This document shows positions 1 through 64,000 of a DNA stretch of 64,000 bases, one piece after another (position 1 is the stretch's first letter; every line of letters begins with the position of its first letter). The notes below the pieces were generated by a model, which ran no database searches, had not been told where the DNA came from, and worked only from the letters and a program-made list of their open reading frames with translations. The stretch covers positions 1 to 64,000 of the forward strand of contig MKWE01000003.1 of the NCBI GenBank assembly GCA_001899585.1, written 5' to 3'. This DNA comes from Rhodospirillales bacterium 70-18 (GTDB taxonomy: Bacteria; Pseudomonadota; Alphaproteobacteria; Acetobacterales; Acetobacteraceae). The translations under genes and the position numbers were made by a program.

Positions 1-74
1 GTCCCTTTTGCGTGCCGATTGACAACAGTCCAATCTTTGCCCATTTCGTCATTCCGGTGGTATCGAGGGAGTGT

Positions 75-124
75 GGATCGGCAACGATATCCGGTGCCGA
101 TTGGCCCAGTAGCCTATCGAATTC
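75..124 (-). repeat. 50-nt dispersed element, copy A (inverted)
   Basis: Read on the minus strand this 50-nt segment starts with GAATTC, has GGCTAC at positions 11-16 and ends with GCCGATCC. By hand alignment it matches the copy at 5884-5933 at 37 of 50 positions without gaps. Two more copies lie at 14084-14133 and 15065-15113. Its inner part is itself an imperfect inverted repeat (ATCGGC facing GCCGAT). Function unknown. Confidence 0.65.
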
Positions 125-261
125 CACGAATACGAGGGAGTCATTCTCGGGCGCTTATCCATAGCTGTCGCTCCACCTCGAGTTACGCCAGCACTGCGAT
201 GAACAATTTGGCTGCGATGTCGCCGGCCCGAAACGGGCCGTGGGCTTGATGATGGTGGTAT

Positions 262-290
262 TTCACGATCGATCATCGATCCTCTATACT
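262..290 (+). promoter_or_regulatory. Candidate sigma70-type promoter of the OmpA/vWA operon
   Basis: A -35-like TTCACG (262-267) is separated by 17 nt from a near-consensus -10 TATACT (285-290). It lies about 130 nt upstream of the first ATG of the four-gene operon, in an otherwise gene-free stretch. Identified by eye only. Confidence 0.45.
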
Positions 291-422
291 TTCCAATGCG
301 GAACGTTACTTCGTCCGCTCGATCGTGCATAGTCGGTCTCTGTGCTGATTGTTATCTGAGTTGTCAAATGTCCCAAACGATCGTAACCTCGCAATCAATT
401 CCCGCCTCGTGAAGGAATAACG

Positions 423-1424
423 ATGTCGCTGAAGCCAATCGCCCTGGGTGCGGCACTGTTCCTCAGCGGCTGCGTGCAGCCCTACATCGGACCATCCGCT
501 GCTCCCGACACTCAGCCGAGCGGCCTCGCCACTCAAGACCAGACCGCCCGGATCGAGGAGCAGGACAGGATCAGACGTTTTCAGCGTTTGGCGGAAATGC
601 AAGGCGTACAAGCACCTCGGGTCGAGCAAGTACTCCTCCCACCCGGCTCCGTCGACTTCATGTCCGGCCCGGTCCCGGTCGTTCGGGTGGTGTTTCCCGA
701 GCGGGCGTTCTTTGCCTTCGACTCGTCGACCCCTCTGCCCGGGTCCGGGCGCATATTCGACCTCATCGTCGAAAACATGAAGCATGATGTCCCGGACGCC
801 GCCCTAACTGTCCTCGGCCACACTGATGCAATCGGCACCGACGCCTACAACATTGCCCTGTCACGCCGTCGCGCGGAAGCAGTGATGGCGGCGCTCGTCG
901 CGCGCGGCGTCAACTCGAGTCAGCTGAGTGAAGTCGCGATCGGCAAGCGGCAGCCGATTGCACCGAATAACACGACCGAGGGAAGGGCGCTCAACCGACG
1001 CGTTGAATTCCTCGTCTCACCGGCTATGTCGGCGAACCTCGCCGCCGTGCAGCAGTATGTCGTGCCCGAAAGCTACTTTGATATTGGGAAGCTGGCCGCC
1101 GTCCGTCCACGACCGGCAGTGGATGTGACTACGCGACTGCCCTCGATCGCAGATGTCTTCCAATTCAAACCAGACACCTCGCCGCAATTGATGATCAAGC
1201 CAAGTGATGACTTGCTCCGGCCGCTCGGAGGTCTGCCACTGAGTCCGGTTAGCAAGCAGGCAGTTATACCGGCTCCACTCACAGCATCCGACGCATCAGC
1301 CCGCCCGATCCAGCAGATCGCCCTCGCGCCGACGATGCCGATCGCGCCGGTGCAGATGGTCCCTATCAGCCCGGTGGAACAGCGCGCAGTGGACCCGGTC
1401 GGCGCTGGGCCGGGCTCCTACTAG
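423..1424 (+). CDS. OmpA-family lipoprotein
   Basis: 333 aa. The N-terminus is a lipoprotein signal with lipobox LSGC (Cys17), so the protein is probably anchored in the outer membrane. Residues about 95-205 form an OmpA C-terminal-like peptidoglycan-binding domain: an FFAFDSS strand, then GHTDAIGTDAYN, LSRRRAEAV and a closing NRRVEFLVSP. The last 130 residues are Pro/Ala-rich and show no recognised domain. The ATG at 423 follows an AAGGAA Shine-Dalgarno. It is the first gene of a tight operon with the membrane protein at 1434 (9 nt gap), the vWA-like protein at 2783 and the glycine-zipper lipoprotein at 3979. OmpA domains usually tie an envelope complex to the cell wall; this role is inferred here. 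Base composition is poorer in GC than the core genes to the right. Confidence 0.85.
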   Translation: MSLKPIALGAALFLSGCVQPYIGPSAAPDTQPSGLATQDQTARIEEQDRIRRFQRLAEMQGVQAPRVEQVLLPPGSVDFMSGPVPVVRVVFPERAFFAFDSSTPLPGSGRIFDLIVENMKHDVPDAALTVLGHTDAIGTDAYNIALSRRRAEAVMAALVARGVNSSQLSEVAIGKRQPIAPNNTTEGRALNRRVEFLVSPAMSANLAAVQQYVVPESYFDIGKLAAVRPRPAVDVTTRLPSIADVFQFKPDTSPQLMIKPSDDLLRPLGGLPLSPVSKQAVIPAPLTASDASARPIQQIALAPTMPIAPVQMVPISPVEQRAVDPVGAGPGSY

Positions 1425-1433
1425 GGGAACACC

Positions 1434-2780
1434 ATGAGCATCCCGCAGAAAGCAGACCATGCCGCCGATCCCGCAAAGGCGTTGCAAGACGCCTACCAGG
1501 AGGCATTAGGATTTCCGGTTAGTCGCGCGAGTAAGCTAGCAGTCACTCCCGCCAAAGCCTCCGAATGCGCGGAACAAGAGGCAAGCTTTCATACCATCGC
1601 CATTGACGCGAATGGCATGAGCGGCGGGATGCGCCTGAATCTCCTTCAATCTGTGCATGATCTTGCCTCAGAGTGGCGCGCACTGTGGAACGACTTTGAA
1701 GTCGCAATTCAGCCGAAGATGACAGATATCAACGCTGTCGAAAAACTGCATGCCGAGGTAGCGGAGGAAGAGAGAAAGAGGGACGAGGCACTGGAAGCGG
1801 TCGAACGCGAACTTCGGCAGAACCCCAAATACGAACAAATAGATGACCATCATAGTCGCTCAAAGGATTCCTTTGACGCCTTTCGCGACAAATACGGAAA
1901 TCGCAGCGCTACTATGTTCGCTAGCACCTTAAGTTATTGGCTTTTGTTATCTCTTGTATTGATTACTGAATGTTTTATTAATTATCATGCGTTCAACGCC
2001 TTCTGGGGCGTTCCTGCAGTGGCTTTCGGCACCACATTGGTTCTCGGCGTTTTACTTGCCTTATCTTCGCATGGTCATGGCGAGCTTCTTAAGCAATGGT
2101 CATTCCGCTTCGGGCCCGAACGTGATCCCGCTAAACGCTGGACCGATTGGCGCATGTTTGGCATGTCGACCACCGCGCTGGTGATCGTGCTAGCTTTCAC
2201 GGGATGGGCGCGCTGGGCAGCCGCAATTGATATGCTTGGAAATCAGAGTCAGGCGAGCGCGCTCGGAAATATCGGCGTGGTGCAAATCAACCCGCTACGC
2301 GATGTGCTTGTCTCGCTGATCGCAAACCTCGGTGCGTGGATGCTCGGGGTCTTCATCTCCTACCTCGGGCACGACCCAGATCCCGACTACATGTCAGCGA
2401 CGAAGCAGTTTCTGAAGGCACGACGGGCCTGGAACCAAGCCCGAGAGGCGCATTCAGTCCGCCTACAGCATCTTATTGCGAAAGCAGCAAAGACAATTGA
2501 AGAGAAGACCAAGGCGGCAGAGACCCGCAAAAAGGCCGTTACACGCGAGATGGATATGCTTAAGCAAGTCGCCAGTCGCGGCGATGCGGTATGGCACGAA
2601 CTAGAGCAGGTCACCAAGCGTAACGTCGAGATCTATCGTGATGCGCTGGTGCGAGTTGCACTTGCCCATTCCGGCCAGGTTCAAATTGTCCGGACCGACA
2701 CCAACACACCGTTCTCGCCCTTCGATTACAAAGCGATGCAGATCGCGCTGCCTCAACACCTAATGCGGGGGGGAGCGTAA
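1434..2780 (+). CDS. Four-TM inner-membrane protein with coiled-coil arms, function unknown
   Basis: 448 aa, no signal peptide. A soluble N-terminal region with a charged helical stretch (about 100-130) precedes four hydrophobic helices near residues 163-183, 190-211, 242-262 and 289-311. After the last helix comes a short motif (LGHDPDPDY, 311-319) and then a long charged coiled-coil-like helix (about 325-400). I do not recognise the family. The TM-plus-coiled-coil build recalls motor- or stator-like membrane proteins, but no MotA/ExbB signature is evident. The ATG at 1434 is preceded by GGGGA. The gene lies 9 nt after the OmpA lipoprotein and 2 nt before the exported vWA-like protein, so the products probably form one envelope-spanning complex (inference). 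Confidence 0.75.
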   Translation: MSIPQKADHAADPAKALQDAYQEALGFPVSRASKLAVTPAKASECAEQEASFHTIAIDANGMSGGMRLNLLQSVHDLASEWRALWNDFEVAIQPKMTDINAVEKLHAEVAEEERKRDEALEAVERELRQNPKYEQIDDHHSRSKDSFDAFRDKYGNRSATMFASTLSYWLLLSLVLITECFINYHAFNAFWGVPAVAFGTTLVLGVLLALSSHGHGELLKQWSFRFGPERDPAKRWTDWRMFGMSTTALVIVLAFTGWARWAAAIDMLGNQSQASALGNIGVVQINPLRDVLVSLIANLGAWMLGVFISYLGHDPDPDYMSATKQFLKARRAWNQAREAHSVRLQHLIAKAAKTIEEKTKAAETRKKAVTREMDMLKQVASRGDAVWHELEQVTKRNVEIYRDALVRVALAHSGQVQIVRTDTNTPFSPFDYKAMQIALPQHLMRGGA

Positions 2781-2782
2781 CC

Positions 2783-3940
2783 ATGAGGCGCCTGCTCTTC
2801 CTCGTCTTAGCCTTGGCGCCACTTACCTTCAGTCGCACCGTGCACGGAGAGGGTCTTTTCGGCGGCAGCAACAAGCTCGATCCGTCATTTTGTGGACAAA
2901 GCAGCCTCCGGCAGACCGTCATTTATGTTGATGATAACGTCCTAGTGAATGGCCAAAATAATTGGCTCCATAGCATCTATGATAAATTGACCGCCACGTT
3001 GATGCCCGGTGAGCGAACCACTCTCGTGGAGCTCTCTCCGACAACAGGTCAGAGCAGGGAACGCTGGACTGGCTGTTGGCCCGCCTACACACCTGCTGAA
3101 GCCGCAAAGCTCGCCAATCAGAGCCATTTTTTTTCGACTAGCCCCCTTGCTAACCTGAAAGAGCAGCAAGGGTTTTTCGCGCGCGACTTGGGAGTCGCAG
3201 TCGCAAAAATCGAGCAGGAACATGCGCGCGCGGCCTCGCGGGTAATCATAGATCCTGATAATCCGCCAACTCAGTCGATCATTCGCGCCCTAGTCTCAGA
3301 CGGCGCCCGCTATTCGCACACACAGGAGACGATCCGGGCGATTTTATACTCAAACCTCGCAGAAAGCAGCGATATTGGCTCAGTCTTCAAGCCATTGCCA
3401 AGCCCAGCGGTCAACTATGGTGCCAAGCTCGGAGCCTTCCTGCGCCGCAGCATCTTCTATGTTTTCGGCGTAGGCAGGAGCATCAAGGGCGACGGGAGCA
3501 TACAGGATAGAATTCGCGCATACTGGAGTGCGGCGTTCCAGTCCATGGCTGCGAACATAGGCGGTATGGGGACGGACCTCAACGTTCCGAACGTTGTGCC
3601 GGTGGCCGCCCACAATTTCGACCTGCTGCTCAAGGATGGGGGCAGTACGCTGAATGGCCGATTGTCGCTCCTGACTGGCAGCGATGGAACACTCGTCGAT
3701 AGTTGGCTCGGCATCGTCCGCCTTCGTACCGCCGCATTGAACGGAACCTTTATCTGCAGCGGTCCGACAGATACGCCATCTTGTACACTCCAGGCGACCA
3801 CTACCGGCGGGGTCGTGACCATGAGCCCGACAGAGACCGTTAGTCTGTCAGGTAACGACTCACCAACGATGACCGGGACGATTGGCGTGCAGGGATCAAA
3901 CGTGAGCCTGCCGCTCGCAGCTGCTCCAGCGAAACACTGA
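2783..3940 (+). CDS. Exported protein with degenerate vWA-like fold, function unknown
   Basis: 385 aa. A hydrophobic signal peptide (about 1-22) predicts export. Residues 44-60 read as the first strand and metal loop of a von Willebrand A fold (VIYVDDN at 46-52), but the canonical DxSxS MIDAS is not intact. A helix, then ERTTLVELSP (77-86), and later RAILYSNLAESSDIG (185-199) and IFYVFGVGR (224-232) match the expected order of vWA strands. The C-terminal 100 residues are Ser/Thr/Gly-rich and probably beta-rich. The vWA reading comes from strand pattern, not a database hit. The gene follows the four-TM protein by 2 nt with GGAG as ribosome site. A role in binding a partner in the periplasm is inference. 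Confidence 0.75.
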   Translation: MRRLLFLVLALAPLTFSRTVHGEGLFGGSNKLDPSFCGQSSLRQTVIYVDDNVLVNGQNNWLHSIYDKLTATLMPGERTTLVELSPTTGQSRERWTGCWPAYTPAEAAKLANQSHFFSTSPLANLKEQQGFFARDLGVAVAKIEQEHARAASRVIIDPDNPPTQSIIRALVSDGARYSHTQETIRAILYSNLAESSDIGSVFKPLPSPAVNYGAKLGAFLRRSIFYVFGVGRSIKGDGSIQDRIRAYWSAAFQSMAANIGGMGTDLNVPNVVPVAAHNFDLLLKDGGSTLNGRLSLLTGSDGTLVDSWLGIVRLRTAALNGTFICSGPTDTPSCTLQATTTGGVVTMSPTETVSLSGNDSPTMTGTIGVQGSNVSLPLAAAPAKH

Positions 3941-3978
3941 TACTGCATCGTCCGAACGATAAGAAACAGGAAGCATTC

Positions 3979-4548
3979 GTGATGATCCGTGCCGCCCGCC
4001 TACCCGTCGTCGGTCTGTTCTTCCTGAGCATGACCACCGCCACGCTGACCGCAGGCTGCACCAATCAGCCTTACACGTCTCCAGAACAGCAGGCGCAGAA
4101 CGCCTGTCGGGTGTTCGGACCGAAGACCCTTTCCGGCGCAGCCGTGGGCATGTTGGGCGGTGCTGCCGGCGGAGCGAGTCTTGGAGCGATTGCTGGCGGA
4201 AGGCGTGGTGCGCTGATCGGAGCCGGTATTGGCGCGCTTGCCGGGTTGATCAGCGGCCTCGCCGTTGGTCATGGCTTTGACCAGCGCGATTGCGCGGAAG
4301 CGCAGACGGCACTTGCGCAGATGCGCCATGCGCATGTCGGGCAGAGCGCCTACTGGACGGACCCGCAGACGGGCAGCCATGGCTCGTACACAGCATTGGG
4401 TGCGGAATATTCAGTCGCGGGCAACAACTTCTGCCGTCGCGTGCGCCAGGACACGACGCTACATGGCCAGAGTCCGACAACGCAGGAACTGGTGACCTGC
4501 CGCACTGCCGATGGCGACTACACGACGGTAAAGGAGCCAGCGGCCTAG
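3979..4548 (+). CDS. Glycine-zipper lipoprotein, 17-kDa surface-antigen-like
   Basis: 189 aa from a GTG at 3979, or 188 from the adjacent ATG at 3982; an AGGAA site favours either. It has a lipobox TAGC with Cys27, followed by a glycine-zipper hairpin (about 50-90) rich in GxxxG repeats, and a C-terminal domain with CRTADGDYTTV. This arrangement is typical of the RT0821/17-kDa rickettsial surface antigen group. Glycine zippers insert in or span membranes, so it may be the outer-membrane part of the upstream complex (inference). The stop TAG is unusual: its TA is the target dinucleotide of the IS630-like element and its G is the element's first base. The sequence beyond the element also begins with G, so the original stop was TAG as well and the protein is not truncated. 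Confidence 0.8.
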   Translation: MMIRAARLPVVGLFFLSMTTATLTAGCTNQPYTSPEQQAQNACRVFGPKTLSGAAVGMLGGAAGGASLGAIAGGRRGALIGAGIGALAGLISGLAVGHGFDQRDCAEAQTALAQMRHAHVGQSAYWTDPQTGSHGSYTALGAEYSVAGNNFCRRVRQDTTLHGQSPTTQELVTCRTADGDYTTVKEPAA

Positions 4549-5596
4549 AGCAGACTCCGTTCATTCCGGCTCGTATCCTGCTGCGCTGAAGTAGTTTGCG
4601 CACTCGGCTGGGGTGAACTGGTCGATTGCGGTGCCGATTGCACCCCACAGGTCTGCGATGCTGCGTGCGGCGGCTTTGCGCAGGATGGCCTTGAGCTTGG
4701 CGAAGGCGTTCTCGATCGGGTTGAAGTCTGGCGAGTAGGGCGGCAGGTAGAGCAGCCTTGCGCCGGCTGCCTCGATCAAGGCTCGAATGTCCGCGACCTT
4801 GTGGGCCGGCAGGTTGCCCATCACCACGATGTCGCCGGCTCGCAGCGTGGGTGCCAGCACATGGCGGACATAGGCGCGGAATGCCTCAGCGTTCATTGGC
4901 CCGTCGAGCACCATCGGTGCGGTCATGCCGGACAGGCGCAGGGCACCGGTGAAGGTGGCCGTCTTCCAGTGGCCATGCGGCACCGGCGAACGGCAGCGCT
5001 GGCCTCGGAGCGCCCGGCCGCGCAGACGGGCCGTCTTGGTGGACGCACCGGTCTCGTCGATGAACACCAGGCGTTCAGGGGCGAGTTCAGGCTGCGCGTC
5101 GAACCACGCCTGACGCCGCGCGAACACGTCGGGCCTGTTCTGTTCGCTGGCGTGCGCGGTTTTTTTGAAGGTCATCCCGTGGCGGTCCAGGAACCGCCAC
5201 ACCGTGCTGGGGGCAACCCGTAGGCCATGCTCGCGCGCCAGCAGGTCCGTCAACTCCATGATGGTGATGTCCACCTCGTTGGCTATGACGCTGAGGATCA
5301 CGTCCCGATGCGCCTCGATCCGATGCGAGCGAAGGTCGCCACCTTTGGGCAGCGCCTCGATCGCACCGGTCGCGCGGAACCTCCGCACCCAGCGGATCGC
5401 CGTGGCAATGCCAATCCCGAACCGCTCCGCCGCAGCACGCCGCGACAAGCCGCCATCAACCGCCGCAATCACCCTTGCGCGTAGATCCGTCGATAAGGCC
5501 CGAGCCATCCATGCCGCCTCCTGCCACCACGATGGTGAATCAGATCAGCGCCGCGTCGGGGAAGAACTTTCGAATCGGATCGATCAGGGCATGCTC
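4548..5596 (-). mobile_element. IS630-family insertion sequence, 1,049 bp, TA target duplication
   Basis: The element is bounded by TA dinucleotides at 4546-4547 and 5597-5598, the target duplication expected for IS630/Tc1-mariner-type elements. Its ends are imperfect inverted repeats: the left end starts GAGCAGACTCCG and the right end, read inward, starts GAGCATGCCCTG. By hand count 17 of the first 26 positions match. It holds one transposase gene on the minus strand. Removing the element with one TA restores a continuous sequence in which the upstream lipoprotein still ends in TAG. Confidence 0.85.
4561..5508 (-). CDS. IS630-family transposase, catalytic Asp replaced by Gly
   Basis: 315 aa. 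An N-terminal helix-turn-helix region (about 1-60, with [21 protein letters not shown]) binds DNA. The DDE catalytic domain has the first Asp in VFIDETG (D151) and the third acidic residue in the [17 protein letters not shown] block (E266). The middle motif, normally VVMDNLPAHK, reads [10 protein letters not shown] here: the codon is GGC where GAC is expected, so residue 231 is Gly. Loss of this metal-binding Asp should abolish transposition, although the frame is otherwise full length. The gene fills almost the whole element between the inverted ends. It is either very recently inactivated or contains a sequencing error at this base. Confidence 0.9.
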
Positions 5597-5883
5597 TAGT
5601 CAACGCGCTCTCCCCGTCACTCACGGAAATTTTTATCCTGCCTGTGCCTTCGTCCACCCGCGGCGGGGGCCCGCTCGCCCAGGATGAGCGGGATGGAGGA
5701 GTCTGTTCACGCAGGCGGAGTCAACCTCTGCGCAAATGTACCTCGTTTGGAGCGATGTTGGGGGCCACTCCGGGCTCTGAGCCGTCTTCCCGGCTTGTAG
5801 GTAGGCCTGGGGGCGCGGTGCCGATCGGCGTAATGAGACCTGTGTGTGAGCAGACGTGCGTGGGGGACCCGACCAAACGCTTG

Positions 5884-5933
5884 GAATTCAATGGGCTACC
5901 GCGCCGATCGGCGGCAAACACCGGCGCCGATCC
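5884..5933 (+). repeat. 50-nt dispersed element, copy B
   Basis: It begins GAATTCAATGGGCTACCG and ends GGCGCCGATCC, with CCGATCGGC between. It aligns gap-free with copy A (37/50) and with copy C at 14084-14133 (33/50), and with one gap to copy D at 15065-15113 (36/50); all counts were made by hand. It lies 273 nt upstream of the tRNA-Lys-derived repeat, a layout repeated at copy D. Confidence 0.65.
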
Positions 5934-6206
5934 ACATATCAAATGCCATGAAGTCGGCGGACTCCGGTCGTTGACACCTATTCACGTTCTACGATCTGTG
6001 ACCCTGCCTCGCCCCGGCGCGATTTCGGTGGCCCGCCGTGGCCATCGATGCGCTGAGTTCCGTCCCACGCCATTCCCCTACGCGCATCGTGGCCGAAAGG
6101 AGGTCAGCGGCGGCGAATGTCACGACCACAGCGCCCAAGGTTGGTGCCAAAGTAGCGGATCAGTTCCGAAAGGCGGGCGCTGTTGGTCAAGCGGTCGTTG
6201 CCGAAA

Positions 6207-6260
6207 ACGAACTCTTAATCAGCGGGTCGTAGGTTCGAATCCTACTGCGCCCACCATTCC
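6207..6260 (+). repeat. Attachment-site-like direct repeat, tRNA-Lys(CTT) 3' half, copy 1
   Basis: 54 bp identical to 15459-15512. From 6211 it reads as the 3' half of a tRNA: anticodon loop CTCTTAA (anticodon CTT, Lys), 3' strand TCAGC of the anticodon stem, variable loop, a perfect GTAGG/CCTAC T-stem with loop TTCGAAT, an acceptor strand TGCGCCC, and A-CCA. The bases before it (AACGA) cannot pair with TCAGC, so the tRNA 5' half is absent. Duplicated tRNA 3' ends of this kind are classic products of tyrosine-integrase insertion. Confidence 0.8.
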
Positions 6261-6427
6261 CTTCAAGGGGTTATGGGAGGGGCGGCGGTTTTCGCGGGTG
6301 GGCATCCCACGCGATTCCCCCTAAACGCCCCGAAAGTTCGCCGATCCCCCCAACATGACCCTGGCGGTGTGCGCCAGTGTCTGGCGTCCAGCCGTGCGGG
6401 TTGTCGCTCTACCGGGACGGGACGGGG

Positions 6428-7091
6428 CTACCCTCCGAGGTACCTGGCCGACTTCGCGGCAGGATCAGCCGTGAGGCGCAGTCGCGCAGCGCGGCTTGGC
6501 TCAGCCGCCAATTCGGCTAGGTTGTGCGCCTCGCGAAGGATGGCTTCGATCAAATCTTCCGCGGTGACGATCTCCGGGGCCGACAGGGTTCCGAGGCTGC
6601 TCAGGCGAGCGGCCGACGGGAGACGCCGCAGTTGCTGGGCCTCGTTAGTCGCCGGTCCGATGCTGGTCTCCAGATCGGACCGCGCCTTGGAGTCCTCCGC
6701 GTCGAATGTGCCGAGAACGTCGGTTGCCTTGCGCAGCGCTTCCGCCTTTTCATGCTCGAAGTGAGCCTTGATGGCGGCGAGATCAGCTTCAATCGTAACG
6801 TCGGAGCCTGGAGGCGGAACGGGCCTTGACGGTCGAATAGAGGAATGCTTCGCGAAGGTTGCCTCGAGATCCGCGAGAGCCCGATTGTAAGCCTCGTCTG
6901 CGGCTTTGATCTCTGCACGACGCAGTTTGGCGCTGCCGATACCAGTTCAGCACCGTCCGCGACGGCTTGTCGGAGAACGAAAACGGCTGGTTGTCGGAGC
7001 CGATGCCGATAGCGCGACCGCTCACGAGGTCGTCGCAGAGCGACGCCACCGTATGCAGATGTAGCGGTCTTGGCTCTTCCGTGTCTGTCAT
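6428..7091 (-). pseudogene. Frameshifted gene of unknown function
   Basis: From an ATG at 7091 the minus strand encodes about 50 plausible residues (MTDTEEPRPLHLHTVASLC ... SFSDKPSRTVLNWYR), and then the frame turns into arginine/serine-rich nonsense. The next frame takes over smoothly from about 6940 with an acidic, helix-rich sequence (SAKLRRAEIKAADEAYNRAL ... ARYLGG) and stops at 6428. Removing one base near 6932-6945 joins the halves as NWYR-SAKLRRAEI, so this looks like a single-base insertion. The joined product would be about 220 aa, soluble and helical, with no family I recognise. An upstream frame (to about 7260) may be part of the same decayed locus. Confidence 0.55.
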
Positions 7092-7997
7092 CCTGTCTCG
7101 CAACCGACGAGCCCGACCAGGGCTCTACTAAGTAGCCTTCTCCAACCGAGTCCAACGCAATGGAAATTACGTCGAATTCGTGAGGAATGGGAACGGATAG
7201 CCCGAGGTCGGGATCTATCTCCCACCGACTCGGAGCCATCGCCGCCGGTTCTGGCAGCATCAGTCAGCTGGAAGACGGCCGAAGAATAGGCACCCGAGGA
7301 AGAGCCACGGCAGAACGGGATTGCTTTGCCGTCACCCGCCTAGCGCCCGCGTCGTGGTGTAAATTCGGGCGCATTGCCATAATGGGGCCTTTTGCGACCC
7401 GCAGCGGCTACGCCAAGGCCTCCCCGCTTCATGATCTGGAGCGCGCTTCCACCAACAGGGCAAAAGCCGCCGAAGCTTTGCTGCGGCTATAGTTAGAAGC
7501 GATCGCCAGGAAACGGTTCGCATCTATTCTTGACCACTGTCACGTGGCTACCCTGCCCGACTAGAGCCAGAACCCGACCGAGCACCATTCGCGCTAAGCC
7601 CAGTCCGACCATACCGACGTTGAGCATGGGCTGAGTGGCGATGAAAATGATCTGCCTGCAAGTAGGCGCACAGGGGCTCCACCAAACACGAGAGACTTTG
7701 ATAGTTTATCTCGACGATCGACGCTTTGACCCGGCGCTAGTTCCTGACACAAATGAGATATAAATTGTAACGAATATAGAGTAATAATTAAAATTGTAGA
7801 ACATAGTTATTGATAAAAGAATCACTTCTTGATAAGAATAATTTTAACATAACGCATAATAACGTCGATAGATCATCGTCATTTAATACCGGAAGCATGG
7901 GCCCGAAATGCAACAACGATAGTTTTCTCAATTTGCGGACCTCAATACATCGTGCCCTGGGTCGGTGTCGCGTCTGGGCATCGACGCACATCTCCGG
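7092..7997. other. Intergenic stretch with gene remnant and AT-rich tract
   Basis: No intact gene is visible. The stretch contains a short 6-phosphogluconate-dehydrogenase-like remnant (7493-7627, minus) and a very AT-rich tract of about 125 bp (roughly 7743-7868) just beyond the 3' end of the 1063-residue gene. The tract is unlike anything else in the window and may be silenced foreign DNA, a terminator zone or an old replication/transfer site. Confidence 0.45.
7493..7627 (-). pseudogene. Possible 6-phosphogluconate dehydrogenase N-terminal remnant
   Basis: 44 codons from ATG 7627 to TAA 7493. The product begins LNVGMVGLG, followed after a short scrambled part by a GSHVTVV strand. This resembles the start of 6-phosphogluconate dehydrogenases (MxIGxVGLGxMGxN...GHxVxVxDxN), but the second half of the Rossmann glycine motif is disrupted. 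Nothing downstream continues the family. The identification is weak and rests on the first 35 residues. Confidence 0.3.
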
Positions 7998-10900
7998 TCA
8001 CAGCATTGCGAGTTTCTCGCGTTGCAGCTCCGCCAGATGCACTAGATGCTTGGTGCCGAACTGGTCGGCAAGGTCGTACATGCGGCCGACATCCTGACAT
8101 GCAGCCTTGATGATGTTAGCGCGCAGGGAGGGGCCGGTCAGTTGGAGTTCAGCGATGGCGCGCAAAACCTTGATGCGTTCGTGCAGAAGCCGGATCCAGA
8201 AGCGTGGCCGGCTGTCTGGGCTTGGCATGGTGGCTTCGGCGCGGGCCAGCCACTTCAGCGCCAGCCACGGTGCGTGCGCGTGGATGCGGGCCAGGCTCGA
8301 CTCTATGATCAGCAACTGCACATGCTCCATCGGGTGGCGGTAGACGTTGCGCCATAGCCGGTCGGCGTGCTGACGCGCTTGCAGATAAAACGCATCGCCC
8401 TGGGACCCGGCGTCGCCGGTGCGCTCGAAATGCCGGCCGAGCTTGAGCGCCACCCTAACGAAGACCCGCGCTGTCGCGGCGGAAATCTGCGGGTCGGTCG
8501 GGCTACCTGCCGCCGCGACCGCCGCGGGCAGGTTTTGCGACACCCTGAAGTAATAGTAGGCTGTCCCGAAGCGCTGCGCGGCCAGAGTGGCGTCGCCGTG
8601 TGCGGTGCCGTCCGCGTCGTACGCTGAGACGCACGCCAGACGCTCAATCACGTCGACGATCTCGGCGAGGATGCGCCGGCCGTGCGGCCGCGCCACCACG
8701 CTGCGCAGCGGGGTGTCATCGCTGGCCAGTCGGCGGACCTCGGCGGCCACCGCATCCTCCAGGACGGCGTGTTCGGTGAGCGGAGCGGGCGCGCGGAGGC
8801 CGAAATCGCCAAGCGTCTTCAGCCGCGCCCCGCACAGCGCGATGGCTACCCCGTATCCCTCGGTCAGTGTATACCAGTCGGCGGTCACCTTCGCATAAGG
8901 CGCCCGATCCCGTTCGGCACCCGGCAGCGCCTGGAGATGCGCACTGAGGCTGTTGAAGTCACCACGGCGCAGCGCGGCGCGGATCTGGTGTTCGCGCACC
9001 TCTCGGGCGACGTCGGCCAGCGTGCGTTGGGCGCCCAACACGGTGATTGCGTCCAGGAATAGCTGGCAAAGCTCGGCTTTCACCGTATCGAGGCCAAAAG
9101 TGCGCGACATCGCCCAGGCCGGCGCCTGTTCGAGGCCGGCGCGGTAATGCTCCCAATACAGCGCGCGCAGCCGTTCGCCCAGTGGCAACGGCAGCGCGGT
9201 CGGCGCGTGGTGCGAGCGCTCCGCTAGCTGTGGCCAGTGATGTACGCTGAGCACGCCGTGAAGAATCGCCTGCCCCAGCCGGCGGTAGAACGCGGCGCTG
9301 GCGTGCTCGCCGGTGGGGGCGCTGCGCACGAGCAGGCCGTGCTGCTGCAGGCTCATCTCGGCCAGCACGAAATGCATCGCCGCTAGTTCGGCGCGGGCAT
9401 GCGGCGTGGCCTGCATGGCGCGTTGCAGATCGGCGCGGACGGCGGGATCGGCGATGTCGAGCGCGTCGGCGCGGCCGGGCGCCGGCGGCGGCGTGCCCCA
9501 GGTGGCGGCGTCGTATTCCGCTTCCAGATCGTCGCTGTAGAGATGGGCGATGGTTTCGCCATGGCATTGTACTAGTACACCCTGCAGCGCCGAAGTGACC
9601 AGCGTCACCGCCGCCTCCGGCGCGGTCAGCGGATCCGGGCGAAACAGCAGGTACCAGCGATGCAGCAACCGGTACAATGTTTTCACCCGCAGCTCGGTGG
9701 GTGACAGTACGCAGAACGCCAGTGCCGGCCATGCGGCGTCGCCGCGTCGGCGCAGGCGCGCGACCAGGGCGGCGCACAGATCGGCTCGGCCTGGCGTGGT
9801 CGCGGCTAGCGCGCGCAGGGTATTGCGCGCGGACGCGCCATCAGCGCGGGCGAGCACGGCCTGCGCCCGCATCAGCCACACCATCGTCTCGGTCATCAGC
9901 AACTGCGGCGAGACTTGGCCGAACGCCTCCTGCAACTCCGGTTCGACCAGGGTCTTGCGCAGGGTGCCGGTGACACTGCCCTGCCGTGTCGGCGCCGCCA
10001 GCGGCTGGCTCGTCCGGCACAATGTTGGCAGAAGCGGCGCCAAGTCGTTGTCGCCGAGCACGATCACCCGGGTGCGGGTGAACACTGCCGGGTCGTGCAC
10101 CAGCATCTCTTCGCTGCGCAGCGGCTGCAGCAGGCGCCACAGCAGCGGCACCACCGGCTCGTCGCGCAGATAGCGGGTGAGGTGCGGCCGGCAACCGCCA
10201 TCGAAGTTGCAGCCGTCAAACACCAACACCGCCGGCGTGACTGCGATGTGGGCGCGGATGCGCGCGATCGCCGCGGCGGTTTCGGCCTCGGTAGCGCAGG
10301 GCGTGGCGCCACTCAGGTCTTCGTTGCGGTAGAATGCCTCCAGCCTAGCGACGATAGCCGGCAGGCTCGTATCGCCTGCGCCCGGACGGCCGCGGGCGAC
10401 CGGGATGTAGCACCACGGCCGCACGTCCTGGCGCTGCTCGGTGCGCCACAACTCCGCCGCCAGGGCGGTGAGCCCGTTCGGAATGTTGTCCTTCGAAGGG
10501 ATGCAGAATACCGGCCAGCGCGCCTCGGCGCCGCCAAGGTGCTGGCGCACCAGGTCCGGCAGCGAACCGCGGGCCGGGTCGGCGAAATATTGGTAGGTCG
10601 GGTCGGCCAGGATCGCCTTGATCAGCCCATCGCCGGTTGCCAGGGCCGACGGACGCGGCGTGCCAGCGAGCCAGTCGCTCAGGCGGGTGGGCGCGTCATG
10701 GCCGCCAAATGGCTGGGTGAGGAACGGCTCGACCGCACGGGGGGCGTTGTCGCCGGCTAGCTCCGCAAGCGCGCGGGCGGCCATGGCCTCGATGGCCGGC
10801 CGGGTGGGCTTCGGCGTGCTGAAGCGGTAGTCCGACCGGATTGGGGTGCGGAACAGTTTCCTCAGCGTTTCTTTGTGGTCGCGTTCGGCCCCGGCGGCGC

Positions 10901-11189
10901 CGAAGCGGTGGGCGAAACCGCTGGGGGTGCAGCCAGTGGCGCAGCGCAGGATCTGCATGCGCAGCCGAAAGCCGAGGCTGGGCGCGTCGCCCCGCCGCGC
11001 GGGCTTCATCACGGTGCCCTGGGCGACGTGCAGGCTGTCGTGAGGGTTAGCCAGCGCCAGCGCCCAAAGACGTGCGATCTCAGCGGCCAGCGCTGCCGCC
11101 GCGGTGGCGTTGAGGCGGGGGGAGGGGGGCGCGCGGTGGACCGGGCCGCGATGGCTCGGCGCGCGCATCGGCGTCGGCTCGCTGGTCAT
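7998..11189 (-). CDS. Large soluble protein of unknown function (1063 aa)
   Basis: 1063 aa, no signal peptide or membrane segment. I recognise no family. The N-terminal third holds a stretch (about residues 215-390) with alternating strands that could be a divergent NTPase-like core: VFCIPSKDN followed by a helix where a P-loop would sit, AVLVFDGCNFDGG resembling a Walker B strand, and TRVIVLGDND resembling a sensor strand. No intact Walker A is present. The rest, especially the last 350 residues, is a run of amphipathic Ala/Leu-rich helices suggestive of TPR-like repeats. That architecture (core plus helical repeats) is common in STAND-type proteins, but this is only pattern reading. The gene is divergent from the DUF4407-like/kinase pair across a 319-bp gap. 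The start at 11189 has only a distant GGAG. Confidence 0.7.
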   Translation of the reverse strand: MTSEPTPMRAPSHRGPVHRAPPSPRLNATAAAALAAEIARLWALALANPHDSLHVAQGTVMKPARRGDAPSLGFRLRMQILRCATGCTPSGFAHRFGAAGAERDHKETLRKLFRTPIRSDYRFSTPKPTRPAIEAMAARALAELAGDNAPRAVEPFLTQPFGGHDAPTRLSDWLAGTPRPSALATGDGLIKAILADPTYQYFADPARGSLPDLVRQHLGGAEARWPVFCIPSKDNIPNGLTALAAELWRTEQRQDVRPWCYIPVARGRPGAGDTSLPAIVARLEAFYRNEDLSGATPCATEAETAAAIARIRAHIAVTPAVLVFDGCNFDGGCRPHLTRYLRDEPVVPLLWRLLQPLRSEEMLVHDPAVFTRTRVIVLGDNDLAPLLPTLCRTSQPLAAPTRQGSVTGTLRKTLVEPELQEAFGQVSPQLLMTETMVWLMRAQAVLARADGASARNTLRALAATTPGRADLCAALVARLRRRGDAAWPALAFCVLSPTELRVKTLYRLLHRWYLLFRPDPLTAPEAAVTLVTSALQGVLVQCHGETIAHLYSDDLEAEYDAATWGTPPPAPGRADALDIADPAVRADLQRAMQATPHARAELAAMHFVLAEMSLQQHGLLVRSAPTGEHASAAFYRRLGQAILHGVLSVHHWPQLAERSHHAPTALPLPLGERLRALYWEHYRAGLEQAPAWAMSRTFGLDTVKAELCQLFLDAITVLGAQRTLADVAREVREHQIRAALRRGDFNSLSAHLQALPGAERDRAPYAKVTADWYTLTEGYGVAIALCGARLKTLGDFGLRAPAPLTEHAVLEDAVAAEVRRLASDDTPLRSVVARPHGRRILAEIVDVIERLACVSAYDADGTAHGDATLAAQRFGTAYYYFRVSQNLPAAVAAAGSPTDPQISAATARVFVRVALKLGRHFERTGDAGSQGDAFYLQARQHADRLWRNVYRHPMEHVQLLIIESSLARIHAHAPWLALKWLARAEATMPSPDSRPRFWIRLLHERIKVLRAIAELQLTGPSLRANIIKAACQDVGRMYDLADQFGTKHLVHLAELQREKLAML

Positions 11190-11508
11190 TTCTGCGATCG
11201 CGGCTCCTTGGTCCCTGCGACGACGCTAGGCCATCGGATGGGATGCGCAAAGATGCCAGAAGCGTATCAGCGGTAAAAACTGGCGTCGAACGGGAATAAC
11301 TGCCGGCGGTTACGCGGGGTCGACGGTTTTTCCCAGTTTGGGGATCTGGCGGAATCTATGCGGTAGGAAAGGTGTCCGAGGCGTTAATGCGACCTCAATC
11401 CTGGCCATGGGCGGGCAAAAAAAATCGTAATTCCGCTTGTCAGGCGGGGACGGCCCGATACCGTTGGCTAGAACTCGCATTAAGCGAGCCGGGGAAAGAG
11501 AGGCCGCC
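11190..11508. other. Divergent intergenic region
   Basis: This 319-bp gap separates the 1063-residue gene (minus) from the DUF4407-like/kinase operon (plus) and should hold both promoters. A weak candidate for the plus side is TTGTCA (11437-11442), a 16-nt spacer and TACCGT (11459-11464). I find no clear promoter for the minus gene, and no gene or strong repeat. Confidence 0.4.
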
Positions 11509-12972
11509 ATGAGTTCCACGAACGACCGGGTCGGCGCTGCCAGCACCGCCTTCGCCACCGCCCTCAAATGCTCCACCGCCTTCGTCACGGCGCCGTTGCG
11601 GCTGGTGCGCATCGTGTTGGTCTCGCTCGGCGGCGACGACCCCGAAGTGGTCGCCAAGGCCAGCATCGGAGCCCAGATCACCTCGATGCGGATGGGCTTG
11701 CAGGTCGCGCTCGGCGCCGCGATCCCGACCTTCGGTGTCTACATGGTGCTGCGCATGCAGTTCACCGGCCCGGTGGCGACCTCGTACGCCATGGCCGGCG
11801 CGCTGATGGCCGGCGGCATCGCCGCGGCGGCGGAGACCAACGCGCTGCAGCGGCTGCACCAGATGGAGGCCGAGCGCGAAGCTGCCCGCAACGGCTTCCG
11901 CAGCCGCATCCCCGGCAACGGCCTGGTGCGTCGCGCCCTGATGCTGCTGACCCGGCTCGGCATGGCGGTGGTCGGCAACTATTTCTACGCCTCGATCTTC
12001 CTGGCTGTGATGCTGGCGCCCGAGATCGCCACCCAGAAAGCCGAGGACGCCGCCCTGCACAACCGCCCGATCGTCGCGGTGGCGACCGCCTTCGTCGATG
12101 GCCGGCTGGCTAGCCTGCGCGGTGACAGCGTGACCAAGCGCGACGCCTATCTCACGGTGCTGGCCAAGCCCCCGGCGCCGCCGTCCGACGACCCCAGCGC
12201 CAGGCTGCGCGCTCCGATCGACACCGAGATCACCACCTTGGCGAGCCAGTTGCAGGCCGCCCGCCAGCAGCGCGACGCGGTGGCCGCCACGCTTGCCGGG
12301 CTGCGCACCCAGTTGAGCTGCGAGGAGGACGGCAAGCGCTGCGGTGACACTAATTCCACCCAGGGGCTGAGCGGAAAGGGTCCGAATTGGCGGCTGATCA
12401 ACAACCTGATCCGAGACAATCAGGTCACCGCGGACGGCCTCGACCGGCGCATCACCGCGTTGCTCGACGAACGGACGGCGTTGTTCACCCGACGCGACAT
12501 GATGATCCGCCAGGTGCAGGTGTTGCAGGACACCGCCCTGCGCGCGTCGGCCGCGGCGCTTGAGCGCGAGATCGGCGCGGCGCAAGCAGCGGCCACCGCC
12601 GCCGCCGCCGCCTTCACGAACGCGTTCGTGCGGCGGGCGGCCGACATCCAGCAGGAAAGCGAGCGGCGCGGCTTCCTGCCGCCGGAAGTGGGCATCTCCA
12701 GCGACATCGCCGCGATGACCCGCATCGAGGCGAGGCCCGATCGCGGCTGGTGGATGGGGCTGCTGAAATGGAGCCTGGTGATGATGGAACTCAACGCCTT
12801 GCTGGCCGCCTTCTTCTGGCCGGTGCGGCGGTTAGTACCGGTGAAGGAGTATATCCCCTTCGTTATCGGGGCCGAGGAGGCCGCCTTCGACGCCAACCGC
12901 ACCCGCGCCAGCCGCCCGCCTCTGGAAGCCTATGGCCCGTCGCGCGGCCCGATCGGGGGGCACGCGCGATGA
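11509..12972 (+). CDS. DUF4407-like membrane/coiled-coil protein
   Basis: 487 aa from the ATG at 11509, chosen because GGGAAAGAGAGG lies just upstream; a longer frame begins at 11437. The motif LGGDDPE (40-46) followed by paired TM helices (about 61-82 and 88-108), a third near 146-170, a long charged coiled-coil region (about 215-390) and a last helix (about 418-437) matches the layout of the DUF4407 family. A small Cys pair lies in the coiled-coil region (CEEDGKRC). The stop overlaps the kinase start as ATGA, so the two are translationally coupled. Known DUF4407 proteins have no settled function. Here the protein is probably the membrane partner or substrate of the kinase (inference). Confidence 0.75.
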   Translation: MSSTNDRVGAASTAFATALKCSTAFVTAPLRLVRIVLVSLGGDDPEVVAKASIGAQITSMRMGLQVALGAAIPTFGVYMVLRMQFTGPVATSYAMAGALMAGGIAAAAETNALQRLHQMEAEREAARNGFRSRIPGNGLVRRALMLLTRLGMAVVGNYFYASIFLAVMLAPEIATQKAEDAALHNRPIVAVATAFVDGRLASLRGDSVTKRDAYLTVLAKPPAPPSDDPSARLRAPIDTEITTLASQLQAARQQRDAVAATLAGLRTQLSCEEDGKRCGDTNSTQGLSGKGPNWRLINNLIRDNQVTADGLDRRITALLDERTALFTRRDMMIRQVQVLQDTALRASAAALEREIGAAQAAATAAAAAFTNAFVRRAADIQQESERRGFLPPEVGISSDIAAMTRIEARPDRGWWMGLLKWSLVMMELNALLAAFFWPVRRLVPVKEYIPFVIGAEEAAFDANRTRASRPPLEAYGPSRGPIGGHAR

Positions 12973-13922
12973 GCGTCAGCATGGCGCGGATGCCCGAGAT
13001 CGAGGGCATCCGGATGATCGGGGCGAGTGGCTCGGGAGCGACGGCCACGGTGTTCCGCGGTCACCAGATCGCCGTGGACCGGCTGGTCGCTGTGAAGACC
13101 GTGCCCTGGCCGCTCGACTCGGTCGAGCGCGCGGCGATGCAGCGCCGGTTCCGCCGGGAGGCCGAGGCGCTCGGCCGCCTAGCACATCGGCACATCGCCG
13201 GCATCTACTATTACGGCGAGGCCGATGGCTTCGGGTATTGCGTGCAGGAGTTGATCGACGGCCGCTCGCTGCGTTCGGTGCTCGAGGCCGGCGAGCGGTT
13301 GCCGCTGGCGGCGATCGTGCTCATCATGGGCCAAGTGACCTCGGCGCTCGGGCATGCGCACCAACGCGGCGTGATCCATAGCGACGTGAAACCCGGCAAC
13401 ATCGTGCTGCGCCCGGACGGCTCGGCGGCGCTGGTCGATTTCGGCATCGCGCGGGTGACCGACAGCAACGCGACGGTGACCCAGATGGTGCAGGGAACGC
13501 CGCTCTACAGCGCGCCGGAGCAGTGGAACGCGATGGCGCTGGACGAGCGCACCGACATCTACGCCGCCGGCGCTACCATGCTGCATCTGCTGACTTGGCA
13601 GCGCCCCTTCACCGGCACGGCGGAGCAGGTGATCCATCGCCAGTTGACCGAAGAGGCGCCGCCGCCGTCCCGGCTCGACCCCGGCCTGCCGCCGTATTTC
13701 GACCCGGTGATCCGCGCTGCCATGGCCAAGGACCCGACGCGCCGCTACGCCACCGTCGCCGATTTCGCTACCGCCATCGAGCGCGCCTGGACTCTTTGCC
13801 ACAGCGCCTCCGACCCGGCCGGGCCAGTGCTGTCGCCGGCCCGACGGGTGCTGCCGTCGCGCCGGTCGCGGCGCCGGCCGGGCCTTTGGCGCAAGATGCG
13901 GCGCTTCCTCAACGCGCTTTAG
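12969..13922 (+). CDS. Serine/threonine protein kinase (non-RD type)
   Basis: 317 aa, starting at the ATG that overlaps the upstream stop (ATGA). It is a Hanks-type kinase with all main motifs: Gly-rich loop GASGSGATATV (18-28), Lys43 in VAVKT, Glu64 in RREAEAL, catalytic loop HSDVKPGN (137-144), DFG (157-159), GTPLYSAPEQ (176-185) and DIYAAGATML. The catalytic loop has Ser where most kinases have Arg before Asp (HRD), making it a non-RD kinase that may not need activation-loop phosphorylation. The C-terminal tail after about residue 285 is short and very basic and has no TM or sensor domain, so membrane coupling would have to come from the DUF4407-like partner. It faces away from the 1063-residue gene; together they could be a signalling or defence cassette (inference). 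Confidence 0.9.
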   Translation: MSVSMARMPEIEGIRMIGASGSGATATVFRGHQIAVDRLVAVKTVPWPLDSVERAAMQRRFRREAEALGRLAHRHIAGIYYYGEADGFGYCVQELIDGRSLRSVLEAGERLPLAAIVLIMGQVTSALGHAHQRGVIHSDVKPGNIVLRPDGSAALVDFGIARVTDSNATVTQMVQGTPLYSAPEQWNAMALDERTDIYAAGATMLHLLTWQRPFTGTAEQVIHRQLTEEAPPPSRLDPGLPPYFDPVIRAAMAKDPTRRYATVADFATAIERAWTLCHSASDPAGPVLSPARRVLPSRRSRRRPGLWRKMRRFLNAL

Positions 13923-14262
13923 CAGGTGGACAGACGGATATCCGGGTTTCCTCTCGCAAGGGGACGGCCTGTTTGACACCATGATCAAGAATTCCGCCTT
14001 CTGAGGACTATGCTGCTGACCGCAGGATAGATCGCGGCTTCCGATGTAATCTAGCGCCAGTGATGGGGTGTACTAAATTTTTCGAATTCAATGGTTTACC
14101 GTTCGAATAGACTCCGCATCGCGGTGCCAATCCGCGGCCAGAGCGTTGCGAATTGCCTAGTCCAGAGGTTAGCCCGTTCTTGAGACAAGTGAATGGCTCG
14201 CTCGTCTGGACAATGTGGAACGCAAAAACGCCAATCGTCGAGGCGTGAAGGGACGACAGAAA
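13923..14262. other. Intergenic stretch with one dispersed element
   Basis: About 340 bp without a convincing gene, lying between the kinase and the unknown gene at 14263. It contains copy C of the 50-nt element (14084-14133). No terminator hairpin with a T-run is evident after the kinase. Confidence 0.45.
14084..14133 (+). repeat. 50-nt dispersed element, copy C
   Basis: It begins GAATTCAATGGTTTACCG and ends GGTGCCAATCC, exactly 50 nt as in copies A and B, and matches copy B at 33 of 50 positions without gaps; the first ten bases are identical. Unlike copies B and D it is not followed by a tRNA-derived repeat but by the gene at 14263. Confidence 0.55.
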
Positions 14263-14823
14263 ATGGCTCCAGACTTGAAATTTGCCCATGGCACAGTGAA
14301 CGAAACTCTCAGCAGCGGCGCCCAACTGTCACGGTTCAGGCTGCTGTCAGCGGGCTTGAAGCCAATAGTTGACCCGAATTCGGATGCGTCGAAGGTGCCG
14401 CACAACTACAATGGCGGCCTCTTCGCGGGGCGTATGTCTCGGCTCCAAAAAGGAGACCGTTTGTTCCGATTTAGTAACAGTGATAAGCGAACCCTAGAGG
14501 AACGGTTCGAGGGCGATTGGTGGTTTGACTGGGAGTGCCTTGCCACGATCCGTGCGGCCAGCCGCATTGAGAACGCTGACTTCGCCGCCACCGCCCGCTC
14601 ATTCCTTGGCATGCTTTGGGGTGACAAGACGAATCTGGTGGGGGGACTGCTGACCGCGGATTTCTGGTGCCTGAAGGGCCTGACCGGCGCGTTTGGCGAC
14701 CAGCAACAACATATGTCCGGCCCGCCACGCACCGACGTGATGCAGATATACGTTCCTGGTGGGCTGAAGTTGGCGTACTTCAGCCAGCCTCGCGACAACC
14801 TGTTGATTAGCGGGATCGTCTGA
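14263..14823 (+). CDS. Hypothetical protein (186 aa), island cargo
   Basis: I chose the ATG at 14263 because GGGAC lies upstream; a GTG at 14215 would add 16 residues. No family is recognised. The protein is soluble with mixed composition. Visible features are GDRLFRFSNSD, an aromatic cluster around EGDWWFDWE, and a glycine/leucine stretch LVGGLLTADFWCLKGL. The residue makeup is normal for a real protein and base composition is poorer in GC than the core. It is the last gene before the second tRNA-Lys repeat, so it belongs to the same 9.25-kb island as the kinase cassette. It could be a cassette component or an independent gain. Confidence 0.5.
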   Translation: MAPDLKFAHGTVNETLSSGAQLSRFRLLSAGLKPIVDPNSDASKVPHNYNGGLFAGRMSRLQKGDRLFRFSNSDKRTLEERFEGDWWFDWECLATIRAASRIENADFAATARSFLGMLWGDKTNLVGGLLTADFWCLKGLTGAFGDQQQHMSGPPRTDVMQIYVPGGLKLAYFSQPRDNLLISGIV

Positions 14824-15064
14824 GGCTACGGCGGATCGCCAGATTGCGGCGGCGTGCATCGTTCCCAGTCTGTCGTTCGTAACGTGTTAAAGTCGGCTCC
14901 TTTTTGTAAGCCCTTGTAAACGATCGCTTAGGACCCGAAAATGGTTGCAGATTCGGGTGAATATCGGCATCCTGAGGTGCCGTCGCGAGTATAGGCCGGG
15001 GGAGGCTTCGCATTTGCTTCTGTGCCTGTGATTTGGCGTGCGGGAAGGACCTTCAAAACGCAAA

Positions 15065-15113
15065 AAATTCAAAGGTTATTGCACCGATCGGCACCCGACC
15101 CCGGCGCCGATCC
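15065..15113 (+). repeat. 50-nt dispersed element, copy D
   Basis: It reads AAATTCAAAGG at the left and GGCGCCGATCC at the right, and with a single one-base gap it matches copy B at 36 of 50 positions. As at copy B, a tRNA-Lys-derived repeat follows, here 345 nt downstream. The two end modules also share shorter blocks between these landmarks. Confidence 0.6.
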
Positions 15114-15458
15114 ACACGTGCACGCGTATAGGCGGAGCGATCGCACCCGTTCCACAGCGCCGGGGTGTTCGACATTCTGCCCTCGGGGGCTACGGCGAGG
15201 GAGGTCGACCACGGCTTCCACGATCTGCGTCCGTGCCTCGGTCGGGCGAATGGGGAGGGACGCGAATTGCTGCGACCCGCTAACTCACTGTGGCCATAGG
15301 TGCGACGGGTTCCGTCCCACGCCATTCCCCCGTGGGCGTCGCGGGCAACGGGAGGTCAATCAGGGCCAACGTTGCAACCGCAGCGCGCGAAATCCGAGGC
15401 AAAGTGGAAGATCGGCCCCGAAAGGCGGACGTTGGATGGCAACGCGTCGTTGCCGAAG

Positions 15459-15512
15459 ACGAACTCTTAATCAGCGGGTCGTAGGTTCGAATCCTACTGC
15501 GCCCACCATTCC
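15459..15512 (+). repeat. Attachment-site-like direct repeat, tRNA-Lys(CTT) 3' half, copy 2
   Basis: 54 bp identical to 6207-6260, with the same tRNA-Lys(CTT) anticodon loop, T-arm, acceptor strand and CCA (ending at 15508). Here too the upstream bases do not supply the tRNA 5' half. Similarity to copy 1 continues on both sides at a lower level, to about 15575 on the right. It marks the probable right boundary of the 9.25-kb island. Confidence 0.8.
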
Positions 15513-16104
15513 GTTCAAGGGGTTACGGGACGGGCGGCGGGTTTTGCGCTCGGGCTTCCCACGCTATTCCCCCGAAATGCCCTGAAGCCCCCGTATTCCA
15601 CCACGACGCCCCTGCCGTCGAACGGGCATGCGCTTAAGCCCGATCGGGAATGACGCCGTCAGGCGACATCCTCCCCGCCTGCCCATATTGGTGGCGCCGG
15701 CCGAAGTCGGCTCGGGAGGCTGTGGCACGAGGCGAGGCGCGTCGGCCCGACAAGCGCTACTACATCGGCAAGACGCGCATGCGGAACTCGCATTCGGGCC
15801 CCAGTGAGGGCGTCGAAGACGGCGTCGGCCACAACAGCGTCGCCAAGCGACGCGGTCACTCGAACGGCTAGCGTAAGATCGACTGTCGACAGAACGCGGA
15901 GCCTGGGAAAGCGGAGCGCTGCAAGCGTCGTCGCCTTACGTTCGTCGATTACTGCCGCACCGCCCACGCCAGGCTGACGGCGTGGCAGATGGGCGGGCTG
16001 GAGATGGCCGGGCGATGAGGCACGGGCCTCCGGGTGCTGCCCGGCGGGGCCCGACCCGGTGCCAGGCTGCCGACGGTCGGACGCCGCTACCAGGAGCCGC
16101 CCCG

Positions 16105-16297
16105 ATGACCCTTTCCCCTGCCGCCACCATCGTGCCGACCGCGCGCCGCGGAGCGCCGGAACCGCCGCCTCGAGTTCCACCGCAAGCTGCCGACCGGCGG
16201 TCGCCACAAGGTGATCGACGCCCTGCTGCGCGGCGGCATCATCGCCGGGACGCAGGGCGACTTCGGCCCCGGTGACGGCGCCTTGAGCCGGTTTTGA
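16105..16297 (+). pseudogene. Decayed N-terminus of a DUF3489-like protein
   Basis: The segment starts MTLSPAATIV and, after a frame change, continues as LEFHRKLPTGGRHKVIDALLRGGIIAG before a stop at 16297. This resembles the N-terminal part of small DUF3489-type proteins (an LSxxQxxIL...AAxR start, then a GGxxxKVIDxLLxxGLI strand). The DUF3489 domain itself is missing and the frame is broken. Tentative. Confidence 0.35.
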
Positions 16298-16410
16298 GTC
16301 ACCCCAGTCAGACGCTACCTCCGAAATCGACTATGAGGCGGGCACAGAACTGGCATCCGGCGGTCTCCGACCAGTCGGATGCCATGATGCTCTCCAGCGC
16401 CTTGCTCACC

Positions 16411-17406
16411 TCACCGCCTTCCCTCGGTCAACGGCCGGGGGCGAGCGAAGTGGCAGGCGGCACTCTGGCCCGGGGCTACCTCGACGAGCGCCGGGCGCTC
16501 AGTCGAGCAGACTTCCTGCGCGATAGGGCAGCGCATATGGAAGGCACAGCCCGAGGGCGTGCGCGTCGGGCTCGGCACATCGCCGGTCAGCACGATCCGG
16601 GCCGGCCGCCTCTCGGGATCGGGATGCGGAGCGGCGGAGAGTAGCGCCTCGGTATAGGGGTGCTGCGGCGCGCCGTAGATCAGTGGCTTCGGTCCGATCT
16701 CCACGATCCGGCCAAGATACATCACCGCCACCCGATCGGCGATATGGCGAACAACGGCGAGGTCGTGGGCGATGAAGAGGAAGGAGAAGCCTCTCTGCTC
16801 CTGCAGGTCCTGCATCAGGTTGATGATCTGCGCCTGCACCGAGACGTCGAGCGCCGATACGGGCTCATCGGCCACGATGAATGCCGGATCGACCGAGATC
16901 GCCCGGGCGATGCCGATGCGCTGGCGCTGGCCGCCGGAGAACTGGCGCGGCCTGCGGTCCATGTAGGCGGCCGAGAGGCCGACCTTCTCCAGGAGTTCAG
17001 CCACGCGTTCCCGCCGCTCCGCCCGGCTCCGAACCAGGCCGAACACTTCCATCGGCTCGGCAATGATCTCGGCCACCGTGCGGCGGGGGGAGAGGGAACC
17101 GAACGGGTCCTGGAACACCATCTGCATCCGTTGACGCAGCAGGCGGAGCTCCTTCTTCGGCAAGGCGGTCAGCTCGCGACCCTCGAACATCACCCGCCCC
17201 TCGCTCGCCGGCAGGAGCTGCAACAGCAGCCGGCCGAGGGTCGACTTGCCGCAGCCGGATTCACCGACCATGGCCAGGGTTTCGCCCGCCAAGATCTGAA
17301 AGCTCACCCCATCGACGGCACGGACCGAGGCACGCTTCGGGCCGATCCGGAACTCTCTGTCGCCGAAGGTCTTGGTCAGGCCGATAGCCTCGACCAGGGC
17401 GCTCAT
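16411..17406 (-). CDS. Oligopeptide-type ABC transporter ATP-binding protein (OppF/DppF-like)
   Basis: 331 aa. A cytoplasmic ATPase of the peptide/nickel/opine importer family. Walker A is GESGCGKST, the Q-loop lies in [13 protein letters not shown], the signature is [14 protein letters not shown], Walker B is [12 protein letters not shown] and the switch His is in [10 protein letters not shown]. The C-terminal oligo-HPY region with the [14 protein letters not shown] cysteines, which often carries a 4Fe-4S site in this family, is present. It is the last gene of the dehydratase-transporter operon and overlaps the companion ATPase by 4 nt (ATGA). It powers the permease pair encoded upstream. 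Confidence 0.93.
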
Positions 17407-18383
17407 GCCGCGTCCTCTGCGGCGATGGCCCAGCAGGCGGCAAGATGGCCCGCGCCGTGGTGGATGAGCGGCGGCGTCTCTGTCGCGCAGCGATCGAGCG
17501 CGACCGGGCAGCGCGGGCGAAAGGAGCAGCCCTGTCGGCTCGATCCCGGCGTCGGCACCGAGCCAGGGATCTGGTATAACCGCCTGCGATCGTCGAACAG
17601 CGTCGGCACTGATTTCAGCAAGCCCTGCGTATACGGATGTTTCGGCCCAGCGAAGAGCGAGCGGATGCCGGCATCCTCCACGATCCGGCCGGCATACATC
17701 ACCACCACCCGCTCGCAGATCTCCGCGATCACGCCCAGGTCGTGGGAGATCAGCAGGATGGCCGACTTGTAGCGGCGGCGGATGTCGAGCATCAGCTCCA
17801 GCACCTGGGCCTGGATTGTCACGTCGAGCGCGGTCGTCGGCTCGTCGGCGATCAGCAGCTTCGGGTTGCAGGCCACCGCGATGGCGATCATCACCCGCTG
17901 GCGCATGCCACCGGAGAACTCGTGCGGATAGGCGCTCAGCCGGCTTTGCGGATCGGGAACGCCAACCAGGCCCAGAAGCTCGATCACCCGGGCACGGCGG
18001 CGCTCGCGGTCGGTCTCGCCATGCAGCATCAGCACCTCGGCCACCTGCTCGCCGATGGTCATCACCGGGTTGAGCGACGACATCGGCTCCTGGAAGACCA
18101 TCGAGATCTCCTTGCCGCGGATCGCGTTCATCCGCGACCTGGGCAGGGGCAGCAGATCGGTGCCTTCGAAAAGGATATGTCCGCTGACCCGACCAGGAGG
18201 TTCGGGAACCAACCGCAGGACCGAGAGCGCGGTGATCGACTTGCCCGAGCCGCTTTCTCCCACCAGCCCTACCGCCTCGCCGGGTCGGACCGCGAAGGAC
18301 ACGTCGTCGACCACGCGGACGGGGTTCCGAACCGGGCCGAATTCGACCGAAAGGCCGCGGATGTCGAGCAGCTTGCCGCTCAC
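17403..18383 (-). CDS. Oligopeptide-type ABC transporter ATP-binding protein (OppD/DppD-like)
   Basis: 326 aa from a GTG at 18383 that overlaps the preceding permease stop (GTGA); a longer frame upstream is a shadow. Walker A is GESGSGKS, signature [12 protein letters not shown], Walker [13 protein letters not shown] and switch His in LISHDLGV. The C-terminal HPY domain follows with KHPYTQGLL and a cysteine-containing GCSFRPRCP segment. It pairs with the OppF-like ATPase downstream as the heterodimeric motor of the importer. Confidence 0.93.
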
Positions 18384-19294
18384 TGGTTCACCTCCGGGTC
18401 GAGGGCATCGCGCACCGAATCGCCCAGGATGCTGATGGCAAGAACGACGACGGTGATGGCGAAGCCGCCTGCCAGGATCGGCCAGGAGGTTGCGAACATG
18501 TTCTCGAGCCCGTCGCGGATGATGTTCCCCCATGAAGGATGCGGCGGCTGGGTACCGAGACCAAGGAAGGCGAGCGTCGCCTCGACCCGGATTGCGCTGG
18601 CCGACCAGAGCGTCATCAGCACGACGATGGGGGCGAGGATGTTCGGCACGACATGGCGGAAGATGATCACCGGCGTGCGCACTCCGGCGGCAACGGCGGC
18701 CTCGACATAGGGCTCTTGTTTCACCGCAAGGGTGGAGGCGCGGGCGACGCGGGCGAAGCCAGGCGTGAAGGCGACGGTGAGCACGATGATCACGTTCCAG
18801 AAGCTTCCGCCGAGTGCTGCGGCGATCAGAATCGCCAACAGCAACTCGGGGAAGGCCATCAGCATGTCGATGATCCGCCTCACGATCCGATCGGTGACGC
18901 CCCCGAAGAAGCCGGCGCTGACGCCAAGGATGCCGCCGATGATCGCCGCGAACAGGGGCGAGAGGGCGCCGAAGACCAGCGAGTTCTGCGAACCATAAAT
19001 CAGCCGGCTCAGCACGTCGCGACCGAACTGGTCGGTGCCGATCCAGTGCTGCCACGAGGGTAACTGGTTCACCGCGATAAAAGACTGCTCGAGCGGATCG
19101 TAGGGGGCGATCCAGGTGGCGCCGGCCGCGATCACGAAGAAAATCACGACGACAATCGCGGCGATCGAGGTCGACGCCCGGGCGAAGATCACCCGGACGA
19201 CGAGGTCGCGGAACCGCGGCTCGGGCGCTATCGGCTCGCGCGCGACCATGGCGCCGAGCCTGTCGATGTCCGCCGGCGCATTGACGTCGCTCAT
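18380..19294 (-). CDS. ABC transporter permease (OppC/DppC-like)
   Basis: 304 aa. An N-terminal cytoplasmic segment and TM helix (about 30-58) are followed by the OppC-type periplasmic loop [21 protein letters not shown] and a five-helix permease core. The EAA-type loop contacting the ATPase is near [23 protein letters not shown]. It overlaps the DppB-like permease upstream by 4 nt and the ATPase downstream by 4 nt. It forms the membrane channel together with the gene at 19291. Confidence 0.92.
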
Positions 19295-20229
19295 GCCTGC
19301 ACCCGGACGCGGGGATCGACGAAGACATAGACGATGTCCATGGCCAGGTTCACCAGCACGACGAAGAGCGCGAAGATGATCACGCCGCCCTGGATCACCG
19401 GATAGTCGCGCTGATGGATCGCCTCGATCAGCAGTTGGCCCACACCCGGGCGGTTGAACACGAGTTCAACCGCGACGGAGCCCGAGAGCGTGGCGAGGAT
19501 CGACAGGCCGATCCCGGTCGACAGCGGCAGCAACGCGTTGCGCAGGCCGTGGCGGTAGATCACCCGGCGCTCGCCTGCCCCCTTGGCCCGCGCGGTGCGA
19601 ACATAGTCGCGCCCCAGCACGTCGAGCAGCGAGGCACGGGTGAGCCGGCCGATGAAGGCGGATTTCAGCAAGGCGAGTGTGATCGCTGGAAGGATGACGT
19701 GATAGAGCCCGCCCCAGAAGCCGGTGCCGGCGCCGTTGATCGGGAACCAGCCCAGCCACAGAGAGAAAACCACGAGCAGGATGGCACCGAGATAGAAATC
19801 GGGAATCGCGTAGCCGATCAGGGAATAGATCCGCATCGCATCGTCCGGCAGCCGGTTGCGATGCGTCGCCGCGAGCACGCCGAGCGGGATGCCCAGTACT
19901 AGCCCGATCAGCACCGCGGTCACGGTCAGTTCGATCGTGTAGGGCAGGTTGTGCAGCAGCAGCGTGGAGACCCTGGTGTCCGACATGAAGGACTGGCCGA
20001 AATCCAGCACGGCCAGCCCGGCGAGAAAATGCACGTATTGCAGCGGCAGCGGCGCGTCGAGACCCATCTTGGCGCGGTACTGCGCCAGCTGCGCGGGCTG
20101 GGCATTGTCACCCAGCGCCGCAACCGCAGGGTCGCCCGGCAGAATGCGCATGGCGAAGAACACCAGAGTCAGCACCAAAAACACCGTCGGGATCGCCCCG
20201 AGCAGCCGCGCCAGGATGTATCGTGCCAT
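19291..20229 (-). CDS. ABC transporter permease (OppB/DppB-like)
   Basis: 312 aa. The N-terminus MARYILARLLGAIPTVFLV and the RILPGDPAVAALG motif are typical of DppB/OppB. Six hydrophobic segments and the loop DYVRTARAKGAGERRVIYRHGLRN (ATPase contact) follow. It lies 15 nt after the solute-binding protein gene and overlaps the partner permease by 4 nt. Confidence 0.93.
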   Translation of the reverse strand: MARYILARLLGAIPTVFLVLTLVFFAMRILPGDPAVAALGDNAQPAQLAQYRAKMGLDAPLPLQYVHFLAGLAVLDFGQSFMSDTRVSTLLLHNLPYTIELTVTAVLIGLVLGIPLGVLAATHRNRLPDDAMRIYSLIGYAIPDFYLGAILLVVFSLWLGWFPINGAGTGFWGGLYHVILPAITLALLKSAFIGRLTRASLLDVLGRDYVRTARAKGAGERRVIYRHGLRNALLPLSTGIGLSILATLSGSVAVELVFNRPGVGQLLIEAIHQRDYPVIQGGVIIFALFVVLVNLAMDIVYVFVDPRVRVQA

Positions 20230-20244
20230 GTTCGTCGGCGCCGA

Positions 20245-21834
20245 TCAGCCGGTGATGGTCGCCTTGGCGAAGCTCCAGTAGGCGTAACCCCCCTTCACCT
20301 CGTAGCCGAGGTCGACGTTTGGGCCACGCGCGACGGTGTAGGACAGCGTCGGCAGGCCCAACATCGGCAGGTCCCTCTGAATCTTCAGCTCCACCTGGCG
20401 GCCGACCTTAACGTAGTCGTCAAAGCTCGTGGTTTGCAGCATCTGCTTCAGCAGATCATCGACCCCGGGCAGCAACACGCCGTAATGCGAATAGTTCTGC
20501 CCGCCCTTGCCATCCTCCGTCATGTTTGCGCCGGAGGCGGCGTAGAGGTCGTAGACGTAGAGCGGCACCGGCGGCAGCGAGCTGGAGTTGATCGTCAGCG
20601 TGTTGAGGTTGCGGCGGTTGGCATCGTGATAGGCGGTGTGGTCCATGATGCTGAGATTGACCTCGATGCCGACCTTCCGCAGCAATTCCTGAATGATGAG
20701 GTATTGCGAGCGATAGTCCGGCCGCTGCGAGACATTCACGTTGATCTTGAAGCCGTTCGGAAAGCCTCCCGCCTTCAGCAGCGCCTTCGCCTTGGCCTGA
20801 TCGTAGTCGAGCCGCAGCTCAGCCGGCAGGTCGTCATGGGCGAAGCCGGTCGGATAGTTCGGCGGGTTCAGCGTATAGGTCTCGCGCGACATCGGTGTGA
20901 GAGCCTGCACGATCGCCTTGGCGTCGATCGCATGAGCGATCGCCTGGCGTATTTCGAGCCGGTCGAGCGGCGGCTTCGAAAGATTGAAGAACAGCGTGTT
21001 GAACGAGCCCGGTGCGGTCATGTCGAAATGCAGGCCAGACTTGCGGCCCTGCACTTGCTGGATCCAGCCCGGGGCGCGAACCGCTTCCATCATGTCGATG
21101 TCGCCGGAAAGCAGGGCCAGCGTGCGCGCCGTCGAATCGGCGATGTAGAGGCATTGCAGCTTGGCCATCCTGCCCGCCTCGCCCCAGTATTGCGGGTGCC
21201 GACTGAGGAATACGCCCTTCTGGATCTCGAAGCTATCGACCTGGTAGGGGCCGGTGCCGATCGGGTCTGTGCCGAACTTGTCGCCCTTTTCTTCCTCTGC
21301 CTTCTTCGAGACGACCATCACGTTCTTGGTGAAGATCACCGAGCCGAGGAACATCGGATCCGGATTTTGCAGCGTGACCGCGACCTCGTACTTGCCGCTG
21401 GCCTTCACGCTGGTGATATTGGCGTAGTTTGAAACAGCGGTGCCGCCGGCTTTGGCACGCATGAAGGAGTGGACCACGTCGTCGGCGGTCATCTCGCCAT
21501 GGCCTTTGTGGAACTGCACGCCCTGGCGCAGCGCGAAGGTCCATGTCTTGCCATCGGCAGAGGTCTTCCAGCTGGTGGCCAGCGCGGGTTTGAAGTCGCC
21601 CGGCTGCTTGCCGAAATCGCCATCCTCGGGGCTCGCGAGATACTCGAAGATCTGCGCGCAATGCCAGTTGTCGGCGCCCTGCGTGGTCCGGTTCGGGTCG
21701 GCCGTGCGCGGCCCGCTGGCGGCAGACGCGAATTTCAGCGTGTCGGCATTGGCGGCGCGCACCGTCGGCGCACCAAGCCCCGTGGCGGCCGTGGCTATGG
21801 CAGCCGTGCCCAGCAATTTCCGTCTCGTGATCAT
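20245..21834 (-). CDS. Extracellular solute-binding protein, family 5 (Opp/Dpp type)
   Basis: 529 aa. The N-terminus MITRRKLLGTAAIATAATGL has a twin-arginine-like start and a long Ala-rich hydrophobic core, so export by Tat or Sec is expected. The body follows the SBP_bac_5 pattern: YLASPEDGDFG..LATSWKTSADGKTWTFALRQGVQFHKGHGEMTADDVVHSF, later DPIGTGPYQV and IRQAIAHAIDAKAI. The start has AGGGGAG 8 nt upstream. Family-5 proteins bind peptides, sugars or opines. The operon's acid-sugar dehydratase makes a sugar-acid or oligosaccharide-derived ligand more likely than a peptide (inference). Confidence 0.92.
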   Translation of the reverse strand: MITRRKLLGTAAIATAATGLGAPTVRAANADTLKFASAASGPRTADPNRTTQGADNWHCAQIFEYLASPEDGDFGKQPGDFKPALATSWKTSADGKTWTFALRQGVQFHKGHGEMTADDVVHSFMRAKAGGTAVSNYANITSVKASGKYEVAVTLQNPDPMFLGSVIFTKNVMVVSKKAEEEKGDKFGTDPIGTGPYQVDSFEIQKGVFLSRHPQYWGEAGRMAKLQCLYIADSTARTLALLSGDIDMMEAVRAPGWIQQVQGRKSGLHFDMTAPGSFNTLFFNLSKPPLDRLEIRQAIAHAIDAKAIVQALTPMSRETYTLNPPNYPTGFAHDDLPAELRLDYDQAKAKALLKAGGFPNGFKINVNVSQRPDYRSQYLIIQELLRKVGIEVNLSIMDHTAYHDANRRNLNTLTINSSSLPPVPLYVYDLYAASGANMTEDGKGGQNYSHYGVLLPGVDDLLKQMLQTTSFDDYVKVGRQVELKIQRDLPMLGLPTLSYTVARGPNVDLGYEVKGGYAYWSFAKATITG

Positions 21835-21945
21835 CTTGTTTTTCTCCCCTTAATTCGATCCCACTCGCGCCGCGCGTGCCGCTGTCGGACGTCCTGCCGC
21901 ACGGCCTCCGTTGCGGCGCGGGACCCGCCTGCCGCCCGCGCCCGG

Positions 21946-23109
21946 TCAGCTCCTTCGGCGCTCAATCTCCTCCTCGCGCAGCACGAGGCCCAGGCCCGGG
22001 CCAGACGGCAGGGTAAAGCACCCATCCTTCGGCAAGGGTGGGTTCTCGATGCCGACATGCATACGTGTATCGGGATCGGCGAATTCCGCCGGCTTGGTGT
22101 TGTGCATCACCGTCGCCATCACATGCAGGTTCGCGACATGGCCTATGCCCGGCTGGGTCTGGTGCGGCACGAATTCCACGCCATGGGCGAAGCAGATCGC
22201 GGCGCATTGCATGAGCCCGGTAATTCCGCCCATCTTCACCACGTCAGGCTGCACCATCCGCACGCCCGCGTTGATGAGATCGACCAGCGCCTGGGTGGTG
22301 TAGGTCTGCTCGCCCGCCGATACGGTGATGTCGAGCCGCTGGGCGACCTCACCCATGGCGCGGACGTCATAGTGCTGGACCGGTTCCTCGAACCAGATAT
22401 AGCCGAGGTCTTCAAGCGCCCGGCCCACCCGCATCGCGCCGCCGACCGAGTACTGGTTGTTGGCATCGAACGCGAGGGGGAAGCCATCGCCCACCAGCTT
22501 GCGCACCGCCTTCGCCTTGGCGATGTCGCCGGGGATGTCCTCGTCCTGGCGGGTGCGGCCACCGTCCCAGCGGATCTTGATCGCCGCGGGCGTTTCGCTC
22601 TTCCAGCGCTTCTCGACGACGCGGATGGTCTCGTCGACCGTCCGCTCGGCATTGCCCCCGATAGAGGAATAGAATGGCAGCGTCGTCTTCCAGGCGCCGC
22701 CGAGCAGCTTGTAGATTGGCAGCCCCAGCATCTTGCCCTTCAGGTCCCACAGCGCAATGTCGAGCGCGGCCAGCGCGCCGGTCACCGCGCCTTCCGGACC
22801 GAGCTTGATATAGCGGTGCAGCAGCCGATCCTGGATCACTGCCTGATCGAGCGGATCGAGTCCCACGAGCGAGGCCGCGAAATCGCGCACCACGAGCAGG
22901 CTGTGATGCCCGCCCATCATCGGCGACGCCTCGCCGTAGCCGGTCAGCCCGCTTTCAGTGCGAACACGCACTAAAGCGGTCCGCCGCCCTTGCGGATCAT
23001 CCGGTCGCCAGGCGACCTGGAACGCCTCAACGGAGGCGATCCGCTCACCGCTGCTTGAAGCGGCCGATTGCCGCTGGCCTACGCTTCCCGGGCTGTGCTC
23101 TTGGGCCAC
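21946..23109 (-). CDS. Mandelate racemase/enolase-superfamily acid-sugar dehydratase
   Basis: 387 aa from GTG 23109, preceded by GGGAGGT; the open frame extends further upstream but without a better start. The N-terminal capping domain is followed by the TIM barrel with IKIRWDGG (general-base Lys on strand 2), metal ligands in AFDANNQY, WFEEPV and SAGEQTYTT, and the Asp-His dyad in QPDVVKMGG and FVPHQTQPGIG. The dyad places it in the mandelate-racemase subgroup, whose characterised members mostly dehydrate aldonates or glycarates. It is the first gene of the operon with the Opp-type importer and is divergent from a LacI-type regulator, suggesting inducible uptake and breakdown of a sugar acid. 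Confidence 0.88.
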   Translation of the reverse strand: MAQEHSPGSVGQRQSAASSSGERIASVEAFQVAWRPDDPQGRRTALVRVRTESGLTGYGEASPMMGGHHSLLVVRDFAASLVGLDPLDQAVIQDRLLHRYIKLGPEGAVTGALAALDIALWDLKGKMLGLPIYKLLGGAWKTTLPFYSSIGGNAERTVDETIRVVEKRWKSETPAAIKIRWDGGRTRQDEDIPGDIAKAKAVRKLVGDGFPLAFDANNQYSVGGAMRVGRALEDLGYIWFEEPVQHYDVRAMGEVAQRLDITVSAGEQTYTTQALVDLINAGVRMVQPDVVKMGGITGLMQCAAICFAHGVEFVPHQTQPGIGHVANLHVMATVMHNTKPAEFADPDTRMHVGIENPPLPKDGCFTLPSGPGLGLVLREEEIERRRS

Positions 23110-23474
23110 TCCAGACCTCCCTGATCTTGGGCACGCACGGCGTGGTATGTCCGCGCAGGTTCGTGCTCGCTGGAGGGAAGCATTGTGTGTATCCGTATTC
23201 AAGTCAACTCCGCCCCTTCGCGGGGGCGTCGGTGAGCGCCGGCCAGAAGCCCGTCTTCGCCGCGGCGACGCCGCCTGCGCCAATGTCCCTGCTACATTCG
23301 CCTGGCTGCCGGAACCGGGGTCGCTCGGGGCTATCTGAGCATGGCGGCCAGGTGTCCGTGTTCCGCCGGCCCCGGGGCGTGGCAACAGCGGACGTGCATC
23401 CGGTTTCAATCACAGTTGTCTGGCCGCGCCGGGTTGTATACAGGTCCCCGCGCAGCGATTGCAGGAAGGGCTGG
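23110..23474. other. Divergent regulatory region between dehydratase operon and LacI-type gene
   Basis: This 365-bp gap should contain promoters for both directions and the regulator's operators. It has one perfect short palindrome (TGTATACA, 23435-23442) close to the regulator start and a related half-site (TGTGTATCC, about 23186-23194) closer to the dehydratase start. No gene is apparent. Confidence 0.45.
23435..23442. promoter_or_regulatory. Candidate operator palindrome TGTATACA
   Basis: A perfect 8-bp palindrome about 33 bp upstream of the LacI-type regulator start, in the shared divergent region. A TGTAT half-site recurs about 245 bp further toward the dehydratase gene. LacI-family proteins bind palindromes in such positions, but the link is only inferred. 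Confidence 0.3.
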
Positions 23475-24497
23475 ATGAACGATCGATTGGAGACGCCGAA
23501 GCGACCGATGACGTCCCGGCAGCTCGCGGCGCTGATCGGGGTGAGCCAGGCCGCGGTGTCCCGCGCCTTCACGCCGGGCAGCAGCATCTCGCCAGAGCTG
23601 CGTGAGCGCATCCTGCGCGGTGCCCGTGAGTTCGGCTACCAGCCGAACGCCATCGCCTCGATGCTCACCACCCGTCGCACCAATATCATCGGCCTCGTCG
23701 TCTCGGACATGAGCAATCCGTTCCACCCGGCCATGGTGGAGCGGCTCACCAGGGGCCTGCAGCGGCTGGGGCTGCAAAGTCTGCTCTTCAACGTCACCCC
23801 TGGCGCCCGGGTCGAGGACCAGCTGATCGCCATTCGCACCTACAACGTCGACGCGGTCATCGTCCTGTCTGCCACGGTCCTCAGCGAGCGCGATCTCGCC
23901 TGGGCCGTCGAGGGGCGCCGCGCCGTGGTGCTGAACCGCCTGACCACCCAGGACATCACGACGATCTGCTGCGACACCGGGCTCGGCATGCGTGCCCTGG
24001 TCGACCATCTCCATGCGATCGGCCGCAGACGCATCGGCTATGTCGCCGGGCTCACCAGGTCCGCGATCGGCATGGAGCGGCACAGCGCCTTTACCACCCG
24101 CCTTGCCGAGCTCGGCATGCGGCTGACCGGCACCGCCTCCTATGAGAGCCACAGCTACGAGGCGGGTTGGAAGGGGGCGCTCGACCTCTTGGCCGGCAAG
24201 CCCGATGCCATCCTTTTCGCCACCGACATCCTGGCCCTCGGGGGCATGGATGCGCTGCGGGAGGCGGCCGGTCTGCGCATCCCCGAGGACATCGCCGTCG
24301 CCGGCTTCGACGACATCGCGCTCGCTGGCTGGCCGCATTACGCGCTGACCACCTACCGGCAGCCGATCGACCAAATGGTCGAACTCACCCTCAGCCAGTT
24401 CACCGCCGGCCCGGCGCCTGCCCCGGCCCACATCGCCATTCCGGGCGAACTCGTCATTCGCGGCTCCACGCAACGCCTCGGCGACACAACTGTCTGA
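23475..24497 (+). CDS. LacI-family transcriptional regulator
   Basis: 340 aa from ATG 23475 with AGGAAGGG just upstream; the frame extends upstream without a ribosome site. The N-terminal helix-turn-helix TSRQLAALIGVSQAAVSRAF (15-34) and hinge region (SPELRERILRGAREFGYQPNAIA) are typical. The periplasmic-binding-protein-like effector domain follows, with IGLVVSDMSNPFHPAMVERL, DAILFATDILALGGMDALRE and IAVAGFDDIALAGWPHYALTT. It is divergent from the dehydratase/Opp operon and is probably its local repressor, with a sugar-acid ligand (inference). Confidence 0.92.
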   Translation: MNDRLETPKRPMTSRQLAALIGVSQAAVSRAFTPGSSISPELRERILRGAREFGYQPNAIASMLTTRRTNIIGLVVSDMSNPFHPAMVERLTRGLQRLGLQSLLFNVTPGARVEDQLIAIRTYNVDAVIVLSATVLSERDLAWAVEGRRAVVLNRLTTQDITTICCDTGLGMRALVDHLHAIGRRRIGYVAGLTRSAIGMERHSAFTTRLAELGMRLTGTASYESHSYEAGWKGALDLLAGKPDAILFATDILALGGMDALREAAGLRIPEDIAVAGFDDIALAGWPHYALTTYRQPIDQMVELTLSQFTAGPAPAPAHIAIPGELVIRGSTQRLGDTTV

Positions 24498-24527
24498 GTG
24501 TGGCTCGGCACCGGGTCGCGGCGCGGG

Positions 24528-24820
24528 TCAGCCCGGCAGGTCGGTGCTACCCTTGCTCCATGCGAGCAGAGCGCGCTCTCCCCACTCCATCAGTGCGGTG
24601 AGCAGAATCACCATCGCGGCGACCGCCGCGATCGAGATTGGGTAGGATCTTCCCACCCCAGGCGAGCTGCCAGAGCGAGCGTGCCACGCTCACCGGTGGG
24701 GAGACGAAGGCGGCGCTGGCCAGCCCGGCCGCCACCGCGCCCTGCCACAGCGCCAGCACGACGGCGAGGCAGAGCAGGCGCAGGAAGAGCAGGCGGACCG
24801 AGCGCTGGCCACCGGACAGG
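24528..24820 (-). pseudogene. Internally deleted ABC permease (NitT/TauT type)
   Basis: On the minus strand an N-terminal permease start is readable (LLFLRLLCLAVVLALWQGA, then FVSPPVSVARSLWQLAWGGK). It is joined near 24645, in another frame, to a typical permease C-terminus (AAVAAMVILLTALMEWGERA ... STDLPG) ending at 24528. The whole six-helix core between is missing. This pattern matches a nitrate/taurine-type permease reduced to its two ends by a deletion. It follows the amidase gene immediately, so an importer once belonged to the amidase operon. Confidence 0.6.
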
Positions 24821-24837
24821 CGTGCGCCAGGGCCGGC

Positions 24838-26253
24838 CTAGCCCAGGCTGGCGAGCAGCGCCGGATAGCGGGCCGGAAAGGCGAAGAGCTGTTCCATCGC
24901 GGCGCAGGCTTCTAGCACCGCCCGCTCGCCATAGGCTGGTCCCACCACCTGCAAGCCGGCTGGCAGCCCGTCGGCGGTCAGGCCGCAGGGCAGGCTGGCG
25001 GCCGGGTGGCCGGTCAGGTTGAACGGCACCGAATAGGGCACCGCGTCGGCCCAGCGGTCATAACCCTGGCTGTGATAGGCGATGTCGGCCGGCGGCGCGG
25101 CGTGCGGGGTGGCGGCGCTCAGCAGCAGGTCATGGCCCTCGAACAGGGCGGCCACCTCGCGGTGCAGCCGGGCGCGCTCTACCTCGCCGGCCAGGATTTC
25201 CTCCACGCCCACCGCCAGCCCTTCCTCCGCGAGGCGGCGGAAGCCCGGGTCCAACTCGTCGCGGCGGGCGGGCGGAATCTGGCGCAGGCGGCTGGCGAAG
25301 CCGGCCTTCCAGTACGCCTCGAAGCGCGGGCGCAGCGGCGCGAACACCGGGCCGACCTCGGTGACGGTGGCGCCGGCATCGCGCAGCGCGGCGATGGCGG
25401 CCCCGATCGCCGCCGCCATCGCCGGGTCGGGCGCAATCCCGCCCAGCGCGGGGGCATAGGCCAGCCGCAGCCCGGCCAGGCGCGGTTGCAGCCGGTCCAG
25501 CCAGCCGGCGGGCGGCGGCGGCAGGGCGTGCCAGTCGCGCGTGTCCGGCCCGGCCATCACCGCCAGCGCCGCCGCCGCGTCGGCCACCGAGCGGGCCAGC
25601 GGGCCGCCGGCGATGGTGGTGGCGAACAACCCCTCCAGCGGATAATGCGGCACCCGGCCGAACTGCGGCTTGATGCCGAACACCCCGCTGAACGCCGCCG
25701 GAATGCGGATGGAGCCGCCGCCGTCATTGCCGAACGCCACGGTGCCGATCCCCGCCGCCAGCGCCGCCGCGCCGCCGCCGGACGACCCGCCGGGCGAGCG
25801 GTCGAGGTTCCACGGGTTGCGCGTGGCGCCGCCGCGCAGGGTGCTGTCGGTAATGCCCTTCCAGCCGAATTCCGGCGTGGTGGTCTTGCCCAGGAACACC
25901 GCCCCGGCCTCGCGCAGCCGCGCCACCACCGGCGCATCGGCCGCCGCCGGGGCGTCCGGCGTGGTGGTGGAGCCGGAGCGGGTGGGCTGCCCGGCCATGT
26001 CCACATTGTCCTTGATGGTCATCGGCGCTCCATCCAGCAGCCCCAGCGGCGCCCCCGCCCGCCAGCGCGCCTCGGCCAGCCGCGCCTGCAGCAGCGCGCC
26101 GGCACGCTCGATGCGCTGGAAGGCGAGCAGCCGCGGCTCCAGCCGCTCCAGCCGGTCCAGGTGCAGCCCTGCCACCTCCACCGGCGACAGCGCGCCGCTG
26201 CGGTAACGCTCGGCCAGCCCGGACAGGCTCAGCAGCAGAATTTCGTCGGACAT
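24838..26253 (-). CDS. Amidase (amidase-signature family)
   Basis: 471 aa, soluble, hydrolysing a carboxamide. The Ser-cisSer-Lys triad is intact: Lys81 in PMTIKDN, Ser157 in the GGSSGGGAAAL signature and Ser181 in GNDGGGSIRIPA, with the 24-residue Ser-Ser spacing normal for the family. The C-terminal part contains HSQGYDRWADAVPYSVPFNLTGHPAASLPCG, common in aryl- or aliphatic amidases, and no GatB/GatC neighbours exist, so it is not a Glu-tRNA amidotransferase. Substrate unknown. The remnant of an ABC permease lies directly downstream, suggesting that the amide was once imported. Confidence 0.92.
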   Translation of the reverse strand: MSDEILLLSLSGLAERYRSGALSPVEVAGLHLDRLERLEPRLLAFQRIERAGALLQARLAEARWRAGAPLGLLDGAPMTIKDNVDMAGQPTRSGSTTTPDAPAAADAPVVARLREAGAVFLGKTTTPEFGWKGITDSTLRGGATRNPWNLDRSPGGSSGGGAAALAAGIGTVAFGNDGGGSIRIPAAFSGVFGIKPQFGRVPHYPLEGLFATTIAGGPLARSVADAAAALAVMAGPDTRDWHALPPPPAGWLDRLQPRLAGLRLAYAPALGGIAPDPAMAAAIGAAIAALRDAGATVTEVGPVFAPLRPRFEAYWKAGFASRLRQIPPARRDELDPGFRRLAEEGLAVGVEEILAGEVERARLHREVAALFEGHDLLLSAATPHAAPPADIAYHSQGYDRWADAVPYSVPFNLTGHPAASLPCGLTADGLPAGLQVVGPAYGERAVLEACAAMEQLFAFPARYPALLASLG

Positions 26254-26413
26254 CGCGGCTCTCCCAATTCCACCAGCCTATCGCGGATGCGCCGGCGATT
26301 GACAGGCCACCACGGCACCGTCCAGCCTTTCCGCTGGCGGCAAGGGGGGAGTGGCTGCCGCCGAGGCGCCCGCCCGCCGGTGCATGCGGCACCCAACCAT
26401 AAGGACCAACGAC

Positions 26414-27049
26414 ATGATCCACGAATTGCGCACCTACACCTTCCACCCCGGCAAGCTGCCCGCCTACATGAAGCTGGCCGAGACGGTCGGCCGCCCGGCG
26501 CGCGGCAACCGCTACGGCGTGAACCACGGCTACTGGACTACCGAATTCGGCACGCTGAACCAGATCTGGCACCTGTGGAGCTACGACAGCCTGGACGAAC
26601 GCACCCGGCTACGTGCCGACTTGCAGAAGAACGAGGCATGGGTGCGCGACTACATCCCCAACATCCTGCCGCTGATGCAGCGCCAGGACATCCGGCTGAT
26701 GAACCCGGTGAAGGACATCACGCCGCCGGCCGAGGCGGGCGGCATCTACGAGGTGCGCATGTACCGCGCCCGCCCCGGCAAGGCCCGCGAATGGGCCGGC
26801 CATTTCAAGGATATCCTGCCGGTCCGCGAAAAATACTCGAAGAACGTCGGCCTCTGGGTCACCGAGGCGCCGCAGCCGAACGAGTTGGTCCATATGTGGA
26901 ACTACCCCAGCGTGGAAGCCCGCATGAAAACCCGCGCGGCGGTGGATGCCGACCCGGATTGGCAGGGTTTTCGCACCAAAGTGACCGGCTTTGTCGAGGA
27001 AATGCAGAGTTTTCTGCTGATTCCGACGCCTTATTCGGCGATGAAATAG
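26414..27049 (+). CDS. NIPSNAP family protein
   Basis: 211 aa from ATG 26414 with AAGGACC upstream. Two ferredoxin-like NIPSNAP repeats are visible: MIHELRTYTFHPGKLPAYMKL followed by HLWSYDSLDERTRLRA, and IYEVRMYRARPGKAREWAGHF followed by VHMWNYPSVEARMKTR. The tandem organisation is typical. Bacterial NIPSNAP proteins have no agreed function and often lie beside amidases, dioxygenases or catabolic genes; here the divergent neighbour is an amidase. A strong terminator follows. Confidence 0.88.
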   Translation: MIHELRTYTFHPGKLPAYMKLAETVGRPARGNRYGVNHGYWTTEFGTLNQIWHLWSYDSLDERTRLRADLQKNEAWVRDYIPNILPLMQRQDIRLMNPVKDITPPAEAGGIYEVRMYRARPGKAREWAGHFKDILPVREKYSKNVGLWVTEAPQPNELVHMWNYPSVEARMKTRAAVDADPDWQGFRTKVTGFVEEMQSFLLIPTPYSAMK

Positions 27050-27050
27050 G

Positions 27051-27100
27051 CCAGAGCGCGATGACCGCTGAAAGAAGCGGTCATCGCGCTCTGGCGTTTT
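27051..27100 (+). terminator. Strong hairpin terminator after the NIPSNAP gene
   Basis: A perfect 19-bp stem (27051-27069 with 27076-27094) with a 6-nt loop starts one base after the stop codon and is followed by CGTTTTATTTT. It is also built from the repeat described at 27053-27154. Confidence 0.8.
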
Positions 27101-27154
27101 ATTTTGCCGCGTGATTCAGACCTGCGGTGATTCCACCTTCGGTCATCACGCTCT
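27053..27154. repeat. REP-like cluster of a 15-nt palindromic unit
   Basis: The unit AGAGCGCGATGACCG occurs at 27053-27067, inverted at 27078-27092, and inverted with one change (G to A) at 27140-27154. The last copy covers the 3' end and stop codon of the convergent CPT-like gene. Comparable AGAGCGTGATG repeats are common between genes in related alphaproteobacteria as far as I recall; no search was made. Confidence 0.55.
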
Positions 27155-27704
27155 AAAATCCGAACCGCGCCGCGATCAGCCGGGCGCATTCCGCCGGCGT
27201 CGCGGTGCTGGTATCGACCTCCAGATCGTAGGTCTGGCCGGCATGCACGCGCGGATACTGCCAGCGCGCCAGCCCGATCAACCGGTCGCCGCGGCTGCGT
27301 TCACGCGCCTCCAGCAGCTCCAGCGGCGCGAAAACCCCCACCCGGAAAAGCTGGAACCCGGCCAACAGCCGCTCATATTCCGCCATTTGCGAGCCGAACA
27401 GCACCTCGTCGACGATCATGTCGTTGCCCTGCGCCGCCATCGCCGCGATGGCGTGCCGCATGCCGCGCATCAGCCGCTGCAGCACCGGGCCGGAATGGAT
27501 CACCACCTCGGGATACCCCTGCGCATCCTGGGTGGTGAAGCTGAGCCCATCGGGATGGTCGAGATAGGCGGCCGGGAGCATCTCCAGGAAGGCGTCCATC
27601 TGCACATGCAGCAACGGCGCCTGGGCAATCACCTGCAACGCCTTGGCAATGGAGGATTTTCCGGCGCTGCCGACGCCGTTCAACAGGATGATCCGCGCCG
27701 CCAT
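27153..27704 (-). CDS. Chloramphenicol phosphotransferase-like P-loop kinase
   Basis: 183 aa. It has Walker A GVGSAGKSS (10-18), Asp37 in HVQMDAF at the position of the catalytic Asp of Streptomyces CPT, a central MRHAIAAMAAQGNDMIVDEVLFG strand-loop and a C-terminal YDLEVDTSTATPAECARLI. Family members phosphorylate a hydroxyl of chloramphenicol or unknown small molecules. Antibiotic inactivation is not implied by similarity alone. The start abuts the stop of the nitroreductase gene with no gap, so the two are co-transcribed. The stop lies inside a REP-like repeat. Confidence 0.85.
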   Translation of the reverse strand: MAARIILLNGVGSAGKSSIAKALQVIAQAPLLHVQMDAFLEMLPAAYLDHPDGLSFTTQDAQGYPEVVIHSGPVLQRLMRGMRHAIAAMAAQGNDMIVDEVLFGSQMAEYERLLAGFQLFRVGVFAPLELLEARERSRGDRLIGLARWQYPRVHAGQTYDLEVDTSTATPAECARLIAARFGF

Positions 27705-28568
27705 CTACCGCAGTTCGAACCCCAACTTCGCCAGCACCTCCCGCATCCTGTCCCGCCCGCTGAGGCTGGCTGGGGTGCGGACGCGGTTGATGACCTTCTC
27801 GGTCCAGATTTCCGGACCCATTTTCTGCTCCGCCTGGAACGCGCTCATGCGGGCGTCGTACTCGGCGATCGCCCGCGGCTGCGCCGCGGCGGAGTACTGC
27901 TCGCGATGCACCACCGCCGCCGGCGGCAGGCGCGGCTTGATGCCGGTGGAGATCGAGGGGTCCGGGAAGCCGATCGACAGGCCGAATACCGGGAACACCC
28001 GCTTCGGCAGGCCGAGTTCGGCGGCCACGCCCAGCGGGTCGTTGCGCATGGCGCCGACATAGACCGAGCCGAGGCCGAGCGATTCCAGTGCCACCACGGC
28101 GTTCTGCGCAGCCAGCGCCGCGTCGATGACGGCGACGAGCAGTAGTTCCAGGTAGTGGATACCCTCCACGGTCTGCTGGCGGGCCGCCGCCAGCGCCTCC
28201 AGCCGGGCCAGGTCGGCCAGCCAGACCAGCAGGGTGGGCGATTGCTCGATGAACTTCTGGCCGGCCGCCAGCCTGGCCAGCCGCGCCTTGCGGGCGGGAT
28301 CCTCGACGACCACGACGCTCCAGGTTTGCAGGTTCGACGAGGTGGGCGCCGAGGAGGCCGCCGCCAGCACCAGGTCGAGCGTCGCCGCCGGCACCGTGCT
28401 GGGCAGGAAGCCGCGCACCGAGCGGTGCGAGAGCATGGTGTCCAGCACCGCGCTCCAGTGGGCGGGCGTGGGGCGGGTGGGCTCGCGGTAGCGCGCGGCG
28501 AGCAGGTCGGCGGCGTCTTCCAGGCTGGCGTCGGAGGCGTCGGACAAGGGGCTCTCCCGGCGGGTCAA
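27705..28568 (-). CDS. Nitroreductase-family (NfsA/FRP-like) flavin oxidoreductase
   Basis: 287 aa. FMN-binding motifs are SHRSVRGF (47-54) and AASSAPTSSNLQTWSVVVV near residues 70-90, with a dimer core DAALAAQNAVVALESLGLGSVYVGAMRN and the C-terminal extension (PPAAVVHREQY...) typical of the NfsA/FRP group. It probably reduces nitroaromatics, quinones or flavin with NAD(P)H; the natural substrate is unknown. It is directly followed by the CPT-like kinase. Confidence 0.88.
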   Translation of the reverse strand: MTRRESPLSDASDASLEDAADLLAARYREPTRPTPAHWSAVLDTMLSHRSVRGFLPSTVPAATLDLVLAAASSAPTSSNLQTWSVVVVEDPARKARLARLAAGQKFIEQSPTLLVWLADLARLEALAAARQQTVEGIHYLELLLVAVIDAALAAQNAVVALESLGLGSVYVGAMRNDPLGVAAELGLPKRVFPVFGLSIGFPDPSISTGIKPRLPPAAVVHREQYSAAAQPRAIAEYDARMSAFQAEQKMGPEIWTEKVINRVRTPASLSGRDRMREVLAKLGFELR

Positions 28569-28614
28569 TGCGACCGCCAGCGTAGAGCGGTTCCGACCGG
28601 CGGGGAATGCCGGC

Positions 28615-29142
28615 CTATTTGCCGGCGGCGGCGGCGATGGCGCGGGTGATTTCCGCCTCGGCTTCGGCGCAGTTGCCCCAGCCGGTCACCTTCACCCACT
28701 TGTCATCTTCGAGGTCCTTGTAATTCTCGAAGAAATGCTCGATCGCGCGGCGGGTGATCAGCGGCAGGTCGCTGATGTCCTGGATGGCGCTGTGCTGCGG
28801 GTGGATCTTGTCGTGCGGCACGCAGATGATCTTGGTGTCCTGCCCGGCCTCGTCCTCCATCTTCAGCATGCCGATCGGGCGGGCGCGAATCACGGCGCCG
28901 GGCACCACCTGGGCGGGCACCAGCACCAGCGCGTCGGCCGGGTCGCCATCCTCGGCCAGGGTGCCGGGAATGAAGCCGTAGGCGGCCGGGTAGGCGGTAG
29001 GGGTGAACAGGAAGCGGTCCACCACGATGGCGCCGGATTCCTTGTCGATCTCGTATTTGACCGCCGAGCCCTGCGGGATCTCGATCACCACGTTGATGTC
29101 GTTCGGCGGATTGCGGCCGGTGGAGATGCGGGAGACGTCCAT
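28615..29142 (-). CDS. ppa: Inorganic pyrophosphatase, soluble
   Basis: 175 aa from ATG 29142; the longer open frame upstream crosses the hppA terminator and is not coding. It is a family I pyrophosphatase with the metal-binding signature EDGDPADALVL, the start motif PPNDINVVIEIPQGS and KYEIDKESGAIVVDRF. It hydrolyses PPi to two phosphates in the cytoplasm. The gene lies downstream of hppA in the same direction, separated by a strong hairpin, so both the soluble and the membrane enzyme are encoded side by side. Confidence 0.95.
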   Translation of the reverse strand: MDVSRISTGRNPPNDINVVIEIPQGSAVKYEIDKESGAIVVDRFLFTPTAYPAAYGFIPGTLAEDGDPADALVLVPAQVVPGAVIRARPIGMLKMEDEAGQDTKIICVPHDKIHPQHSAIQDISDLPLITRRAIEHFFENYKDLEDDKWVKVTGWGNCAEAEAEITRAIAAAAGK

Positions 29143-29252
29143 TGCTGCGGTCCTCGGTGGCGTGACGTGGTGCGCTGCCCGTAGAGGATCGGGGCCGCGC
29201 TGTCCACCGGATTTGCTGCAACGCAGCATCGGCGGGGATGGCGTACATGCAA

Positions 29253-29280
29253 ACGGCCCCGGGGCGAACCCCGGGGCCGT
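29253..29280 (-). terminator. GC-rich hairpin terminator after hppA
   Basis: A perfect 12-bp stem (29253-29264 with 29269-29280) and a 4-nt loop lies 17 nt beyond the hppA stop. On the minus strand it is followed by TTTGC, a short T-tract. It separates hppA from ppa. Confidence 0.7.
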
Positions 29281-29297
29281 CTGGCAGCGAAGCCGGA

Positions 29298-31403
29298 TCA
29301 GCCGGCCAGGTGGGCCAGGATCGCCAGCAGCAGCAGGGCCACGATGTTGGTGATCTTGATCATCGGGTTCACCGCCGGGCCGGCGGTGTCCTTGTACGGG
29401 TCGCCCACGGTGTCGCCGGTCACGGCCGCCTTGTGCGCGTCCGAGCCCTTGCCGCCGTGGTTGCCTTCCTCGATGTATTTCTTGGCGTTGTCCCAGGCGC
29501 CGCCGCCCGAGGTCATCGAGATGGCGACGAACAGGCCGGTCACGATGGTGCCCAGCAGCATGGCGCCCAGCGCGCTGAACGCCGCACCCTGGTCGGCGAT
29601 GGCGCGCACCACGAAATACAGCACGATCGGGGCCGCCACCGGCAGCAGCGACGGCAGGATCATCTCCTTGATCGCGGCCTTGGTCAGCATGTCCACCGCG
29701 CGGCCGTATTCCGGCTTTTGCGTGCCCAGCATGATGCCCGGCATTTCCTTGAACTGCCGCCGCACCTCCACCACCACCGCGCCGGCGGCACGGCCGACCG
29801 CGGTCATGCCCATGGCGCCGAACAGGTAGGGCAGCAGGCCGCCGATGAACAGGCCGACCACCACCCAGGGGCTCTGCAGGGTGAAATCGACCTTCACGTT
29901 GGGGAAATAGTGCTTCAGGTCCTCGGTATAGGCGGCGAACAGCACCAGCGAGGCCAGGCCCGCCGAGCCGATGGCGTAGCCCTTGGTGACCGCCTTGGTG
30001 GTGTTGCCCACCGCGTCCAGCGCGTCCGTCACGCGGCGCACGTCGGGCGGCAGTTCGGCCATCTCGGCGATGCCGCCGGCGTTGTCGGTGACCGGGCCGT
30101 AGGCGTCCAGCGCCACGATCATGCCGGCCAGCGCCAGCATGGTGGTGGCCGCCACCGCGATGCCGAACAGGCCGGCGACGAGGTAGGACAGGATGATGCC
30201 AAGGCAGATCACCAGCACCGGCAGGGCGGTGGACTCCATAGAGACCGCCAGGCCCTGGATGACGTTGGTGCCGTGGCCGGTGGTGGAGGACTGCGCGATG
30301 CTGCGCACCGGGCGGTATTCGGTGGAGGTGTAGTATTCGGTGATCCACACCAGCAGCCCGGTGACGCCCAGGCCGACCAGCGCGCATTCGAACAGGCCGA
30401 AGCCGGAGACGGTGGCGCCGGTGGACATGGTGAGCGCGGTGCCGAAGCCGGTGGTGAACTGGATCACCCCGGCGATGGCGATGGCCGAGAGCACGCCGGT
30501 GACGGCGAGGCCCTTGTACAGCGCGCCCATGATGTTGGTGCTGCCACCGCTGAGGCGCACGAAATAGGTGCCGATCACCGAGGTGATGATGCAGACCGCG
30601 CCGATCAGCAGCGGCAGCAGCATCATCGCGTCGGCATCCGCGCCCGCCTTGAAGAAGATCGCGCCCAGCAGCATGGTGGCGACGATGGTGACGGCGTAGG
30701 TCTCGAACAGGTCGGCGGCCATGCCGGCGCAGTCGCCCACGTTGTCGCCCACGTTGTCGGCGATGGTGGCGGGGTTGCGGGGGTCATCCTCGGGGATGCC
30801 GGCCTCGACCTTGCCCACCAGGTCGGCGCCCACGTCCGCGCCCTTGGTGAAAATGCCGCCACCGAGGCGGGCGAAGATGGAGATCAGCGAGGCGCCGAAG
30901 GACAGCGCCACCATCGCCTCCAGCACCGGGCGCAACTCCGCCCCCGGGGCCAGGCCGGCGCGCAGGTAGAAATAATAGCCCGAGACGCCGAGCAGGCCGA
31001 GGCCGACCACCAGCATGCCGGTGATGGCGCCGGACTTGAACGCCACGTCCAGCCCGGCGGCGAGGCCCTGGCGGGAGGCCTGGGCGGTGCGCACGTTGGC
31101 GCGCACGGAGACGTTCATGCCGACATAGCCGGCCATGCCGGACAGGATCGCGCCGATGGCGAAGCCGATCGCCACGTGCAGGCCCAGCGTGAGGCCGAGC
31201 AGGATCAGGATGACCACGCCGACGCCGCCGATAGTGGTGTACTGGCGGTTCAGGTAGGCGCGGGCGCCTTCCTGCACGGCGGCCGAGATTTCCTGCATGC
31301 GCGCATTGCCGGCGTCGGCCGCGAGCACCTGCCGGGTGGCCACCAGCCCGTACAGCAGGGCGATGACCCCGCAGGCGATGACGATGATGTATGCCAAAGG
31401 CAC
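29298..31403 (-). CDS. hppA: K+-independent proton-translocating membrane pyrophosphatase
   Basis: 701 aa from GTG 31403, chosen because GGAGG lies 7 nt upstream; the frame is open further but only across non-coding sequence. About 16 TM helices. The active-site motifs are [37 protein letters not shown] (described here by position near residue 190-230), VTDNAGG and the late [12 protein letters not shown]. In the helix 12 region the sequence is [10 protein letters not shown]: the Lys replaces the Ala of K+-dependent enzymes and marks the K+-independent subclass. It pumps H+ using PPi, conserving energy from biosynthetic PPi. Confidence 0.95.
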
Positions 31404-31594
31404 TTGTACGCCTCCTTTTTTGTGTTCGCACTGGACGGGTGCGCCTTCGCCCCCGGTTGGATTCCGGGTGACGAAGTAGTAATTTATCATCAGGTTATGG
31501 CAGAGATGCCAGGGGCAGGCAACCGAGCGGCGGGCGGTTGCGCGCCGCACCGGTTTCGGATGATTGTGGCCCCGCGTGTGCGCGCGCATGCGTT

Positions 31595-31668
31595 GCGCCT
31601 GTAGCTCAGTTGGTCAGAGCGGGCCGCTCATAACGGCTTGGTCGCAGGTTCGAGCCCTGCCAGGCGCA
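31595..31668 (+). tRNA. tRNA with CAT anticodon (Ile2 or elongator Met)
   Basis: A full cloverleaf is readable: acceptor GCGCCTG/CAGGCGC, D-arm GCTC...GAGC, anticodon stem GGCCG/CGGCT with loop CTCATAA, variable TGGTC, T-arm GCAGG-TTCGAGC-CCTGC and discriminator A. CCA is not encoded. The CGGCTTGGTCGC context after the loop resembles tRNA-Ile(CAT), which is read as AUA after lysidine modification; an elongator tRNA-Met cannot be excluded by eye. It is not the initiator, since the anticodon stem lacks the three G-C pairs. Confidence 0.9.
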
Positions 31669-31807
31669 TGCCCGCCCCCTCCCGCCGGTGGGGCCGGCGC
31701 ATGCAAGCACCTCGCCGGCGGGCGTTGCGCCCCCGTCCGGCCCCCCGTAGAACACCGGCAATCATTGCCGCAGCGCACCCCGCCCTTTCGCCTACAGGAG
31801 CCAGTTC

Positions 31808-33487
31808 ATGGCCAGCTACCAGTACGTCTATGTGATGAAAGACCTCACCAAGGCCTTCCCGGGCGGGCGCGAGGTGTTCAAGGGCATCACGCTCTCCTTC
31901 CTGCCCGGGGTGAAGATCGGCGTGCTGGGCGTGAACGGCGCCGGCAAGTCCACGCTGCTGAAGATCATGGCCGGCATCGAGACCGATTACGGCGGCGAGG
32001 CCTGGGCGGCCGAGGGCGTGCGCATCGGCTACCTGGAGCAGGAGCCGAAGCTGGACGAGAGCAAGACCGTCGCCGAAAACGTGGAACTGGCGTTCGGCCC
32101 GCTGAAGGCGGCGATCGACCGGTTCAACGCGATCTCCATGGAGTTCGCGGAGCCGATGGACGACGACAAGATGAACGCCCTGCTGGCCGAGCAGGCCGAC
32201 CTGCAGGAAAAGATCGACGCCGAGGATGGCTGGGAGCTGGACCGGCGGGTGGAGATCGCGCTGGACGCGCTGCGCTGCCCGCCGCCGGACAGCGCCGTCT
32301 CCAGCCTGTCGGGCGGCGAGCGGCGGCGCGTGGCGCTGTGCCGGCTGCTGCTGGAAAAGCCCGACCTGCTGCTGCTGGACGAGCCGACCAATCACCTGGA
32401 CGCCGAGAGCGTGGCCTGGCTGGAAAAGACCCTGCGCGACTTCGCCGGCACCGTGCTGGTGATCACCCATGACCGCTACTTCCTGGAAAACGTCACCAAC
32501 TGGATCCTGGAGATCGAGCGCGGCCGCGGCTATCCGTTCGAGGGCAACTACTCCTCCTGGCTGGACCAGAAGCGCAAGCGGCTGCAGCAGGAGGAGAAGG
32601 AGGAAAGCTCCCGCCAGCGGGCGCTGGCCGCCGAGCAGGAATGGATCGGCGCCTCCGCCCGCGCCCGGCAGACCAAAAGCCGCGCGCGCATCCAGCGCTA
32701 TGAGGAAATGCTGCAGAAAAGCCAGGAACTCTCCGGCGGCGTGGCCGATATCGTCATTCCGCCCGGCCCGCGCCTGGGCGGTGTGGTGATCGAGGCGGAG
32801 GGGCTGCGCAAGTCGTTCGGCAACCGGCTGCTGATCGACGACCTCAACTTCAAGCTGCCGCCCGGCGGCATCGTGGGCGTGATCGGGCCGAACGGCGCCG
32901 GCAAGACGACGCTGTTCCGCATGATCACCGGGCAGGAGCAGCCCGATGGCGGCGCGCTGCGGGTGGGTGAGACGGTGAAGCTCGGCTACGTGGACCAAAG
33001 CCGCGACAGCCTGAACCCGGACAACACGGTGTGGCAGGAGATCAGCGGCGGGACGGACGTGATCTATCTGGGCAAGCGGGCCGTCGCCTCGCGCGCCTAT
33101 GTCGCGGCGTTCAACTTCAAGGGCTCCGACCAGCAGAAGCGGGTGGGCATCCTGTCGGGCGGCGAGCGCAACCGCGTGCACCTGGCCAAGATGCTGAAGG
33201 CCGAGAGCAACGTGATCCTGCTCGACGAGCCGACCAACGACCTGGACGTGGATACGCTGCGGGCGCTTGAGGAGGCGCTGACCGAGTTCGCCGGCTGCGT
33301 GGTGGTGATCAGCCATGACCGCTGGTTCCTCGACCGGCTGGCCACCCACATCCTGGCCTTTGAGGGGGACAGCCACGTGGAGTGGTTCGAGGGCAATTTC
33401 CAGGCCTACGAAGAGGACAAGCGACGTCGACTCGGCGCCGACGCCACCGAGCCGCATCGTATCAAGTACCGCCCGCTGCAACGCTGA
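31808..33487 (+). CDS. ettA: Energy-dependent translational throttle protein EttA (ABC-F)
   Basis: 559 aa. Two ABC domains in one chain: GVNGAGKST and [16 protein letters not shown] with DEPTNHLD in the first, GPNGAGKTT and [15 protein letters not shown] with DEPTNDLD in the second, separated by the P-site tRNA interaction linker rich in Glu/Lys/Arg. There is no TM domain. EttA binds the ribosomal E site and gates elongation by ATP/ADP ratio. The length and the arm between the domains match E. coli EttA (555 aa). A GNAT acetyltransferase gene follows after 16 nt. Confidence 0.94.
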
Positions 33488-33503
33488 GCCCATCCGCGCG
33501 GGG

Positions 33504-34010
33504 ATGAACCCGTACCGCGACCTGCGCACCGGGCGGCTGACCATGGCGCCGGTGGCGTGGCGCGACCTGCCGGATTTGCAGGCGCTGAAGGGCGACCCGC
33601 GCGTCTACGCGATCATGCTGGGCGGCGTGCGCTCGCCCCAGCAGGCGGCCGAGGACTTGGCCGAGGACATCATGTTCTGGGGCCGCCACGGCGTGGGCAT
33701 GTGGGCGGTGCGGCTGGCCGGGACAGATGCCTTCCTGGGCACGGTGGGGCTGCACGAACGGCCGGACGGGCGGGGAATCGCGCTGCGCTTCGCCTTCGTG
33801 GTGGCCGCCCAGGGGCGTGGCTACGCCAGCGAGGCGGCGGGCGCCGCGCTGCGCTTCGCGCATGAGCGGGCCGGGCTGGAGCGCGTGGTGGCGCTGGCGC
33901 GGGAGAGCAATATCGGCTCGCGCCAGGTGCTGGGGGCGATCGGGATGGTGGAGCGGGAGAGTTTTCTGCGGGATGGGGAGCGGGTGGTGGTTTATGAGAG
34001 CAGGCAGTGA
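33504..34010 (+). CDS. GNAT-family N-acetyltransferase (RimJ/RimL-like)
   Basis: 168 aa from ATG 33504, next to GCGGGG. The fold starts with LRTGRLTMAPVAWRDLPDLQAL, the acetyl-CoA site is FVVAAQGRGYASEAAGAAL (the Q/RxxGxA-type P-loop), and the closing strands are VVALARESNIGSRQVLGAIGMVERE. This is the RimJ/RimL-type layout used on protein N-termini or small amines; the substrate is unknown. It probably shares a transcript with ettA and ends before a bidirectional terminator. Confidence 0.88.
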   Translation: MNPYRDLRTGRLTMAPVAWRDLPDLQALKGDPRVYAIMLGGVRSPQQAAEDLAEDIMFWGRHGVGMWAVRLAGTDAFLGTVGLHERPDGRGIALRFAFVVAAQGRGYASEAAGAALRFAHERAGLERVVALARESNIGSRQVLGAIGMVERESFLRDGERVVVYESRQ

Positions 34011-34019
34011 GGAAGTTTT

Positions 34020-34118
34020 CTTTGTGTGAAAACAAAGAAGCAAAAAAACTTTATCTGTTGGAGTCTTCAGCGAATAAAAGTTTTTTTGTTCTTTTTTCCA
34101 AAAAAGAACCCTTGCTTT
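34020..34118. terminator. AT-rich nested inverted repeats, likely bidirectional terminator
   Basis: Between convergent genes lies an AT-rich insert in a very GC-rich region. It contains a 12-bp stem (34041-34052 with 34077-34088) and, sharing its last base, a 10-bp stem with a 2-nt loop (34088-34097 with 34100-34109). Both have A/T runs on either strand, so termination from both sides is expected. The nested layout suggests a dispersed repeat element rather than a simple terminator. Confidence 0.6.
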
Positions 34119-35003
34119 CTATATCAACTCCAATACCGCGGCCGCGATAACCTCCGCCGCCTCGCGCGGCAGGAAATGCCCGGCGCCCGGGATCAGCGTG
34201 CGCCGGTAGGGGCCGGTGAACAGCGCCGCCGCCCGGTCCTCGGCGGTGGGCGGGTCCACCCCGTCGGCCTCGCCGTGCAGCACGATGGCCGGCACGGTGA
34301 TCGGCGGCCGGGCGGCGAGGCGGGCCTCGATCTCGTCCAGGGCCGGGTCACCCGGCGCGGCGCCGTAGCGGTGGCGGTAGGACTGGATCACCACATCGAC
34401 GAAATCGGGGTTGTCGAAGCTGTCGGCGGTGCGCGCGAAGGTGGCCTCGTCGAAGTCCCAGTTGGGCGACCACAGGCGCCACAGCAGGCGGCAGAGTTCG
34501 CGCCGGTTGGCGGCCAGGCCGGCGCGTCCGCGCTCGGTGTGGAAATACCACTGGTACCAGTAGCGCAGCTCCTGCGCCGCGGTGCCGGGCCGGGCGGCGG
34601 AGGCGATGTGCTGGATGTTGTAGCCGTTGATGCTGACCAGCCCGCGCACCCGCCGCGGCCACAGGGCGGCCACCACGCAGGCGGCGCGGCCGCCCCAGTC
34701 GTAGCCGGCGAGCGTCGCCTGCCCGATCCCCAGCGCGTCCAGCAGGGCCAGCAGGTCCGCCCCCAGCGCCGCCTGCTGGCCGGAGCGGGGGGTGGCGGGG
34801 TCGAGGAAGCGGGTGGGGCCATAGCCGCGCAGCCAAGGTACCAGCACGCGGCAGCCGGCGGCGGCCAGCGCCGGCGCCACGCCGTCCCAGGTGCGCACGT
34901 CGTCCGGGAAGCCGTGCAGCAGCACCACCGCCGGGCCGTCCGCAGGGCCATGCGCCTCGCAGGCGATGTCCAGTGTGGCGGTGCGGACGGTCAGGCGCTG
35001 CAT
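34119..35003 (-). CDS. Alpha/beta hydrolase with Asp nucleophile (epoxide hydrolase-like)
   Basis: 294 aa, no signal. The oxyanion motif is HGFPDD (30-35), the nucleophile elbow GYDWGG (Asp102) and the late His lies in GAGHFLPRE. An Asp nucleophile with a following Trp marks the soluble epoxide hydrolase/haloalkane dehalogenase group rather than Ser esterases. The cap region (about 130-205) includes two Tyr-containing motifs (YWYQWYF, VIQSYRHRY) that would fit the epoxide-hydrolase Tyr pair. Nine nt separate it from mlaC, so it belongs to the mlaA-mlaC transcript, but a functional link is not obvious. Confidence 0.88.
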   Translation of the reverse strand: MQRLTVRTATLDIACEAHGPADGPAVVLLHGFPDDVRTWDGVAPALAAAGCRVLVPWLRGYGPTRFLDPATPRSGQQAALGADLLALLDALGIGQATLAGYDWGGRAACVVAALWPRRVRGLVSINGYNIQHIASAARPGTAAQELRYWYQWYFHTERGRAGLAANRRELCRLLWRLWSPNWDFDEATFARTADSFDNPDFVDVVIQSYRHRYGAAPGDPALDEIEARLAARPPITVPAIVLHGEADGVDPPTAEDRAAALFTGPYRRTLIPGAGHFLPREAAEVIAAAVLELI

Positions 35004-35012
35004 GCGCGGGCC

Positions 35013-35615
35013 TCAGCCGGTCTGGCGGTGCAGCGCGTCGATCAGCGCCTGGACGTTGCCGTTGTTGCGGCTGAGGAAGGAGGAGTAGTCGCTGCGCTGG
35101 GTCAGGCGCAGGCTGGTGCCCTCGGCGATCACGTCGATGATCTTGGGCTGGCCGCCCTCGGTCGCCACGATCCAGTCCACGCTGTTGGGGGCGTTGCCGG
35201 GGCGGGTGACGATGCTGGACACCGCGATGCCCTCGTCGCGCGACTGGGCGCGGCCCATCTGGAAGGTCACGCCGGAATACTCGCCGACCTTGCCGGTGAT
35301 GTTGTTCATCAGCACCTGGCGGAACAGCGCGATGTAGTCCTTTTGCTGCTGCGCGGTCGCCTGCCGCCAGAAGCGACCAAGGCAGAACCGCGCCACGCCG
35401 TTCACGTCCACCGAGGTGTCGACGATCTTTTGCAGCGCGGCCTGCTTCTGCGCGGTGCTGCCGGGGCCGTTGACGATGGCGGTCAGGTCCTGCAGCAGCT
35501 TCTGGATGAAGGCAGCGGCCTGGTCTGGGACGGCGGCCTGCGCGGCGGTGCCGGTGCATGCGGCGGCGAGCACGCCGGCCAGGCCGGCGGCGAGCAGGGT
35601 GCGGCGAGTCTGCAT
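35013..35615 (-). CDS. mlaC: MlaC-family phospholipid-binding protein
   Basis: 200 aa from ATG 35615. The N-terminus MQTRRTLLAAGLAGVLAAAC is a signal peptide; the Cys20 context resembles a lipobox, so it may be lipidated, although MlaC is normally a soluble periplasmic carrier. The body fits the MlaC/Ttg2D pattern: VDVNGVARFCLGRFWRQATAQQQKDYIALFRQVLMNN, then SDYSSFLSRNNGNVQALIDAL. MlaC shuttles phospholipids between MlaA at the outer membrane and the MlaFEDB importer. mlaA lies immediately upstream; the importer genes are not in the window. Confidence 0.9.
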   Translation of the reverse strand: MQTRRTLLAAGLAGVLAAACTGTAAQAAVPDQAAAFIQKLLQDLTAIVNGPGSTAQKQAALQKIVDTSVDVNGVARFCLGRFWRQATAQQQKDYIALFRQVLMNNITGKVGEYSGVTFQMGRAQSRDEGIAVSSIVTRPGNAPNSVDWIVATEGGQPKIIDVIAEGTSLRLTQRSDYSSFLSRNNGNVQALIDALHRQTG

Positions 35616-35655
35616 TGGTTCTCGATCCAGTTCGTTCGGCGCGCCGGTCGGCCCG

Positions 35656-36564
35656 TCAGCGGCTGACGGGTGCGGCCTGCGGCTGGGTGGCCCAGAGGGG
35701 TGGGGTCGCACGGTTATCGTCCTGCGCCGCGCGGATCTTGGCCCGGCGATACTGCCGGTAGACGCTGCGGATGGTGGCGTAGGGGTCCAGCGCCTGCTGC
35801 TGGATCTTGTCGAAATCGTCCAGCACACTGGCGCGCGCGTCGAGCGCGCTGAGGCCGATGCGGGTATACATCAGGTTGTCTACGTTGTTGCCCTTGCCGA
35901 CCCAGGTCAGCGGGTCCAGCGCGATGTCCACGCCATAGCCCACGGTATCGCGCGGGTTGGACGGGCCAAGCACCGGCAGGTACAGGTATGGCCCTTCGCC
36001 GACGCCCCAGCTTGCCAGCGTCATGCCGAAATCGCTGTCGTGGTAGGGCCAACCCATGTCGGTGGCCACGTCGAAGATGCCGGCGACGCCGGCGGTGGAG
36101 TTCACCACGAAGCGCATCAGCGTGTCGCCGGCGCGGCGCGGCTTGCCCTGCATCATGTCGTTGGCCAAGACCACGGGGGTGGACAGGTTGGTCAGCACGT
36201 TGTGCACGCCGGTGCGCACCTGGTCGGGCACCGCGTTGCGGTAGGCCAGGGCGATCGGGCGCAGCAGCACCACGTCCACCCCGTCATTGATCGCGTAGAA
36301 CACCCGGTTGGTGGGCTCCAGCGGGTCGTTGGTCTGGTTGAACTCGGCCACCGCCTCGGGGTCGCTGGCGGGCGGCGGCGTGGCGCAGCCGGCCAGCAGC
36401 AGCATCGCCAGAGCGGTCAGGGCCCCCGTGGCGGATCGGTTCATCGCGGACCGGGTCATCGCGGACCGGGTCATTGCGGACCGGGCGGAGGCCGGCTGGG
36501 CTGGGCAGGGCGGCGTCGGCATTGTGGTCCTCGGATCGGCAAAGGTTTTGCTGGCGATACTCAT
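35656..36564 (-). CDS. mlaA: MlaA (VacJ) family lipoprotein
   Basis: The body is a clear MlaA: NDPLEPTNRVFYAINDGVDVVLLRPIALAYRN, NVLTNLSTPVVLANDMMQGK, FVVNSTAGVAGIFDVA and GPYLYLPVLGPSNPRD, with lipobox LAGC. The start is uncertain. ATG 36564 has AGGAGG upstream and gives 302 aa, but puts about 40 residues ahead of the signal peptide. Starts at 36522, 36474, 36459 or 36444 are in frame; the last gives an ideal 20-residue lipoprotein signal. Three of these ATGs sit in a 15-bp tandem repeat encoding (M)T/NRSA units. The protein forms the outer-membrane phospholipid channel that removes lipid from the outer leaflet. mlaC follows after 40 nt. Confidence 0.9.
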   Translation of the reverse strand: MSIASKTFADPRTTMPTPPCPAQPASARSAMTRSAMTRSAMNRSATGALTALAMLLLAGCATPPPASDPEAVAEFNQTNDPLEPTNRVFYAINDGVDVVLLRPIALAYRNAVPDQVRTGVHNVLTNLSTPVVLANDMMQGKPRRAGDTLMRFVVNSTAGVAGIFDVATDMGWPYHDSDFGMTLASWGVGEGPYLYLPVLGPSNPRDTVGYGVDIALDPLTWVGKGNNVDNLMYTRIGLSALDARASVLDDFDKIQQQALDPYATIRSVYRQYRRAKIRAAQDDNRATPPLWATQPQAAPVSR

Positions 36565-36739
36565 ACCCTGTCGCCTCCTGCGGAGGGAAGGCAACACTGC
36601 ACCGCAGCACGCGTTAGATGGCCCGCCCGGCCGGATTGACCAGGGCAGAACCACCGCGAGCCCCCGCATACACGGGATTTTGTATCGCGTGTGTGAACAA
36701 GTCTTGCATTGCGCCGGAAGCTGGCCATTAAGGGACGCC

Positions 36740-37729
36740 ATGAACAGCGTGGTCCTCTCCCCGACGGCTTCTTCCTCCGCCGCGCCCGGCCGCTCCACCG
36801 CGACGCTGGAGCGCTGGCTGACCGGCCCGCGCTTCGGCGGCCTGCCGGCCCGCCATGCCGGCCATGCGCCGCCGGCGCTGTCGTTCGAGTTCTTTCCGCC
36901 GCGCACCGAGGCGCTGGAGCAGCAGCTTTGGGCCTGCATCCGCCGGCTGGAGCCGCTGGCGCCGCGCTTCGTCTCGGTCACCTATGGCGCCGGCGGATCC
37001 ACCCAGGCGCGCACCCACGCCACCGTGGCCCGCATCGTCGCCGAAACCAGCCTCACGCCCGCCGCGCACCTGACCTGCGTCGGCGCCACGCGCGAGGAGG
37101 TGGATGCGGTTGCCCGCGGCTATTGGGAGGCCGGGGTGCGCCATATCGTCGCCCTGCGCGGCGACGTGCCGGGCGGCGGCGCCTATGAGCCGCATCCGGG
37201 CGGCTATGCCTATGCCGCCGATCTCGTGGCCGGGCTGAAGCGCGTCGCCGATTTCGAGATTTCGGTCGCCGCCTACCCCGAGACGCATCCCAACGCCGCC
37301 AACCCGCTGGCCGACCTGGACAATCTCAAGCGCAAGCTGGACGCCGGCGCCACCCGCGCCATCACCAATTTCTTCTTCGACAACAGTGCGTTCCTGCGCT
37401 TCCTTGATCTTGCGCTGGCGGCCGGCATCACCGCGCCGATCGTGCCAGGCATCATGCCGGTGACCAATTTCGCCCAGCAGGCCAAGTTCGCCGCGATGTC
37501 CGGCGTCAGCGTGCCGGACTGGCTCGGCCACATGTTCGACGGCATCGCCGACGACCTGGAAACCCGCCGCATGGTCGCGGCCGTGGTGGCCGCGGAGCAG
37601 GTGCGGCTGCTGCAGGCCAACGGCATCGACGAGTTCCATTTCTACACCCTGAACCGCTCCGACCTGACCTACGCGATCGCCCATATCCTGGGCGTGCGCG
37701 CGAAGGTGGCTAGCCCAACGCCCGCGTGA
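36740..37729 (+). CDS. metF: Methylenetetrahydrofolate reductase
   Basis: 329 aa from ATG 36740 with GGGA upstream. A flavin-dependent TIM barrel: LSFEFFPPRTEALEQQLW at the start, FVSVTYGAGGSTQARTH, AHLTCVGATREEV, RHIVALRGDVPGG, KRKLDAGATRAITNFFFDN and GIMPVTNFAQ are family hallmarks. It reduces 5,10-methylene-THF to 5-methyl-THF for methionine synthesis. The N-terminus has about 45 extra residues, low in complexity, before the barrel. The last 20 nt overlap the 3' end of the convergent transporter gene. Confidence 0.93.
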   Translation: MNSVVLSPTASSSAAPGRSTATLERWLTGPRFGGLPARHAGHAPPALSFEFFPPRTEALEQQLWACIRRLEPLAPRFVSVTYGAGGSTQARTHATVARIVAETSLTPAAHLTCVGATREEVDAVARGYWEAGVRHIVALRGDVPGGGAYEPHPGGYAYAADLVAGLKRVADFEISVAAYPETHPNAANPLADLDNLKRKLDAGATRAITNFFFDNSAFLRFLDLALAAGITAPIVPGIMPVTNFAQQAKFAAMSGVSVPDWLGHMFDGIADDLETRRMVAAVVAAEQVRLLQANGIDEFHFYTLNRSDLTYAIAHILGVRAKVASPTPA

Positions 37730-38684
37730 TCCGCCGGTAGACCGGCCGCAGCAGGAACGGGCTGAGGAACAGCGGGAACTGGCAGAGCGCGAAAAACAGC
37801 CCCACCCGGGGGTCTGCCGCCGCTGGCAGCACGGCCAGGTACAGCGCCATGTTGCGGTTGCCGCTCATCAGGCCGGAGGCCCCCGCCGTCCGCCATCCAA
37901 GCGGCAAAAACGCCATGGTTGTCGCCAGATTCAGCCCGAATGAGGCGGCAAACGCGGCAAAAGCGGCCTGCGCCACCCATACCGGATCGGCCAGCATGCG
38001 CGCCGCCAGCCCGTTCATAACCCCGAAGCCGTAGAGCACCACCAGCCACACCACCGCGCCGTCCACCGCCGGCCCGTATGGCGCCAGCCGCGCCGCCCCC
38101 GCCAGCCGGCGGATGCCCAGCGAGAAGGCGATCGGCAGCCCGACGGCCAGCACCAGCCGCAGCATGAACGCCGGCACCGAGATGGCGAGGTCCACCCCCA
38201 TCAGCGCATGCGCCATCGGCGGCGCGGTGAGCGGCACCAGCACGGTGGTGGCCAGCGTGGCCAGCAGGGTCAGCTCCGGGTCCAGCCCCACCAGCCGGGC
38301 GAAGGCGGGGCCGGAGGTGGCGGCGCAGCCGGTGGCGAAGATCACCACCCCGGCGGCGATCCCCGCATCCAGACGCAGCGGCGTCACCGCCGCCCAGGCC
38401 AGCACCGGGCAGATCAGCAACTGGAACCCCACCAGCCAGGCCAGCCGCCCCGGCCGCCGCAGATGCCCCACCGCCGCCGGGATATCCACCCGCAGCAGCA
38501 CCAGCGTCATCAGCGCCACCACCACCGGCGTGATCACCCCGTGGAAGGCGCGCGCCAGCGGCGGCACCAGCAACCCGCCGAACACCCCGAAGCCCAGCAG
38601 TGCCGGGCCCCGCCGCGCGGAGGCGGCGAAGAACCGGTCCACCCTGGAGAGGCCCCGGGCGGCAAGGTTGGCCGCGTTCGCCAC
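37710..38684 (-). CDS. BASS-type (bile acid:Na+ symporter-like) membrane transporter
   Basis: About 324 aa from GTG 38684; an ATG at 38732 would add 16 residues but overlaps the helicase start and lacks a ribosome site. Eight to ten hydrophobic segments are seen, with FATGCAATSGPAFARLVGLDPELTLLATLATTVLVPLTAPP and later MSGNRNMALYLAVLP, the two crossover regions typical of the BASS/ACR3-like superfamily. The substrate is unknown. It is divergent from the helicase and tail-to-tail with metF. Confidence 0.75.
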   Translation of the reverse strand: MANAANLAARGLSRVDRFFAASARRGPALLGFGVFGGLLVPPLARAFHGVITPVVVALMTLVLLRVDIPAAVGHLRRPGRLAWLVGFQLLICPVLAWAAVTPLRLDAGIAAGVVIFATGCAATSGPAFARLVGLDPELTLLATLATTVLVPLTAPPMAHALMGVDLAISVPAFMLRLVLAVGLPIAFSLGIRRLAGAARLAPYGPAVDGAVVWLVVLYGFGVMNGLAARMLADPVWVAQAAFAAFAASFGLNLATTMAFLPLGWRTAGASGLMSGNRNMALYLAVLPAAADPRVGLFFALCQFPLFLSPFLLRPVYRRITRALG

Positions 38685-38730
38685 CCGTTCTATATCCTCA
38701 TGCCATGCCAGTTTGGATTCGCAGCCCATC

Positions 38731-40917
38731 ATGACCGACTATCTCGCCCGCCTGAACCCCGAGCAGCGCGAAGCGGTGGAAGCCGTGGACGGACCCGTGC
38801 TGGTGCTGGCCGGCGCCGGCACCGGCAAGACCCGCGTGCTGACTACCCGGTTCGCCCATATCCTGCTGACCAGGCGGGCCTGGCCCAGCCAGGTGCTGGC
38901 CGTCACCTTCACCAACAAGGCGGCCCGGGAGATGCGCGAGCGCGTCGCCGCCATGCTCGGCGGGCCGGCGGAGGGGCTGTGGCTTGGCACCTTCCATGCC
39001 CTGTGCGCACGCATGCTGCGCCGCCACGCCGAGCTGGTGGGGCTGACCAGCAGCTTCAACATCCTGGACGTGGACGATCAGCTCCGCCTGTTGAAGCAGG
39101 TGATGGAGGCCGAGCGGATCGACGCCAAGCGCTTCGCGCCGCAGGCCATGATGGCGATCATCCAGCGCTGGAAGGACCGCGGCATCACCCCCGCGCGCAT
39201 CACCCCGGCCGAGGACACCGACTTCGCCAATGGCCGCGCCCGCGCCGTCTATGCCGCCTACCAGCAGCGGCTGGTGACGCTGAACACGGCGGATTTCGGC
39301 GACCTGATGCTGTACATGACGGACATCCTGCGCGAGCATCCGGACGTGCTGGCGCAGTATCACCGCAGCTTCCGCTATATTCTGGTGGACGAATACCAGG
39401 ACACCAACCTGGTGCAGTACCTCTGGCTGCGGCTGCTGGCGCAGGAGCACAAGAACATCTGCTGCGTCGGCGACGACGACCAGTCGATCTATTCCTGGCG
39501 CGGCGCGGAGGTGGAGAACATCCTGCGCTTCGAGAAGGATTTCCCTGGCGCGCGCATCATCCGGCTGGAACGCAACTACCGCTCCACCGCGCCGATCCTG
39601 GCCGCCGCCTCCGGGCTGATCGCCCATAACGAGGGGCGGCTGGGCAAGACCCTGCGGTCCGGCCTGAACGACGCCGCCGGCGAGCGCGTCTCGGTGATCG
39701 GGCTGTGGGATTCCGACGAGGAGGCCCGCATGGTCGGCGACCGCATCGAGCAGTTGCGGCGCGGCGGCGACGCCCTGGCCGAAATGGCGGTGCTGGTGCG
39801 CGCCGGCTTCCAGACCCGCGCCTTCGAGGAGCGGCTGATCACGCTGGGGGTGCCGTATCGCGTGGTCGGCGGCTTGCGCTTCTACGAGCGCGCCGAGATC
39901 CGCGACGCCATCGCCTATGCCCGCGTGCTGCACCAGCCGGCCGACGACCTGGCGTTCGAGCGCATCGTCAACCTGCCCCGGCGCGGCGTGGGCGAGCAGG
40001 CGCTGCGGGCGATGCATGAGCGCGCCCGCACCGGGCAGATGCCGCTCACGGTCGCCGCCGCGATGCTGGTGGAGGAGGGGGTACTGCGCGGCAAGACCCG
40101 CGACGCGGTGCGCGAACTGCTGCACGGCTTCGAGCGCTGGCGGGCGCAGCTGGAGCGCGACGGCCATGTGCTGACCCTGCAGACCATGCTGGACGAGAGC
40201 GGCTACACGACCATGTGGCAGCAGGACAAGTCGCCCGAGGCGCCGGGCCGGCTGGAGAACCTGAAGGAGCTGGTGCGCGCGCTGGCCGATTTCGAGACGC
40301 TCGCCGGCTTCCTGGACCATGTCTCGCTGGTGATGGAGAACGAGGAGAACGCCAGCGCCGACCGGTGCAGCCTGATGACGCTGCACGCCGCCAAGGGCCT
40401 GGAGTTCGACACGGTATTCCTGCCCGGCTGGGAGGAGGGGCTGTTCCCCAGCCAGCGCACCATGGACGAGAGCGGGCTGAAGGGGCTGGAGGAGGAGCGG
40501 CGGCTGGCCTATGTCGGCCTCACCCGCGCCCGCAAGCGCGCCATCGTCAGCCATGCCGCCAACCGGCGCATCTATGCCAACTGGACCAGCTCCATCCCCA
40601 GCCGCTTCATCGACGAACTGCCCGAGGAGCATGTGGAGCGCGGCGGCTCGGCCGCCTTGCAGCGCGACCGGGCGCTGGCGGCCCCCGTGTTCGGCGGCGC
40701 CTTCCCGGTCACCGCCCGCCGCCCGCGCACCATCGAGGCGTGGGAGCAGCCGGCCCGCCCGGTCCGCGCCGACCGCATCCCGGTGGGCGCGCGGGTGTTC
40801 CACCAGAAATTCGGCTACGGCACCGTGACCGCGGTGGACGACGACAAGCTGGACATCGCCTTCGAGAAGGCCGGCGACAAGCGGGTGCTGGACCGCTTCG
40901 TGGAGCGCGAATCATGA
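38731..40917 (+). CDS. uvrD: UvrD/PcrA-type DNA helicase
   Basis: 728 aa. All SF1A motifs are present: Q-motif LNPEQREAVEAVDGP, Walker A GAGTGKTR, TFTNKAAREMRER (Ia), Walker B VDEYQDTN, GDDDQSIYSWRGA (III), LERNYRS (IV), TLHAAKGLEFDTVFLPGWEEGLFP (V) and AYVGLTRAR (VI). The C-terminal Tudor-like segment VGARVFHQKFGYGTVTAVDDDKLDIAF, which contacts RNA polymerase in PcrA/UvrD, is also there. It acts in nucleotide-excision and mismatch repair and in clearing stalled forks. The stop overlaps prmA (ATGA). Confidence 0.94.
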   Translation: MTDYLARLNPEQREAVEAVDGPVLVLAGAGTGKTRVLTTRFAHILLTRRAWPSQVLAVTFTNKAAREMRERVAAMLGGPAEGLWLGTFHALCARMLRRHAELVGLTSSFNILDVDDQLRLLKQVMEAERIDAKRFAPQAMMAIIQRWKDRGITPARITPAEDTDFANGRARAVYAAYQQRLVTLNTADFGDLMLYMTDILREHPDVLAQYHRSFRYILVDEYQDTNLVQYLWLRLLAQEHKNICCVGDDDQSIYSWRGAEVENILRFEKDFPGARIIRLERNYRSTAPILAAASGLIAHNEGRLGKTLRSGLNDAAGERVSVIGLWDSDEEARMVGDRIEQLRRGGDALAEMAVLVRAGFQTRAFEERLITLGVPYRVVGGLRFYERAEIRDAIAYARVLHQPADDLAFERIVNLPRRGVGEQALRAMHERARTGQMPLTVAAAMLVEEGVLRGKTRDAVRELLHGFERWRAQLERDGHVLTLQTMLDESGYTTMWQQDKSPEAPGRLENLKELVRALADFETLAGFLDHVSLVMENEENASADRCSLMTLHAAKGLEFDTVFLPGWEEGLFPSQRTMDESGLKGLEEERRLAYVGLTRARKRAIVSHAANRRIYANWTSSIPSRFIDELPEEHVERGGSAALQRDRALAAPVFGGAFPVTARRPRTIEAWEQPARPVRADRIPVGARVFHQKFGYGTVTAVDDDKLDIAFEKAGDKRVLDRFVERES

Positions 40918-41831
40918 AGCACCGCCTGCGCCATGCAACCGCGCTGGAAACCGTGACCGTGGTGGTGCCGGAGGACGCGCTGGAAGCCTATGAGGCGGCG
41001 CTGGCCGAGGCCTGCGGCACCGTCGGCTTCTTCAAGGACGACGACACCGGGCTGTGGCACGTGGAGGGCGTGAAGGATCAGGGCGCCAACGAGCCGGCGC
41101 TGGCGGCGGGGCTGGCGCTGGCCGGGCTGGTCACCGGCTTCACCGCCACGCCGACCCGCCATGCCACCGAGGCGGAGGGCTGGCTCGCCCGCACCTACGA
41201 GGCCTTTCCCGAGCAGCTGGTCGGCCGCCGCTTCGCCATCCGCGGCACCCACCTGTCCGGCCCGCCGACGCCGGGGCGGCTGATGCTGGTGCTGGACGCG
41301 GCGATCGCCTTCGGCTCGGGCGAGCACGGCTCCACCCGCGGCTGCCTGCGCGCCTTCGAGCATGTGGCCCGGCGGCGGCCGCGCCGCATCCTGGACCTGG
41401 GGACCGGCACCGGCATCCTGGCGATGGCGGCGGCCAGGCTGCTGCATCGCCGCGTGCTGGGGACGGATATCGAGCCGTGGTCGGTGCGGGTGGCCGCGCA
41501 GAACGCGCGGCTGAACGGGCTGTCGCATCTGGTGCGCTTCCGCCGCGCCGATGGCTGGACGGCGCCGGCGGTGCGCGGCAGCTACGACCTGGTGTTCGCC
41601 AATATCCTGGCCCGGCCGCTGTGCCTGATGGCGGGCGACCTGGCGCGGCACCTGGCGCCGGGCGGCACGGCGATTCTGGCCGGGCTGCTGGACAGCCAGG
41701 CGCGCTGGGTGCTGGCGGCGCACCGGCGGCATGGGCTGGTGCTGGAATCAACACAGCACGAGGGCCGTTGGACGACCCTCGTGCTGCGCAAACGCGGTGG
41801 GCGACAGGCGGCGGCGGATGCCGCGGGCTGA
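40914..41831 (+). CDS. prmA: Ribosomal protein L11 methyltransferase
   Basis: 305 aa. The N-terminal substrate-recognition domain is followed by the SAM-binding Rossmann domain with DLGTGTGILAMAAARL (motif I), LGTDIEPWSVRVAAQNARLNGL (motif II) and YDLVFANILARPLCLM (motif IV, with the catalytic-loop Asn). The GSGEHGSTRGCL segment before motif I corresponds to the GTGxHxTT hallmark of PrmA. It is coupled to the helicase gene by an ATGA overlap. The C-terminus is a short basic and alanine-rich tail. Confidence 0.9.
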   Translation: MKHRLRHATALETVTVVVPEDALEAYEAALAEACGTVGFFKDDDTGLWHVEGVKDQGANEPALAAGLALAGLVTGFTATPTRHATEAEGWLARTYEAFPEQLVGRRFAIRGTHLSGPPTPGRLMLVLDAAIAFGSGEHGSTRGCLRAFEHVARRRPRRILDLGTGTGILAMAAARLLHRRVLGTDIEPWSVRVAAQNARLNGLSHLVRFRRADGWTAPAVRGSYDLVFANILARPLCLMAGDLARHLAPGGTAILAGLLDSQARWVLAAHRRHGLVLESTQHEGRWTTLVLRKRGGRQAAADAAG

Positions 41832-41835
41832 GGCC

Positions 41836-42177
41836 TCAGGCGGCCAGGGGGCGGCCGTTCGGCTGGCGGGCGTTCTGGTTGGCCGGCCGGGCCTCGCGGC
41901 GCTTGGCGGCGAAGTCGGCGTCGAACACCAGCGGCAGCTCGGCGCGGGTCAGGCCGATATCGGCCAGCTCGTGCTCGGACAGCGAATACAGCTCGTTCAG
42001 CACCGCGCGGCGGCGCGGCAGCGAGGCGATGAAGGCGAGGCCGGCGCCCAGGCGGGCGAACAGGCCGGGGCCGCGCGGCTCGGTGGCCGGCATGTCGGCC
42101 AGGTCGTCCTTGAAGTAGTGGCCGATGCTGCCGGGCATCATGATGGCCATCTCTTCCTTGGCGATACGTGTAGACAT
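41836..42177 (-). CDS. DUF1127 domain protein
   Basis: 113 aa from ATG 42177 with AGGAA upstream. The DUF1127 core is RRRAVLNELYSLSEHELADIGLTRAEL (about 55-81), an Arg-rich helix followed by the conserved DIGL turn. The segments before and after are less ordered. Small DUF1127 proteins in alphaproteobacteria have been linked to RNA turnover and phosphate or stress responses; no specific role can be read here. It is tail-to-tail with prmA (4 nt gap). Confidence 0.9.
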   Translation of the reverse strand: MSTRIAKEEMAIMMPGSIGHYFKDDLADMPATEPRGPGLFARLGAGLAFIASLPRRRAVLNELYSLSEHELADIGLTRAELPLVFDADFAAKRREARPANQNARQPNGRPLAA

Positions 42178-42374
42178 CGTCGTGATTTCCTGATGCGGAC
42201 CGTGGCGGGCGGCGGGCCCTCATGCCCCTCGCCGCGCGGTCTTGATGCAGTGCAACATAGTTATTCCGATTGCGTAGTAGGAGCGCCAAAACCTCCCAAT
42301 CAGGCATGCGTTGAATGCATGATTTGTTGGTTAGCTATGCGTGAACACCAATGCTGCCGTGAAGGTTTCAGAGC

Positions 42375-44153
42375 ATGACCGCCACCCGCCTGACCCAATT
42401 GCGTGCCGAACTCGCCCGGCAGGGCCTGGACGGCTTCCTGGTGCCGCGTGCCGACGAGCACCTGGGCGAATACGTGCCGGCCAATGCCGAGCGGCTGTGC
42501 TGGCTGACCGGCTTCTCCGGCAGCGCCGGGCTGGCGGTGGTGCTGGCCGGGCGGGCGGCGGTGTTCACCGACGGGCGCTACGTGCTGCAACTGGCCGCCC
42601 AGACCGACCCGGCGCTGTGGGAGCGGCGGCACATCACCGACGAGCCGGCGCCGGCCTGGCTGGCCGCGCACGCGCCGGGCGGGCGGATCGGCTATGACCC
42701 GCTGCTGTTCAGCGAGGAGGCGTTGCAGCGCTACGCCGAGGCCGGCGTGACCCTGGTCGCGGTGGAGCGCAACCCGGTGGACGCCATCTGGAGCGACCGC
42801 CCGGCCGCGCCGATAGCCCCCGCGGTGCCGCAGGCGCTGGAAGCGGCGGGCCGCGACTCCGCGCAGAAGCGCGAGGAGGTGGCCGCGGGCCTGCGCGCCG
42901 CCGGGCAGGATGCGGCGGTGTTGACCGACCCGGCCTCGATCGCCTGGCTGCTCAACATCCGTGGCGCCGACGTGCCGTACACCCCGTTCGCGCTCGGCTT
43001 CGCGCTGCTGCATGCCGATGCGGGCTGCGAACTGTTCATGGCGCCGGAGAAGGTGCCGGAGGCGACGCGCGCCTGGCTGGGCAACGCGGTCTCCGTGCAG
43101 CCGCGCGAGGCGCTGCCGGGCGCGCTGGCGCGGCTGGCCGGCCGGCGGGTGCGGGTGGATGCCGGCGGTGCGCCGGCCTGGTTCGCCCAGCGCCTGCGCG
43201 CCGCCGGCGCCGAGGTGGTGGCGGGCATGGACCCCTGCCTGCTGCCCAAGGCGTGCAAGAACGAGGTGGAACGCCAGGGCGCCCGCAACGCGCATGCCCG
43301 CGATGCCGTCGCCGTCTGCCGCTTCCTGCGCTGGCTCGAATCCGCGGCGGGGCGGGAGAGCGAGATGTCCGCCGCCGAGCGCCTGCTGGCGCTGCGCGGC
43401 GAGGTGGCGCGCTTCCGCGGCGAGAGCTTTCCGGCGATCTCCGGCGCCGGGCCGAACGGGGCGGTGATCCATTACCGGGTGACGCCGGAGAGCAGTCGGC
43501 CGATCGGCGCGGACGAGGTCTACCTGATCGATTCCGGCGCCCAGTACACCGATGGCACCACCGACGTCACCCGCACGGTCTGGACCGGCCCCGGCACGCC
43601 GCCGGCCATGGTGCGCGACCGGGTGACGCGGGTGCTGAAGGGCCATATTGCCATCGCCACCCTGGTGTTCCCGCAGGGCGTGGCCGGCGCCCATCTGGAC
43701 GGCTTCGCGCGCCTGGCGCTGTGGCAGGCCGGGCTGGACTACGACCACGGCACCGGCCACGGCGTGGGCAGCTACCTGTCGGTGCACGAGGGCCCGGTGA
43801 GCCTGTCGCGCGCCGCCCGGCCGGTGCCGCTGGCGGCCGGGATGATCCTGTCCAACGAACCCGGCTACTACCTCCCCGGCGCCTTTGGCGTGCGGCTGGA
43901 GAATCTGCTGCTGGTGCGACCGGCCGAGCTGCCCGACGCGGCCAAGCCGTTCCTGCGCTTCGAGACGCTGACCCTGGCGCCGTTCGATCGCCGGCTGATC
44001 GAGCCGTCGCTGCTGACCGCCGCCGAGCGAGCCTGGCTGGACGGCTACCACGCCCGCGTGCTGGCCGAGGTGGGGCCGCACCTGGCGGCGGATGACCGTG
44101 CCTGGCTGGCCGCCGCCTGCGCCCCGCTGGCAGGGGGAGCGTCGTCAAGCTGA
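42375..44153 (+). CDS. pepP: Xaa-Pro aminopeptidase (M24 family)
   Basis: 592 aa, larger than E. coli PepP (441 aa) and matching the three-domain long form (two creatinase-type N-terminal domains plus the pita-bread domain). The five metal ligands are visible: Asp in YLIDSGAQY, Asp in DGTTDVTRT, His in GTGHGVGSYLSVHEGP, Glu in SNEPGYY and Glu in VRLENLLLV. It removes N-terminal residues preceding proline, using two Mn2+/metal ions in the cytoplasm. The N-terminus RLTQLRAELARQGLDGFLVPRADEHLGEYVP is typical of the long form. Confidence 0.93.
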   Translation: MTATRLTQLRAELARQGLDGFLVPRADEHLGEYVPANAERLCWLTGFSGSAGLAVVLAGRAAVFTDGRYVLQLAAQTDPALWERRHITDEPAPAWLAAHAPGGRIGYDPLLFSEEALQRYAEAGVTLVAVERNPVDAIWSDRPAAPIAPAVPQALEAAGRDSAQKREEVAAGLRAAGQDAAVLTDPASIAWLLNIRGADVPYTPFALGFALLHADAGCELFMAPEKVPEATRAWLGNAVSVQPREALPGALARLAGRRVRVDAGGAPAWFAQRLRAAGAEVVAGMDPCLLPKACKNEVERQGARNAHARDAVAVCRFLRWLESAAGRESEMSAAERLLALRGEVARFRGESFPAISGAGPNGAVIHYRVTPESSRPIGADEVYLIDSGAQYTDGTTDVTRTVWTGPGTPPAMVRDRVTRVLKGHIAIATLVFPQGVAGAHLDGFARLALWQAGLDYDHGTGHGVGSYLSVHEGPVSLSRAARPVPLAAGMILSNEPGYYLPGAFGVRLENLLLVRPAELPDAAKPFLRFETLTLAPFDRRLIEPSLLTAAERAWLDGYHARVLAEVGPHLAADDRAWLAAACAPLAGGASSS

Positions 44154-44285
44154 CATCACGCCAACCGTGACAGGTGAGGCGGACGTTAACCCTTGGCAGG
44201 GCGATTCATGGCATGTTCATCTTCGAATCGAGCACCCCGCGCCGGGCGGTCTTGCCCTGCTGCGCGGGAGGGACGGGGGCCGACA

Positions 44286-44651
44286 ATGCTGGATTCCGAT
44301 GAATTGCGACTGCTCAGCCGGTGGTGCCGCGCGCGCCGCCTGCACTGGCAGCCGGGGGTGGCCGATGACGGCCAACCCGCCGTGCTGCTGACCGGCGCCA
44401 CACCCGGCATGGTTTGGCGCGGCATGCTGCTGCTGCCGACCGATGACGAGTGGCGGCTGCTGGACGCACCCGGCGACATGCTCGCCGCCGCTTCCGACCT
44501 GCCGGCCCTGCTCGACGCGCTGGACGCCGGGGTGGCCGCGCCGGATGCCGCCCCTGGCGATCCCTATACCGAATCGGGCGGGGTGGCCTCTTCCGTCGCC
44601 GGCGGCTCGGGCGAGATCATCCGGAACAGGCTCGGATCGGCGATCATGTAG
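44286..44651 (+). CDS. Hypothetical protein (121 aa)
   Basis: From ATG 44286; no family is recognised. The first 90 residues look like a real small domain (LRLLSRWCRARRLHWQPGV, then PAVLLTGATPGMVWRGMLLLPTDDEWRLLDAPGD). The last 29 residues are encoded antisense to the response-regulator gene, so the reading frame may simply run on after a lost stop. It lies 132 nt after pepP. Confidence 0.55.
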   Translation: MLDSDELRLLSRWCRARRLHWQPGVADDGQPAVLLTGATPGMVWRGMLLLPTDDEWRLLDAPGDMLAAASDLPALLDALDAGVAAPDAAPGDPYTESGGVASSVAGGSGEIIRNRLGSAIM

Positions 44652-45352
44652 CCCTGGCGCCGTGCCGACAGGATGGTACGTTCCGAGGCGCCCTGTTCGG
44701 CCAGCTTGCGGCGCAGCTTCATCATCAGCTGGTCCACCGCGCGGTCATCCGCGTGCGGAGGCCGCTTCAGCGCCACTCGGCTCAGCCAGTCGCGGGAGAC
44801 GCCGGTGCCGGCGGCGTCCAGCAGGGTTTCCAGCGCGGCCGATTCCGCCTCGGTCAGCAGGGTGCGGGTGCCGGTCGGCCCGGTCAGGCAGCGCTGGGTG
44901 AAATCCACGAAGATGCGCAGCTGCCGCGCCTCGGCCGACTTGCTCAGCCGCCGGTGGACGGCGCGGATGCGCGCGGTGAGTTCGCGCGCCGGCACCGGCT
45001 TCACGATATAGTCGTCCGCCCCGGTTTCCAGCCCCGCCACGCGGGCGGCGGCGTGGTCGTTGGCGGTCACCACGATCAGGCCGCAATCGCCCTCGCCGGC
45101 GAAGCGTTCCACCAGCGAGATGCCGTTCATGTCCGGCAGGTCGAGGTCCACCAGGATCACTTCCGGCTGGAAGCTGCGCTTGTGCTCCACCGCCTCGGCG
45201 CCGGACACCGCGAGACCCACATCCATTCCGGCCTGCAGCAGCATGGCCTGCATCGACGCGGCGATGGTGGGAATGTCCTCGACAATCAGCACCCGCAGCC
45301 TGCCGTTCGACTTGCTGCCCGGCTTGGCGCGGTCCGATAAATTAGTTGTCAC
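44564..45352 (-). CDS. OmpR-family response regulator, orphan
   Basis: 262 aa. The receiver domain (about 18-133) has the acidic pair in IVEDIP (E25, D26), the phosphoacceptor Asp69 in ILVDLDLPDMNG, the Thr/Ala switch in IVVTAND and Lys in DDYIVKPVP. The C-terminal winged helix is present (VDQLMMKLRRKLAEQGASERTILSARRQGYMI). No histidine kinase gene lies next to it, so its partner is elsewhere. The last 88 nt overlap the convergent hypothetical gene. Confidence 0.92.
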   Translation of the reverse strand: MTTNLSDRAKPGSKSNGRLRVLIVEDIPTIAASMQAMLLQAGMDVGLAVSGAEAVEHKRSFQPEVILVDLDLPDMNGISLVERFAGEGDCGLIVVTANDHAAARVAGLETGADDYIVKPVPARELTARIRAVHRRLSKSAEARQLRIFVDFTQRCLTGPTGTRTLLTEAESAALETLLDAAGTGVSRDWLSRVALKRPPHADDRAVDQLMMKLRRKLAEQGASERTILSARRQGYMIADPSLFRMISPEPPATEEATPPDSV

Positions 45353-45449
45353 ACTGCATCCGATCGGTCGATGGTCACATTGTTTTCACAACATGTATCA
45401 ATTTGACGTGATTGCGCGGGCAAGGCCAGCGAAATTTGCGAGACGGCGG

Positions 45450-49246
<3,797 letters not shown>

Positions 49247-49274
49247 GGCGTGCGGCCCGCTGCCCCGGCGCCCG

Positions 49275-50177
49275 TCAGAACACCGAGTGCCAGGCGCGCG
49301 ACAGGAAGCCCGGCTGGTCGTTCGGCACCGGCAGGCCGCCCGGGTCCTTCACCTGCCCGTCGGCCATCAGGGCGCGGTAGCTGTCGAGGTACCACTGGCT
49401 GCCGGGGTAGTTGTAGCCCAGCACGGCGGCGGTCTTGCGCGCCTGGTCGGGCAGGCCCAGCACCAGGTAGATCTCGGTCAGCCGGTGCAGCGCCTCGGCC
49501 ACGTGGTTGGTGGTCTGGTAGTCGTCCACCACGCGCTGGAAGCGGCCGATCGCGGCGGCATACAGGTGCTGGGACTGGTACCAGCGACCGATTTCCATCT
49601 CCTTGCCGGCGAGATGGTCGCGGGCGAGGTCGATCTTCAGCTTGGCGTCGCGGGCATAGGCGCTGTTGGGGAAGCGGTTGACCACCTCCTGCAACGCCCC
49701 CATCGCCTCGCGGGTTTCCTTCTGGTCGCGGCGGATATCGGCGATCTGCTCGTAGAAGCACAGCGCGCGCAGGTAATAGGCATAGGCGATGTCGCGATGC
49801 GCCGGGTGCAGCTGGATGAAGCGGTCCAGCGTGGCAATGGCCACCGTGTACTGGCCCTGCAGATACTGGGCATAGCCCTGCATCAACTGGGCGCTGACCG
49901 CCCAGGAGGAATAGGGATAGGTCTGCTCGACCAGGTCGTATTGCTGGGCGGCGGTGCTGTATCGCTTGGCGTTCATCGAGTCGACGCCGCGGTTGTACAG
50001 TTCCTCGGCCGGCAGCGCGGCAGGGTCCTGCGCCGGGTCCAGCGTCGCCTGGTCGCCGGACCAGGGGGACAGCGAGGCCAGGGTGGAACAGGCGCCCAGC
50101 GCGAGGGTCATTGGCGCCATCAGGGCTGCGGTCAGCAGCATGGGAGCAAGGCGGCGGACGATCTGCAAGGCATTCAC
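49275..50177 (-). CDS. bamD: Outer membrane assembly lipoprotein BamD
   Basis: 300 aa. The lipobox is LGAC with Cys30. Five TPR-type repeats follow: LYNRGVDSMNAKRYSTAAQQYDLVEQTYPYS, then MQGYAQYLQGQYTVAIATLDRFIQLHPAHRDIAYAYYLRAL and so on to a QYHLY-type region and a last helix. It is part of the BAM complex inserting beta-barrels at the outer membrane. It is commonly placed between lpxC and recN in this group, as here. The C-terminus beyond about residue 265 is short and Pro-rich. Confidence 0.94.
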   Translation of the reverse strand: MNALQIVRRLAPMLLTAALMAPMTLALGACSTLASLSPWSGDQATLDPAQDPAALPAEELYNRGVDSMNAKRYSTAAQQYDLVEQTYPYSSWAVSAQLMQGYAQYLQGQYTVAIATLDRFIQLHPAHRDIAYAYYLRALCFYEQIADIRRDQKETREAMGALQEVVNRFPNSAYARDAKLKIDLARDHLAGKEMEIGRWYQSQHLYAAAIGRFQRVVDDYQTTNHVAEALHRLTEIYLVLGLPDQARKTAAVLGYNYPGSQWYLDSYRALMADGQVKDPGGLPVPNDQPGFLSRAWHSVF

Positions 50178-50271
50178 CGGATGTGCTGTAGGGCGGCCGT
50201 TATAGCACGCCCGACCCGCAGGCGAAGCCCGGCGCGCCGATGCCTGCGCGGATGTGGTTCGGGGGGCTGGT

Positions 50272-51288
50272 TCAGGCCGGGGAGGCGGCCACCGGCAGAT
50301 GGGCGTCCCGCCAGCCGGGCAGGCCGGTGGTGCCGCCGGGGGCGGGCAGGTGGTCGGCCTGCGGGCTGCCGGCGCCGACCACGCGCCAGTTGGCGCGGTC
50401 CGCGAACAGCGCGCGCAGCAGGCGGTTGTTCAGGGCGTGGCCGGTGCGGTGGGCGACGAAGCGGGCATGCAGCGCCGCCCCGGCCAGGCCCAGGTCGCCG
50501 ACCGCGTCCAGCAGCTTGTGGCGCACAAACTCGTCGGCCATGCGCAGCCCGGCCGGGTTCAGCACGCGGTCGTTGTCCACCACCACGGCGTTGTCCAGGC
50601 TGCCGCCACGGGCCAGCCCGGCGGCGCGCAGTGCCTCGATCTCGCGCAGCTGGGTGAAGGTGCGGGCGCGGGCGAGCTCGCTGGCGAAGGACTCGGCCGT
50701 CACCCGCAGGGACAGCGCCTGCCGGCCGATCGCCACGGCGTCGAAGGCGATCGACATGGCCGCGTCCAGCCCCGCGGCGGCGGGGGGGGCGGGGCGCAGT
50801 TCGGCGAAGGCGCCATCGGGGGCGGCCACGCGAACCGGGCGCAGCACCTCGATCACCGGGGCGGCGGCGGCCTGGTCCAGCAGGCCGGCGCAGCCGATCA
50901 GGAACACGAAGGGTTCGGCGGAGCCATCCAGGATGGGCACTTCCGGCCCGTCCAGCTCGGCCACCACGTTGGTGATGCCGCAACCCATCAGCGCGGCCAT
51001 CAGGTGCTCCACCGTGCCGACGCGCGTCTCCGGCCGGCCGGGCAGTTCCAGCACGGTGCACAGGCGGGTGTCGGACACGAGGTCGAAGCGGGCGGGGATG
51101 TCCACCGGGCCGCCCGGCAGGTCGGTGCGGCGGAACACGATGCCGCTGTCCACCGGGGCCGGCAGCAGCCGCAGGCTGACCTTGCGGCCGCTATGCACGC
51201 CGACGCCGACGCAATCGATCGCCATCTTCAGCGTGCGCTGGGTGGTGGCGATCGTTTGCAGAGGGAAACCGTGGGCCAGGCCGTCCAT
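50272..51288 (-). CDS. lpxC: UDP-3-O-acyl-N-acetylglucosamine deacetylase
   Basis: 338 aa. It has the first Zn ligand His in TVEHLMAALMG and the HKLLDAVGDL motif with the second His and the Asp ligand. GVGVHSGRKVSLRLLPAPVDSGIVFRR at the start and DGSAEPFVFLI are also family features. A Pro-rich, Gly-rich C-terminal tail follows the catalytic domain. LpxC commits UDP-GlcNAc to lipid A, so the host makes lipopolysaccharide. It lies between ftsZ and bamD. Confidence 0.94.
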   Translation of the reverse strand: MDGLAHGFPLQTIATTQRTLKMAIDCVGVGVHSGRKVSLRLLPAPVDSGIVFRRTDLPGGPVDIPARFDLVSDTRLCTVLELPGRPETRVGTVEHLMAALMGCGITNVVAELDGPEVPILDGSAEPFVFLIGCAGLLDQAAAAPVIEVLRPVRVAAPDGAFAELRPAPPAAAGLDAAMSIAFDAVAIGRQALSLRVTAESFASELARARTFTQLREIEALRAAGLARGGSLDNAVVVDNDRVLNPAGLRMADEFVRHKLLDAVGDLGLAGAALHARFVAHRTGHALNNRLLRALFADRANWRVVGAGSPQADHLPAPGGTTGLPGWRDAHLPVAASPA

Positions 51289-51307
51289 CGCGTCGTCGCT
51301 CCATAAT

Positions 51308-51386
51308 CCTGCCGGAAGGGTCCGGCAGGCGACGCGGCCTGGTAGGGAAGCCGTGTCCAGGTGGAAACTAAGCAGCCGCCACCTGG
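51308..51386 (-). terminator. Two hairpins between ftsZ and lpxC
   Basis: A 9-bp perfect stem with a 4-nt loop (51308-51316 with 51321-51329) and an 8-bp stem (51357-51364 with 51379-51386) lie in the gap beyond the ftsZ stop. Neither is followed by a clear T-run on the minus strand, so they may attenuate or protect transcripts rather than end them. Confidence 0.35.
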
Positions 51387-51426
51387 ATGGCCAGTCAAGC
51401 TTTATTTCTGAGTATTTCAGTGTATC

Positions 51427-53307
<1,881 letters not shown>

Positions 53308-53365
53308 CGGGTCATTCTCCCCAGGGAATCCAGTTGTAGCCGCCGCGCTGCGATTCGCACCGCCA

Positions 53366-54679
53366 TCAGACGCGGTCGCGTAGAAAATTGACGACCCGGC
53401 GGAACCAGCCGCCCGGCCGCTCGGAGTCGAGATCCATGTCGGTGGCCGGCCGCCCCGCCCCGGCGCTCCAGGCCAGCAGGCCCACGGCGGTGGCGAAGGC
53501 GGGGCCGGAGGCGCTGTCGGGCAGGCCGCGCAGCGGCGCCGGGCGGCCGAGCCGCGCGGTGCGGCCCAGCACGCGCTGCGCCATCTCCAGCGTGCCGGTG
53601 AGCTGGCTGGCGCCGCCGGTGAGCACCACGCGGTGGCCGGAGGCGCGGCCGAGGCCCTCCTCCTCCAGCTTCGCCTTCACCAGTTCGAAGGTTTCCTCCA
53701 GGCGCGGCTTGATGATGTTGACCACCATGCTGCGCGGCACCTTGGCGATCTGGTGCTCGGCCTCGCCCACCATCGGCACCGGCAGCATCTCGCGCTCGTC
53801 GTCCGGGCTCGGGATGGCGCTGCCGTGCAGCGTTTTCAGCCGCTCGGCATGGGCGACCGGGGTGGAGAGCACGCGGGCGATGTCGTTGGTGACGTGCGCG
53901 CCGCCCAGCGGCAGCTGCGACACGTATTGCAGGTGCCCAGCGGCATAGACCGCCATGCCGGTGGTGCCGCCGCCCATGTCCAGCACGGTGGCGCCGAGCA
54001 TCCGCTCGTCTTCCACCAGGGTCGCCATGGCGGCGGCCATGGGTGCCGAGACCAGCTCGGCGATCTCCAGGTCGCAGCGGGCCAGGCAGGCATCGAGGTT
54101 GCGCAGCGCCGTGGTGGCGGCGTCAATCACGTGCACCCGGCCGTTCAACGTCTCGCAATGTAGGCCGCGCGGATCGACCACGCCCTGGGCGTCGTCGGCG
54201 CCGTAATCCATCGCCAGCGAGTGGATGATGGTCCGCCCCTCGGCGCTGGCGCGGTTGCGGCTTTCCAGCAGCATGCGGCGGATGTCGCCCTCGGCGACGG
54301 CGCGGCCGCCGACCGGCCATTGCACGTTGAACACCTGGCTGCGCGGCAGGCCGCAGGACAGGTTGACCACCACCTTGGCCAGCCGGGTGCCGGCTTCCTC
54401 CTCGGCCTGGCCGACGCAGGCGCGGATGGCGCGCTCGGCGGCCTCGATATCCATGATGCCGCCGCTGCGCACGCCGCTGCCCTTCTGCCAGCCGAAGCCG
54501 AGCACGCGCAGCGACAGGTCGCTCTCGCAGCGGCCGATCACGCAGGCGATCTTGCTGGTGCCGATGTCCAGCACCCCGAACGGGCCGGACTGGCGGGGGC
54601 GGAAGTGCCGCGGCGCCTCCGGCTCGGGGGTTTCCGAGGGCGGCGCGGACAGGAGGGACGGTTGCAGCCGTCGCGGCAT
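53366..54679 (-). CDS. ftsA: Cell division protein FtsA
   Basis: 437 aa from ATG 54679; a GTG at 54688 is also possible. Actin fold: [17 protein letters not shown] (phosphate 1), the 1C domain, [21 protein letters not shown] (phosphate 2) and [25 protein letters not shown]-terminal amphipathic helix ([15 protein letters not shown]) would anchor it to the membrane. It tethers the Z-ring to the membrane. The N-terminal Pro/Glu-rich extension of about 30 residues is typical of alphaproteobacteria. Confidence 0.94.
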
Positions 54680-54684
54680 GTCGT

Positions 54685-55632
54685 TCACGTTTTCCTCGGG
54701 GGTGTTGCGGCGGGGTGAGCGGGGTCGGCCTTGCCGTCGGCGGCCTTCTCCGGGTAGGGGCGCAGCACCAGCCGGTCCGGCAGGCGCATGTCCACCACCT
54801 GCAGCGGGCGGTCCAGCAGCGACTGGCTGGTTTGCAGCTCGGCCAGCCGGGCCAGCGCCGGCACCTCGGCACCTTCCGGCAGCAGCACGTCCATGCCGTT
54901 GCGCATGCGCAGGTTCCAGCGCCGCTGGCCGACCCGCACGGCGGCCACCACCCGGCTTTGCAGGTCCGGCTGGGTGGCCAGCGCGTCGATCAGGGTGGCG
55001 GCGGCCTCGGGCGCGCCTTCGCCGACCACCAGGGGAAGCTGGTCGGCGAAGGCGGCGACGTCGGAGTCGGTCACCACCTGGCCCTGGCGGTCGATCAGCA
55101 CGAACTTGCCGTGCTCCTGCCATACCGCGAAGGGCCGGCGCTCGGTGAGCTGCACCACGATGGTGTCGGGCAGCCGGCGCTCGACGGTGGCGGACTGCAC
55201 CCAGTTGATGGTCTCGATGCGCTGGCGGGCGCCGCGCAGCGAGAAGGTCAGGATCGGGTCGCCGGGGCTGACGCCGAGGGCGGCGCGCAGCAGCGCCTCG
55301 GGCGTTTTCTGCCGGCCGACCACCTCGATATTGCGCACCCGCAGGCCGAGCCTGCCGGTGAGGTCGCCCAGCCGCTCGGTGAAGTTCAGCCCCTGCCCGA
55401 GGCCGTGCACGGTGCCCAGCAGCCCGATGCCGAGCATCGCCAGCACTGCCAGCCCGGCGGCCGGGCGCATCAGGTTGCGGCGGCGGCGCAGCAGCAGCTT
55501 CCAGCGGCCCGGGCGGTCCGGCATGCGCGGGGCGGCCGGTGCGGCCAGTGCCGCGCGCGGCGAGCGCGGCGAGGCAGGGGCGGCGCCCGCGTTGCCGCCT
55601 TGGGCGGCGCGGGGGGATTTCACGCGCGGCAT
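54685..55632 (-). CDS. ftsQ: Cell division protein FtsQ
   Basis: 315 aa from ATG 55632, overlapping the ddl end by 13 nt; an upstream start at 55659 is possible. A basic, Ala/Pro-rich cytoplasmic segment, one TM helix (AGLAVLAMLGIGLLGTV), then the periplasmic POTRA domain (RNIEVVGRQKTPEALLRAAL) and the beta domain. It links FtsK/FtsA-side assembly to FtsL/FtsB in the divisome. The C-terminus (DPAHPAATPPRKT) is Pro-rich. Confidence 0.9.
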   Translation of the reverse strand: MPRVKSPRAAQGGNAGAAPASPRSPRAALAAPAAPRMPDRPGRWKLLLRRRRNLMRPAAGLAVLAMLGIGLLGTVHGLGQGLNFTERLGDLTGRLGLRVRNIEVVGRQKTPEALLRAALGVSPGDPILTFSLRGARQRIETINWVQSATVERRLPDTIVVQLTERRPFAVWQEHGKFVLIDRQGQVVTDSDVAAFADQLPLVVGEGAPEAAATLIDALATQPDLQSRVVAAVRVGQRRWNLRMRNGMDVLLPEGAEVPALARLAELQTSQSLLDRPLQVVDMRLPDRLVLRPYPEKAADGKADPAHPAATPPRKT

Positions 55633-56540
55633 GCGGCGTGCTCCACCATCCAGGCGCACAGCTCGGGGAAGGACATGCCCAGATGCGCCGCCTGCTCGGG
55701 CAGCAGGGAGGTGGGGGTCAGGCCCGGCTGGGTGTTCACTTCCAGCAGCACCAGCCGGCCCGGCTCGCCGGCGGTGTCGTCGTAGCGGAAATCCGAGCGG
55801 CTGGCGCCGCGGCAGCCCAGCGCGCGATGGGCGGCCAGCGCCACCTCCAGCGCCCGCGCATAGGTGTCGGGGTGGATCTGCGCGGGGATGGCGTGGCGGG
55901 AGCCGCCATCGGCGTATTTCGCCTCGTAGTCGTAGAAATCGCCGTGGTCGGGGGTGATGTCCGTCACCGCCAGCGCGCGGTCGCCCATCACGCCCACGGT
56001 GAGTTCGCGGCCGGGGATGTATTCCTCCACCAGGGCGGTGGGGCCGAAGCGCCAGCCGGCGGCCACCTCGGCGCGGCGGTTGCCGCCAGCGCGCAGGATC
56101 TCCACGCCGACCGAGGAACCCTCGTTGACCGGCTTGACCACGTAGGGCAGCGGCATCGGGTCGGCGTGTTCCAGCTCGGCGACATCGACCACCCGGCCGC
56201 GCGCCACCGGCAGCCCGGCGGCGGCGAAGATGGCGCGGGCGGCCTGCTTGTCCATGGCCAGGGCGGACGCCCGGACCCCGGAATGGGTATAGGGTATGCC
56301 CAGCCAGTCCAGCACGCCCTGGATCGCCCCGTCCTCGCCGAAGCGACCGTGCAGGGCGTTGAACACCGCGTCCGGCACCGGGTCCAGCGCCGCGATCACC
56401 GCGCGCAGGTCGTCGCCGACCTCGATGGGGACGACGTCGTAGCCGGCCTGGCGCAGGGCGACGATCACCTGCCGGCCGGTGGCCAGGCTCACCTCGCGCT
56501 CGGCCGACATGCCGCCGTAGAGCACCGCGACGCGGGTCAT
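55620..56540 (-). CDS. ddl: D-alanine--D-alanine ligase
   Basis: 306 aa from ATG 56540, coupled to murB (4 nt overlap). An ATP-grasp enzyme: RVAVLYGGMSAEREVSLATG at the N-terminus, FNALHGRFGEDGAIQGVLDWLGIPYTHSGVRASALAMDK (D-Ala site), LPYVVKPVNEGSSVGV (ATP Lys), and the closing LLEVNTQPGLTPTSLLPEQAAHLGMSF. It makes the D-Ala-D-Ala that MurF adds to the peptidoglycan precursor. It is followed by ftsQ. Confidence 0.94.
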   Translation of the reverse strand: MTRVAVLYGGMSAEREVSLATGRQVIVALRQAGYDVVPIEVGDDLRAVIAALDPVPDAVFNALHGRFGEDGAIQGVLDWLGIPYTHSGVRASALAMDKQAARAIFAAAGLPVARGRVVDVAELEHADPMPLPYVVKPVNEGSSVGVEILRAGGNRRAEVAAGWRFGPTALVEEYIPGRELTVGVMGDRALAVTDITPDHGDFYDYEAKYADGGSRHAIPAQIHPDTYARALEVALAAHRALGCRGASRSDFRYDDTAGEPGRLVLLEVNTQPGLTPTSLLPEQAAHLGMSFPELCAWMVEHAACRA

Positions 56541-57481
56541 CGTGCCGTCTCCCCAGGGGTGCCGACGCGGCGGATTTCCCATTCCAGGGTGATGCCGCTC
56601 ATCGCCCGCACCCGGGCGCGCAGTTCCTCGCCCAGCCGCTCGAGGTCGGCGGCGGTGGCGGTGCCGGTGTTGAGCAGGAAGTTGCAGTGCTTCTCCGAGA
56701 CCTGCGCGCCGCCCAGGGTGAGGCCGCGGCCGCCGGCGGCGTCGATCAGCTCCCACGCCTTCATGCCGCCGCCCGCCGCGTCCGGCGGGTTGCGGAAGGT
56801 GGAGCCGCCGGTGCGGGCGCGCACCGGCTGGGTGGCCTCGCGGGAGGCGCGGATGCCGGCCATGCGGGCGGCGATGGTGGCCGGCTCGCCGCGGCTGGCG
56901 CGCAGCCGGGCGCGCACCACGATGCCGCCGGGCGGCAGGGCGGCGTGGCGATAGGCGAAGGCCAGCCGGGCCGCCGACAGGCGCACCAGCTCGCCCGAGC
57001 GGGTGGCGATCTCGGCCCAGTCCAGGCAGCCGGCGATGTCGCCGCCATAGGCGCCGGCGTTCATCGCCACCGCGCCGCCAATGGTGCCGGGGATGCCGGA
57101 CAGGAATTCCAGCCCCGCCAGCCCGGCGGCGGCGGCGTGCTCGGCCACGGTCACGTCCAGGCAGGCGGCGCCGGCGACCACGCCGTCGGCCTCCACCTCG
57201 ATGGTGTTGAAGCCGCGGGCGAGGCGGACCACCACGCCCTGGATGCCGCCGTCGCGCACGATCAGGTTGCTGGCGGCGCCGATCGGCAGCACCGGGATTT
57301 CCGGCGGCAGGGCGGCCAGGAAGGCGCACAGGTCGGCGGCATCGGCCGGGCGCACCAGCACCTCGGCCGGCCCGCCGACGCGGAACCAGGTGGTGGGGGC
57401 CAGCGGCGCGTCGGCCTGCATCCGCCCGCGCAGGGGGGGCAGCGTGTCGGCCAGGTGGCGGAGCTGCTCGGCGGCCATCAT
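56537..57481 (-). CDS. murB: UDP-N-acetylenolpyruvoylglucosamine reductase
   Basis: 314 aa from ATG 57481 (ATGA overlap with the murC stop); the open frame runs on upstream but only as a shadow of murC. FAD-binding type 4 fold: [62 protein letters not shown], and the proton-donor Ser region GGSTFRNP in the third domain, then [21 protein letters not shown]. It reduces UDP-GlcNAc-enolpyruvate to UDP-MurNAc with NADPH. Confidence 0.95.
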
Positions 57482-58917
57482 CGCCCCGCCCCCGCGCGCT
57501 GCTTCTGCCCGGCCTGCAGCGCGGCGAGCTGGGCCGGCAGGGCGGCGGCCCAGGTGGTGATGGTGCCGGCGCCCAGGCAGATCACGAAATCGCCGGACCG
57601 GGCGATGGCGTGCACCATCTCGGCCAGATGCTCGGGGCCGGGCAGCGGCACCACGCTGCGGTGGCCGCGCGCGCGCAGGCCCTCCACCAGCGCGTCGCGG
57701 TTCACGCCCGGGATCGGCGTTTCGCCGGCGGCGTACACGTCGGCCACGATCACCGTGCCGGCGTCGTTCATGCAGGCGCAGAACTCCTCGAACAGGGTGG
57801 ACAGGCGGGAGTAGCGGTGCGGCTGCACCACCGCCACCACGTCGCGCGCGCCGGCCTGGCGGGCGGCCTTCAGCACGGCGGCGATCTCCACCGGGTGGTG
57901 GCCGTAATCGTCGATGACGGTAATGCCGCCGGCCTCGCCGGTTTTGGTGAAGCGGCGCTTGACGCCCCGGAAATTGGCGAAGGCGTTGCGCAGGGTGGCG
58001 TCGTCGATCTCCATCTCGGCGGCGATGGCCACCGCCGCCAGCGCGTTCTGCACGTTGTGCTGGCCCAGCATGGGCAGGCGGAACGGCCCCATCTTGCGGG
58101 TGCGGCCGCGCGCGCGGTCGGCGATCGAGACCTCGAAGGTGGCGCCCAGCCGGTCGGTCACCAGCTTGTCGGCGCGCACGTCGGCCTGCGGGCTGAAGCC
58201 GTAGGTGATGATGCGGCGGTCCGACAGGCGCGGGATCATTTGCTGCACCGCCGGATGGTCGATGCACAGCACCGCAAAGCCGTAGAAGGGCACGTTCTGC
58301 ACGAACTGGTCGTAGCCGGCCAGCATCGCCTCCGGGCTGCCCCAGTGGTCGAGATGCTCGGGGTCCATGTTGGTGACCACCGCGATGGTGGCGGGCAGGC
58401 GCAGGAAGCTGCCGTCGCTCTCGTCGGCCTCCACCACCATCCACTCGCCGGCGCCCATGCGGGTGTTGGTGCCGTAGGCGTTGATGATGCCGCCGTTGAT
58501 GACCGTCGGGTCCATGTGGGCGGCTTCCAGCACGGCGGCGATCAGGCTGGTGGTGGTGGTCTTGCCGTGGGTGCCGCCGACCGCGATGGCCCAGCGCAGG
58601 CGCATCAGCTCGGCCAGCATCTCGGCGCGGCGCACCACCGGCAGGAAGCGGGCGCGGGCGGCCTTCACCTCGGGGTTGTCGGCCTTCACGGCGGTGGAGG
58701 TCACCACCACCTGGGCGTCGCCCAGGTTGGCCGCGTCGTGGCCGACCGCCACCGCGATGCCGGAGTCGCGCAGGCGCCGGACATTGGCGGAGTCGGCGAT
58801 GTCGCTGCCCTGCACCGAGTAGCCGAGGTTGTGCAGCACCTCGGCGATGCCGGACATGCCGATGCCGCCGATGCCGACGAAGTGGATGGTGCCGATGGAA
58901 AGCGGCAAGGCCCTCAT
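57478..58917 (-). CDS. murC: UDP-N-acetylmuramate--L-alanine ligase
   Basis: 479 aa from ATG 58917, overlapping murG by 4 nt. Domain 1 begins [29 protein letters not shown]. The central ATPase has [20 protein letters not shown] and [20 protein letters not shown] and [11 protein letters not shown]. The C-terminal domain has [20 protein letters not shown] and [16 protein letters not shown]. It attaches the first L-Ala of the stem peptide. Confidence 0.95.
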
Positions 58918-60047
58918 GCGCCGCGCTCCTGCGGGATGTGCGATTCGACGAGATCGGCCAGGGCGGCGGCCGCCCCGGCATGGCCGCAGCCGGCGGCGGC
59001 GCGGGCGGCTGCGGCCAGGCCGTCGCGGTCGGCCAGCAGGCGGGCCAGCAGCTCGGCCAGGGTGTCGGGCGTGCAGCCGGCCTGCGCCACCACCCAGGCG
59101 CCGCCGGCCTCGGCTAGGGCGCGGGCGTTGGCGGTCTGGTGGTCGTCGATGGCGCCGGGCAGCGGCACCAGCATGGAGGGGCGGCCGGCCACCGCCAGTT
59201 CCGCCACCGTGGAGGCGCCGGCGCGGGCGATCACCAGATGCGCGGCCTCCAGCCGGGCGGCGACATCGGGGAAGAAGGCGGCCAGTTCGGCCGAGATGCC
59301 GGCCTCGGCATAGGCGGCGCGCACCCGCTCCAGGTCCTCGGCGCGGCATTGCTGCACCACGGTCAGCCGGGCGCGCAGCGGCACCGCCAGCCGGGCGAGG
59401 GCAGGGGGCACCACGTCGCTGAACACCCGCGCGCCGAGCGAGCCGCCCAGCACCAGCAGGCGGATATGGCCCTGCGGCGCGGCGTAGCCCTGGCCGGCGA
59501 GCGCCGCGACGGCCTCGCGCACCGGGTTGCCGGTGACGGCGGTGGCGGTGGCGGCCGGCACCCGGGCGGTGGCGGTGTGGCTCAGCGCCAGCACGTCGGC
59601 GTGGCGGCTCAGCATCCGGTTGGCGCGGCCGAGCACGGCGTTCTGCTCGTGCAGCACCACGCGGGGGCGGCGCCACAGCGCGCGCGAGCCCAGCACCGGC
59701 GCCACCGAGGGGTAGCCGCCGAAACCCACCAGCACCGAGGGCCGCAGCCGGGCCAGGATGCCGCGCGCCTGCATGCTGCCGCGGGCGAGCGCCAGCGCCG
59801 CCCGGGCGGCCCGCGCCAGACCGCGCCCGGCGATGCCGGCGCCGGCGATCACGAAGCGCTCCCGTCCCGCGAAGGCGGGCGAGGGCTGGCCACCGTCCAT
59901 GGCGGCGGCGGAGCGCGCGTCGGTCATCAGCACGATCCGCCGGCCGCGCCGCAGCAACTCGGCGGCGAGCGCCTCGGCGGGGAAGAAATGCCCGCCGGTG
60001 CCGCCGGCGGCGATGACGACAGGGGCAATGACCACGGGCGCGCTCAC
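58914..60047 (-). CDS. murG: MurG glycosyltransferase (lipid II synthase)
   Basis: 377 aa from GTG 60047 (GTGA overlap with ftsW). The N-terminal domain has [20 protein letters not shown] (lipid I site) and [18 protein letters not shown], then [14 protein letters not shown]. The C-terminal domain has [18 protein letters not shown] and [38 protein letters not shown], the UDP-GlcNAc site. It adds GlcNAc to lipid I at the inner membrane surface. Confidence 0.95.
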
Positions 60048-61177
60048 AGCAAATCCCCGTTGTGCCGGCGCCGGGTCAGCGCCAGCAGCATGCCGATGCC
60101 CACCGCCACCGCCAGCGCCGAGGAGCCGCCATAGGAGATGAACGGCAGCGTCATGCCCTTGGTGGGGATCAGCCGCAGGGTGGAGGCCATGTTGACGAAG
60201 GCCTGCAGCCCGAAGCCGCTGGCCAGCCCGGCGGTGGCCAGCACCACGTAATGGTCGCGCTCGTGCAGCAGGCGCAGCAGGGCGCGCAGCACGATGAAGG
60301 CGAACACCCCCAGGATCAGCAGGCAGATGATCATGCCGAACTCCTCGCCGGCCACGGCGAAGATGAAGTCGGCATGCGCGTCGGGGATCAGGTCCTTCAC
60401 GTGGCCCTCGCCCGGGCCGCGCCCCAGCAGGCCGCCGGCGCCGAACGCCTCCTGCGCGCGCATCACCTGCCAGTTGTCGCCCGAACTCGGGTCCAGGAAG
60501 CGGTCCACGCGGCTGCGCACATGGCTGATGGTGTAGTAGGCGGCGACGCCACCCACGCCGAACAGCCCCAGCAGCCCGCCGGCCACGAACAGGTTCAACC
60601 CGTTCAGGAACAGCTGGATGAAGAACACGCCCATGATGACGGCCATCATCCCCATGTCCGGCTGGGCGCGCAGCAGCACGCCGATCAGCCCGGCGATCAC
60701 CACCGCCAGCGCCGGCCAGGCCATGCGCCGCATCCGGGTGGTCTCGCGCTGCCCCTCGGCCAGCAGCCAGGCCGCCACCACGGCGAAGCAGGGCTTGAGG
60801 AACTCGCTGGGCTGCAGCGACATGCCGGGCAGGCTGACCCAGCGGCGCGCGCCCTTGATCTCGGTGCCGGCCACCAGCGTCAGCGCGGTCAGCAGCAGGG
60901 CGATCACGCAGCCGACCAGCGCCACCCGCCGCACGCCCTTGGGCGACAGCAGGCTGACCACCACCACCACGCAGCCGGCCGCCGCCAGGAACACCACCTG
61001 TTTCAGGATGAAGCTGTCGCGCGCCACATGGATGCGCTCGGCCACCGCCGGGCTGGCGGCCAGCATCATCACGTAGCCGAAGCCGATCAGCATGCCGATC
61101 GCCGCCAGCGTCCAGCGGTCCACCGTCCACCACCAGCGGCCCAGCAGCGAGGTATCGGCGCGCGAAAGTGTCGACAT
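60044..61177 (-). CDS. ftsW: SEDS-family lipid II polymerase FtsW
   Basis: 377 aa from ATG 61177, sharing one base with the murD stop. About ten TM helices. Family motifs include [66 protein letters not shown] and [20 protein letters not shown]. The position between murD and murG identifies it as FtsW rather than RodA. It polymerises glycan strands for septal wall. Confidence 0.94.
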
Positions 61178-62547
61178 CAATGCGCCTCCTGCCGGACGAT
61201 CGCCTGCACCAGCGCACGGAAGCGGTCGCCGCGCTGGTCGTAGCCGGTGAACTGGTCCCAACTGGCGCAGGCCGGCGACAGCAGCACCACCGGGGCTAGC
61301 CCGGCCCTGGCGTCCTGCCAGGCGGCGGCGGTGGCGGCCTCCAGCGTGCCGACGCTGCGGTGGGGCACGCCGTGGGCGGCCAGGGTCGCCGCCAGCATCG
61401 GCGCGTCGCGGCCGATCAGCAGCGCCTCGGCCACACGGGGGAAATACGGCGCCAGCGGCTCGATGCCGCCTTCCTTGGCCATGCCGCCGGCGATCCAGAT
61501 CAGCCGGTCGTGGCAGCCCAGCGCGCGGGCGGTGGAGTCGGCGTTGGTGGCCTTGCTGTCGTTGATGAACACCACGCCGGCGACCTCGCCCACCCGCTCC
61601 TGGCGATGCGGCAGGCCGGGGTAGCTGCGCATGCCCTCGGCGATGGCGGCGCGGTCCACCCCCAGATGCAGCGCCATGGCGGCGGCGGCGGCGGCATTCT
61701 GGGCGTTGTGCGCGCCGGGCAGGGCGGGGCAGGCGGACAAGTCGGCCAGCAGGCCCTGGCGGTCGCGCAGCATCGCGCCATCGGCGAAAATATCGGCCGG
61801 GCCGCTGCCGGAGACGGTCACCACCGTGGCCTTCTGGTCGCGCAGCCACGCCGCCATGGCGCGCGAGGCTTCGTCCTCGATGCCCACCACCGCCAGGTCG
61901 CCGGCCTCCTGGCGGGCAAAAATCTCCTGCTTGGCAGCGGCATAGCCGGCCATGTTGCCATGACGATCGAGGTGATCGGCGGAAATGTTGAGCATTGTCG
62001 CCGCACAGAACCGCAATGCGGCGATTCGCTCCAACATGTACGAAGACATTTCCAGAACATAAACGCCGTCATCGCCCAGCAGCGGCAGCGCCAGGGCGGC
62101 GGTGCCGAGGTTGGCGCCGGCCGCGTTCGGCACCCCTGCCACCGTCAGGATATGCGCCAGCAGCGCCGTGGTGGTGGACTTGCCGTTGGTGCCGGTGATG
62201 CCGGCGAAGCGCGCCCACGAGCCGGCGGCCCGCACCGCGCGGAACAGCAGGTCGGCATCCGAGAGGATCGGCACCCCGGCGGCCAGCGCGGCCGTGGCCA
62301 GGGGATGGGCGGCCGGCAGGCGGTGCGGAATGCCGGGCGAGAGTATCAGTGCGTCCAGCCCGGCCATGTCTGGCACCCGCACCTCCAGCCCCGCCGCCGC
62401 GGCGGCCTGCCGGGCGGCCACGTTGTCGTCCCACACCACCACCGCAGCACCCATCGACACCAGCGCCTGTGCCGCCGGCAAGCCCATGCGGCCAAGCCCG
62501 ACCACGGCGAAACGCTGGCCGGCGAACAAGGTGGGGGGGAAGCTCAT
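61177..62547 (-). CDS. murD: UDP-N-acetylmuramoylalanine--D-glutamate ligase
   Basis: 456 aa from ATG 62547 (ATGA overlap with mraY). It starts [30 protein letters not shown] (UDP-binding Rossmann), then [26 protein letters not shown] (ATP), [29 protein letters not shown] and the C-terminal [17 protein letters not shown]. It adds D-Glu to the stem peptide. Confidence 0.95.
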
Positions 62548-63635
62548 CGGATCTTCAACGTCGCCAGCCCGACCAGGGCCAGGATCATGGCGATGATCCA
62601 GAAACGGATGACGATGGTCGGCTCCGACCAGCCTTTTTTCTCGAAATGATGGTGCAGCGGCGCCATCAGGAACACCCGCCGGCCGGTGCGCTTGTACCAG
62701 AACACCTGGATGATCACCGAGACGGTCTCGACCACGAACAGCCCGCCGACGATGGCCAGCACGAATTCGTGCTTCACCGCCACTGCCACCGCCCCCAGCG
62801 CGCCGCCCAGCGCCAGGCTGCCGGTGTCGCCCATGAACACCGCGGCCGGCGGCGCGTTGAACCACAGGAAGCCCAGCCCGGCGCCGACCAGCGCCGAGAG
62901 GAACACGCACAGTTCGCCCGTCCCCGGCACGGCGTTCAGCTGCAGGTAGTCGGCGAACACCCGGTTGCCCACCAGGTAGGCGATCAGCGCGAACACCCCG
63001 GCGGCGATGATGGTCGGCACGATCGCCAGCCCGTCCAGCCCGTCGGTCAGGTTCACCGCGTTGGACGCCCCCAGCATCACCAGCATGCCGAAGACCGGGA
63101 AGGCGAAGCCCAGCGGGATCAGCACCTCCTTGAACACCGGCACGGTCAGCCCGGTGCCCAGCGCGCCCTTGGTCAGGGTGGAGATCCAGTAGGCGGCGAC
63201 CAGCCCCAGTGCCAGTTGCACCACCAGCTTGCCGCGCCCGGACAGGCCGCGGAAACTGGCCTTGGACAGCTTGATGTAGTCGTCCACGAAGCCGATCGCG
63301 CCGTAGCCGAGGGTCAGGAACAGCACCGCCCAGACATAGCCGTTGCGCAAATCCGCCCACAGCAGGGTGGAGACGGTGAGTGCCGACAGGATCAGCACCC
63401 CGCCCATGGTGGGCGTGCCCTTCTTCTCGATCAGGTGCCGCTCCGGCCCGTCCGGGCGGATCGGCTGGCCCTGGCGCTGCACCGAGCGCAGCCAGCGAAT
63501 CAGCATCGGGCCGAACACCAGGCTGATCACCAGCGCGGTGATACAGGCCGCGCCCGAGCGGAAGGTCAGGTAGCGGAACAGGTTGAACAGCAGCATGTGC
63601 TGTTCGGCCAGCGGACGGGCGAGGTTGAACAGCAT
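62544..63635 (-). CDS. mraY: Phospho-N-acetylmuramoyl-pentapeptide-transferase
   Basis: 363 aa with ten TM helices. The active-site motifs are [25 protein letters not shown] (paired Asp), [10 protein letters not shown] and [16 protein letters not shown], and the C-terminal [25 protein letters not shown]. It transfers phospho-MurNAc-pentapeptide to undecaprenyl phosphate, giving lipid I. Its start shares one base with the murF stop and its stop overlaps murD. Confidence 0.96.
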
Positions 63636-64000
63636 CAGCGCGCCTCCGCCGCCGGGGTCTCGGCCGGCTCGATCGCCTGCACGATGGTCTTCATGCGGCT
63701 GCCCAGGCTGCCCTTGACCAGCACCGCGTCGCCGGAGCGCAGGGCGGCGGCCACCAGCGGCGCCAGCGCCTGCGAATCGGCGGCATGGGCGCCGCGCAGG
63801 GCGGCCGGTACGGCCTCGAACAGCCCGCGCATGAGGGGGCCGCAGGTGAACAGCAGGTCGGCCACGGCGGCCACATCCGGCGCCAGGGCGGCATGCTCGG
63901 CCGGCCCGTGCGCGCCCAGTTCCAGCATGTCGCCCAGCACCACCACGCGGCGCGTGGCCGGCGGCAGCGCCAGCACCCGCAGCGCCGCGCGCACCGCCAC
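63635..64000 (-). CDS. murF: MurF C-terminal part (partial, runs off window)
   Basis: Only the last 121 codons are in the window; the 5' part lies beyond base 64000. [21 protein letters not shown] is the hallmark of the MurF C-terminal domain, and the closing [21 protein letters not shown] is also characteristic. The full enzyme adds D-Ala-D-Ala to UDP-MurNAc-tripeptide. The first residues shown are not a true start. Confidence 0.9.

Follow-up and report, generated by a model that had tools for sequence, protein, structure and literature searches.

A DUF4407 gene coupled to a non-RD kinase gene faces a member of an apparently new, very rare protein family between tRNA-Lys-derived repeats

Do three genes enclosed by tRNA-Lys-derived repeats in a genome of the Acetobacteraceae constitute one signalling cassette, or do they represent two units that came to lie back to back? 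This question is raised by a locus in a 64,000-nucleotide stretch (the window) of contig MKWE01000003.1 of Rhodospirillales bacterium 70-18. An earlier note, made from the sequence alone, had proposed a membrane-linked kinase signalling cassette, possibly with an antiphage role.

Gene layout and tRNA-Lys-derived repeats

The gene of the 1063-aa protein P0001 (positions 7998–11189, minus strand) was confirmed as an open reading frame. A divergent intergenic region of 319 bp (11190–11508), in which a consensus search detected neither a sigma-70-like promoter nor a terminator, separates it from the gene of the 487-aa DUF4407 membrane protein P0002 (11509–12972, plus strand; Pfam PF14362), whose start is most likely the ATG at 11509. 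The start of the gene for the 317-aa Ser/Thr kinase P0003 (12969–13922, plus strand; Pkinase) overlaps the stop of the DUF4407 gene (at 12972) as ATGA. GC contents at codon positions 1/2/3 are 0.73/0.53/0.83 for the 1063-aa gene, 0.66/0.52/0.91 for the DUF4407 gene and 0.69/0.52/0.90 for the kinase gene, and codon use of all three resembles that of a nearby ABC-transporter operon. Third-position GC of 0.83–0.91, as compared to 0.59–0.72 in the flanking genes, together with the ABC-operon-like codon use indicates that all three are true genes, which are better adapted than their flanks. Open reading frames and codon-position composition thereby confirmed the three genes, their strands, the divergent layout and the ATGA overlap as previously described.

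All three genes are enclosed by two direct repeats of 297 nt sharing 79% identity, the left one spanning positions 6038–6334 and the right one positions 15290–15586 (both plus strand). Each repeat contains a core of 40 identical nt (6217–6256 and 15469–15508, respectively), for which the chance expectation is none. These cores are identical to the 3' end of the genome's tRNA-Lys(CTT), whose intact copy is located on a different contig. Thus, direct repeats derived from a tRNA 3' end are present on both sides, and the repeat comparison and the match to the intact tRNA-Lys bear out the origin that had been ascribed to them. A tyrosine integrase (PF00589) was not detected on this contig and hence not between the repeats, which suggests either that a remnant of an island is left here or that the island was mobilized in trans.

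Several further features were observed in this region. Just upstream of the tRNA-Lys repeats, a second repeat pair of 43 nt (79%; 5894–5936 and 15074–15116) is present, showing that the duplicated block extends over ~440–510 nt. An IS630-type transposase gene (DDE_3; 4561–5508) is located just to the left of the left repeat. The stretch 7700–7900, next to the 1063-aa gene on its 3' side, is AT-rich, in contrast to the GC-rich neighbouring genes, and is possibly an insertion scar. Between the kinase gene and the right repeat, a 202-aa ORF of lower GC content and belonging to no family (14215–14823) may be island cargo or a chance ORF. From 16.4 kb onward the window resembles ordinary chromosome, containing ABC-transporter genes (Pfam) and an ORF that we take, by eye, to be FtsZ-like.

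Elsewhere in the window (423–3940), genes were found for an OmpA-family lipoprotein, the TM/coiled-coil protein P0008 and the secreted protein P0009. Homologous TM, secreted and OmpA genes occur together on conjugative plasmids of Rhizobium etli and Sinorhizobium fredii, and by sequence comparison the three genes appear to be a conserved uncharacterised module. In the R. etli locus (L085, 2128–15923), the module is located near DUF6119, thermonuclease and RNA-binding-domain genes, i.e. in a defence-like setting. A TM/secreted pair from Rhodovulum was considered as homologous to P0008/P0009 and rejected, as there is no similarity.

The DUF4407 protein and the coupled kinase

P0002 matches PF14362 with an E-value of 2.4e-10 and 40.6 bits (gathering cut-off 31.3), covering positions 4–265 of the 297 positions of the model, and hydropathy analysis revealed hydrophobic segments near residues 63–107, 152–170 and 418–439. 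Its previous description as a DUF4407-like membrane protein is therefore substantiated. The region between the last two hydrophobic segments (residues about 173–415; 12025–12753, plus strand) is predicted to form an extracytoplasmic coil, which holds Cys271 and Cys278, possibly linked by a disulfide. Both this membrane topology and a role as sensor are putative.

Close relatives of P0002 were absent from the samples of 60 and 120 genomes, the plasmids and the viral contigs that were searched, and a plasmid search with a different DUF4407 protein as query yielded no match. When the class was scanned for DUF4407, 24 of 385 genomes had matches at E 0.001 and 3 of 385 had matches over the cut-off; those below the cut-off look like coiled-coil matches. 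P0002 fits the family, yet a kinase neighbour is missing at the other two alphaproteobacterial DUF4407 loci that exceed the cut-off. A literature search returned no function for DUF4407, the family not being named in titles or abstracts.

The kinase domain of P0003 was recognized by the Pfam Pkinase model (E 1.3e-38). P0003 retains the G-loop, the VAIK Lys, the helix C Glu, the catalytic Asp, DFG and APE, and judged by these residues its active site appears to be complete, with the motif set of an active protein kinase present. In the catalytic loop (HSDVKPGN), HSD (residues 137–139; 13377–13385, plus strand) replaces the HRD that characterizes RD kinases; among related kinases this position is occupied by HRD in 33 of 34 cases and by HCD in one. 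Non-RD kinases do not rely on activation-loop phosphorylation in the customary manner. P0003 is soluble, with no membrane segment, and has a basic C-terminal tail. The HSD motif and the absence of a TM domain of its own, both stated in the earlier note, thus hold. The membrane helices and long coil of the DUF4407 protein, and its translational coupling to a complete soluble kinase, make it fairly likely that the two form a membrane-linked receptor-kinase pair.

The 1063-residue protein, its relatives and their neighbours

P0001 had been regarded as a member of an unrecognised family. Indeed, it gave no match in Pfam, PHROG, NCBIfam, PADLOC or PDB, and thus no match to a housekeeping family; PADLOC likewise gave no match for P0002. 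With P0001 as query, close relatives were absent from collections of genome contigs, viral contigs, plasmids and phages, and samples of the phylum (398 genomes) and of the class (385) returned its own genome only. The family sample (397 genomes) yielded, in addition to insignificant short matches, P0004 from an Acetobacteraceae MAG, i.e. from the same family as the window genome, which is 29% identical to P0001 over the full length. P0004 as query in turn detected a third member, P0005, on plasmid pRGUI01 of Rhodovulum sp. P5 (E 6e-38 between P0004 and P0005). Since P0001 and P0005 match directly at only 6e-8 in pairwise BLAST and not at all by phmmer, their link runs via P0004. By these alignments, the 1063-aa protein appears to belong to a new and very rare family with three known members, two of them full-length relatives of P0001. 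Conservation is best in a C-terminal helical block (residues 901–1010; 8160–8489, minus strand), which lies inside a confident model segment (pLDDT 60–85), and 22 positions of residues 901–1000 are identical across all three proteins. A weak match to the Tse2 ADP-ribosyltransferase (E 0.11–0.22, under the cut-off) was rejected as a chance match.

AlphaFold yielded weak models of P0001, with a mean pLDDT of 38 for the entire protein and of 51 for the core, and its predicted secondary structure is, at low confidence, nearly all helix. The strand-rich core followed by TPR-like helices that had been proposed is unsupported as worded; these low-confidence predictions point to a mostly helical protein with a small alpha/beta core at residues about 225–380 (10050–10517, minus strand). 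The order in this core is strand VFCI, helix, strand CYIP, helices, strand VLVFDG, helices and strand RVIVLGD, which in these weak models is the order of AAA+/STAND domains, with long helical stretches following. The Walker A position is occupied in P0001 by the loop FCIPSKDNIPNGLTAL (10461–10508, minus strand), which contains no GK[ST], and in the two relatives by INLHQRGMWQGLRAM and HIPSLGMPRGLSAL; the loop ends with GLxAL or GLRAM. The motif GxxxxGK[ST], expected of an active STAND/AAA+ NTPase, is absent from the entire sequences of the three members. All three carry a Walker-B-like strand (VLVFDG, ILIFEG and ILILDG; pattern [VI]L[VI][FL][DE]G) and a later strand (RxxxL; RVIVLGD, RIVILSD and RILVLSN). 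Foldseek top rows for the core model include ORC subunits and CED-4, a resemblance that we treat as a hint only because the best E-value is 0.046 and none is significant. VIA-align ranked different folds of Rossmann-like type first, with Z about 5, and of these the matches to UrtA and P450 reductase were rejected as common Rossmann-like arrangements. Neither iSTAND nor NACHT was matched in Pfam. According to the models, the 1063-aa protein looks like an inactive STAND-type NTPase, i.e. a disabled ATPase, and its STAND-like fold is putative.

The three members of the family have different neighbours. In the window, P0001 is arranged head-to-head with the DUF4407-kinase operon. In the MAG, P0004 is opposite to an operon encoding AAA ATPase, FeS_assembly_P-like, Trypsin_2, GNAT-like and colicin-DNase-like HNH proteins, and is also near an FGE-sulfatase/cold-shock gene and a gene for a PN-superfamily effector. 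In Rhodovulum, P0005 is opposite to genes for a secreted 202-aa, a 344-aa membrane coiled-coil and a secreted 397-aa protein, while a kinase gene overlapping a DUF3365 sensor gene is located 2.2 kb off its other side, past insertion sequences. The 151-kb plasmid gave no kinase match besides this one, and by a rough estimate the chance of a kinase match so near to P0005 is 6–7%. DUF4407 genes were found neither beside P0004 nor beside P0005, and a kinase gene was not found beside P0004. The head-to-head layout is therefore common to all three loci, and a sensor-kinase pair is nearby in two of them, the Rhodovulum sensor belonging to another family.

As an observation in its own right, the PN-superfamily effector, FGE-sulfatase/cold-shock, AAA, trypsin and HNH DNase genes of the MAG lie together at positions 143–17468 (locus L077), which is possibly an undescribed conflict island. 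Presumably, this locus also contains a phage-tail-like gene, which was identified by eye.

As the opposite operon differs in each locus, the three-gene set is not conserved, and the conserved co-occurrence of the three genes for which the earlier note had asked was not found elsewhere in the genomes sampled. Of the proposed membrane-linked kinase signalling cassette, the two-gene pair thus stands on its anatomy, whereas the three-gene cassette does not. Our best explanation, which we put forward tentatively, combines a receptor-kinase unit with a dead STAND-like partner and a possible role in defence. The DUF4407 protein would reside in the inner membrane, sense envelope stress or attack through the coiled segment outside the cytoplasm, and control the translationally coupled soluble non-RD kinase, which in turn would phosphorylate cytoplasmic targets. 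The 1063-aa protein would be catalytically dead and STAND-like, consisting of an alpha/beta core with no P-loop and of subsequent helices, and would serve as scaffold or sensor for whichever operon faces it, here the receptor-kinase pair. Located on a small tRNA-Lys-flanked island, the set may serve in conflict or defence.

Alternatively, and this reading is likewise a tentative one, two unrelated units, namely an ordinary one-component sensor-kinase pair and an orphan gene, may stand back to back within an island of mosaic structure and share their location only through repeated insertion next to tRNA-Lys-derived sequence. The different partner operons in all three loci speak for such a history, as do the transposase gene at 4561–5508, the tRNA-derived repeats and the genes of unlike composition in the region, as well as the contig being free of an integrase. 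However, all three known members are placed head-to-head, and the three window genes have in common a high GC content and a codon use that are unlike those of the genes on either side. The head-to-head placement in three loci could have arisen by chance.

Possible roles in conflict and defence

Regarding the combination of a receptor-kinase unit with a STAND-like partner, the iSTAND ternary systems come closest among those described. In these, an inactive STAND protein is combined with effectors that can be exchanged, FGS and peptidase domains among them, and some of the systems act at the membrane (PMC7159879). The likeness consists in the large size of the protein, its putatively inactive NTPase-like core and the variable neighbouring effectors, and the MAG neighbours of P0004 represent types of domain that occur in the iSTAND/VMAP ternary conflict systems (PMC7159879). 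In contrast to these systems, the present family has no Pfam match and its fold is weakly predicted. For the third component of the ternary systems, the strand order and the Walker-B-like motif fit, while the models are weak and the fold matches insignificant. Moreover, iSTAND ternary systems are defined by a MoxR-vWA pair (Kaur et al. 2020, PMC7159879). Genes for a MoxR AAA+ or a vWA protein were recognized neither beside P0001 nor in the Rhodovulum locus, and in the MAG locus an AAA gene is present and vWA was not recognized. As the pair was thus unrecognized in all three loci, we do not claim membership. That the 1063-aa family represents inactive NTPase-like hubs facing interchangeable effector operons, and hence a new modular class of conflict systems whose kinase version operates via a DUF4407 receptor, appears rather unlikely to us.

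It is also unlikely that the genes form an anti-phage system with the kinase as the toxic effector, released once the 1063-aa and DUF4407 proteins sense infection. Kinase modules can act in defence, as exemplified by the kinase-kinase-phosphatase module KKP (PMC11341870), which resembles the present genes in being kinase-based and on a mobile region. However, KKP comprises two kinases and a PP2C-type phosphatase, as compared to one kinase here and no phosphatase among the flanking ORFs examined. PADLOC matched P0003 with its PD-T4-6 models, but the NCBIfam PknB model scores equally well, so that these matches reflect generic PknB-like domains and are unspecific; indeed, 31 of 100 relatives in the family carry PknB-like kinases at E 1e-40. 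MAG relative P0004 is near defence-type genes, whereas near the window genes no defence gene was recognized and no known defence system adjoins them, and relatives were absent from phages, viral contigs and, bar one, plasmid collections. The antiphage proposal remains an idea: the PADLOC matches are generic, and a single distant relative, P0004, has a conflict-like neighbourhood. As none of the other genomes sampled combined the three genes, it is plausible but unproven that they act jointly, perhaps against phages; a role in defence or conflict is possible, but is suggested only by resemblance and by the neighbourhood of a single relative.

Finally, we consider it improbable that the pair regulates the envelope or a secretion machine as an envelope-stress or secretion-regulating kinase nearest to those of type VI secretion (T6SS) clusters: three of the best plasmid kinase matches are located in such clusters behind a DUF3365 sensor, but they are just 37–44% identical in the domain, many PknB-like kinases of the family score equally, and a T6SS gene was not seen near the window genes. 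The DUF3365-kinase pairs, in which the kinase gene directly follows the membrane-sensor gene (Caballeronia, Skermanella and Rhodovulum), are nevertheless alike in coupling a soluble PknB-like kinase behind a membrane sensor, and in this they speak for the receptor-kinase unit of the best explanation. They differ from the present pair, which has a DUF4407 sensor, HSD in place of HRD and neither T6SS nor PP2C phosphatase genes nearby. A Pseudoroseomonas kinase next to an OmpA gene was rejected as a further parallel, its surrounding genes being unrelated.

Returning to the tentatively preferred combination of a receptor-kinase unit and a dead STAND-like partner, the coupled kinase offers for the first time a testable indication that proteins with DUF4407 can include a receptor. 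If confirmed, the 1063-aa family would extend inactive-STAND conflict systems to kinase signalling.
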